Source of the DNA: Bacillota bacterium
GTDB lineage: Bacteria > Bacillota > Sulfobacillia > JAJZYS01 > JAJYTV01
Length of the DNA: 33,364 bases
NCBI GenBank assembly: GCA_021793645.1
Contig: JAJYSJ010000029.1
Coordinates: 1 to 33,364, forward strand
Reading direction: 5' to 3'
The notes beneath the pieces were generated by a model. It did not search any database, had not been told where the DNA came from, and saw only the letters and a program-made list of their open reading frames with translations. The position numbers and the translations under genes were made by a program. Within the stretch, counting starts at the first letter, position 1, and every line of letters begins with the position of its first letter. This document shows positions 1 to 33,364 of this stretch, one piece after another.

Positions 1-482
1 CCCCGCATTCCCCGCACATCCAACATGCGCCTTCTTCAAGCGGCCTTATTGGAAACTCCGCCCATGCTTAACGTGGTGCGGGCTACCTTCGCCTCAACCT
101 CCTGCCGACAAGCAGGAACGAGAAAACCAGAGCCCCGCTGCGTCCGAGGTAGCCTAGCCGCTTTTACAGCACCTCAGAGACATGACCAATGTCCTGCCAC
201 CTCATGTAGTACTTCTCCTCGCTAAAAACGTTATCCTCATTGTTTTCGTCGTACGGCCGCATTCATCCAGGACGTGCTCACGCTCTACTGACTACTTCGT
301 ACTCAAGCCACTCCATGGGGACTGCCCGTCAACTTTCCGCCTCGACTACTGCGATTCAGGCATGGGACAACCGAGGTATTGCTCTCTCGGACTGGCAATA
401 AGGGCTTGCAGACCGCAGGAAACGTTAGGCAGGAACCGACACCGCGTCAGGTGAACCCGTTGCCGAGTTCTTCAATAGAGCG
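1..482. other. Gap with no recognisable gene
   Basis: I see no convincing gene here. The short open frames on both strands lack family resemblance and good ribosome binding sites. By eye the base composition is visibly less GC-rich than the rest of the window and codon-position bias is weak, which fits non-coding or decayed, possibly foreign DNA. Confidence 0.4.
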
Positions 483-743
483 ATGGTGGGCATGCAAATC
501 GGCTCATGGCTGATTCTGGCCTTGGTGTTTGGTGCCGTGGCTGCACTTGCAGGATGGGCGGGTACCACGAAACGCCGATTGAAGGTCGAAGACAAGCTCC
601 GCGGTGCCAGCTTCCGCGCACAGCGGATGTTCGGCGTGGGAGTTCCTTCATTTACTCAGACCTCGGCTAGGCCTATCTCTTTGCGAAGGTTCGCTTTGAG
701 GACGTGGAAGACCTCATCGGGCGGTTCACGTCCATGGGGCTGA
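483..743 (+). CDS. Possible small membrane-anchored protein (fragment)
   Basis: The first ~50 residues hold one hydrophobic segment (LILALVFGAVAALAGWAG) followed by a basic stretch, as in a signal anchor or single-pass membrane protein. The last ~30 residues read across the upstream end of the FIMAH-like tail in another frame and look random, so the frame probably breaks around 640. It may be the N-terminal remnant of a secreted or membrane protein. No family is recognised. Confidence 0.25.
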   Translation: MVGMQIGSWLILALVFGAVAALAGWAGTTKRRLKVEDKLRGASFRAQRMFGVGVPSFTQTSARPISLRRFALRTWKTSSGGSRPWG

Positions 744-949
744 TCGCGAACCAGGGACTCGCTGAGAGCCTGACCGCCAAGCTGCGCGCAGCCGAGTCAG
801 CCCAATCGCGAGGCCAGACAGTAGCATCGAACACGCTCGGAGCATTCGTGAATGAGGTGAACGCGCAGTCGGGCAAGGGGATCGCCCCCGCTGCGGCGGC
901 GGTGCTGCTGCGGGACGCCCAGTACGTGCTCGCCTCCTGGGAGGGATGA
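671..949 (+). pseudogene. FIMAH-like C-terminal domain fragment, copy 1
   Basis: From about 704 this frame encodes an ~80-residue helical domain starting EDLIGRFTSMGLI and ending RDAQYVLASWEG. It resembles the FIMAH domain found at the C-terminus of large extracellular bacterial proteins. An in-frame TAG at 668-670 cuts it off from anything upstream, so only the tail of a larger gene seems to survive. The stop codon overlaps the ATG of the next membrane-protein gene (ATGA at 946-949). A paralogous copy with the same downstream partner lies at 11.1-11.4 kb. FIMAH is assigned by resemblance only. Confidence 0.55.
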
Positions 950-1491
950 ACCTCATGGATATCACGGCAGACGGGAGCCCCCCGAAGCGATCCGACCGGT
1001 GGGCAGTCCGATTAATGTGGATCATCCTGATCGGGTCGGTGGGATTCGCCGTGTGCTATGTGGAGGGCGGCCTACCGGATGCTGTTTCATTCGGCGGGGT
1101 TGCACTGGTCTTCTGGGGCTGGGACATCATCGTGATCGGGGCCATCTTCTCCGTCCTATCGTTGGTGTTCTCGGCCTGGCCGGGAAAGCGCGCCTTCTGG
1201 CTCGCCGTTACGCAGATGGCTGTCATCACCACCGTGCCTGGAGTCATTGTCACTGCCGTCCAGACGGCCCAGATCTTCCCGAACCCAGCTCCTGCAGCCA
1301 CCCAACTCGGCAACTACCTGCTCCTGCACAACTGGCCGGAGATCGTTTCCTACGACCTTGTGCTTGCTGGCGTCACCGCTTGGATAGCGCTGTTGCATTT
1401 CCCCCGCATTAGGGGCTGGCGCCTCTTAGTCTTCTGGACAGTGACTGTCGTCGTTTGCACGGCGATCGAAATCGTGATTCCCGTCCGTTAG
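946..1491 (+). CDS. Four-helix integral membrane protein, copy 1
   Basis: This 181-residue protein has a short hydrophilic N-terminus and about four to five hydrophobic helices, roughly at residues 21-40, 47-75, 82-105 and 130-180. Conserved-looking spots are SVLSLVFSAWPGKR in the middle and LLLHNWPEI before the last helices. A paralogue of identical length sits at 11360-11905 in the same order after a FIMAH-like tail, and similarity continues into the bases just after the stop (CCGCGGTTCG in both). The start overlaps the upstream stop by four bases, so the two frames are translationally coupled. Function is unknown. A role alongside a secreted partner is inferred only from the conserved pairing. 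Confidence 0.65.
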   Translation: MNLMDITADGSPPKRSDRWAVRLMWIILIGSVGFAVCYVEGGLPDAVSFGGVALVFWGWDIIVIGAIFSVLSLVFSAWPGKRAFWLAVTQMAVITTVPGVIVTAVQTAQIFPNPAPAATQLGNYLLLHNWPEIVSYDLVLAGVTAWIALLHFPRIRGWRLLVFWTVTVVVCTAIEIVIPVR

Positions 1492-2075
1492 GGGCCGCGG
1501 TTCGTACGGGATCCGTAGAACGCGTCTTGCGAACCTCGGTGCTACGGTTGGGGGACATGACAAGGGCAGCCGGAAATCCCCTAACGCGGACCGAAAATTG
1601 CCTTCACCTCATGCGCCTGGTAGCGCCTGCAGAACGGCAGCCAGCACGCCGGCCGCCGCCGCCATCGTAATGCCGCTCTGCGCCTCTGCGAGGGCGGCAA
1701 TGGTGCCGGGGCGGACGATCTCCTCAGAGGCGGCTCCCGCCAGGTCGTAGAAGGCCGCGGCCTGCTCTGCCCGCTGTTGCCTCGTGCCCTCGACCAGCAG
1801 GAGCAGCAGGACAGTTCCGTGGGCTGCGGTAGCTGGCGGGGTTGAACGGATCGGACGGCGGAAAATCGCAAACGGGAGGCAGGGTCCCGCCAGTTCGCGA
1901 CGACGGCCGTAAAGCGACTCTTTTACCGTGGACACCTCAACCTCTTGAGGGTCTATCAAGAGGTAACACGTGCGTGGCGAGCCCGTCTCCAGTCTACGTA
2001 GGGGCGCCTAGACGTCAGGTGCTCCTAGAAGGGGGACCAAAGATCTGCCGAGAAACGGACCTCTGGGGTGATCAG
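1492..2075. other. Gap with a possible minus-strand fragment
   Basis: No confident gene. On the minus strand at 1609-1959 there is an open frame whose last ~75 residues (about 1609-1840) have GC-rich codon use and a plausible helical, alanine-rich composition, ending AAVLQALPGA. Its first part looks random, so it may be the 3' end of a broken gene. I do not recognise a family. Confidence 0.3.
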
Positions 2076-2429
2076 ATGCCGTTACCACCTCTGGTAAGGG
2101 AACTCGCCGACGCTAAGCTCAAAGCGTTCTGTGCGAAGCGGGTTCCCATCCACATAAGGGACGAGGTTCGCCTTGAGGTAGAGTTTCGTGGTATGGGTGT
2201 GACGCTCTATGAGTTGCGTCCTCCGTGGGCATCGCATGCGCTGGGACCGGAGTGGACGAAGATGCCGATTGCTCAGTTTCGGTACAACCCCGCTTTCGCA
2301 CTGTGGACCCTTTACTGTTGTGACCGAAACAGCCGATGGCACGAGGATTACGAAATTGGCCCCTCACAAGAGTTGGATGAGCTTATCGCCGAAGTGGAGG
2401 AGGACGCGACCGGCATTTACTGGGGCTAG
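2076..2429 (+). CDS. DUF3024-family protein
   Basis: The 117-residue product matches the DUF3024 pattern as I know it: an N-terminal RLEVEF-like strand, VTLYELRPPW, the EWTKMPIAQFRY block, a WTLYCCDRNSRWH stretch and an acidic C-terminus ELIAEVEEDATGIYWG. Function of the family is unknown; it often sits in accessory DNA. The open frame extends further upstream, but ATG 2076 starts the conserved part and is preceded by GGGGTG; residues encoded before it look non-coding. It stands alone among gene relics. Confidence 0.7.
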   Translation: MPLPPLVRELADAKLKAFCAKRVPIHIRDEVRLEVEFRGMGVTLYELRPPWASHALGPEWTKMPIAQFRYNPAFALWTLYCCDRNSRWHEDYEIGPSQELDELIAEVEEDATGIYWG

Positions 2430-2548
2430 TATATCGGCGGGCGTACTGCGGGGATGTCGCGGCGTCTCTCTGAGCGGGAGAGGCTGGCTTTCGTCAGCCG
2501 TATAGAGGTTCCTGCTGTTCTTCAGGCAGGGGCGCGGAACCTTCGTGG

Positions 2549-2755
2549 ATGAACTACCTGTCGCAGTTGCTGAGACCACGCCTCGCCGCCCAGCATGCGG
2601 CGGCGGTGGCAGGCTTGCCTTACCACCATAGGGATCCCTTCGACCGACTACTGATGGCCCAGGCCTTGGCAGGTCCGCTGAAACTTCTCTCGAGCGACAC
2701 AATCCTCCGAGAGTATACGGAACTCGTCACGCTCGTCACCCCGGTCGGCGCCTGA
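2549..2755 (+). pseudogene. VapC-type PIN-domain toxin, C-terminal fragment 1
   Basis: The frame encodes the C-terminal part of a PIN-domain ribonuclease: AGLPYHHRDPFDRLLMAQAL followed by LKLLSSDTILREY. This is the region of VapC-like toxins with the DPFDR motif that supplies an active-site aspartate, plus the downstream Asp. The N-terminal half with the first catalytic Asp is absent, and the sequence before ~2560 does not match a PIN domain in any frame. No VapB antitoxin is seen. It is a dead remnant of a type II toxin-antitoxin module. Confidence 0.65.
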
Positions 2756-2959
2756 TCACGCCAAAGTCGGGCGCGCCAGCACTATGAATTGCTGAGCTCA
2801 CCTGAAATACAGACGTTCCAGAGACGTGGTGCAAAGCGCGAGAGCAGCCCTTGACGACGCCATCGAGGGGCGACACCAGATAACCCCTGCGGTGCCTGCC
2901 CGTGCCACCTAGAGGTCCGCATCGATGGCAGCTCGGCATCGGACTCGGCGACCCGGTCC

Positions 2960-3108
2960 AGATCGCTTCCACACCGACCTGGGATTCTACCTGAAGGGCA
3001 ACCTCAGGCAGGATGCCAAGGTGTTGGACGGTCTCGACGTCTACCGCACCGTCAAGGCGGTCGACGATGCATATCGCCTCGATGCGAGCGGAGCGCAAGA
3101 GTGGTAGA
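2960..3108 (-). pseudogene. brxL-like gene fragment (antisense relic)
   Basis: On the minus strand this stretch reads CIVDRLDGAVDVETVQHLG, close to residues ~86-105 of the intact BrxL-like protein at 7911-9953 (RIVDRLDVSVDVETGQHLA). At DNA level, the reverse complement of 3015-3078 matches 8162-8225 at 54 of 64 bases with no gaps (hand count). Outside this block similarity fades and no start or remaining domains are seen. It is therefore a fragment of a second, related copy in inverted orientation. Confidence 0.6.
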
Positions 3109-3296
3109 CGCGCTGACCGAGGTGCAGCATCTGGCCGAGCTGCTGCATGCCCGACAACAATTGAGAGCGTCTGATCGGCCCTGACCGTGGTACAGTCTTC
3201 CCATAGGCTAGTAGATCGAGGCAGCGCGGAGACTCTTTACGCGGCCAATCAACCTTACGTCACGGTATGTGTTGAGTGACCCAAGGAGGGATGATC

Positions 3297-4109
3297 GTGA
3301 ACCCTGAAGCAACTCTGGCCGCCGTCGACCAGAAGCAACGAGCGATTGCCCAGGCCCGGCCGTTGCCCAGGGCAACGCTCCTGTCCCTCGAAGATGACTT
3401 CACCATCCGCTACGCTTACAACACCACCGCCATCGAGGGCAACACGCTCACCCTCTCGGAGACGCAGGTAGTTCTGGAAGACGGTATCGCCATCGGCGGA
3501 AAGACGCTGCGCGAGCATCTCGAAGTGCTGAACATACGCGACGCGCTCAACTGGCTGCGCGAGGTCGTCCAGCAAACCGAGCCCGTCACAGACCGGAGCA
3601 TCCTCGCAATGCATCGGATCATCATGGCCGGCATCCTCAAGGAAGAAGCGGGCTTCTACCGCCGCCAGCCAGTCTACATCCGTGGTGCCTCCCATCTGCC
3701 GCCGAACTGGGTCAAGGTCCCCGAGCTCATGGAGGACCTTTCAAGCCGCCTCGAAGCCTCCCCTGGTGGGGAGCATCCGGTTGTCTTCGCGGCCACCGCC
3801 CACCTGGAGCTTGTCAGGATCCACCCGTTCGTGGACGGCAACGGGCGTACAGCCCGTCTGCTCACCAATCTCCTCCTCATGCGTTCCGGCTACCCACCCG
3901 CCATGTATTCGGTAGGAGAGCGCGCCGAATACATCGACGCCATCCGCGAAGCGGACACCGTCTCTCACGATAGGTTCATCATCCTGACCGCACAGGCGGT
4001 CGAGTTCATGCAGGACCGCTACCTCACCATGATCCACCAAGTCGAAGAAGGCGAGAGCACGCTGCAAAAGCAGCAGCGGAAGATTGAGGGACCCGACCTG
4101 GACCTCTAG
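3297..4109 (+). CDS. fic: Fic-domain protein (AMP-transferase type, N-terminally self-inhibited)
   Basis: This 270-residue protein carries the Fic signature HPFVDGNGRTAR at residues 176-187, with catalytic His and the phosphate-binding loop intact. It also has an N-terminal inhibitory-helix motif TTAIEGN at 43-49, matching the [S/T]xxxE[G/N] signature of class II Fic enzymes, where the Glu blocks ATP placement. Such enzymes usually AMPylate target proteins on Ser/Thr/Tyr. The C-terminal ~60 residues are helical and may help DNA binding or dimerisation. GTG 3297 is preferred because AAGGAGG at 3283-3289 lies seven bases upstream; in-frame ATG 3291 is only one base from it. The gene stands alone and is followed by a strong terminator. 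It could be a solitary toxin or a regulator. Confidence 0.9.
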   Translation: MNPEATLAAVDQKQRAIAQARPLPRATLLSLEDDFTIRYAYNTTAIEGNTLTLSETQVVLEDGIAIGGKTLREHLEVLNIRDALNWLREVVQQTEPVTDRSILAMHRIIMAGILKEEAGFYRRQPVYIRGASHLPPNWVKVPELMEDLSSRLEASPGGEHPVVFAATAHLELVRIHPFVDGNGRTARLLTNLLLMRSGYPPAMYSVGERAEYIDAIREADTVSHDRFIILTAQAVEFMQDRYLTMIHQVEEGESTLQKQQRKIEGPDLDL

Positions 4110-4126
4110 GGGATGACCGATCTCTG

Positions 4127-4161
4127 AAAAGAGCCACGACCTCAAACGGCGTGGCTCTTTT
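4127..4161 (+). terminator. Rho-independent terminator after fic
   Basis: A perfect 12-base inverted repeat (AAAAGAGCCACG at 4127-4138 and CGTGGCTCTTTT at 4150-4161) ends in a T run. It lies 17 bases after the fic stop. The A-rich left flank means it could also work on the other strand. Confidence 0.85.
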
Positions 4162-4189
4162 CGTTGCCACCGCCGCGCCTGCCGGTCAA

Positions 4190-4356
4190 GGGTGCGCTCG
4201 CCGGCAGGGTGAACCTGGCGCATGGTCACATTCAGCTGGCGGCTGACCTCACGGCAATGCATGCAGAACTAGGTGTAACCCAGACCATCGGGGTGTGCTT
4301 CCCGGTATTCGACCCAGAGTAGTCGCAAGGTCACCCCGCGCCTGCGACTGACGAAC
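4190..4356 (-). pseudogene. IS21-family istA transposase fragment
   Basis: The minus strand reads VTLRLLWVEYREAHPDGLGY, an in-frame stop, then FCMHCREVSRQLNVTMRQVH and PAGE. This is the region of IS21 IstA that normally runs LLW.EY..EHPDGYGYSQFC and MRQ.HRAGEK. The catalytic DDE core that should follow is missing and the sequence turns unrelated at about 4195. It directly abuts the PIN fragment at 4350, so an IS21-type insertion or deletion probably removed the front of that toxin gene. Confidence 0.65.
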
Positions 4357-4583
4357 TTCCTTTGAGATGTGAGCAGCGCATCGTACCCACCGTCGCCGAA
4401 CTCGCGGATGTCTGGGGCCGGGTCTTTGCACACGCACAAAGGATGGGCCGACCGGCCAACGCTATGGATGCCCTTATAGCAGCTACGGGCATTTGCCATG
4501 GACTGATGCTTGTCACCAGAAATGCTTCGGACGTTGAGCATCTGGACGTGCCGCTCACGAATCCCTGGAGCGGTCTCTCGTAG
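4350..4583 (+). pseudogene. VapC-type PIN-domain toxin, C-terminal fragment 2
   Basis: The frame encodes the C-terminal half of a different VapC: WGRVFAHAQRMGRP, MDALIAATGICHGLMLVTRN, and a VPLTNPW ending. The DALIAATA and LVTRN blocks, including the last acidic active-site residues (MDAL, ASDVE), fit the FitB/VapC subgroup. The N-terminal half is missing; an in-frame TAG lies just upstream and the IS21 relic begins where the toxin should continue. No antitoxin gene is seen. Confidence 0.7.
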
Positions 4584-4714
4584 GCCAGACAGGAGCGGTA
4601 TCCTCTCAGCAGCGCGGGATGAGGGACAAGTTGCGCAGACGCGGGAGAGGAAGGCATCGCACCGCGTCGAATTTCAGATGGCTCGCAGTGTAGGGCAGCC
4701 GTATGCCGATTCGG

Positions 4715-4729
4715 TCCGCATTTTGCGGA
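4715..4729. promoter_or_regulatory. Short palindrome upstream of the BrxL operon
   Basis: TCCGCA and TGCGGA flank three T residues, ending 30 bases before the first operon ATG. It could be an operator or a leader hairpin. I found no convincing -35/-10 pair nearby, so the assignment is tentative. Confidence 0.25.
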
Positions 4730-4759
4730 TGACGAAGCCTCGACGAAGAGCATCGCTCG

Positions 4760-5569
4760 ATGGAGGTGCATTATTTGGACGCCGAACTGGACTTGGACAA
4801 ACAGTCCGCCTTGGTACCGGCGGATATTCAAGAGACGTGGAAGACGTTGGGAAGAGCACTCGCGAGGGAGCGACGCCTCTCACAGCAGGTCATGAAAGCG
4901 AGCGAGCGCTGGGATCTGCGCCAACTGAGGCAGCGACTGCCGGAACTCCAGGCCGCCGTCGCGGAGGTGGCGGCAAGCGCCCAGAACGCGGAGAGGCTGC
5001 TCGCCGACTGGAGCGCAACCGCATCTTCGGATGGCGTTTTGTCCTACGTCGTGACCCTCGAGCAGGCCGTGCGGCAGTCGAGGCTGCCGCTGAGCGGAGA
5101 GTTCCCTGAGTATGAAGTGTTTCCGCTGGCGCTGCGATTGGACCTTAGCGGGGAGCAGGCGACGATCGGTCGCCGCAAGACGTCGACACTCGAGCCGTCT
5201 GCGCTTGCGCGCGAGGTGCAGCGTCTGTACCAGGCGGTGCACTCTTCAAGTTTCAACGCGCGGCGATTCATCGAGTCCCTCGTGGAGAGCCACGAACTGC
5301 TGAAGGCGTCGGGCAAGGCCAAAGGGCGTGCGGTGCAGCTCTCGCAGATCTACCGTCTGCTGACCCTGCGCACGGGAAGCGCGGGCTACACGAAGCAGGA
5401 GTTCGCGTTCGACATCTACCGGCTGCGCCGCGAGTCAGACCTCGTGCATGAGGGGAAGAGGCTCGCCTTCCAGCACGCGAAGCAGGGCGGTACTGCCGTT
5501 CCGAACGCGCAGGGTGGGGTGGACATGTTCGGCACGCTGGAGGTCTGGGAGGTAGAAGGAAGTGAGTGA
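4760..5569 (+). CDS. Helical protein of unknown family, first gene of BREX-like operon
   Basis: This 269-residue protein is not one I can place. Residues ~25-100 are strongly helical and charged (Leu/Arg/Gln/Glu heptad-like, probable coiled coil). Residues ~115-150 look like a small beta element (YEVFPLALRLDLSG, then QATIGRRKT). Residues ~150-245 are again helical and could form a winged-helix-like or adaptor region (YRLLTLRTGSAGYTKQEFAF). No catalytic motif, signal peptide or membrane segment is seen. It leads an operon: its stop overlaps the next start by eight bases. Position suggests an adaptor, nucleic-acid sensor or structural partner of the two ATPases. ATG 4760 lacks a strong ribosome binding site, so the start is less certain. 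Confidence 0.7.
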   Translation: MEVHYLDAELDLDKQSALVPADIQETWKTLGRALARERRLSQQVMKASERWDLRQLRQRLPELQAAVAEVAASAQNAERLLADWSATASSDGVLSYVVTLEQAVRQSRLPLSGEFPEYEVFPLALRLDLSGEQATIGRRKTSTLEPSALAREVQRLYQAVHSSSFNARRFIESLVESHELLKASGKAKGRAVQLSQIYRLLTLRTGSAGYTKQEFAFDIYRLRRESDLVHEGKRLAFQHAKQGGTAVPNAQGGVDMFGTLEVWEVEGSE

Positions 5570-6677
5570 GGGGGGGCCGTTCGTAGATCCCGCCGGAATC
5601 ACTGCATTCTGGCACGAGCAGTACCTCGACTCCTACGTGGCGCAGGGCGGATCGGCCGTCAAGTGGCTGCGCGGCAGGGAGGGGAGCGGCAAGACAGCGC
5701 TGCTCACCGAACTGCGGCGGTCGGCACGCGCGGACGGCTACTTCGTCGCAGCCGTTTCAGCGCGCGCGGTGCAGATCGGCCGCTTCGACGAGTTGTACCG
5801 GGCCATCCTCGGCCAGCTGCCGATCGAAGAACTCGGGGGCCGTTTCGCCGCGGAGGCGGCGCGGCGGGCGGGTGCAGGCTCTTTTCGCCCCGGCGTCGAC
5901 GGGGACCTGGACTCGTACCTCAGGGCCCAGGGCCGACCGGACGAGGCCGTGCAAGCGGAGCTCGCCAGCGCATTTGACTTTCTCTACACCGATCGAAACA
6001 TCGCGCCGCCCGTGGCCACGGCGCTGCGGCACATCGCGGCCGGACTCCTGCGCCCGTCGCTCGAGACGGACGTCCGCAGGGAGACCGCGAGCACTTGGAT
6101 CAGCGGCGGCAAGGTTTCCGCGTCGGAACGCCGCCGGGTGGGAATCGGTCTCGCCCTCGACCGCTACGGGGCGCGCGAGATCTTGCGGTCCCTGCTCTAT
6201 GCCAACCGCATGGTCCGTGGGAAGGGATTGGTCGTTACGATCGACGATCTCGACGGCCTGCTTGGTGGGGAGGGCCCTGTGCGCTATACGCGCCTTCGTC
6301 GCGACGACGCCTACGAGGCCATCCGTGAACTGATCGACGAAGGGGCCTCCATGCCTGGCCTTTTCGTGGCGTTCGCGGGACGTCGCGAGGCGTTCACGGA
6401 CGAGAAGGCCGGCTTGCGCAGCTACGCCGCGCTCGCGATGCGGGTCGAACCGGAGGTCGAGGCGGACCGCTGGAACCCGTTCGACGACCTGCAGGACCTG
6501 GACGCGCTGTGGCGAGAGGACTGGCCACGCTGGCGCAAGAGGCTGGAGCAGGCCTACGGGGTCGAGTCGCCTGAAGCGGTCGATGCGCAGCTTCTGGTTT
6601 CGATGGGTCCCGTCTCTCCGGTGAAGCTGCTGGTCGATGCCATCCACCGGCAAGGAGGCAGTGCCCATGGACAGTAG
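5562..6677 (+). CDS. BrxC/BrxD-like P-loop ATPase 1
   Basis: This 371-residue protein has a Walker A motif GREGSGKT at residues 38-45 and a Walker B motif VVTIDDLDGLL with the acidic pair at 228-229. A following strand LFVAFAGRREAF could hold the sensor. Overall it fits the STAND-related/DUF2791 ATPases that include BREX BrxD. Membrane segments are absent, so it is cytosolic. The GTG start overlaps the end of the preceding gene, and its own end overlaps the next ATPase gene, indicating tight translational coupling. Having two different ATPases in tandem suggests a hetero-oligomer or sequential loading onto DNA. The family is assigned by motif and context; no closer name is supported. Confidence 0.75.
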   Translation: MSEGGPFVDPAGITAFWHEQYLDSYVAQGGSAVKWLRGREGSGKTALLTELRRSARADGYFVAAVSARAVQIGRFDELYRAILGQLPIEELGGRFAAEAARRAGAGSFRPGVDGDLDSYLRAQGRPDEAVQAELASAFDFLYTDRNIAPPVATALRHIAAGLLRPSLETDVRRETASTWISGGKVSASERRRVGIGLALDRYGAREILRSLLYANRMVRGKGLVVTIDDLDGLLGGEGPVRYTRLRRDDAYEAIRELIDEGASMPGLFVAFAGRREAFTDEKAGLRSYAALAMRVEPEVEADRWNPFDDLQDLDALWREDWPRWRKRLEQAYGVESPEAVDAQLLVSMGPVSPVKLLVDAIHRQGGSAHGQ

Positions 6678-7911
6678 CGCGGCGCGCACAGCGGTCGAAC
6701 ACCTGCGGGCGGGAGTGCCTTCCGCCGGGGCAGCGCAAATGCTTTCCGTGGGCAGGCGGCGCATCCTGGGCGAGATCGAGGGGGAGCTTTTAGCGCTGCA
6801 GGCGGGCCGCCCGAGTCGCCATCTGCGGATCATCGCCGCGAACTACGGCGAGGGCAAGAGCCATACGCTGAACGCCGTGCGCGCGATCGCCGCGCACGAA
6901 CACTTTCTCGTCAGCCAGATCACGGTCAGCCGCGAGACGCCGCTCGACCGGGTCGATCGGGTCTACCGCAAGCTCGTCTCCAGGACCTACTACCCAGGCG
7001 TGGAACGACCGGGCATTGATCCGCTTCTGCACGAGATCTCGGAACGACCCGAGGCGGTTCAGCGCCTTCTGCGGTTCGCGCAGACGAAGCTGCACCCGAA
7101 GATCGGGCACGTGCTCGAGGCGCGCCTCGAGGGGAAGCGCGGCGACATCGAGCCGCTGGACGGAGACCTTTCGGGCTATCTGCTGCCGATGCCCGCCCTG
7201 CGGCGCGCGTACGACGACAACATGGGCCGTCGCCTGCCCAAGATGGACCGCTTCCCGCTGGACCAGAGATTCGACTACCTGCGGCTGATCGACGAAATGG
7301 CTGTGCTTGCCGGGCTGGCGGGCTGGCTGATCCTGATCGACGAGGTGGAGATGATCGGCCGGATTGGCCGGCGCGCCCGCGCGCTGTCGTATGCGCTGCT
7401 GAGGGACTTGAGCGATCCTGCTCGACTGCCCCACACGTATAGCGTCGCGGCCGTGGCGGCATCCTTCCAAGCCGACCTGACGGACCGGCTGGACGAGGCG
7501 GAGCAGCTTCCTCTCTGGTTGCGAGAGCGGGGACAAGACGAGTTGGCTGATGCGGTCCCGGGAATCGTCGGGCTGCTGGCAGGTGCGCCGCACCTGCCCC
7601 CGCTCTCCGAGGCGGACCTCGCCGAGGTGTTCGACGGCATCGCGCAGGCGCATGCTGTGGCTTACGGCTGGTCGCCGCCGCTCACGGGCTCAGACCTGCT
7701 GCAGCGTATCCGGGTGCCGCTGCGGGAGCGGGACATCAAGGTGCGTCAGCTCGTGCGCGCTGTCGTGCACTTCCTCGACCTGACCATGCGTTACGGCGAC
7801 CTGCCGCAACTGCGGGTGCACGGACTTGAGGAGCCGGTGCCGGCGCCATCCGAAGCGGACGATGGCGAGTTCCCCGAGGGCGACGACGTTGTGCGCGGCT
7901 GGTCTGGCTGA
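6667..7911 (+). CDS. BrxD-like (DUF2791) P-loop ATPase 2
   Basis: From ATG 6667 the product is 414 residues. It has the DUF2791/BrxD-style Walker A variant NYGEGKSHTLNAV (Lys64-Ser65, with the His that follows in this family) and Walker B LILIDEVEMI (Asp225-Glu226). The C-terminal ~60 residues are acidic. BrxD-type proteins act in BREX phage defence, where their exact role is open. AAGGAGG at 6652-6658 sits eight bases before ATG 6667, which fixes the start; the longer frame from 6637 is less likely. Its TGA shares a base with the ATG of the BrxL-like gene. Sequence differs markedly from ATPase 1, so this is not a recent duplication. Confidence 0.8.
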   Translation: MDSSAARTAVEHLRAGVPSAGAAQMLSVGRRRILGEIEGELLALQAGRPSRHLRIIAANYGEGKSHTLNAVRAIAAHEHFLVSQITVSRETPLDRVDRVYRKLVSRTYYPGVERPGIDPLLHEISERPEAVQRLLRFAQTKLHPKIGHVLEARLEGKRGDIEPLDGDLSGYLLPMPALRRAYDDNMGRRLPKMDRFPLDQRFDYLRLIDEMAVLAGLAGWLILIDEVEMIGRIGRRARALSYALLRDLSDPARLPHTYSVAAVAASFQADLTDRLDEAEQLPLWLRERGQDELADAVPGIVGLLAGAPHLPPLSEADLAEVFDGIAQAHAVAYGWSPPLTGSDLLQRIRVPLRERDIKVRQLVRAVVHFLDLTMRYGDLPQLRVHGLEEPVPAPSEADDGEFPEGDDVVRGWSG

Positions 7912-9953
7912 TGGCGTCGGAAGCCGGGCTTAACGACCGAGTCACGCAGGTGTTCGGAGCACTCGGCCAGGCGGTCGTACTGCCCAAGGGCCTGGCACTG
8001 CAGATGCAGGCGCAGGGCATGGTGCCGCGCTACGTCACCGAGTTCCTGCTCGCGCAGCGGCCTGCCGCGGAGGCGGTCGCGGCGATCCGCGACTACTTGG
8101 AGCAGCACCATCCCCTGCCGCGTGACCGCAACCTTTGGCGCCACCGGCTCGTCCAGGAGCGGGCGATGCGTATCGTCGATCGCCTTGACGTTTCGGTCGA
8201 CGTCGAGACGGGCCAACACCTTGCCAAGATTACGAGCCTGGGGCTCTCCTGCCGGATCGCCTCAGGAGTCGTCGACAGCCATCCCGGCCTCCTCAGTGGC
8301 GGCATGTGGGGGCGGATCGACCTTGTCTGGGATCCTATGGACGACGAGGTGCCTGCGACCGTGGTGCAAGACTTTCGCCCGGTTCAGGTCCAGGCACGTC
8401 TAGACCAGTATCTTGAAGGACGGCATTACTTCACCGCGGACGAGTGGATCGACCTTCTGCTCACGTCGGCGGGGTACGAACCCGCGGCGGTGTCGGATGG
8501 CCTTGATGCGCAGGACGCACTGCGGTGCAAACTGCTCATGCTCATGCGCCTGGCGCCACTTGCGGAGTCGTCTCTGCACACGCTGGAGCTCGGGCCAAAG
8601 AACACCGGCAAGACGTACATGGCGCGCAACATTTCGCCGGACGCGTTTGTGATCTCGGGGGGCGCAGTGACGCCTGCGAACCTCTTCGTCCACCTGACGA
8701 CGGGAGTTCCTGGCCTTCTGGCCCAGCGGCGCGTCGTGGCCTTCGACGAGGTGGCACGAGTGCGCTTGGGAAGCCCGGAGATGGTCGCCGCCCTCAAGGA
8801 CTTTCTGGAGAGCGGCCAATTTACGCGCGGGCGGTACGAGTTCGCCTCGGATTGCTCGGTGGTGCTGCTGGGCAATATCGACGTCGAGTCGGGCATGCCG
8901 TCTCCGCGGTATCGCCATCTGTGTGAGCCTCTGCCTCAGGAGCTGCGCGACAGCGCCTTCCTGGACCGCCTGCACGCCTACCTGCCAGGCTGGGAGCTGC
9001 CGAAGCTCGGACCCGACTCGTTCGCGCGGGGTGTCGGCTTCGTGTCAGACTACTTCGGCGAGGTGCTCGCGAGGCTGCGGTCGCTGCCCTTCGATGTGCA
9101 CTACCGCGAGATGGTCGACCCCTACCCGCTGCTGCCCGGCATGACGCGGCGCGACGCCGTGGCGGTGGAGCGGGTCGCGCGCGCGCTGTTGAAGCTTGTC
9201 TTTCCGACCGGGTCGGCGCACGCAGACCGCAACGTGGTCGAGGCGATTCTCTCGTTGGCCGGCGAACTCCGCCAACGTGTTCACGATCAGCTCTGCAGAA
9301 TCGCGCCCGGGGAGTTCCCGCCTCGTGCGGTCGGGTTCGCGGGAGTTCCGGGTTCGCCCGCCAGGGATTTGGCGCACAAGGGGACGGCGCCAGTGCGCGT
9401 CGGTGCGTCTCCCGGCGAGACGTTGTTCCTCGACCGGGAGGTAGCAGCGGAGGAGGGAGGCGGAAAGGTCCTGCAGGTTGAGGCGTCAGTCCTTGCGACT
9501 GGCCGTGGGCTCAAGCTGCAGGGACGCCTGGGACCGGACGCGGCGGAGGCGGTGCGCATCGCCTACAGCTATGTCGTCGCGAACGCCCGTGCCCTGCACT
9601 TCGAGCCGCACGCGGTCACGGAGCGGGCGATCGCACTGCAGGTGTCGCTCGGGGCGGTGGTCGATGGACGCACCCTTGCGTTGCCTGCGTTCTTGGCCAT
9701 GATGTCCGCCCTGCGGCGAGAACCCTTCCGTCTGCCAGTGGCCGCACTGGGGAGCAGCTCGCTGCACGGGCGACTGCAGATGCCCGACGACGTGGTGTCG
9801 CGGCTCGGTGCGCTGCAGGGTCTGGATCCGGGAGTGCTCGTCTTGCCAAGCCTGTCCCATGGCGCGGAGGAAAAGGTTCGTGAACTGCTGCGCGGCTGGA
9901 GGGTCGTCGTCGCCGGCGACCTCGGGTCTGTTATGCGCACCCTTAGTCTCTGA
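7911..9953 (+). CDS. brxL: BrxL-like AAA+ protein with Lon-like C-terminal domain
   Basis: The 680-residue length and layout match BREX BrxL. Residues ~1-200 are the N-terminal region (VDVETGQHL; LLSGGMWGRIDLVWDP). The AAA+ core has Walker A GPKNTGKT at 228-235, Walker B VVAFDEV with Asp279-Glu280, a VVLLGN sensor, and DRLHAYLPGW ahead of the lid. Residues ~490-680 form a Lon-protease-like domain in which the catalytic Ser block is DGRTLALP instead of DGPSAG and the usual Lys region is not recognisable, so peptidase activity is unlikely. BrxL acts as a DNA-bound ring in BREX. It is the last gene of the operon. An inverted fragment of a relative lies at 2960-3108. Confidence 0.88.
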   Translation: MASEAGLNDRVTQVFGALGQAVVLPKGLALQMQAQGMVPRYVTEFLLAQRPAAEAVAAIRDYLEQHHPLPRDRNLWRHRLVQERAMRIVDRLDVSVDVETGQHLAKITSLGLSCRIASGVVDSHPGLLSGGMWGRIDLVWDPMDDEVPATVVQDFRPVQVQARLDQYLEGRHYFTADEWIDLLLTSAGYEPAAVSDGLDAQDALRCKLLMLMRLAPLAESSLHTLELGPKNTGKTYMARNISPDAFVISGGAVTPANLFVHLTTGVPGLLAQRRVVAFDEVARVRLGSPEMVAALKDFLESGQFTRGRYEFASDCSVVLLGNIDVESGMPSPRYRHLCEPLPQELRDSAFLDRLHAYLPGWELPKLGPDSFARGVGFVSDYFGEVLARLRSLPFDVHYREMVDPYPLLPGMTRRDAVAVERVARALLKLVFPTGSAHADRNVVEAILSLAGELRQRVHDQLCRIAPGEFPPRAVGFAGVPGSPARDLAHKGTAPVRVGASPGETLFLDREVAAEEGGGKVLQVEASVLATGRGLKLQGRLGPDAAEAVRIAYSYVVANARALHFEPHAVTERAIALQVSLGAVVDGRTLALPAFLAMMSALRREPFRLPVAALGSSSLHGRLQMPDDVVSRLGALQGLDPGVLVLPSLSHGAEEKVRELLRGWRVVVAGDLGSVMRTLSL

Positions 9954-10251
9954 GCAATGCCCTCGGATGTGGGCGTGCGCCCATCCTCGCGTCGACCTCC
10001 GGTTGCGGCGGACTGGAAGAGATGAAGGAGGATACGTCGCCTAGAACATCTACCGCAGCCAGGCGCCCGACATCTTGGCCAGGGTAGCCTCTTTTGGGGT
10101 AATGATCAGTTGCAGCCTCCCCAGGCGAACGATGCGCGATAGCGCACATTGCTTACCGGGGTGCGAAGGCCGACGGCGGGACCAGTGATGATTTGGTTAC
10201 AGCCGGATGTGGAGCAGACGGCCATGCCGAACAGTGGGGGATAAGGAAGGA

Positions 10252-10271
10252 TTCGACAAATTCTTGTCGAA
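10252..10271. repeat. Perfect 8-base inverted repeat
   Basis: TTCGACAA, four-base spacer ATTC, TTGTCGAA. It could be a protein-binding site or a small hairpin. No adjacent gene explains it. Confidence 0.35.
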
Positions 10272-10468
10272 CGAACTGAGTGAGGTCGTGCTGCCACCCT
10301 TGGCGGCATGCCCTTGCGAACCCGCCTCCCGTCGGCCTCCAGCGGCCGGCCCGTCGCAAGACGGAAGCGACGGGAGGTGGCGTGCCTGGCGCTGCATCTG
10401 ATGGTGTCTGTGAAGGTTGCGGTAGCAGCTCTCGCATTGGTCGGCACCGCGCTTGCGAACAGGGTCCA

Positions 10469-10506
10469 TAAAAAACGGAAGTAGCCCGAACGCAACGGGC
10501 TACTTC
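10469..10506 (-). terminator. Orphan terminator on the minus strand
   Basis: An 11-base perfect stem (GAAGTAGCCCG against CGGGCTACTTC, 10478-10506) is followed, on the minus strand, by a run of T residues (the A run at 10469-10475). It has the form of an intrinsic terminator for leftward transcription, but no intact minus-strand gene lies to its right, so its gene seems to have been lost. Confidence 0.6.
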
Positions 10507-10629
10507 GATAGGACCCTAACCAGGTAACTGCTCTGCGGCGGGTCGGACCGCTGGCAATCGGGAGCGTTCTTCTTCCACGGAGGGCGCTCCTGATTCTTGC
10601 GGAAAGTCCCACTGCTGGCTTGAGAATAA

Positions 10630-11363
10630 CTGGGACTGTGAGTCGTGTCAATCCTACAGCGTCTCCTGGGAGGCGAGAAGAGGTTCGGGCACTTCGCATT
10701 CCAATCCGTTCTTCGAAGTCGAGTTCGAGACATTGTCGATGCCCTTCCTGGGTGACCGTCACCGGGGGAGAGAGCTCGGCCACGCCCGAGCCCGGGTGCC
10801 CGTCGATCAAGGGCGGGTCGGACGTACTCCACTGGACGGTCACGTGCCACCGACCATGACCATCACCGGGTCCCAGGACGCCACCTACCTCGACGACCAG
10901 ATTCCTCACGCCGTCCTTCTCGGCGACCGACAGCCTCTCGGGGGTCGACACGGTGGAAGCGAGCGTCTACGGTCAGGCCGCCACGGACTGAGAGGCTATG
11001 CACCTCTGGCAGCTCCTCCTTGGACAGGTTCCGTTCACTGTGGCGGCCACCGACAACGCCGGCAACGTGGCGAACCAGACGGTTACCTTCACCGTGACGA
11101 CGAGCATCGCGAGCATGGAAGACCTCGTCGGGCGGTTCACATCCATGCAGCTCATCACGGACCGGGGACTGGCCGGGGGCCTGACCGCCAAGCTGCAAGC
11201 GGCCGCCTCATCCCAATCGCGGGGCGACCAGTCGGCGGCAGCGAACGAACTCGGGGCGTTCGTGAACGAGGTGAACGCGCAGACGGGTAAGGGCATCGCA
11301 TCCGCCGCGGCGGCGGTGCTCATGCGTGACGCCCAATACGTGCTCAACTCCTGGGAGGGATGA
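10630..11363 (+). pseudogene. Secreted Ig-like/FIMAH protein, frameshifted, copy 2
   Basis: Successive plus-strand frames each give protein-like text in the right order for one extracellular protein: NPFFEVEFETLSMPF (~10700-10745), VTVTGGESS and VLHWTVTC (~10750-10850), TMTITGSQDATYLDD (~10857-10900), TPSFSATDSLSGVDTVEASV ending in TGA (~10910-10990), then PFTVAATDNAGNVANQTVTF and a FIMAH-like tail (11028-11363). At least four frame changes are needed, so this is a decayed gene. The middle parts look like Ig-like/Big repeats with the typical ATDxxSG and ATDNAGN turns. Only the frame from 10998 to 11363 is still open. It ends by overlapping the membrane-protein gene, as in copy 1. Confidence 0.65.
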
Positions 11364-11905
11364 ACTTGGCCGACATGATGCCAGACGATAGCCACCCGCA
11401 GCGATACGAGCCTTGGGCGGTCCGAGCGCTTTGGATCGTCCTGCTCGCCACGGCGGGCTTCGCCGCATGGGTTTACGCGGAGGGTGGACTGCTGACGGCA
11501 CTGGTGTTCGTCGCGACCGAACTGATCGTGTGGATCTGGGGCATCTTCAAGGTCGGCATGATCTTCGCCGTCCTCTCGCTGGGGCTTTCAGCGTGGCCTG
11601 GAGCGCGTTCCCTCTGGCTCGGCACCACGGTGGTGTCGGTCCTCGTTTCCGTTCCCTGGAGCATCTACAGCGCCGATGCGACCGTCTACAGCTTGCCCCA
11701 CCCAGCCCTTCGATCCGCGTTCTGGGAATACCTGCTGGTGCACAACTGGCCTGAGGTCATCGCCTTCGCCCTCGTGGTCTTGGTCGTCACGACGTGGGTG
11801 ACACGGTTGTATTTCCCCAAGCTGCGAGGCTGGTACTTTGCTATCTTCTGGACCGTCACCGTCGCTTGGTTACTGATGCTTCCCGCCACGCTGCCCCTGG
11901 GCTAG
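11360..11905 (+). CDS. Four-helix integral membrane protein, copy 2
   Basis: A 181-residue paralogue of the protein at 946-1491, equal in length and with the same hydrophobic pattern. Shared blocks include WAVR near residue 19, FAVLSLGLSAWPGAR in the middle, LLVHNWPEV, and the last helix preceded by FPKLRGW. The ATG overlaps the TGA of the FIMAH-like tail. The frame is intact although its upstream partner is frameshifted. Function is unknown. Conservation with many synonymous and conservative differences between copies suggests both were under selection for some time. Confidence 0.65.
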   Translation: MNLADMMPDDSHPQRYEPWAVRALWIVLLATAGFAAWVYAEGGLLTALVFVATELIVWIWGIFKVGMIFAVLSLGLSAWPGARSLWLGTTVVSVLVSVPWSIYSADATVYSLPHPALRSAFWEYLLVHNWPEVIAFALVVLVVTTWVTRLYFPKLRGWYFAIFWTVTVAWLLMLPATLPLG

Positions 11906-11938
11906 GGTCCGCGGTTCGGTCCCAAGCCTTCACCGCCT

Positions 11939-12035
11939 TACGGCGATCCTCGACCGTCTCCTTCATCACAGCCACGTCCTCAACATGCGCGGAGACTCCT
12001 ACTGCTGCGCGAGAAAAAGCGCTCCGGCATTTTCG
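11939..12035 (+). pseudogene. IS21-family istB C-terminal fragment
   Basis: The plus strand reads TAILDRLLHHSHVLNMRGDS, then after a one-base frame change LREKKRSGIF. This is the well-known C-terminal end of the IS21 helper ATPase IstB (LDRLLHHSHV...RG.SYRLREKK). Nothing upstream matches the rest of IstB. It sits directly after the membrane-protein copy 2 and just before the IS1634-type transposase. Confidence 0.75.
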
Positions 12036-12082
12036 CGGCAAAAGGACGCGATTCGACCCTGGTTGAAAGTCGCAACCGAAAA

Positions 12083-13290
12083 TCACAGGCTACCGGAGCC
12101 CTCGACGTCGAGGAATTCGCCGTCGGGCAGGGCATTGCGGATCGCCCTCTGAACCAGCGCGTAGACGAGATAGGCCATCAGCATGACGTAGCCGAAGGCA
12201 GCGACGCGGGTGGGGCGCTTGAGGAACACCGGGGAGACGTACACAGGGCTCTTCAGCCAGCGGAACTCAGATTCCGCCGCCGCCTGGCCACGGTAGGACA
12301 AGAAGAGATTCTTGGCGGTACGGGACGTGTCGTTGCTGATGAGGACAAAGGTGGACTGCCAGCGGCACTCGCGCTCGAAGGCGTCCCGATCCAGTGCGGC
12401 TGGTGCGAGGTGGATACGGTAGACGGTCGCGCCGGCAGGAGGCTCCTCTGCCTTGGCTGGTCGCCCTCGGCGGCGCGGCGGCTCTATCACCGCTTCCTCG
12501 ACATAGTGCTCCGTGGTCCAAAAACGCAGCCCCAGTTGGCCCAGTAGCGTCTGCAAGGCTGCCTCGGCGTCCTCGTGGCAACTGAAGGTCTCACGCCCGA
12601 TCTTGCGCCCAGCGCGCTGGATCGCTTCCCGCTCCTTGTCCGCCTTGCGCTCCAGAGCCTTCTGCTTGAGCTCGAAGAGCCGCGAGGATCGTACGACGAT
12701 CAGGCGGTACTCCCGCTCCTCGATCTCGCCCGGCAACTGGTACTCGGATGCCTTCTTCTCATGCGCAAGCTTGCCGATGTCTTCCCACTTGTCGGCGGGG
12801 CCATAGAGCGCTTCCGAGCGCGCGACCGTCGCATAGCCGAACGTGTCGGGCAGACGGGAGACGAAACGGTAGCCGCCCTGGTCGAGATGCCTGAGGTTGT
12901 CGCCCGTGATCAACGTCGAGTCGGCCACGAACAGGGTCTGCTGTCGCTTCTCCGGGCCGATCCAGCCCTCGAGCCAGTCGAGCGCCAAGGCCTTGTCGTT
13001 CAGCTGTTCGGCCGCCACCCCTTGCCCGAGCAGCAGTTCCACATCGCGATGCGTGTACGCTTCCTCGATCCGGTAGAGCGCTTTGCGGTCCTCGATGTAG
13101 GCGATCACCAGTGCCAGGATGCGCTGGCCAGGGCTCACGGCGCACTGCATGGGATCCCATGGCAAGAGCTCGTTCAACGTTTCGACGAACTGCATCCGCT
13201 GCACAAACTCCCGCACTACCAAGCCGACGCCCACGTCGTACGCGGCGGCACCTTGATGTGTGAGAGGAAAGTTGCCAGTTCTTCGTCCAT
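12083..13290 (-). mobile_element. IS1634-family transposase, damaged
   Basis: The main frame (12083-13234) encodes 383 residues of an IS1634-type DDE transposase. Recognisable are RILALVIAYIEDRKALYRIE, FVADSTLITGDNL with the first catalytic Asp, YRFVSRLPD, and the C-terminal AESEFRWLKSPVYVSPVFL with the catalytic Glu. A good N-terminus, MDEELATFLSHIKVP, lies at 13290-13246 in another frame and would join AYDVGVGLVV if one base were restored near 13245. The C-terminus stops at EFLDVEGSGSL soon after the last helix, shorter than family members I know. I could not find terminal inverted repeats or a target duplication. It is probably inactive. Confidence 0.75.
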
Positions 13291-13446
13291 ACCGGCCTGC
13301 TTCTACACGACCGAGCGGTTCTCCTTGCTCCTATATTATGGCAACTGCAGCGGGGAAGCCGGGACCCCCATGGAGTTCCTAGACGTGTGACCCTCACCGG
13401 TCCATTGCGGCGGTGAAGGTCCCAGATGCATCGAAAGAGTTCGACG

Positions 13447-13469
13447 ACTGGTCTGCGACGCGGACCAGT
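13447..13469. repeat. Seven-base inverted repeat downstream of ETF-QO
   Basis: ACTGGTC and GACCAGT flank a nine-base loop, about 50 bases past the end of the minus-strand oxidoreductase gene. It could be a weak transcription stop, but there is no T run. Confidence 0.25.
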
Positions 13470-13516
13470 ACGCGTTCTCGGGGCCGGCGTAGGGGTGATT
13501 GGCCGCAGGGGCAGGA

Positions 13517-15232
13517 TCAGGTCACGGTGTAGAGGGGACCTGTCCCGCCCTCCGGCGGCGTCAGGCGGCCGCCCTTGGCAGTGATCGCACCGCACTGCAC
13601 GCAGTTCGCGGAATTGACGATGACGTCGACCGGGCCCGAGGCCGGCGCGTCCTCCGCGATCTCGTAGACTCCTGCGGGGCACATCCAGCGCCACGTTTCC
13701 GCGATCTCCCGCGGCACCTGCTGCTGCACCCGGATGTGGCTTGGCGCGTCGTCCCGGGTGTTGGTGCCCGAGACGTAGACGGAGGAGAGCTTGTCGAAGA
13801 TGTAGCGGCCGTCCGGCTCCGGGTAGGCCGCCTGCTTGTCGCCGATCGCCATCGGCGCGTCGGCGTCAGGTCGATTGCGCCAGCGGCCTCCGGGGAAGGT
13901 TCCGCCGGTCGCCACCATCAGATTGGCGATCGCGCCTCCGGCGAAGAATCCCCGGTCGAAGGGCTGGCGCATGTTGCGCGCGGCGTAGAGCTCGCGCCCG
14001 ATCAGCGACTCCTTGACGCGCCCCTCGTAGGCGGAGAAATCTGTGCCGTCGGCCTTCAACTGCTCGAAGATGGCCTCGGCGGCGTAGATGCCGGAATGGA
14101 TCGCGTAGTGGATGCCCTTGAGGTTCGGCACGTTGACCATGCCCGCGCTGTCGCCGCAGAGCACCATCCCGGGCGCCGAGAGCTTCGGCATCGCCCAGAA
14201 GCCGCCCTCGGGGATGACCTTGGCGCCCCAGGCGACGCGCTCGCCGCCATCGAGGACGCCGCGCACGAGCTGCGAGGTCTTGAAGAGCTGCAGGAGGTCG
14301 TGCGCGGAGACGGTCGCGTCGGTGTAGCCAAGGCCGACGACGAAGCCGATTGAAACCTTGTCCTTGCCCATGGGGTAGAGCCAGGAGCCGCCGAACTCGT
14401 GCCACTTGGCGCCATAGCGCAGCGGCCAGCCCAGCGTATGGATCACGCGGTCGAGCGGCCTGGGAACCTCCCACACTTCCTTGACGCCGAGCGCCCAGAT
14501 CTGCGGCTCGCGGCCCTCCGCGAGGTCGAACTCCTCGATCGCGGCGCGGCCGAGGTGTCCCCACGGACCGTCGGCGAGGACCGTCGCCTTGGCAACGATG
14601 TCGACGCCGGGCTCAAAGTTACCGGACGGCTCACCGTCCCTGCCGCGGCCCTTGTCGCCCGAGCGCACACCTCGCACGATGCCGTCCGTGACGAGGAGCT
14701 GCTGGCCCGCGGTCTCGGTCAGGATGTAGGCACCTGCCTGCTCGGCCTTCTCGGCAAGCCAGCGCGAGAGCTCGGACACGCTGACGACGTAGTTGCCGTG
14801 GTTGCGGAAGGTCGAGGGGGTGGGGCGCAGTTGCAGGGCGGACGTTTCGCTGCGCATCCAGTAGACGCTGTCCCTCTCGACGGTGCCGTAGGTAGGCCAC
14901 TCCGACGGGTCCATCCCGGGGAAGAGCTCCGCGAGCCCGGACGGGCGCATCATGGCGCCGCTCAGGTTATGGGCGCCGCAGACCTTGCCCTTCTCGATCA
15001 CCGCGACGGGCACCTCGCCGAGGCGCTCCATCACCTCCGGGGCGCCCGATAGCAGCTGCAGCAGCCGCACGGCGCACGCGAGACCGGCCGGGCCGCCGCC
15101 GACGATGACAACGCCAGCGTCGATCCTGCTGTCCGCCGGATCGAGCTCGCGCCTCACGGCCTCCCGGCGTAGATCTCCCGGCGGCGGATAGTTGGCCGGC
15201 CTGATTCCGATGTGGTCCTGGACAGATGCCAT
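13517..15232 (-). CDS. Electron-transfer flavoprotein:quinone oxidoreductase (ETF-QO/FixC family)
   Basis: From ATG 15232 the product is 571 residues, the usual ETF-QO size. It has an N-terminal FAD-binding VVIVGGGPAGLACAVRLLQL, the GGHNLSG-like CGAHNLSGAMM, GLxxG middle blocks, a second FAD contact LCGDSAGMVNVPNLKGIHYA, and the C-terminal Fe-S region CPAGVYEI. ETF-QO passes electrons from acyl-CoA dehydrogenases, via ETF, to membrane quinone. The cluster normally uses four Cys; here Cys518, Cys544 and Cys547 are present but the fourth position (550) is Ile in CVQCGAITAKGG, so the cluster may be altered. Residues coded upstream of ATG 15232 look non-coding. No etfAB is in the window. Confidence 0.88.
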   Translation of the reverse strand: MASVQDHIGIRPANYPPPGDLRREAVRRELDPADSRIDAGVVIVGGGPAGLACAVRLLQLLSGAPEVMERLGEVPVAVIEKGKVCGAHNLSGAMMRPSGLAELFPGMDPSEWPTYGTVERDSVYWMRSETSALQLRPTPSTFRNHGNYVVSVSELSRWLAEKAEQAGAYILTETAGQQLLVTDGIVRGVRSGDKGRGRDGEPSGNFEPGVDIVAKATVLADGPWGHLGRAAIEEFDLAEGREPQIWALGVKEVWEVPRPLDRVIHTLGWPLRYGAKWHEFGGSWLYPMGKDKVSIGFVVGLGYTDATVSAHDLLQLFKTSQLVRGVLDGGERVAWGAKVIPEGGFWAMPKLSAPGMVLCGDSAGMVNVPNLKGIHYAIHSGIYAAEAIFEQLKADGTDFSAYEGRVKESLIGRELYAARNMRQPFDRGFFAGGAIANLMVATGGTFPGGRWRNRPDADAPMAIGDKQAAYPEPDGRYIFDKLSSVYVSGTNTRDDAPSHIRVQQQVPREIAETWRWMCPAGVYEIAEDAPASGPVDVIVNSANCVQCGAITAKGGRLTPPEGGTGPLYTVT

Positions 15233-15918
15233 GCGCCTGCGCACCCCTCGCCTCAATCGTTTCGACTCCACACACTTAGCCTGCAATCCTTCTCTGCAGG
15301 GAACGCCAAACCCTGCTCGGCTTGCGGCTTGCGCCGGAGTGGCGCGCCTCCCCGCAAAGTTGGCATGTCCGCGCCGCGTCCCGCTCATACGTCACTTCGT
15401 GCCGTCGCACGGTCAGGAGGTGGTCGCAGCGGGCGGTCGACGTCAGGATCTGTTCGATGCGGCAGGCGCCCTGGCGCAGGTCGCCGGACAGCTGGACAGG
15501 CTGCCTCCCGAGGGCCCGGGAAGCGCGGACGGTCCGCGCGACGCAGGAGCGGCAGCGCAGTGCGGATGCATCGGCCCAGCCGAGGGTAGGGCCAGAAGGA
15601 TCGCAGAAGGACGTCCGCCGGATCGCTTCCGGCGGCGGACGGTTGCGGGCTCGGCCGCACCACGGTCGGAGCCCGTCAGGCAAGCATGGGGCTGACGGGC
15701 ACAAGTCCAGTCGGTAGACCGGACGGGGACGACGATGTCTCCGTCAGCTGGAGGTACCCGTCTGCGGCAATCGCGCCGGGCGGCCGGTGAGAAGGAAGGA
15801 GCCGTCCGTCGTAGCCAGCGCGACGCCTGCGCTCCCGACGCTGGCGACCGGAGGTGCGACAGGACCCGTGTGCTTGCCAACACTCCGAAAGAATTATCCT
15901 GCGGGCAGTCAGGGCAGT
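15233..15918. other. Gap between two leftward metabolic genes
   Basis: No confident gene. The minus strand has an open frame at 15276-15704 whose end contains a Cys-rich stretch (ARTCQLCGEARH) and basic tail, but the start is unclear and composition is arginine-rich as expected of chance frames in GC-rich DNA. The promoter of the ETF-QO gene should lie near 15240-15300; I cannot pick it. Confidence 0.3.
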
Positions 15919-15951
15919 AAGGCTCCTCGCGGTGTGCGAGGAGCCCTTTCT
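15919..15951. terminator. Intrinsic terminator after the crotonase-fold gene
   Basis: GGCTCCTCGC (15921-15930) pairs perfectly with GCGAGGAGCC (15936-15945) around a five-base loop. On the plus strand it is followed by CTTTCTT; on the minus strand the stop codon of the gene at 15952 ends just before it. It is likely used for leftward transcription and perhaps both ways. Confidence 0.7.
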
Positions 15952-16752
15952 TCAAGACTTCGGTGCAGAGGCCGACCGATCGCTCCACAAGGGATCGCGC
16001 TTCTCAAGGAAGGCGCCGATCCCTTCCTTCGCATCGGGCTTCGTACTCTCCGTGACCATCACTTCGCTGGCGTAGGCGAGCGCCTGGAAATCTTCCATTC
16101 CGAGCTGTCGGTAGAATGCTTTCTTGCCCTCGCCCAGCGTGGCCAGGCTGAAGCGGGCGACCTGCGACGCGAGAGCGAGCGCCTCCGACGAGAGCTGCTC
16201 GGGTGACACCACGCGATTGACGAGGCCGAAGCGCTCTGCGTCCTCGGCCGAGATGTACTCGCCGGTGAAGAGCATCTCTGCTGCCTTCTTGCGGGGGACA
16301 GATCGGCCGAGGAACACGGACGGCGTCGTACAGAAGAATCCGATCCGCACGCCCGGAGTTGCGAACCGGGCCTGCGTAGAGGCTACGGCGAGGTCTGCGG
16401 CGGCGACGATCTGGCAACCGGCGGCAGTCGCCACGCCTTGCACCTCCGCGATCACCACCTGCGGGATACCGCGGATCGTGCTCATGACGGCTGCGCAGAC
16501 GGCGAAGAGTTCCTCGACCTCCGGTGGCCCTCCGAACAGGACCTCCTTCAAGTCGTGGCCCGACGAGAAGACAGGCCCGGCGCCGCGCAGGATCACTGCG
16601 TTCACGCGCCCCTCCGACGAGATCCTGCGAAGCTGCACGTCCAAGGCCTCGAGCATGGCCTGCGAGAGCGCGTTCCGCTTCTCGGGGTGGTTCAGGGTGA
16701 GGATGCCGATCCGCTGTGCTTCATGGCTGTCATCGTAGAACACGAGGTCCAC
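15952..16752 (-). CDS. ECHDC3-like crotonase-fold protein
   Basis: A 266-residue enoyl-CoA hydratase/isomerase-superfamily protein. It has GILTLNHPEKRNALS at the start, the oxyanion-hole block FSSGHDLKE, and VQGVATAAGCQIVAAADLA, followed by FATPGVRIGFFCTTP and FTGEYISAEDAERFGLVN. The two Glu residues of true hydratases are replaced (Gln in AAGCQ; Thr-Pro-Gly where PEI/PEV is expected). This matches the ECHDC3 branch, whose reaction is unclear. The GTG start at 16752 is supported by AGGAGGG seven bases upstream. It probably acts on acyl-CoAs in the cytosol. Confidence 0.88.
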   Translation of the reverse strand: MDLVFYDDSHEAQRIGILTLNHPEKRNALSQAMLEALDVQLRRISSEGRVNAVILRGAGPVFSSGHDLKEVLFGGPPEVEELFAVCAAVMSTIRGIPQVVIAEVQGVATAAGCQIVAAADLAVASTQARFATPGVRIGFFCTTPSVFLGRSVPRKKAAEMLFTGEYISAEDAERFGLVNRVVSPEQLSSEALALASQVARFSLATLGEGKKAFYRQLGMEDFQALAYASEVMVTESTKPDAKEGIGAFLEKRDPLWSDRSASAPKS

Positions 16753-17922
16753 TTCGAGTCCCTCCTGTCAGTCCCGGTCTGCCAACACTGTCTGCTTCTG
16801 ACGCTACGCCAGGGTGACGGTAGCCACAAGTGGGCTTCGCAGCGAAAAAATGAAGGCGGAGAAGCAAGGCTCCCTTCACGGGGTGTGCGTGGAAGGCTGA
16901 CCTTCGATGCCCGTCCGGCATCCTGACCGCCATCGCGGCTTGGTACGCGTCGGCCGCAGGCATACTCAACAGCACTGCCGGCAAGGTCGTCGCTCCTTTC
17001 TGGCCGTACTCCAAGTCGGCCAAAAGGCAGAAGAACCCGCCTTTGGCGGCCCTAATCTTTGTCGATCGTTCCTCCGCTGCACACCACGCGAAAGAGGCGT
17101 GGCGCACAAAACCTGTCGTGCCCTTGCGTCCAGCAGAAGGGGCCACAAGAACCCCATCCCTATCCAAATGCTTGATCCTGCATGGTCTTCCATAGCAACC
17201 GCGTAACGGAGGGCGCTCTCCGCGCTGACATCGCCCGTCCCGGCCTCTTGACACAGGGACAGAAGGTCACTCTGATGCTCGGGTTTCGGGAGATCCCGCG
17301 CTCTTGCGAAAATCCGGCAAGAACGCGGGTTCACTTGGCTCACGGCCGCCCCTTGGAATCGGCGCCCGGCCATCGACGCCAACAGAATCAGGCTGGGCAG
17401 ACGCCGAGCGTGCGTACCAGCAGACAGCCCTGTGCTCCGCAGCGGCTGATGTTCTTGTGCGCGCCAGTTCACCGTCCCCCTAAGGAGCTGTATCTCGGCG
17501 CCGTGTGGCATCCGCAGTCCCCCGGAGAAGGCATTTGCATGGGTCTTTGCTTCAGAACGAGGCAGTTCAGATGGCGCGGATGGACCGAAGCGGCTAAATG
17601 CCATAACTGCACGATGGCGTGTGCACGCCGCCGAACGGACGAGAACGCGCTATCTGCAGGGCGCAAGGCCCTGCGCACGTGGCGGGAGCCTGCCACAGAC
17701 GCTCGCGTTCTTGGGGCCTTCTGTCCGGCGCTTGTTCCACCCGCAGGGCACATGGCGAGGGTGCAGGCGGCGGGCGAGATGGGGCCTGCTATGGCGGGGT
17801 GCAGTGCGAACGGTGTAAGGATTGACGCCCTTCGGAGATGTCGCCGAGCAGGTGCGCGCCGTACAGTACATTTGGGAACTAAATCACAAGCGTCCGAAGT
17901 TGGATGTGGGAGGAAGAACAAG
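16753..17922. other. Long gap upstream of tusA with only weak traces
   Basis: About 1.2 kb without a convincing gene. Long open frames exist on both strands (minus 16966-17604 and plus 17182 into tusA) but lack sensible composition and start signals. One plus-strand stretch near 17597-17625 gives KCHNCTMACARR, a CxxCxxxC pattern that could be a scrap of an Fe-S protein, which would fit the Hdr locus, but it is too short to name. The tusA promoter must lie in the last ~100 bases; CAGTACATTT near 17866-17875 is less GC-rich than its surroundings. Confidence 0.3.
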
Positions 17923-18177
17923 ATGTCCATGCTAGAGCTCTCCACCCTCCAGGCTCAGAAGATTGTGGACGCGCGCGGAACGGGCTGCCCGGGACCGATC
18001 CTGGCGGCGAAGAAGGGCATCGTCGACGTGAAGGTCGGTGAGATCATGGCGGTCCTTGCGACGGACGGCGGCACCAAGAAAGACCTGCCTGCCTGGGCCA
18101 AGAAGATGGGCCACGAGTTCCTCGGCGTGATCGAGGAGCAGGGGTACTTCAAGCTCTTCGTCAGGCGGGCGAAGTAG
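17923..18177 (+). CDS. tusA: TusA sulfur-carrier protein
   Basis: An 84-residue TusA-family protein with the RGTGCPGPILAAKK signature; Cys22 of CPGP is the persulfide carrier. The rest (VGEIMAVLATDGGTKKDL, W, GHEFLGVIEEQGYFKLFVRR) follows the normal beta-alpha-beta fold. TusA moves sulfane sulfur between proteins in the cytosol. In Hdr-type loci it is thought to hand sulfur from DsrE to the Hdr complex. GGAGGA eight bases before ATG 17923 sets the start; the open frame upstream is long but non-coding in look. It heads the tusA-dsrE-mvhD-hdrA-hdrA-qmoC cluster. Confidence 0.93.
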   Translation: MSMLELSTLQAQKIVDARGTGCPGPILAAKKGIVDVKVGEIMAVLATDGGTKKDLPAWAKKMGHEFLGVIEEQGYFKLFVRRAK

Positions 18178-18215
18178 AGGTCCCAAAGAAGCCGCGCCAG
18201 CTATGGCGTGGCTGA

Positions 18216-18443
18216 GCCTGTGCGGGCCACGCCGGCCCCTTCACGTGGTGCTGCGGCGCCCCCGCCGAGTCCCTCTGCCCGCGAGCCGCCAAGACCGAGC
18301 GGCGCCTGGAGGAACTGCAGGCCTGTCGCAGAGCGCGGCGTCACGATTTGTCCTTTCTGCTGCGCCAACTTGCAGAAGGCAGCAAAGGACCGTATGTGCC
18401 TCGAGGAATCTCCGACTACCTGCGCCGGGCCGATGAGGCCTGA
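18216..18443 (+). pseudogene. HdrB/HdrD-like CCG-domain protein, frameshifted C-terminal fragment
   Basis: In one frame the strand reads WCCGAPAESLCPRAAK and RRLEELQAC, then in a shifted frame VAERGVTICPFCCANLQKAA, then back in the first frame VPRGISDYLRRADEA and a stop. Joined, this is the C-terminal part of a CCG-domain Fe-S protein (CCGAPAESLFP..., TACPFC..NL, DISDYL), as in HdrB, HdrD and GlcF-like subunits. Two compensating frame changes are needed, near 18324 and 18390. An in-frame TGA at 18213-18215 precedes it and no N-terminal part is seen. It lies exactly where a catalytic HdrB would be expected in an Hdr cluster. Confidence 0.65.
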
Positions 18444-18466
18444 GGCGCCAGTGGAGGCACTGCAAA

Positions 18467-18943
18467 GTGGAGACCACGAAGAAGACCATCATCGTGTTCA
18501 GCGGCGATTTCGACAAGGTCCTGGCCGCATTCATCATTGCGAACGGCGCGGCGGCCATGGGCGACGATGTGACGATGTTCTTCACGTTCTGGGGGCTCAA
18601 CGCCCTGCGAAGGCCCGTGGCTCCGCAGCACGAGAAGAGCTTCCTGCAGGGCATGTTCGGCGGCATGATGCCGCGCGGCCCGGAGAAGCTCGGCCTTTCG
18701 AAGATGAACTTCGGCGGCATGGGCCCCAAGATGATGCGCAAGGTCATGCGCCAAGAGGGCGTGACGTCGCTCGAAGAACTGATCCAAACCGCAAAGGACC
18801 AGGGCATCAAGATGATCGCCTGCACCATGTCGATGGACGTCCTCGGCTTCAAGGAGGACGAACTGATCGACGGGCTCGAGTTCGCAGGCGTCGCCACCTA
18901 CCTAGGCGAGGCCGACGAGGCGAACGTCAACCTCTTCATTTGA
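18467..18943 (+). CDS. dsrE: DsrE-family sulfurtransferase (DsrE3-like)
   Basis: A 158-residue DsrE/DsrF-superfamily protein. It begins with KTIIVFSGDFDKVLAAFIIA, then DDVTMFFTFWGLNAL, a Met/Gly-rich loop, and the active-site region KMIACTMSMDVLGF in which Cys119 should carry the persulfide. The FFTFWGLN and ACTMSMD blocks match the DsrE3-type proteins found with TusA and sHdr genes in sulfur oxidisers. It probably passes sulfur to TusA in the cytosol. GTG 18467 has GGAGG ten bases upstream. It follows tusA with the HdrB-like relic in between. Confidence 0.9.
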   Translation: METTKKTIIVFSGDFDKVLAAFIIANGAAAMGDDVTMFFTFWGLNALRRPVAPQHEKSFLQGMFGGMMPRGPEKLGLSKMNFGGMGPKMMRKVMRQEGVTSLEELIQTAKDQGIKMIACTMSMDVLGFKEDELIDGLEFAGVATYLGEADEANVNLFI

Positions 18944-19312
18944 TCCCTCGGGTGGACATCTCCCTTGAAAGGTGCTTCTGTCCGGCCACAGGACCGGGGT
19001 GCCGGCAAGGAGGTGCGAGATAGGCGGCGGCATTTTAGGCGCGAACCACCGCCAGCACCATGATCGGCGGGGCGATGGCGGGCGACAGAGGGGTGGACGT
19101 CTACCTGCTGCTCGCAAGTGCCTGCGCCTTCGTCGTGGGCACCGACAAGGCAGCCTGCGACGCAAGAGGGCCGGATATCCCACGCTTGGCAAGACGAAGG
19201 CCATCGACGCCCCGGGGTGGCCAGGGGCACTGCCCTAGGTGAAGAAGGAGCCGGCAGCGTCGCGATCGGTGCGGAGCGCCAGGCCGAGGACCTTCGCGAA
19301 GGAGGGATTGAA
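18944..19312 (+). other. Gap with a possible DsrE-like scrap
   Basis: The frame at 19060-19242 starts MIGGAMAGDRGVDVYLLLAS and ACAFVVGTDKAACDARG, resembling the second strand and helix of DsrE-type folds, then degenerates into Arg/Pro-rich text. It could be a broken second DsrE-like gene. Evidence is thin; it may equally be chance. Confidence 0.3.
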
Positions 19313-19738
19313 GTGACCAAAACGCTCACGACCGCCGAGGCGTCCCGCAGAGCCTCGCCGCGCGTCCTCGTCTTTTCCACGAACACGATCTCCGACCCTG
19401 GCATCGATCTGGCAGGGAGCAGGCACCTGCACTACTCCCCTGGGGTTGTCGTGATCAGCCTGCCGTGCGCGAGCGGAATCAAGCCGAGCTGGATTCTTCA
19501 CGCACTCCAGCATGGCTTCGACGGCGTGTTCGTCGCCGCGGACGGGGACGAGTGCGCCTACCTATCCGACTGCAGTGTCCGGTCCGCAGGGATCGTCCAG
19601 CAGGCGCAGGCACTGATGGCGGAGCATGGGATCGCCGCGAACCGTGTGAAGATGGCGGCGATCTGCTCTGTGTGCGCGGAACCGTTCACCCGGCAGGTGA
19701 TCGAATTCAGTGAGGCGCTAGCGGAGGCGGTGGTGTAG
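19313..19738 (+). CDS. MvhD/FlpD-like hydrogenase iron-sulfur (delta) subunit, divergent
   Basis: A 141-residue protein with the MvhD fold pattern: RVLVFSTNT strand, SPGVVVISLPCASGIKPSWI, LQHGFDGVFVAADGDECAY, and a C-terminal MAAICSVCAEPF. MvhD normally links a hydrogenase or QmoB-type protein to HdrA through a [2Fe-2S] cluster. Here Cys52, 81, 87, 118 and 121 are present, but the usual N-terminal CCxxC is replaced by STNTIS, so cluster binding must differ from the canonical form. AAGGAGG at 19299-19305 lies seven bases before GTG 19313. The stop directly abuts the start of the large HdrA gene, so the two are surely cotranscribed. Confidence 0.82.
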   Translation: MTKTLTTAEASRRASPRVLVFSTNTISDPGIDLAGSRHLHYSPGVVVISLPCASGIKPSWILHALQHGFDGVFVAADGDECAYLSDCSVRSAGIVQQAQALMAEHGIAANRVKMAAICSVCAEPFTRQVIEFSEALAEAVV

Positions 19739-22462
19739 ATGGACTACGACGTCCTGGTTGTCGGCAGCGGGATCGGTGGCATGGAGTCGGCGATCAAGCT
19801 TGGCGACATGGGCTACAAGGTCCTGCTGGTAGAGAAGGAAGGCAGCGTGGGCGGACGCGTGATCCTGCTCAGCAAGGTCTTCCCGACCCTCGACTGCGCC
19901 AGCTGTATCACGACGCCGAAGATGGCGGCCACGATCCATCATCCCAACATTACCGCCATGACCTACAGCGAGGTGCTGGGCATCCGGCGTGCAAGCGACA
20001 CACACTTTCGCGCCTCGGTGCGCCAGAAGGCCCGCTATGTCGACGAGGCCGCCTGCACCGGCTGCCAACTGTGCGAGACGGCCTGCACGGTGGCCGTGCC
20101 GGACCAGTTCAACGCAGACCTCGTCGCACGCCGTGCGGCCTACATCCCGTTTCCACAGGCCGTGCCGAAGAAGGCCATCATCGAGCGCGTGGGCACCTCT
20201 CCGTGCACCGACACCTGCCCGGCGGGCATCAAGGCCCACGGCTACGTGTCGCTCATCCGCAGCGGCAAGTACGAGGAAGCCTTTCAGCTGGTCCTCGACG
20301 CGACGCCGCTGGTGGGGTCGCTCGGAAGGGCCTGCTACGCACCGTGCGAGAGCGAGTGCACCCGCGGCGAACTCGAGGGATCGATTCCGATCCGCCGACT
20401 GAAGCGCTTCGTCGCCGACCGGCACTACCGCGAGATGGACGGCCCGGGCGTGACCCCTGCGGAGCCCAACGGCAAGAGCGTTGCGATCGTCGGATCCGGA
20501 CCGGCCGGCCTGACGGCCGCCTGGCAGCTGGCGCGCAGCGGCTACCGAGTGAAGATCTTCGAGGCGGCCGCCGAGCCGGGCGGGTTCCTGCGCTACGCGC
20601 TTCCCACCTACCGCTTGCCGCAGGAGGTCGTCGAGCAGGATATCCGCAACGTGACCGCTCTCGGCGTCGAAATCGCCACGAGCGCCCCGGTGCGGGATCT
20701 GGGCGCACTGAGGCTCGATGGATACGACGCGGTCCTCCTGGCGACCGGCACTCCGCACTCGACCAGCCTGGGCGTGCCCGGCGAGGAGATCGAGGGCGTG
20801 CTCGGTGGCCTCGACTTCCTGCGCGAGGTGCGGCGCGGCGAGACGGCTGACCTGCAAGGCAAGCGCGTGGTGATCGTGGGCGGCGGCAACGTGGCGATGG
20901 ATGCGGCGCGCACCGCCCGGCGGCTGGGCGCCGTGGAGACCGTGGTCGCCTACCGGCGCGGCCGCGAGGAGATGCCCGCGCACAAGGCGGAGGTCGACGA
21001 CGCCGAGGCGGAGGGCGTGGAGCTGCGCTTCCTGGTCGCCCCGGTCGAGGTGGTCGGCGACGCAGCCGGCCGGGTCCAGGGCCTGCGCTGCCAGCGCATG
21101 GAGCTGGGCCAGCCCGACGCGTCCGGCCGCCGGCGCCCCGAGCCGGTCCGGGGCAGCGAGTTCGTCATCCCTTGCGAGGCGGTGGTCGCCGCGATCGGCA
21201 TGGTACCCGACACGGACTCCTTCGCAAGGATGGTTTCCATCGGCCCGAGCCACCGCGTGAAGGTCGACCCGAAGACCTTGCAGAGCGAGGTCCCGTATCT
21301 CTTTGCGGCAGGCGACGTCGTGATGGGCCCGTCGGACATCGCCCGCGCCGTTGGACAGGGCCGGCGTGCGGCCTTCATGATCGACCGCTGGCTGCAGGGC
21401 CGCGAGCTCGCCGGATTCAGCGCCTTCGACGAGCGGTTGGGCGTCGTTGACAAGACGCAGGTGCTGGCGCGGCAGAAGAAATACACACATCGCGACCCGG
21501 TGACGGTGAACGCCGCACGATTGTCCGCGCCAAGAGACTTCGCCGAGATCGAGCCGCCGATGACCGAGGATGAGGCGCTGGCCGGTGCGGGTGGCTGCAT
21601 TGACTGCGGCGTCTGCTCAGAGTGCGGACAGTGCGTTGCCGCCTGCCCCCCCGCTGCCATTGACCTCAACATGCGCGAGCGCACCTTCGACGTGGAGGTC
21701 GGCGCCGTCGTCGTATCCACGGGCTACAAGCTCTTCGCCGCCGACCTGAAACCCGACTACGGCTTCGGCAAGTACCCCAACGTCATCACCGCCATGCAGA
21801 TGGACCGCCTCATCGCTCCCACGCGGCCGTTCAACACGGTGCTGCGCCCCGGCGACGGCAAGGTTCCCGAGCGCATCGCCTACGTGATGTGCACCGGCTC
21901 GCGCGACAAGACGGTGGGCAACCCGCTCTGCTCCAAGATCTGCTGCATGTACTCCACCAAGCAGAACCAGCTGATCATGGGCACCTTGCCGCTCGCGGAC
22001 GTGACCGTGCACTACATCGACATCCGCGCGGCCGGCAAGCGGTACGAGGAGTTCTACCAGCAGGCGAAGGCGATGGGAGCCAACTACATCAAGGGGCGCG
22101 TCGCGAAGATCACCGAGAAGGAGGACGGCAACCTGATTCTCCGCTACGAGGACATCGAGAACGGCGGCGCGATCGTGGAGGCCGAGTACGACCTTGTGGT
22201 GCTCGCGGTCGGCGTCCAGCCCAACCGCGAAGCGGAGCGCCTCTTCATCGACGAGCCGCTGGGACTTGACGACTACTACTTCGTCGCCGAGCCGAACGAG
22301 GACCTGGACCCTGGCAAGACCAGCATCCCCGGGGTCTTCGTAGCCGGCGCGGCATCCGGAACCAAGGACATCGTCGACACGATCCTGCACGCAGGTGCCG
22401 CGGTCGCCCAGGTGGCGGCCCATCTCGAACAGGGGAACACCACGAAGAAGGTGCCGGTATGA
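19739..22462 (+). CDS. hdrA: HdrA fused to an inserted GltD/NfnB-like flavoprotein module
   Basis: A 907-residue multi-domain protein. Residues 1-~95 form the HdrA FAD fold (VVGSGIGGMESA, then LDCASC). Residues 106-116 give a CxxCxxCxxxC cluster motif. Residues ~155-600 are a complete GltD/NfnB-like module: CTDTCPAGI and CYAPCESEC for Fe-S, GSGPAG (252-257) for FAD, and VVIVGGGNVAMDAARTARR for NAD(P)H. The C-terminal ~300 residues resume HdrA with CIDCGVCSECGQCVAACP, CSKICCMYSTKQ and a final VAGAASGTKDIVDT FAD contact. It could pass electrons between NAD(P)H, FAD and Fe-S centres, perhaps with bifurcation. Its stop overlaps the next ATG. Confidence 0.9.
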   Translation: MDYDVLVVGSGIGGMESAIKLGDMGYKVLLVEKEGSVGGRVILLSKVFPTLDCASCITTPKMAATIHHPNITAMTYSEVLGIRRASDTHFRASVRQKARYVDEAACTGCQLCETACTVAVPDQFNADLVARRAAYIPFPQAVPKKAIIERVGTSPCTDTCPAGIKAHGYVSLIRSGKYEEAFQLVLDATPLVGSLGRACYAPCESECTRGELEGSIPIRRLKRFVADRHYREMDGPGVTPAEPNGKSVAIVGSGPAGLTAAWQLARSGYRVKIFEAAAEPGGFLRYALPTYRLPQEVVEQDIRNVTALGVEIATSAPVRDLGALRLDGYDAVLLATGTPHSTSLGVPGEEIEGVLGGLDFLREVRRGETADLQGKRVVIVGGGNVAMDAARTARRLGAVETVVAYRRGREEMPAHKAEVDDAEAEGVELRFLVAPVEVVGDAAGRVQGLRCQRMELGQPDASGRRRPEPVRGSEFVIPCEAVVAAIGMVPDTDSFARMVSIGPSHRVKVDPKTLQSEVPYLFAAGDVVMGPSDIARAVGQGRRAAFMIDRWLQGRELAGFSAFDERLGVVDKTQVLARQKKYTHRDPVTVNAARLSAPRDFAEIEPPMTEDEALAGAGGCIDCGVCSECGQCVAACPPAAIDLNMRERTFDVEVGAVVVSTGYKLFAADLKPDYGFGKYPNVITAMQMDRLIAPTRPFNTVLRPGDGKVPERIAYVMCTGSRDKTVGNPLCSKICCMYSTKQNQLIMGTLPLADVTVHYIDIRAAGKRYEEFYQQAKAMGANYIKGRVAKITEKEDGNLILRYEDIENGGAIVEAEYDLVVLAVGVQPNREAERLFIDEPLGLDDYYFVAEPNEDLDPGKTSIPGVFVAGAASGTKDIVDTILHAGAAVAQVAAHLEQGNTTKKVPV

Positions 22463-24183
22463 GCGAGCGACGCATTGGCGTCTTCATCTGCCACTGCGGC
22501 GGGAACATCTCCGACTACGTGGACGTTGCGCAGGTCCGCGACGCCATCAAGGACGAACCGGATGTAGTGGTCGCCCAGACCACGATCTTCGCCTGCGCCG
22601 ACGCCACCCAGCAGGACATGGTGCAGGCCATCCAGGACGAGCAACTCGACGGCCTCGTGGTGGCGTCCTGCTCACCCAAGCTGCACACGTTCACGTTCCG
22701 CGGCGTGGCGAAGCGGGCAGGCATGAATCCCTACCTGTACACCCAGGTGAACATCCGGGAGCAGGACTCCTGGGCCCACACCGACGACCCCGTCGGAGCG
22801 ACGGAAAAGGCGATCCGCCTCGTCAAGGCGGGCATCGCCAAGACCCGGCTCTCAAGCCCCCTCGAGCCCATCGAGGTCGAGACGACGCCGAAGACGATGG
22901 TGATCGGCGGGGGCATCACGGGACTGCGAGCGGCCATCGGCCTTGCGGACATCGGCCTCGGCGTCTATCTGATCGAGCGCGAACCGGAACTCGGCGGGTG
23001 GGTGGCGCAGTTCGGCGCGATGTACCCGCATGAGCGCAAGGGGCGGGAGCTGATCCAAGAGCTGGTCGCGGAGGTGCGCAGGCGTCCCTCCATCGTCGTC
23101 TTCACAAAGGCTGAGCTCATGGCCAAGTCGGGCAGCTTCGGCAACTACCTCACAGAGGTGCGCGTCAATAGCGGCGTGCCCGACCTGATCCATCTCGAGG
23201 TCGGATCGATCGTGGTGGCCACCGGCTTCGACGCGTACCAGCCGGAGGTCGGCGAGTACGGGTATGGCATCGACGGGGTCCTCACCCTGCCGGAATTCAA
23301 GGCCCTCATCGACAGCTCCGAGGGATCTCTCACGTACCACGGCCGGAAGGTGGGCACGGTCGCCTACATTTACTGCGTGGGCAGCCGGCAGCCCGAAGGC
23401 AACGCGTACTGCTCGCGGTACTGCTGCGCGGCCACGGTGCACGCCTCGCTGAAGGTGGCGGAGATCGACCCGAAGCTGCACCAGTACCACCTCTACCGGG
23501 ACATCCGCACCTACGGCAAGTACGAGCTGATGTACACGGAGTCCCGAGAGCGCGGCTCGGTATACATGAAGTTCCCCGAGGACACGCCGCCGGCGGTGGC
23601 ACGAGGCGCGTCCGGACAGCTCACGGTCACGACCCACGACACGCTCACTGGCGGCGAGGAACTCACCATCCCGGCCGACCTCGTGGTCCTCGTCACCGGC
23701 ATGGTGCCGCGGCGGAATGACACGCTGATGAGCGTCCTCAAGCTGCCCATCGGAAGCGACGGGTTCTTCAACGAGATCCACCCCAAGCTGCGCCCGGTCG
23801 AGACCGTCGTCGACGGCGTCCTGATCGCAGGCACGTGCCAGGGACCCAAGAACTCCTCCGAGAGCGTCGCTTCGGGCCTCGCGGCGGTGACGCAGAGCGG
23901 GGCCATCCTGAAGAAGGGCGTGGCCGAGCTCGATCCGCTCGTGGCCACGGTGAACACCACGGCCTGCACGTGGTGCGGCAAGTGCGAGGAGACCTGCCCG
24001 TACGCCGCCGTCGAGAAGACATCCGCCGACGGGCGAGAGGTGGCGGCGATCAACGCCACCGTCTGTAAGGGCTGCGGCGGATGTACCCCAGTCTGTCCCG
24101 AGGGCGCGATCGACCTGCGCGGCTACACCGACGCCCAGATCCAAGCCATGATCGAGAACCTGGCGGAGGTGCCGGTCGTATGA
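22459..24183 (+). CDS. hdrA2: Second HdrA-like flavoprotein with two C-terminal [4Fe-4S] motifs
   Basis: A 574-residue HdrA. The N-terminus RIGVFICHCGGNIS and a CSPKLHTFTF block are standard HdrA. The FAD fold is at ~150-185 (MVIGGGITGLRAA, REPELGGW). CSRYCCAATVHASL matches the Fe-S-binding CSxxCCxxxxK region. Two ferredoxin-like motifs close the protein: CTWCGKCEETCPYAA and CKGCGGCTPVCPEGA. It would form the electron-transfer core with the fused HdrA upstream, as QmoA and QmoB do. Four-base ATGA overlaps link it to both neighbours. Which HdrA faces the membrane subunit cannot be told from the sequence. Confidence 0.92.
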   Translation: MSERRIGVFICHCGGNISDYVDVAQVRDAIKDEPDVVVAQTTIFACADATQQDMVQAIQDEQLDGLVVASCSPKLHTFTFRGVAKRAGMNPYLYTQVNIREQDSWAHTDDPVGATEKAIRLVKAGIAKTRLSSPLEPIEVETTPKTMVIGGGITGLRAAIGLADIGLGVYLIEREPELGGWVAQFGAMYPHERKGRELIQELVAEVRRRPSIVVFTKAELMAKSGSFGNYLTEVRVNSGVPDLIHLEVGSIVVATGFDAYQPEVGEYGYGIDGVLTLPEFKALIDSSEGSLTYHGRKVGTVAYIYCVGSRQPEGNAYCSRYCCAATVHASLKVAEIDPKLHQYHLYRDIRTYGKYELMYTESRERGSVYMKFPEDTPPAVARGASGQLTVTTHDTLTGGEELTIPADLVVLVTGMVPRRNDTLMSVLKLPIGSDGFFNEIHPKLRPVETVVDGVLIAGTCQGPKNSSESVASGLAAVTQSGAILKKGVAELDPLVATVNTTACTWCGKCEETCPYAAVEKTSADGREVAAINATVCKGCGGCTPVCPEGAIDLRGYTDAQIQAMIENLAEVPVV

Positions 24184-24434
24184 GCGCCACGCCGAACCGG
24201 GACATCCGGGAGATCATCCGGGAGGAGCCGCTGATGCACCGCCCCATCCTCAAGGCGCTGGCGGCAGGGCCGCTGACCGTCCCCGAGATCGCCGAGGCGA
24301 TCGGCCGTCCGGCCGACGAGGTCCTGTTCTGGGTCATGGGAATGCGCCGCTACGGCATGGTCACGGAATCGAAGGATCCCACCGATGAAGGCTACTTCAG
24401 CTACGGAGCGGTGGGCGGGGGGGTGCCTTCATGA
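24180..24434 (+). CDS. Small winged-helix-like protein inside the hdr/qmo operon
   Basis: An 84-residue protein with a compact helix-turn-helix pattern: ILKALAAGPLTVPEIAEAIG, RPADEVLFWVMGMRRYGMV, then a beta hairpin. This is like MarR/ArsR-type winged helices but without extra domains. It overlaps both neighbouring genes by four bases, so it is made in step with the complex. It might be a regulator, but such tight coupling in the middle of the operon also allows a structural or assembly role. No metal or Fe-S ligands are seen. Confidence 0.8.
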   Translation: MSATPNRDIREIIREEPLMHRPILKALAAGPLTVPEIAEAIGRPADEVLFWVMGMRRYGMVTESKDPTDEGYFSYGAVGGGVPS

Positions 24435-25606
24435 GCGCGCTGGTCGATGCGAGTCTTTTGGCCGACATCAAGCAGTTCGGGGCGGCGGACGTGTCGGCTT
24501 GCTTCAGCTGTGGCAACTGCACTGCGGTCTGCCCACTCTCGAGCAACGACGGGACCTTCCCGCGGCGCATGATCCGCTATGCCCAGGTCGGCATGAAGGA
24601 CGCCCTGCTCTCGAGCAAGGAGCTCTGGACCTGCTACCACTGCGGCCTTTGCTCCGACACCTGCCCCACGCAAGCCGACCCCGGCGGGTTCATGGCGGCG
24701 GCCAGGCGCTACGCCATCGCAAACTACGACCGGACGCGGCTCGCGTGGACCATGTACACGAAACCGGTGCTCGCCACGCTGATCGCGATCCTGCTGGCGG
24801 CGTTCTTCGCTGTCTTCATGTACACGTCCCACGGCCCGCAGAGCGCGACCTCCCTGGCGTTCTTCCAGTTCATTCCCGAGGGACTGATCCACATGACGGG
24901 CGTCGTGGTGATGAGCCTGGCGGTGCTGGCGGGGCTGGTGGGGGTCGTCACGATGGCCAGGGGAATCTCCCGTCGGGAGGGCAGCCGCCGCAAGTCGCCT
25001 CGCGATGGGCGCGCGCCCGGCGCACGGTTCTGGAAGGCGCTTTGGGTCGCGCTCGGGGTCGAGTCGCTCGGGCAGCGCAGGTATCGCGCCGACTGCGCGA
25101 CGGTCCAGGAAGAGAGGCCCTGGTACCGCCGCCGCTGGCTGATCCACTCGGCGACCATGTGGGGGTTCCTGGGACTCCTGTTGGCGACCCTCCTCGACTA
25201 CGGCCTGTCCCTGATCGGGGTCAAGGCCACGGGGACGCTCGTTCCGATCTGGTATCCCGTACGGCTGCTCGGTACGGTTGCCGGCCTTGCCCTGGTCTAC
25301 GGCGTCAGCATGTTCATTGTCGACCGGCTGCGCCGTGAAGGCCAGGCGGCGAAGCAGTCGGAGGCTTCGGACTGGACCCTCCTGGTCCTGCTCTGGATCA
25401 CCGGGGTGAGCGGGTTCATCATCGAGCTTGCCCTCTACCTGCCGCACCCGCCGGCTTGGGGATACTGGGTGTTCCTGTTCCACGTATCGGTGGCCATGGA
25501 GCTGGTGCTGCTCGCGCCGTTCATGAAGTTCGCCCATGCGGTGTACCGGCCGGTGGCGCTGTTCTTCTGGGCCCTTGCGGGCGACGAAGCGAAAGAGAAC
25601 AACTGA
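24431..25606 (+). CDS. qmoC: QmoC-like HdrC-cytochrome b membrane subunit
   Basis: A 391-residue fusion. Residues 1-~90 are HdrC-type with two [4Fe-4S] motifs, CFSCGNCTAVCP (Cys24, 27, 30, 34) and CYHCGLCSDTCP (Cys68, 71, 74, 78). From ~115 it is a NarI/HdrE-like membrane domain with about five to six helices. Likely haem b ligands are the His residues in EGLIHMTGVV, RWLIHSATMWG and FLFHVSVAMELV. This is the QmoC layout and implies electron exchange between the HdrA proteins and membrane quinone. A loop at ~185-230 is basic and cytoplasmic by the positive-inside rule. It is the last gene before a strong terminator. Confidence 0.92.
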   Translation: MSALVDASLLADIKQFGAADVSACFSCGNCTAVCPLSSNDGTFPRRMIRYAQVGMKDALLSSKELWTCYHCGLCSDTCPTQADPGGFMAAARRYAIANYDRTRLAWTMYTKPVLATLIAILLAAFFAVFMYTSHGPQSATSLAFFQFIPEGLIHMTGVVVMSLAVLAGLVGVVTMARGISRREGSRRKSPRDGRAPGARFWKALWVALGVESLGQRRYRADCATVQEERPWYRRRWLIHSATMWGFLGLLLATLLDYGLSLIGVKATGTLVPIWYPVRLLGTVAGLALVYGVSMFIVDRLRREGQAAKQSEASDWTLLVLLWITGVSGFIIELALYLPHPPAWGYWVFLFHVSVAMELVLLAPFMKFAHAVYRPVALFFWALAGDEAKENN

Positions 25607-25612
25607 CGGTAT

Positions 25613-25664
25613 CGTCCAAACCTCGGCCTGCCTTTCCGGCGGGTCGAGGTTTGGACGCCTTTTG
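25613..25664 (+). terminator. Strong intrinsic terminator ending the hdr/qmo operon
   Basis: CGTCCAAACCTCG (25613-25625) pairs perfectly with CGAGGTTTGGACG (25645-25657), followed by CCTTTTGG. The loop holds a small extra pairing. It begins seven bases after the qmoC-like stop, so the hyf genes downstream are a separate transcription unit. Confidence 0.9.
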
Positions 25665-25855
25665 GGGATCAGCGAGCGCAAAGGGTCTACGACAATGTGG
25701 ACGAAGGGGCGCCGATGCTCCAGCACGTGCAAGCAAAGCGCACGCGGGGATACCGTGCCATGGGCTACGAACCGATGTGAGGCTGCGGCTCCACCGAGGC
25801 GGCCATTGACGATTGCCGCCAGGCGCGGGGGATATCAACTGATCGAACATTCCTA

Positions 25856-25886
25856 TTGCATTTACCTGCAAGATGTCTAATATTAT
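25856..25886 (+). promoter_or_regulatory. Candidate promoter of the arsR-hyf unit
   Basis: An AT-rich island in GC-rich DNA. TTGCAT at 25856-25861 could be a -35 box, with TAATAT (25878-25883, spacing 16) or TATTAT (25881-25886, spacing 19) as -10. It lies 40-50 bases before the regulator start. The rest of 25665-25927 has no gene I can support. Confidence 0.5.
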
Positions 25887-25927
25887 AAAATACACGAACC
25901 TGCGCAAGAGGGGGCCCGAATCAGGCA

Positions 25928-26263
25928 TTGCAGGACATGCGGCAGTATAAGGCCCAATTCTTCCAGGCGTTGGCCAACCCGCATAGGATTCAGATCTTGG
26001 AGATCCTACGCGAGCGACCGAAAACTGTCAGCGAGTTGCAGGCGAAGATGGGGGTTGAGGCCTCCAACATATCGCAGCAGCTTGCGATTCTGCGCAAGCA
26101 GCACATCGTTTACGGGACGAAAGACGGCACCTCCGTCATCTACGACGTCAAGGATCGGCTGGTCTTCGAGATTCTCGACGTGAGTCGCAAGATGTTCCAG
26201 AACCAACTGGCCGAATTGCAGTCCGCGGTTTTGCAAGACACATCCGGTCGGGGAGCGGACTAA
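25928..26263 (+). CDS. ArsR-family winged-helix regulator
   Basis: A 111-residue single-domain regulator of the ArsR/SmtB type: FFQALANPHRIQILEILRE, VSELQAKMGVEASNISQQL with the recognition helix, LRKQHIVYGTKDGTSVIYDV wing, and a C-terminal dimer helix. It contains no Cys, so the ELCVCDL-type metal site and the thiol switches of BigR/SqrR are both absent; its signal is unknown. The start could be TTG 25928 or ATG 25937; neither has an ideal ribosome binding site. It lies in front of the hyf genes on the same strand and probably controls them and itself. Confidence 0.85.
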   Translation: MQDMRQYKAQFFQALANPHRIQILEILRERPKTVSELQAKMGVEASNISQQLAILRKQHIVYGTKDGTSVIYDVKDRLVFEILDVSRKMFQNQLAELQSAVLQDTSGRGAD

Positions 26264-26307
26264 AACTGGGTCAATACTCGGGCGCGGGCCTGCTTGCACT
26301 CGTTGGC

Positions 26308-28266
26308 GTGTCCTTGGTCGCATCGCTCTTGGCGCTCTGGGACCGCCCCGGCACCCGGGCGGCGAACCACTACCTCGAGATCTTCCAGTCGCTCCTGACC
26401 CTGGCGCTCGGCGTCCTCGGTCTGCTCGGCCCCGCCGCCAACGTGGCGATCGCTACGATCTGGGGGAGTTGGACGCTGCAGGTCGGCATCGACCCGCTGT
26501 CCAGCTTCTTCCTTGCCGTGCTCGGCATCGTGCAACTGGCTACGGCGGTGTACGGGACGCGATACACGCTGCACTACACACGGGGACAGCAGGTTCTTAT
26601 ACGCACTCTAGTGCCGCAGTTCACAATGTCGATGGCCCTTGTGCTGGTCGCGCGCGATGCGATCACGTTCCTCATCGCCTGGGAACTCATGTCCCTGACG
26701 TCGTTCGGCCTCGTCGTGGTGGAACACCACCGTGGGGAAGTGCGCAAGGCGGGCTTCCTCTACCTAGTCGCGACACACACTGGCGCGCTCGCGCTGATGG
26801 GCCTCTTCGCCGCGCTGGCGGCACATGGACTCGGAACCGGATTCCAGAGCTATGCGCACGGCGTGCCGCTCCTTGGCACGGGGCTGCGGTCCCTCCTGCT
26901 CCTGGCCGGGCTCGTGGGGTTCGGCAGCAAAGCGGCCATCGTGCCGTTCCACGTCTGGCTGCCTCGCGCGCATCCGGTCGCGCCGAGCCATGTGTCCGCC
27001 CTCATGTCCGGGGTGATGATCAAGGTCGCCATCTATGGGCTCGTCCGCCTCGTCTTCGGCTGGCTCGGAGTAGGGCCGCTCTGGTGGGCGATGCTGCTCA
27101 TCGCGGTCGGCGTCACCTCGTCCCTAGTGGGCGTGCTCTACGCCTTGATGGAGCACGGCCTGAAAAAGCTGCTCGCCTACCACAGCATCGAGAACGTGGG
27201 CATCATCGTCCTCGGCCTAGGCGCAGCCGCACTCGGGCGCAGTCTGGGTGATCCCATCCTGTACGAGTTCGCGCTCGCGGCCGCGCTCTTCCACGTGCTC
27301 AACCACGCGATCTTTAAGTCCGGACTGTTCCTCACAGTCGGATCGGTGCGCGCAGCCACCGGAACCGACGATCTCGAGCGGCTCGGCGGACTCGCACGGA
27401 TCATGCCCTGGACTACCGGCGCCTTCGTGGTGCTCTCGATGGCGATCGTCGGACTGCCGCCCTTCAACGGCTTCGCGAGCGAGTGGATGACGCTGCAATC
27501 GCTGCTGCGGCTGGCGCACGGTGCCGCACCGGCGGTGATGGCCGCTGCCGTCGTGGGGGCGCTCGGCCTCGCACTGACGGGCGGGCTGGCCGGGGCGTGC
27601 TTTGTCAAGGCCGCCGGCGTCGGCTTTCTCGGCCCGCGGCGCACGGCTGGCGCCGGCGCCGTCCGCGAGGCGGCGTGGCCCATGTTGGCCGGTCCCTTGG
27701 CGCTCAGCGCGCTCTCGCTTGGGCTCGGGCTGGTCCCGGGCGTCCTAGGTTCCCTGGGCATGCGCATCGCCGCAGGGCTCGCCCAGGTGCGCCTCGGCCG
27801 GACGCCCTCCGCCCTCGCGCTCTCCGTCCCCTGGACGCGCCCCGACCGGCCTCTCTACCTTTTGCTCGGGGCGGCGGCGGGCGCCCTCGTCCTGATGTTC
27901 GCCCTGCGCCGCGGCACGCGCACCCAAGCCGTCCGTCCGCCCTGGGCGTGCGGCGGTGAAGTGGCCGTCGCGAACGCCTACACCGCCACCTCCTTCAGCA
28001 AATCGATCCGCCAGATCTTCGCGACGTTCTACCGGCCGCAACGCTCACTGGTGCGCGTGGGGACAACGCTTCCCTACCTGCCGGCGGACGTTCGCTATGA
28101 AAGCGCGGTCCGCCACGTCATCGACCAGCACCTCTACCTTCCCGTGCAGCGCGGGGCGCTGCGGTCGGCGAGATTCCTGCGCCGCCTGCAGTCCGGGTCG
28201 CTGCGCCAGTACATCGGGTACCTGCTCTTCACACTGCTGCTGGCCCTGGTCACAGTTGGACGCTGA
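26308..28266 (+). CDS. hyfB: HyfB-like proton-pumping antiporter subunit of group 4 hydrogenase
   Basis: A ~652-residue polytopic protein of the NuoL/MrpA/HycC type with about 14-16 helices. Key features: FLIAWELMSLTSF with the conserved Glu in the fifth helix region, GFGSKAAIVPFHVWLPRAHP with the pumping Lys, LSGVMIKVAIYGLVR, and KKLLAYHSIENVG. The C-terminal ~100 residues are soluble and helical, as in HyfB. It would translocate protons during hydrogen turnover. GTG 26308 is used, but the frame stays open upstream with hydrophobic residues (GAGLLALVGVSLVASLL), so the true start may be a non-ATG codon near 26265 at the end of the regulator gene. Confidence 0.88.
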   Translation: MSLVASLLALWDRPGTRAANHYLEIFQSLLTLALGVLGLLGPAANVAIATIWGSWTLQVGIDPLSSFFLAVLGIVQLATAVYGTRYTLHYTRGQQVLIRTLVPQFTMSMALVLVARDAITFLIAWELMSLTSFGLVVVEHHRGEVRKAGFLYLVATHTGALALMGLFAALAAHGLGTGFQSYAHGVPLLGTGLRSLLLLAGLVGFGSKAAIVPFHVWLPRAHPVAPSHVSALMSGVMIKVAIYGLVRLVFGWLGVGPLWWAMLLIAVGVTSSLVGVLYALMEHGLKKLLAYHSIENVGIIVLGLGAAALGRSLGDPILYEFALAAALFHVLNHAIFKSGLFLTVGSVRAATGTDDLERLGGLARIMPWTTGAFVVLSMAIVGLPPFNGFASEWMTLQSLLRLAHGAAPAVMAAAVVGALGLALTGGLAGACFVKAAGVGFLGPRRTAGAGAVREAAWPMLAGPLALSALSLGLGLVPGVLGSLGMRIAAGLAQVRLGRTPSALALSVPWTRPDRPLYLLLGAAAGALVLMFALRRGTRTQAVRPPWACGGEVAVANAYTATSFSKSIRQIFATFYRPQRSLVRVGTTLPYLPADVRYESAVRHVIDQHLYLPVQRGALRSARFLRRLQSGSLRQYIGYLLFTLLLALVTVGR

Positions 28267-28282
28267 CGCGGGGGGATTGGTC

Positions 28283-29176
28283 ATGGGTTCCGTGCTGCAG
28301 GTCACCCTTCTCTTGGCCCTTGCGCCCCTTGCCCAGGGGGTCACCCAGTCCGTGAAGGCCCGGTTGCAGGGGCGCAGGGGCCCCTTGCCGTGGCAGCCGT
28401 ACGCCGTCGCCCTGAAGCTCCTGCGGCGGCAGGCGGTGTGGCCGCAGGGCTCGACCGCCGTGATGCGCGCGGCGCCCTTCGTGCATCTGGCCGCCATCGC
28501 GGTTGCGGCCGCGTCCCTGCCCCTCTTCTCCGCGGCGGGGGCGTCGGAGATCCTCTTGCCCCTCTTCGCGCTGGCACTCGCACGGTTCGCGCTAGGCCTC
28601 GCGGCGCTCGACACGGGAACGCCGTTCGCCGGTCTCGGGAGTAGCCGCGAGATGACGATCGGCGCGGTCGTGGAGCCAGTGCTCCTCGCGAGCCTGCTCC
28701 CCTGGGCGGTCGTCGCCGGAAGCACGGCGTGGCCTGCGCTCGTACAGGCGTCGCTGGGCATGGGCGTCTTCAGCGTCGTCCGGCTCGCAGCGTTCGCCGC
28801 CGCCTTCCTCGTGCTCGTGGCGGAGACGGGCCGCCTGCCGGTGGACAACCCCGACACACACCTCGAGCTGACCATGATCCACGAGGCGATGGTTCTGGAG
28901 TATTCCGGGCCTCCGCTGGCCTTGATCCTCTGGGGCACGTGGCTGAAGCAGATCTTCCTCGTCGCCCTCGTGGCGGTCCTCGTGTTCCCCTGGGGACTCG
29001 CGGGTCCTTACGGACTGCTTTGGACGGCAGGCAAGTGGCTTCTGCTACTGGCTGCCCTGGGCGTTTCCGAGTCCCTGACGGCGAAGATGCGATACCTCAG
29101 GGTTCCTGCCTACCTCGCGACTTCCCTCGCCCTCTCCCTGTCCGCACTGGCGCTGCAAGCTGCGGGGGTGCACTGA
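28283..29176 (+). CDS. hyfC: HyfC-like (NuoH-type) membrane anchor subunit
   Basis: A 297-residue membrane protein of the NuoH/HycD family with about eight helices. The diagnostic loop ETGRLPVDNPDTHLELTMIH followed by EAMVLEYSGPPLALI is the NuoH region that contacts the large subunit and forms the quinone or proton entry path. The N-terminal VTQSVKARLQGRRGPLPWQ block is also typical of HycD/HyfC. ATG 28283 follows a GGGGGGA stretch. It begins 16 bases after hyfB and ends one base before hyfE. Confidence 0.92.
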   Translation: MGSVLQVTLLLALAPLAQGVTQSVKARLQGRRGPLPWQPYAVALKLLRRQAVWPQGSTAVMRAAPFVHLAAIAVAAASLPLFSAAGASEILLPLFALALARFALGLAALDTGTPFAGLGSSREMTIGAVVEPVLLASLLPWAVVAGSTAWPALVQASLGMGVFSVVRLAAFAAAFLVLVAETGRLPVDNPDTHLELTMIHEAMVLEYSGPPLALILWGTWLKQIFLVALVAVLVFPWGLAGPYGLLWTAGKWLLLLAALGVSESLTAKMRYLRVPAYLATSLALSLSALALQAAGVH

Positions 29177-29177
29177 G

Positions 29178-29807
29178 ATGACCTGGACGAACGCGCTTTC
29201 CGACCTCCTGGTGGCCACGGCGGTGCTGCCCGTCCTGCTGCAGCGCATGCGCCCAAGTGTGTTTGTGCTTGCGCTGCAAGGCCTGCTGCTCGCCGCGGTC
29301 GCGGTAGTCTTCAATCCGAACCCGGCAGGCATCCTGACGGCGGTCCTCGTGCTCCTTGCGAAAGTGATCGCCGTACCGTGGCTTCTGCACCGTACTGCCG
29401 AGCGTGCGGCCGCGTATGCGCTCGTCGAGAAGGTGACGCCCTGGACCTATCTCGGCGTCGTCGGGGTGCTTCTCGCGGTGCGGCTGCTCAGCGCGCACAT
29501 CGCCCCAGCCGCCTTCGGCGCGACCGCGGGACATCTCGCCTCGGCCGCGCTCGCTGCGACCATGCTCGGTCTCCTCGTCGTTGCGACGCGGCGCCTTCTG
29601 CCGAGCCAGATGCTCGGCCTCGCGCTGACAGAGAACGGGCTCTATGCGGCCGGCGCAGCGCTCGCGCACGGCCTGCCGCTGCTGCTCGACCTCGGCGTCC
29701 TGCTGGACCTCCTGCTAGCCCTCCTGCTCCTCGCGTGGCTGACGGGCCACGTCCGTGACGCATGGGGCCATGTGGACGCCGACCAACTGAACGGACTGCG
29801 AGGCTGA
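29178..29807 (+). CDS. hyfE: HyfE-like membrane subunit
   Basis: A 209-residue, very hydrophobic protein with about six helices. The C-terminal block SQMLGLALTENGLYAAG, then LPLLLDLGVLLDLLLALL, matches the NuoK-like half of HyfE, including the Glu in ENG and the acidic residue in the next helix. HyfE fuses a NuoK-like part to extra helices. Its start is one base after the hyfC stop, and hyfF follows after two bases. In complex I the equivalent Glu helps carry protons. Confidence 0.88.
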   Translation: MTWTNALSDLLVATAVLPVLLQRMRPSVFVLALQGLLLAAVAVVFNPNPAGILTAVLVLLAKVIAVPWLLHRTAERAAAYALVEKVTPWTYLGVVGVLLAVRLLSAHIAPAAFGATAGHLASAALAATMLGLLVVATRRLLPSQMLGLALTENGLYAAGAALAHGLPLLLDLGVLLDLLLALLLLAWLTGHVRDAWGHVDADQLNGLRG

Positions 29808-29809
29808 CG

Positions 29810-31213
29810 ATGACATACATCTGGCTGCTCCTTGCGGCACCATGGCTCGCTCCTCTTCTCGCCGCGCTGCCTGCGCTGCGGCGCGAGGGTTGGCGGGTAT
29901 ACGCCGCCGTCGCGGCCGCGGTGCTCGGCCTCTCGATCGCCGCGGCGGTGTACTCGCCGGCGCTCGATGCGCTCGGACGACTGCTCGTGCCGCTCGTCGG
30001 TGTGGTCGGCTGCCTCACGATGCTCGCGTCGCGCGGACCGCTGCACGGGCTCGAGGATGAGCGGCAGCAGCGCTTCTACCTGCTCTGGCTCACCGCCTTC
30101 TGGTGGTCTTTGCTGCTCGTCGCCCTCAGCCGCAACCTCGGCGTCTCCTGGCTCGGCATCGAGCTCACCACGATCACATCGGCGGTGCTGGTCGCCATCT
30201 CCCGGCAGCGCGCGGCCGTCGAGGCGGCGTGGAAATACGTCATCCTCTGCTCGCTCGGACTGCTCGTGGCCCTGCTCGGGCTGCTGCTGATCTACGGCCT
30301 GAACGCGCACGCCGGCGACGCCACGCTCTCGGGACTCGACTTTCGCGCCCTGCACGCGCATGCGCGGGAGCTGGTGCCCGGGACCGTCCGCGTGGCCCTC
30401 ATCTTCCTGACGGTGGGCCTTGGTACGAAGGTCGGCTTCGCGCCTCTGCACACCTGGCTGCCGGACGCGCACAGCGAGGCGCCCGCTCCGGTGAGCGGCC
30501 TGCTCTCCGGCGTGCTGCTCTCGCTCGCGCTGGTCGTGCTGTGGCGCACAGAGCTCGCCCTGGCGCCGGCCGCGGGTCCAAGCTTCGGCAACGACCTGCT
30601 GCTCGGCTTCGGCTTCCTCACCGTGGTTGTCGCGACGCCCTTTCTCCTGGTGCAGCTCGACATCAAGCGCCTGCTCGCCTACTCGAGCATGGAGCAGATG
30701 GGCCTCATCGCCATCGGGCTCGGTGTCGGGAGCCGGCTCGCCGTCGTCGGCGCCCTTGGGCAAATCGTCATCCATGCGCTCGTCAAGTCTGGCCTCTTCT
30801 TCGTAGCGGGCGACATCCTGCAGACCTTCCGCAGCAAGAAGCTGCCGCGCTTTCCCGGCCTGCTCGCGTCGCAGCCGCGGCTCGGCTGGCTGTGGCTGCT
30901 CGGCATGCTGACCCTTGCGGGCCTGCCGCCGCTTCCCATGTTCCCGACCGAGCTCGCCATCCTCCTTGCGCTTTTCGCGAAGACAGCGCTCCTCGGCTGG
31001 CTCCTGCTGTTTGCACTCGGCGCGATCTTCGTCGGCCTTGCGCACTACGTGATCGAGTCGACGCTCGGTGCCCAGAGGCCGTCCCGCGCCAGATTCGCAC
31101 CGGGGCGCAGCTGGGCGGGCGCGCTCCTCGCCTTCGCCCTGGCCCTGCCGCTCGGGTGGTTGCTGCCCACCCTCTTGTTCCAAAGCTTTTCGCTGCTCGC
31201 GACGGGGAGATGA
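29810..31213 (+). CDS. hyfF: HyfF-like NuoN/NuoL-type antiporter subunit
   Basis: A 467-residue polytopic protein of the NuoN/NuoM/HyfF family, about 14 helices. Signature parts are LGVSWLGIELTTITSAVLVA with Glu, FLTVGLGTKVGFAPLHTWLPDAHSEAP-like text in separate blocks (pump Lys in GTKVGF, then LHTWLPDAHS), LLAYSSMEQMGLIAIG, and HALVKSGLFFVAGD. Together with HyfB it gives the complex two antiporter-like modules. ATG 29810 follows hyfE by two bases with a weak GCGAGG. HyfD, a third antiporter in E. coli Hyf, is not present. Confidence 0.9.
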   Translation: MTYIWLLLAAPWLAPLLAALPALRREGWRVYAAVAAAVLGLSIAAAVYSPALDALGRLLVPLVGVVGCLTMLASRGPLHGLEDERQQRFYLLWLTAFWWSLLLVALSRNLGVSWLGIELTTITSAVLVAISRQRAAVEAAWKYVILCSLGLLVALLGLLLIYGLNAHAGDATLSGLDFRALHAHARELVPGTVRVALIFLTVGLGTKVGFAPLHTWLPDAHSEAPAPVSGLLSGVLLSLALVVLWRTELALAPAAGPSFGNDLLLGFGFLTVVVATPFLLVQLDIKRLLAYSSMEQMGLIAIGLGVGSRLAVVGALGQIVIHALVKSGLFFVAGDILQTFRSKKLPRFPGLLASQPRLGWLWLLGMLTLAGLPPLPMFPTELAILLALFAKTALLGWLLLFALGAIFVGLAHYVIESTLGAQRPSRARFAPGRSWAGALLAFALALPLGWLLPTLLFQSFSLLATGR

Positions 31214-31217
31214 CGGG

Positions 31218-32678
31218 GTGAGTGAGATCACGTGGCGGACCGTCCCGGCCGCGGGACGCGCCGGTGCCGTCCGTTCGCTCCTGGCGCAGGGGTACGCGTT
31301 TCACATGTGCTTCGCGGAGCACGGCAGCGCTGGGATCGACCTTGTCTACCTCCTTTCCGGCCCGCAGGGCGGATTGCTCGCCGTGCGCGCGCCGCTTGGA
31401 GGGGAGGGGGATGTGGCGTCGCTCGTCGACGACCTCCCGGCCCTGCACTGGGACGAGCGGGAGATCCAGGACATGTTCGGACTGCGCTTCTCCGGCCATC
31501 CCGACCCGAGGCCGCTCCTCCTTCCCGACGCCTACCAAGGTTCCCCGCCGCTCGCGCCGCAGGCCCCGCCCGCAGCGCGGGAACCGTGGCGTCCGCACAG
31601 CCTGCGCCAGCATGGCATCGTCGAGGTCCCTGTCGGACCCGTACACGCCGGGATCATCGAGTCCGGCCACTTCCTCTTCACTACGGTCGGGGAGACGATC
31701 CTCCAGCTCGATGCACGGCTCTCCTGGAACCATCGCGGCGTCGAGGCGAACCTTCAGGGCCGGAGCCTCGACGAAGCCATACGCATCGTCGAGCGCACCT
31801 GCGGGAGCTGCAGCGCGGCGCATCAGGAGGCCTTCTCGCAGGCGGTCGAGACGATCGCCGGCGTGGAGGTGCCGTCCGGCACCCTGGCCTGGCGCGCCGC
31901 GATCCTCGAGATGGAGCGGATCTACAACCACCTGAACGACCTTGGCCAGCTCGCGACGGGCGTGGCGCTGGCCGTGCTCGCGCAGCAGGGAATGCGCCTC
32001 AAGGAACGTGCCCTGAGGATGCAGGAGGCGGCGTTCGGCCACCGCTACCTGTTCGGCACGATCCGGCCAGGGCAGGTGCGCCCGCCGAAGGATCGCGCAG
32101 AACTCGCGGCGGGCCTGGGCAGGCTCCGGGATGACAGTGCGGTCTGGGCAGACCGGCTGTTCGCCAACGTGGGCTTTCGCGACCGGCTCGCGGGGATGGG
32201 GAGGGTCCACAAGGACGCAGCCCGCTCGCTGGGCGCGGTCGGGCCAGCAGCGCGCGCCAGCGGCATCGCTGCCGATGTGCGCTCGGATCTCCCCTACGGG
32301 GCCTATCGTTCCCTTGACCTCGCGCCCGAGACGGCGACGGCCGGCGATGCGCTTGCGCGCGCGGAGATACGTCGCCTGGAACTGGCCCAATCTTTCACGC
32401 TCGCCATCGCCATGCTGCAGGAGGGCGGAGAGGAGGAGCGGCCGGGCGCGCTCGGCGCAGAGCTCTCGGGCGCGGCGGCCGCCATCGTCGAATCACCCCG
32501 CGGCGCGGAGACACAGTTCCTGCGGCTTTCGCAGGGCAGGGTGGAGCGCCTGCACCTGCGGTCGGCCTCCTTCGCCAACTGGCCCCTCATCATGGTCGCG
32601 GCCGCGGACAACCCGATCGGGGACTTCCCTTTGATCAATAAGAGCTTCGAACTGTGCTACGCATGCTGCGATCGCTAG
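31218..32678 (+). CDS. hyfG: HyfG-like large subunit of a group 4 [NiFe] hydrogenase (NuoCD fusion)
   Basis: A 486-residue NuoC-NuoD fusion like HycE. Residues ~1-120 are the 30-kDa part (LPALHWDEREIQDMFGLRF). From ~145 it is the 49-kDa part (GPVHAGIIESGHF, WNHRGVEANLQG, ERIYNHLNDLG). The first nickel motif RTCGSCSAAH has Cys195, Cys198 and His202. The second, ELCYACCDR, has Cys480 and Cys483, and the protein ends at that Arg. All four Cys ligands of [NiFe] are therefore present, and there is no C-terminal extension for a maturation protease to remove. GTG 31218 has GGGGAG eight bases upstream. This is likely the hydrogen-forming or hydrogen-using site. Confidence 0.92.
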   Translation: MSEITWRTVPAAGRAGAVRSLLAQGYAFHMCFAEHGSAGIDLVYLLSGPQGGLLAVRAPLGGEGDVASLVDDLPALHWDEREIQDMFGLRFSGHPDPRPLLLPDAYQGSPPLAPQAPPAAREPWRPHSLRQHGIVEVPVGPVHAGIIESGHFLFTTVGETILQLDARLSWNHRGVEANLQGRSLDEAIRIVERTCGSCSAAHQEAFSQAVETIAGVEVPSGTLAWRAAILEMERIYNHLNDLGQLATGVALAVLAQQGMRLKERALRMQEAAFGHRYLFGTIRPGQVRPPKDRAELAAGLGRLRDDSAVWADRLFANVGFRDRLAGMGRVHKDAARSLGAVGPAARASGIAADVRSDLPYGAYRSLDLAPETATAGDALARAEIRRLELAQSFTLAIAMLQEGGEEERPGALGAELSGAAAAIVESPRGAETQFLRLSQGRVERLHLRSASFANWPLIMVAAADNPIGDFPLINKSFELCYACCDR

Positions 32679-32694
32679 ACAAGGAGAAATGGAC

Positions 32695-33138
32695 ATGGAG
32701 TCAGGCGGCAGGCTGATCGGCCGTTCGTTGGCGCTGCGGCACGTGGACTGCGGCAGCTGCAACGCGTGTGAATCGGAACTCGCGATGTTGTTCAGCCCCG
32801 ACTACGATGCGCAGCACAGCGGGATCGACATGGTGGCGAGCCCGCGACATGCTGACGGGCTGATCGTGACCGGTCCGGGCACAAGACAGATGGCGGATGC
32901 CCTGGCGCGCACCCTCGAAGCGGTCGGCGAGCCGCGCCTCGTCGTAGCGCTCGGGGACTGCGCAGTCTTCGGCCATGTGCACAAGGGCGGCTATGCGGCG
33001 GGCAGCGGGATCGGAGCGCCCCTGGCCGCGGACCTGGAGATTCTTGGCTGTCCGCCTGCACCAGGCGAGATCCTGCAGGCGCTTCGCCGGCTGATGCGGG
33101 AGGGCGCATCGGGGGAACGCGCAGCAGCTACAAAGTGA
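32695..33138 (+). CDS. hyfI: HyfI-like small subunit (NuoB-type, proximal [4Fe-4S])
   Basis: A 147-residue NuoB/HycG-family protein. CGSCNACESEL gives Cys19, Cys22 and Cys25, and Cys89 (ALGDCAVFG) and Cys119 (GCPPAPGEIL) complete the set for the proximal [4Fe-4S] cluster next to the nickel site. ATG 32695 is chosen over ATG 32689 because AAGGAG at 32681-32686 is eight bases from the former but only two from the latter. It is the last recognisable gene of the operon; ferredoxin subunits HyfA and HyfH do not follow within the window. Confidence 0.92.
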   Translation: MESGGRLIGRSLALRHVDCGSCNACESELAMLFSPDYDAQHSGIDMVASPRHADGLIVTGPGTRQMADALARTLEAVGEPRLVVALGDCAVFGHVHKGGYAAGSGIGAPLAADLEILGCPPAPGEILQALRRLMREGASGERAAATK

Positions 33139-33364
33139 CGCCAGCTGTGAAGGCGAGCCGCGATGGACTGCCCGGACGCGCATCCCGTTTGGTGCTGCTG
33201 GGGTCTCTTCTGCGCCGCGATGCACGCGGCGCCTCTTCGTTGATCGGCTCCCGCCCTTTTCCCAGGGGGAGGGCAAGGATGTGCTCGCCGATCCGCAGTG
33301 CCTGCCCCTTGAAGACAGGATTGAAGTATCGGCGATAGCGGTGCGGGTAGCGGGTGGTCTTGTC
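33128..33364 (-). CDS. Partial minus-strand open frame at window edge
   Basis: An uninterrupted minus-strand frame enters from the right edge and stops at TAG 33128-33130, overlapping the last bases of hyfI. Its first ~45 visible residues look protein-like (YRRYFNPVFKGQALRIGEHI, LALPLGKGREPI), while the last ~30 are Arg/Ser/Pro-rich and may be a disordered tail. I do not recognise the family. Only the C-terminus is in the window. Confidence 0.35.
   Translation of the reverse strand, partial: DKTTRYPHRYRRYFNPVFKGQALRIGEHILALPLGKGREPINEEAPRASRRRRDPSSTKRDARPGSPSRLAFTAGVTL
33212..33240 (+). terminator. Possible terminator after hyfI
   Basis: GCGCCGCG and CGCGGCGC (33212-33219 and 33225-33232) form a perfect eight-base stem with a five-base loop, followed by CTCTTCGTTG. 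The T run is poor, so termination strength is uncertain. Confidence 0.45.

Follow-up and report, generated by a model that had tools for sequence, protein, structure and literature searches.

What does a BrxL protein do in an operon that carries neither PglZ nor a PglX-type methylase? We addressed this question for a locus in a 33,364-nucleotide stretch of Bacillota DNA (the window), in which four overlapping, co-directional ORFs fill positions 4760-9953 of the + strand, as the original prediction had described. The features of the locus, in window coordinates, are as follows.

3014..3078, - strand: 65-bp fragment in inverted orientation, sharing 84.6% identity with brxL 8162-8226
4728..9977, + strand: unit duplicated elsewhere in the genome (second copy on contig C6, 990-6237, 91.6% identical)
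4762..4768, + strand: probable RBS of P1, GGAGGTG by sequence; the second copy has this motif, then ATG
4775..5569 (start earlier placed at 4760), + strand: P1, no known family (profile searches, AlphaFold2)
5562..6677, + strand: P2, BrxD-type AAA+ ATPase (PF10923, 82.6 bits; motif census)
6637..7911, alternative start GTG 6661, + strand: P3, BrxD-type AAA+ ATPase (PF10923, 86.6 bits; motif census)
7911..9953, + strand: P4, BrxL, an MCM-like AAA+ protein with a C-terminal Lon fold (Pfam, NCBIfam, PDB 8emc)

The operon is not a chance arrangement, because its second copy differs mostly by synonymous changes and contains no stop (290 synonymous and 110 non-synonymous codon differences, a count that includes a few codons upstream of the likely P1 start), and because homologous operons occur in many genomes. 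The second copy also bears on two start sites. P1 probably begins at TTG 4775, 6 nt past GGAGGTG, with ATG at the corresponding position of the second copy; P3 may begin at GTG 6661, a codon that is likewise GTG in the second copy. The inverted fragment upstream is probably a relic of another brxL.

The flanks of the two copies differ, save for one 245-bp match at 70%, and the C6 copy may be a strain variant or an assembly contaminant instead of a true duplicate. The surroundings had been described as an island of toxin and IS relics, and this was borne out in part: upstream of the operon we found a Fic gene (3276-4109, Pfam) and a PIN fragment whose match is sub-threshold (4362-4580), and beyond it a DDE-transposase-like ORF (12086-13234). 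The presence of a 5.25-kb unit at two sites with different flanks, with transposase-like ORFs close to both copies (the one on C6 from our reading of the ORFs), would suit a transposon- or plasmid-like element in which P1-P3 and a motor control the element's own replication or targeting. However, P1 of the window was absent from 72,556 plasmid and 50,697 phage records, a CRISPR-type P1 query found no match on plasmids, none was confirmed in one viral-contig scan or found in PHROGs, and we saw neither a transposase nor an integrase that recurs as part of the unit. We consider a mobile-element module very unlikely.

P4 is a member of the BrxL family: it passes the NCBIfam TIGR02688 cut-off (389 bits against 329.3), contains the Pfam domains BrxL_N, BrxL_ATPase and Lon_C, in line with the BrxL-like AAA+/Lon-like protein originally described, and has a replaced Lon dyad. 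In the alignment to Lon, Thr replaces Ser and Val replaces Lys at what we take to be the catalytic positions, which rules out P4 as an active Lon protease. Its residues 23-630 align with the solved BrxL structure 8emc (E 2.6e-69). An inactive Lon dyad has been reported for BrxL in a passage of PMC12839542, which also describes BrxL as specific to type 1 and type 4 BREX.

Nevertheless, the operon is not BREX. It shares BrxL with types 1 and 4 but lacks PglZ, a PglX-type gene and BrxC. The claimed absence of PglZ and PglX-type genes holds for the locus and extends to the whole window genome (96.3% complete), in which no PglZ exceeded the Pfam cut-off (one 22-bit sub-threshold match lies on another contig) and no Eco57I-family match, the one PglX-type family searched, was detected. 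Nor did either gene adjoin homologous loci in the 35 P1-bearing genomes scanned, the set known once the phylum sample had been searched and before the class was surveyed; the nearest matches on the same contig as a trio of P1, P2 and P3 genes were a PglZ approximately 14 kb away (G268) and an Eco57I gene approximately 33 kb away (G027). Many trio contigs are short, and the adjacency scan is therefore a partial test. The locus was not recognized as a named system either, since PADLOC returned single components only (BrxD, SngB and BrxL) besides chance-level matches.

P1-P4 could still be the remnant of a reduced BREX system that uses PglZ and PglX encoded elsewhere, or that is dying. BrxL and BrxD-type proteins are indeed BREX parts, and PglZ and Eco57I matches lie close together in a BREX-like manner on other contigs of several trio-bearing genomes (G230:C22, G061:C82 and G030:C10). 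Yet the window genome has neither gene above cut-off, both operon copies are open and differ mostly synonymously, the four-gene order recurs without adjacent PglZ or Eco57I in the 35 genomes scanned, and neither P2 nor P3 reaches the BrxD equivalog cut-off. We regard a reduced or decayed BREX as scarcely probable.

By sequence, P2 (371 aa) and P3 (424 aa) are ATPases of the BrxC/BrxD type, in line with the original prediction, and are ORC/Cdc6-like, each exceeding the Pfam BrxC_BrxD cut-off (PF10923, 22.2 bits). They scored 86.8 and 59 bits, respectively, against the BrxD equivalog NF033438 (cut-off 350) and 31 and 38 bits against the PADLOC SngB profile, and neither had a PDB sequence match at E 0.1. 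No large BrxC/PglY ATPase occurs among the four proteins, the best PADLOC BrxC score being 9 bits, on P3. The two ATPases are asymmetric in their motifs. In the window, both Walker motifs of P3 are intact (A, ANYGEGKS; B, LILIDEVE), whereas P2 keeps an intact Walker A (GREGSGKT) and reads DDLD where Walker B would have DE. This asymmetry persists across loci: in the motif census P3 retains Walker A at 58 of 59 loci and DE wherever the position could be read (55 of 55), and P2 has DE in only 7 of 58 readable cases, its catalytic Glu being mostly missing, with no P-loop in any of the four CRISPR loci.

P1, predicted to be an unrecognized helical protein, indeed had no above-threshold family match among Pfam, PADLOC and NCBIfam profiles, in which matches to BrxA, BrxB and TerB were likewise absent. 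Its scores against Pfam DIRP (18.5 bits, cut-off 27) and PADLOC PbeC (14 bits, E 0.003) were below cut-off or at chance level, and a profile search returned mostly designed proteins and coiled coils, the best at E 0.006. The AlphaFold2 model (pLDDT 90.4; 92.4 for the C-terminal part alone) predicts an N-terminal long helical hairpin followed by a beta segment and, tentatively, a C-terminal winged helix. The leading structural matches of the C-terminal part carry ORC, forkhead, cohesin and condensin titles, which we read as winged helices, at Z 5-5.7, a range that the tool calls common; the VIA rows of full-length P1 cover the helical hairpin only. With whole P1 or its C-terminal part as query, Foldseek found nothing in the PDB at E <=0.001. 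We infer that P1 is an adaptor or sensor protein.

The same gene order recurs in other genomes, P1-P2-P3 followed by BrxL, and an operon peculiar to the window genome can be dismissed. The description as a BrxL operon was right in that BrxL is present and too narrow in that the conserved unit is P1-P2-P3, with BrxL as one of several neighbours. Self/non-self discrimination without DNA methylation, as originally proposed, and anti-phage activity are putative. In 62 of the 69 loci the trio is collinear on a single strand; contig ends cut some of these. Ten of the 69 stand outside the tree: L028, L034, L041 and L109 are truncated at contig ends, L107 is truncated and has a split P1, L085 is fragmentary, P2 of L114 was scored as P3, and in L032, L101 and L115 the trio is present with its partner cut off or unclear. 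The 59 tree loci include near-copies from three genomes (L035-L037), a P3 split over two ORFs (L093) and a short P2 row (L113); a 66-aa fragment in G484 was not counted as a locus.

A motor or defence gene adjoins the trio in 46 of the 59 tree loci by raw adjacency count: BrxL in 21 (the L043 label being a 100-aa piece, 25 bits, at a contig end), a DEAD helicase in 7, Shango-type genes in 5, type I CRISPR-Cas genes in 4 (for L079, Cas6 alone, without Cas3), a divergent XPB-like helicase in 4, SNF2 in 3 and SF1 in 2. L029 was labelled SF1 because the remaining P1 sits at the end of the SF1-gene contig (L028), an inferred link; in L075 a Cas3-like gene lies 3.9 kb off and in L113 a helicase 1.5 kb off. 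The other 13 trios have no recognized adjacent helicase, and their neighbours are partly annotated. On the tree, 10 changes account for the 8 partner states (shuffled mean 34.4; 0 of 200 shuffles as low), and five of these states each form one supported clade. P1, P2 and P3 are co-inherited with BrxL, their distances tracking those of BrxL at r 0.96-0.98 (20 loci). The genome-contig scan turned up one BrxL of 44% identity (L003) that stands without the trio. We found no published description of the trio. Its association with varying DNA motors points to a control module that is reused in defence against foreign DNA.

Helicases of the XPB and SNF2 kinds have repair roles as well. The trio could instead recruit helicases to the cell's own damaged or stalled DNA, with defence secondary or absent, a reading consistent also with the SbcC- and SbcD-like genes that adjoin one SNF2 trio and with RecD2 and RmuC, each near one trio. 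Against it, the trio is patchy, with 43 carriers among 154 genomes in the class and 18 among 398 in the phylum sample, and was not found in the same-genus genome G001; its neighbours include defence machinery (the Shango-type and cas genes); and one genome carries two diverged copies. We give such a genome-integrity complex a minor share of probability. A constant trio with a variable neighbour, and a pseudo-ATPase P2 suited to a regulatory role, would also fit a sensor or abortive-infection device, in which P2 and P3 form a signalling switch that activates a partner without loading it onto DNA. The recognized neighbours, however, are nucleic-acid motors, not toxins, and we consider this device unlikely.

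We instead favour, at about even chances, a loading or licensing module composed of P1, P2 and P3, with BrxL as its exchangeable motor acting on foreign DNA. BrxL has been likened to MCM, and BrxC and BrxD to ORC, in part of PMC10164562, where BrxL loading is proposed and its helicase activity is given as not demonstrated. In our putative mechanism, P2 and P3 would form an asymmetric ORC/Cdc6-like AAA+ pair, with P3 as the hydrolysing subunit and P2 binding nucleotide or being purely structural. P1, through its hairpin and tentative winged helix, would bring this pair to DNA or connect it with the motor. On foreign DNA, perhaps recognized through replication intermediates or ends and not through methylation, P3 turnover would open or activate the motor (at this locus the ring of MCM-like BrxL), and the motor might then occupy or unwind the DNA and block replication without cutting. 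It is possible, if somewhat less than evenly so, that the trio is a general licensing module of prokaryotic immunity, unrecognized so far, in which one heteromeric ORC/Cdc6-like ATPase pair, together with a dedicated winged-helix adaptor, would be fitted to unrelated motors and govern when each gains access to foreign DNA; equally tentatively, its motors would range from MCM-like BrxL through SF2 (DEAD, SNF2 and XPB) and SF1 helicases even to type I Cas3. The trio resembles a stripped-down DNA-helicase-loading machinery carried as three genes together. With four proteins and neither methylase nor PglZ, such a system would allow the step in which ATPases of the BREX type guide BrxL or a helicase to incoming DNA to be tested by itself.

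Three known systems come close. The BrxD-BrxHI dyad of type 2 BREX also places an ORC/Cdc6-type AAA+ protein beside a helicase, which BrxD possibly loads, as proposed in a section of PMC12839542. The trio differs in its two diverged ATPases and its additional P1; neither PglZ nor a PglX-type gene was found with it, and it has neighbours that are not BrxHI. Shango (SngABC) comprises a TerB-like protein, an ATPase and a DEAD/DEAH helicase (PMC10250203). Five trio loci join P1-P2-P3 to three further genes, two of them SngB-like and SngC-like and the third labelled SngA by its position, PADLOC names having been checked in L030 only. The window locus, however, has no Shango gene: P2 and P3 are weakly SngB-like, P1 lacks a TerB match, and SngA and SngC were not found among the four proteins. 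Four trios adjoin cas genes of type I CRISPR-Cas (I-D and related) on one strand, whereas the window operon has no adjacent cas gene and P1-P4 match no Cas family. The occurrence of the same kind of trio beside Shango-type genes at some loci and type I cas genes at others would tie separately treated systems together through a shared control step.

In L071 the order on one strand is Csc2, Cas3d, P1-P2-P3 and Cas1, and a crude CRISPR-repeat finder flagged only this locus and L047. The three DEAD-clade helicases tested (L087, L110 and L112) score best against the BrxHI and SngC profiles. The SbcCD-like, RecD2 and RmuC genes, each seen at a single locus, are compatible with DNA repair too.

The operon at 4760-9953 of the window consists, as originally predicted, of four overlapping genes in the same direction:

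4775-5569, forward strand: P1, unrecognised protein (probable start at 4775)
5562-6677, forward strand: P2, BrxC/BrxD-type ATPase
6637-7911, forward strand: P3, BrxC/BrxD-type ATPase
7911-9953, forward strand: P4, BrxL

The original prediction also held for the individual proteins. P1 gave only sub-threshold or chance-level matches; P2 and P3 exceed the Pfam BrxC_BrxD cut-off and fall far short of the NCBI BrxD equivalog (86.8 and 59 bits against a cut-off of 350); and for P4, Pfam, NCBIfam and PADLOC all return BrxL, and its residues 23-630 align with the solved BrxL structure 8emc. The claimed absence of PglZ and a methyltransferase was borne out across the whole window genome, where no PglZ above cut-off and no Eco57I methylase were found. 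Family profile searches returned no nuclease family for any of the four proteins, and alignment of the Lon fold of P4 placed Thr and Val at what we take to be the positions of the Lon catalytic Ser and Lys.

The AlphaFold2 model of P1 is confident (pLDDT 90.4; 92.4 for the C-terminal part) and predicts a long helical hairpin at the N-terminus. The top structural matches of the C-terminal part carry ORC, forkhead, cohesin and condensin titles (Z 5 to 5.7 over 63-80 residues), which by our reading would be winged helices. Because these Z scores do not exceed the level that the tool calls common, DNA binding by P1 is put forward as a suggestion from the model.

P1 was present in 21/101 genomes of the relatives set, 18/398 of the phylum sample and 43/154 within the class, sets that overlap and that each include the window genome. 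It also occurred in 5/20 genomes of another class, one of these matches being a 66-aa fragment. Outside the phylum, weak matches (E 3e-4 to 1e-10) came from 8/294 genomes of the phylum to which a Gemmataceae genome belongs. Gene position supports these weak matches, since a helicase gene follows P1, P2 and P3 in five of the eight loci (L108, L110-L113); L109 is cut, and L114 and L115 are less clear. Across the 69 loci examined (the window and 68 fetched), the P1, P2, P3 order on a single strand was kept in 62, the remaining seven being contig-end cuts, fragments or cases of P2 scored as P3. The label "BrxL operon" fits this locus; the conserved unit is the P1-P2-P3 trio beside a varying neighbour.

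Among the 59 loci used for the tree, the neighbour was BrxL in 21, a downstream DEAD helicase in seven (three tested, with SngC and BrxHI as best PADLOC matches), and an upstream Shango-type set in five, with SngB- and SngC-like genes and a third gene in SngA's place. Type I cas genes adjoined four trios, a divergent XPB-like helicase four (Pfam check: L076, L080), SNF2 three (Pfam check: L049, L083) and an SF1 helicase with a sub-threshold PLD-like stretch two; 13/59 had no recognised neighbour. Labels beyond those run against Pfam or PADLOC follow from resemblance to a gene that was, and four are thin: L043 (a 25-bit BrxL piece), L082 (an XPB piece at a contig end), L113 (helicase 1.5 kb away) and L029 (an inferred contig link). 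L087 carries BrxL 3.5 kb upstream in addition to its DEAD helicase.

On the tree of joined P1-P2-P3 sequences, the eight neighbour states required 10 changes; shuffling gave a mean of 34.4, and none of 200 shuffles was as low. DEAD, Shango, CRISPR, XPB and SF1 each formed a single supported clade, with three changes for BrxL, three for no neighbour and two for SNF2. Trio-neighbour coupling is stable inside clades and different between them; deep placements are uncertain, because a quick method was used and the long DEAD and SNF2 (L083, L084) branches meet. Distances of P1, P2 and P3 correlate with those of BrxL (r 0.96 to 0.98, 20 BrxL loci), as sequences of a co-inherited unit would be expected to do.

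The four cas-linked trios lie on the same strand as the adjoining cas genes:

L071: Csc2, an ORF without family, Cas3d, P1-P2-P3, Cas1; a repeat array further on
L074: trio flanked by Cas3 and Cas1
L075: Cas7, two unlabelled ORFs, trio, then a Csa1/Cas1-like stretch
L079: trio then Cas6, close to a contig end

L075 has a weak Cas3-like gene 3.9 kb upstream of the trio, and Cas3 was not seen in L079. In L047, where the trio is of the BrxL type, a crude finder reported up to 17 evenly spaced CRISPR-like repeats (L047:9279-10256) some 3.5 kb upstream of it; a gene in the interval showed matches to DruA and DDE transposase domains.

Other surroundings varied as well. Related trios without a helicase in L072, L073 and L077 have an HTH-domain gene immediately upstream, with a DNA methylase and a Uma2 endonuclease in the vicinity in L072. 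L049:4443-16063 has the SNF2 helicase on one side of the trio and SbcC/SbcD-like genes on the other, possibly a six-gene system. In L035, L036 and L037 (near-copies of one another) and in L038, the BrxL-type trio is preceded, at about 3.3-3.5 kb, by an SNF2-like helicase. In L033 and L038 an SngC-like gene comes after BrxL (47 and 53 bits), so these loci may share a larger island.

The two ATPases differ in motif retention. P3 keeps Walker A in 58/59 rows (in the exception, L093, it is split across two ORFs) and the Walker B DE in all 55 readable motifs. P2 has Walker A in 52/59 rows, lacking it in all four CRISPR loci, two SNF2 loci and the short row L113, and the Walker B Glu in 7/58 readable rows (six belong to the DEAD clade, the seventh is an XPB locus). 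P2 is thus drifting towards a pseudo-ATPase, with P3 intact. This asymmetry resembles ORC, which likewise combines complete and degenerate AAA+ subunits, as a passage of PMC10164562 states for Orc2 and Orc3.

The same source describes BrxL as MCM-like and BrxC, BrxB and BrxD as ORC-like, and speculates that BrxL is loaded onto phage DNA; in the 2026 BREX survey, BrxD is proposed as a possible loader of BrxHI (PMC12839542). A loader or licensing factor would be expected to turn up beside varied helicases, as this trio does, and the window operon would be a minimal set for such loading: an adaptor, two ORC-like ATPases and an MCM-like ring. Since no nuclease family was matched and the Lon dyad is gone, we hypothesize that the BrxL operon is likelier to block replication than to cut. 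The survey assigns BrxL to BREX types 1 and 4 only. In logic the trio is like Shango, described in a section of PMC10250203 as a tested anti-phage system of a TerB-like protein, an ATPase and a helicase; by this analogy, we would file it with the ATPase-plus-helicase kind, not BREX. We recognised no description of P1-P2-P3 in PubMed Central full text, a scope outside which subscription papers and most preprints lie, so one may exist.

A 5.25-kb block (window 4728-9977) recurs at 91.6% identity on C6, another contig of this genome; outside the block, similarity between the contigs is limited to 245 bp at 70% and a short brxL fragment. Neither copy has an interrupted gene, and the 290 synonymous against 110 non-synonymous codon differences suggest that the proteins are under selection. 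C6 may hold a genuine duplicate or may instead represent a strain variant; it also carries what we read as a transposase-like and a PIN-type ORF. In the window, direct copies of about 750 bp (705-1450 and 11116-11864; 70.7% identical) flank the operon on both sides, each holding the end of a similar ORF and then a 181-aa hydrophobic protein without a Pfam family. One further element is probably a relic of another brxL:

3014-3078, inverted: brxL fragment, 65 bp, 84.6% identical to 8162-8226

Downstream, 17182-28266 encodes TusA-like, flavin/4Fe-4S oxidoreductase and Proton_antipo_M membrane genes, which look like ordinary energy metabolism with no relation to the trio.

Follow-up and report, generated by a model that had tools for sequence, protein, structure and literature searches.

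What would an HdrA flavoprotein do that carries a complete NADPH module inside its own fold and is encoded beside a quinone-linked membrane subunit and two sulfur carriers? Work on electron bifurcation by HdrA has dealt mostly with strict anaerobes, with ferredoxin as the low-potential acceptor. Here we analyze such a gene in a window of 33,364 nucleotides (the whole stretch of DNA that was analyzed), which belongs to the genome of a member of the Bacillota (G000; 3.40 Mb, 96.3% complete).

Architecture of the fusion protein

The open reading frame starts with an ATG at position 19739, ends with a stop codon at 22460-22462, and encodes 907 amino acids with no internal stops. Profile and phmmer matches, conservation and an AlphaFold2 model identified the product (19739-22462, + strand) as an HdrA with an inserted NADPH module of the GltD/StnC type, the architecture of type III HdrA. 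The first part of HdrA (19739-20188, +), which was recognized by phmmer against solved HdrA and by cysteines conserved in 48 of 48 sequences, holds the FAD site, C56 and the first ferredoxin-domain motif (C106/109/112/116). It is followed by the GltD module (20192-21607, +), with C156/C160/C199/C203/C207, K222, an FAD-binding GxGxxA motif, R292, GGGNVA and YRR405-407, and C620/C623, and by the second part of HdrA (21614-22459, +), with the motif C626/629/632/636, the cluster C718/731/735/736, D689 and K741.

Residues 1-150 were matched by phmmer to residues 146-290 of solved HdrA and residues 621-900 to residues 288-569, and residues ~152-560 plus a linker to ~632 matched proteins of the GltD/NfnB/StnC type. 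The insertion point lies after the first [4Fe-4S] motif of the ferredoxin domain that is itself inserted in HdrA, and the HdrA sequence picks up again at the second motif. An AlphaFold2 model of the 907-residue protein was built with 30 sequences from the window and the locus (pLDDT 87.9, pTM 0.84). When the insert (~151-620) was skipped, residues 1-900 of the model superimposed on solved HdrA (8rvu_a; Z 48.0, 1.9 Å, 424 residues), and the predicted HdrA fold stays intact. The best structural matches of the insert, obtained with residues 151-636, were NfnABC (9bov_A; Z 49.4, 1.7 Å, 471 residues) and StnC (8oh5_C; Z 47.7, 1.9 Å; 469-471 residues across the NfnABC/StnC matches); the match to NfnB was lower (4ylf_B; Z 38.0, 2.0 Å). 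Alignment and superposition thus agree with the initial annotation, which had HdrA split after its first cluster by a full flavin- and nucleotide-binding module and then resuming. Because the same junction occurs in dozens of independent contigs, the fusion is no accident of assembly.

The fusion was reported in 2022 for HdrA 9, 10 and 11 of ANME-1, with an NfnB insertion (PMC9012536), and corresponds to the "type III HdrA" of a 2025 survey, which counted nine sequences from ANME-1 and Bathyarchaeota with partners from methane metabolism (PMC12054007). The window protein has the same traits, namely an HdrA core with FAD site and four-cysteine cluster, and a GltD/NfnB module of about 500 amino acids that interrupts the ferredoxin domain between its two cluster motifs. 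By its own standard, the initial annotation would fall if the fusion were a common and already characterized form; this applies by half, since the fusion has indeed been described (PMC9012536, PMC12054007), but not characterized biochemically. The present version differs from the archaeal one in that it is bacterial, lacks HdrB, and is accompanied by QmoC, TusA and DsrE2.

Cofactor sites and type of the insert

Site conservation was assessed in 48 sequences, of which 33 are short forms and 15 are longer relatives. Among the 21 cysteines that are putative ligands, only C623 varies (47/48; it differs in one long form), and K222 and K741 are kept in all 48. Alignment to solved HdrA equates Cys197 with C56 and the cluster C386/399/403/404 with C718/731/735/736. 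The key residues of bifurcating HdrA, K409 and E356, correspond to the invariant K741 and to D689, respectively, the latter being an aspartate in nearly all of the clade.

The insert has counterparts of the NfnB cluster ligands given in PMC7596348 at C160, C199 and C203 (proximal cluster) and at C156 and C207 (distal cluster). The Cys39/Cys42 pair of NfnB is absent from the N-side of the insert; its place is probably taken by C620/C623, which come from the C-side in the motif EAxxxAGxCxDCG. The position of NfnB Glu117 is occupied by Lys222 in 48/48 sequences and aligns with K170 of StnC, which ligates the StnC cluster (PMC10482914). With the C620/C623 pair and K222, exactly eight ligands would be available for two clusters. 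The initial annotation had credited the module with Fe-S ligands of its own; these (C156/160/199/203/207, K222 and C620/C623) are conserved, as are the proposed FAD and NADP sites. The NADP site consists of GGGNVA (381-386) and YRR (405-407), and YRR binds the phosphate of NADPH in NfnB (PMC7596348), which makes NADPH a likelier cofactor of the window copy than NAD. In contrast to this NADP-type combination of GxGxxA and YRR, a GxGxxG motif was reported for archaeal type III HdrA, which has been read as NAD-type (PMC12054007).

The lysine ligand, the C-terminal CxxC and the fold of a StnC-type GltD module are all present in the insert; the glutamate ligand to the proximal cluster of bifurcating NfnB is not. 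A tree that combined inserted with free-standing modules placed the inserts apart from free-standing Glu-type (LERF) NfnB-like proteins and near free-standing Lys-type (LKRF) modules, with several deep forks weakly supported. The trees contain no sequences of ANME-1 or Bathyarchaeota and are compatible with either one or several origins of the insertion among bacteria. As in StnC/NfnABC, the Lys-ligated NADPH module is directly followed by an Fe-S domain, and because the superposition extends through residue 636, both segments appear to be arranged as in the electron-conducting StnC (PMC10482914). In StnC, however, the module is joined to a NuoG-like domain, with an FMN bifurcating module serving it, whereas here it lies within HdrA. 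The label "NfnB-like" of the initial annotation is therefore correct as to GltD homology, but not as to the bifurcating flavin that it implied, given Lys222 in place of Glu117 and the position near the Lys-type modules. With an insert of the StnC type, in which this flavin does not bifurcate, HdrA's own FAD would be the only candidate for a bifurcating flavin.

The operon, its spread and its host

The fusion gene is part of an operon with the order tusA-(dsrE2)-mvhD-hdrA::gltD-hdrA2-wHTH-qmoC. The TusA-type sulfur carrier (17923-18177, +; Pfam TusA 4.6e-20; Cys14 of the analyzed stretch in 30/30) occurs in essentially every operon copy, whereas dsrE2 is shifted or missing in some; the DsrE2-type carrier of the window (18467-18943, +) matched Pfam DrsE_2 (5e-66), has C119 in 22/22 sequences and scored 101 bits against an NCBIfam DsrE2 cut-off of 210. 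An MvhD/FlpD-like electron-transfer subunit is encoded by a separate gene (19313-19738, +; Pfam FlpD 1e-25; start inferred). Hydrogenase-linked MvhD is expected to have an N-terminal cysteine pair, which this protein lacks; it has five other invariant cysteines (30/30), including those of ICSVC, and any cluster that it binds may be of an unusual kind.

The second HdrA (HdrA2; 22459-24183, +) has an N-terminal and a C-terminal Fe-S domain, both of which are missing from HdrA::GltD; its C-terminal two-cluster domain is intact, and it lacks the Cys197 equivalent. Such a complementary pattern has been interpreted as a heterodimer (PMC9012536). With histidine and lysine at the positions of K409 and E356, HdrA2 is unlikely to bifurcate. 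A small conserved protein (24180-24434, +), wHTH-like by eye and without an NCBIfam match, is always encoded between HdrA2 and QmoC/HdrC. The QmoC-like membrane subunit (24431-25606, +) has two [4Fe-4S] motifs and a cytochrome b part, with eight cysteines, His154 and His239 conserved in 21/21 and the further heme histidines His351 and His369 in 20/21 sequences. ATGA overlaps link hdrA::gltD, hdrA2, the wHTH gene and qmoC. The second HdrA and the quinone-linked subunit were already recognized in the initial annotation and are both in place, though the latter is below the NCBIfam qmoC cut-off (201.5 vs 300 bits); TusA, DsrE2 and MvhD of the conserved operon had been overlooked. No gene for HdrB (CCG) was found among the scanned ORFs of the window.

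The operon with the short form was found in relatives and in 26 named genome records labeled Bacillota, Chloroflexota, Actinomycetota and Bacteroidota, some copies being cut by contig ends. The Bacteroidota carrier is Petrimonas sp. IBARAKI, whose circular genome was assembled from a Dehalococcoides culture (PMC5940944). In the core-HdrA tree, the short forms make up one clade (100/99, 32 rows) across phyla, which suggests horizontal transfer. HdrA::GltD has three architectures: the short form of the window, which lacks the N-terminal domain, a long form that continues into HdrA2 in the same chain, and a complete HdrA that has an N-terminal domain of its own. Because HdrA::GltD and HdrA2 are one polypeptide in other lineages, they probably work together or in contact. 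Some family members have a sister operon that retains TusA, MvhD, HdrA::GltD and HdrA2, with HdrC and a CCG-domain HdrB in place of QmoC. YRR is present in 20/20 operons with close QmoC and in 1/9 with HdrB, which have CLE (by its sequence an acidic, NADH-like motif) in 8/9 cases; this association is suggestive only, and weak as independent evidence because the operons belong mostly to one clade. The TusA-DsrE2-QmoC operon, its bacterial spread and the switch between QmoC and HdrB were not found described in the literature searched, which did not include the HdrA-module review of Appel et al. 2021. What appears to be new is the sulfur- and quinone-linked gene set across several bacterial phyla; the fusion itself was previously described in archaea.

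The host genome encodes MenD (menaquinone synthesis) and two strong matches to haem-copper oxidases. AprA was not found above cut-off in the host and five relatives (six genomes), and there was no sulfite-reductase-domain protein in the host and no sulfite/nitrite reductase domain in the family (G000-G009). An assimilatory role was not deduced from this absence, which is unspecific, since the domain is missing from 46 of the 61 class genomes. A role of RuBisCO as NADPH sink was dropped because the host has none.

The window also contains an ArsR/SmtB-type regulator (25928-26263, +) between qmoC and a Hyf/group-4-hydrogenase-like cluster (26308-33138, +; HyfB, C, E, F, G, I), whose HyfG-like protein retains CGxC (RTCGSCSAAH) and a C-terminal CxxC (LCYACCDR). 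This cluster was rejected as low-potential partner because it is not adjacent in the other operon copies read and because the regulator lies in between; orthologues (76-81%) lie on other contigs in three relatives (G002, G003 and G004), in some of which adjacency is possible because the operon contig ends soon after qmoC. Upstream of tusA, on the opposite strand, are genes for an enoyl-CoA hydratase (15952-16752, -) and an ETF-quinone oxidoreductase (FixC)-like protein (13517-15388, -). An IS1634-family transposase (12083-13234, -) separates the latter from a partial BREX-like set (3276-9953, +) with a Fic-like gene, a pair of overlapping BrxD-like ORFs that may be one split gene, and BrxL.

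Proposed electron path and alternative readings

Our preferred reading, which is tentative and to which we assign a little less than an even chance, is that type III HdrA, MvhD, HdrA2 and QmoC form a Qmo-like membrane complex that joins NADP(H), menaquinone and carrier-bound sulfur, with sulfur-derived electrons being split at the HdrA FAD, or the reverse. Cofactor sites, fold and operon are supported by sequence and model; we infer the electron path, its direction, the sulfur substrate and bifurcation, the last of which is possible. With its StnC-type NADPH module inserted into the ferredoxin domain of a HdrA/QmoA-like flavoprotein, the complex would connect NADP(H) with menaquinone by electron exchange, with TusA and DsrE2 serving it. 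From NADP(H), electrons would first reach the GltD FAD and then, in turn, the proximal cluster (C160, C199, C203, K222), the distal cluster (C156, C207, C620, C623), both clusters of the ferredoxin domain in HdrA and the HdrA FAD, and from there would pass through QmoC (two clusters, two hemes b) to menaquinone; HdrA2 and MvhD would be a third arm. In the likeliest mode, electrons from the sulfur carriers would enter via MvhD/HdrA2, since MvhD is the entry site of H2-derived electrons, and would be split at the HdrA FAD into a high branch to quinone and a low branch to NADP+, or flow in the opposite direction. We take NADP+ as the candidate acceptor of the low branch because the insert is located at the site from which ferredoxin receives its low-potential electrons in type I HdrA.

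This reading accommodates the HdrA fold with its StnC-like arrangement, the invariant ligand cysteines, K222 and K741, the NADPH motif, the conserved operon with its ATGA overlaps, the complementary HdrA2 and its fusion to HdrA::GltD elsewhere, MenD in the host, the conserved active cysteines of TusA and DsrE2, and the HdrC/HdrB paralogue with its retained partners. Against it stand the aspartate at the position of HdrA E356, operon copies lacking DsrE2, the cysteine pattern of MvhD, and the two haem-copper oxidases of the host, beside which one would not usually expect an oxygen-sensitive reaction that is strongly uphill. An enzyme without bifurcation, either a linear NADPH:menaquinone oxidoreductase or an NADPH-dependent reductase of persulfide bound to TusA/DsrE2, is less likely but the most serious competitor: the insert belongs to the StnC type, which does not bifurcate (PMC10482914), the HdrA2 flavin lacks the bifurcation residues, the host is probably aerobic, and with DsrL there is a precedent for NAD(P)H acting on sulfur via a GltD-like module (PMC7596348). 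It would, however, leave unexplained the strict conservation of K741, C718/731/735/736 and C56, which are residues of bifurcating HdrA, and two HdrA proteins would be superfluous for a plain NADPH dehydrogenase. The initial annotation had instead combined NAD(P)H, quinone and a low-potential Fe-S branch in one complex, for bifurcation or confurcation. In the form considered here, NADPH, as mid-potential donor, would have its two electrons split to menaquinone (via QmoC) and a low-potential ferredoxin. The NADPH and quinone sites of this scheme exist, K741 is retained, the intact C-terminal domain of HdrA2 could serve ferredoxin, and NADH was proposed as mid-potential partner of archaeal type III HdrA; in that published model, however, the insert takes up the ferredoxin-reducing domain and blocks the separate low-potential outlet (PMC12054007). 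The operon moreover has no ferredoxin gene, and TusA and DsrE2 are left unexplained; we regard this scheme as unlikely.

Two bifurcating flavins in one protein, one NfnB-like and one of HdrA, were suggested for ANME-1 HdrA 9-11 (PMC9012536). The homology of the insert to NfnB and the retained R292 (the equivalent of NfnB R201) are in line with this proposal, but the invariant lysine for Glu117 is shared with StnC, whose flavin hands on NADPH electrons without bifurcation and which also keeps the arginine (PMC10482914); a second bifurcating site is disfavored here and would be a considerable surprise. Still less credible is a classical Qmo complex feeding APS reductase. The layout of two HdrA-like subunits and a membrane QmoC with hemes b is that of QmoABC, but the QmoA-like subunit contains an NADPH module, a gene of its own encodes MvhD, QmoC is distant and below its family cut-off, no AprA scored above cut-off in the host and five relatives, and there is no sulfite-reductase domain. 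A role in APS reduction is thus ruled out for practical purposes and refuted for the host unless the assembly happens to have lost AprAB. With HdrABC-MvhD of methanogens and acetogens, the locus shares the HdrA core, MvhD, the Cys197 and K409 equivalents and, in the paralogous operon, HdrC and HdrB; it differs in the GltD insert and in an operon that lacks genes for hydrogenase, formate dehydrogenase and MetFV. TusA and DsrE2 beside HdrA-like genes recall sHdr sulfur oxidation, but no gene for a lipoate-binding protein was seen in the operon (no LbpA profile was used), and the window copy has no HdrB.

If the preferred reading of a Qmo-like complex is correct, a type III HdrA whose host makes menaquinone and carries oxidases would show the ferredoxin site rewired to NADP(H), and TusA/DsrE2 would gain a new partner beyond the known sHdr and Dsr pathways. 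The locus argues against the insert supplying a second bifurcating flavin. The two sister operons, with quinone or disulfide and an NADPH- or NADH-type motif, would make the coupling testable by comparison. In its widest form, which we consider doubtful, this would be a widespread undescribed bacterial complex with a single HdrA flavin as the meeting point of carrier-bound sulfur, menaquinone and NADP(H). Respiring bacteria could then use sulfane sulfur to produce NADPH and quinol in a single step, and a sister complex would have NAD(H) and a disulfide (HdrB) instead of NADP(H) and quinone.
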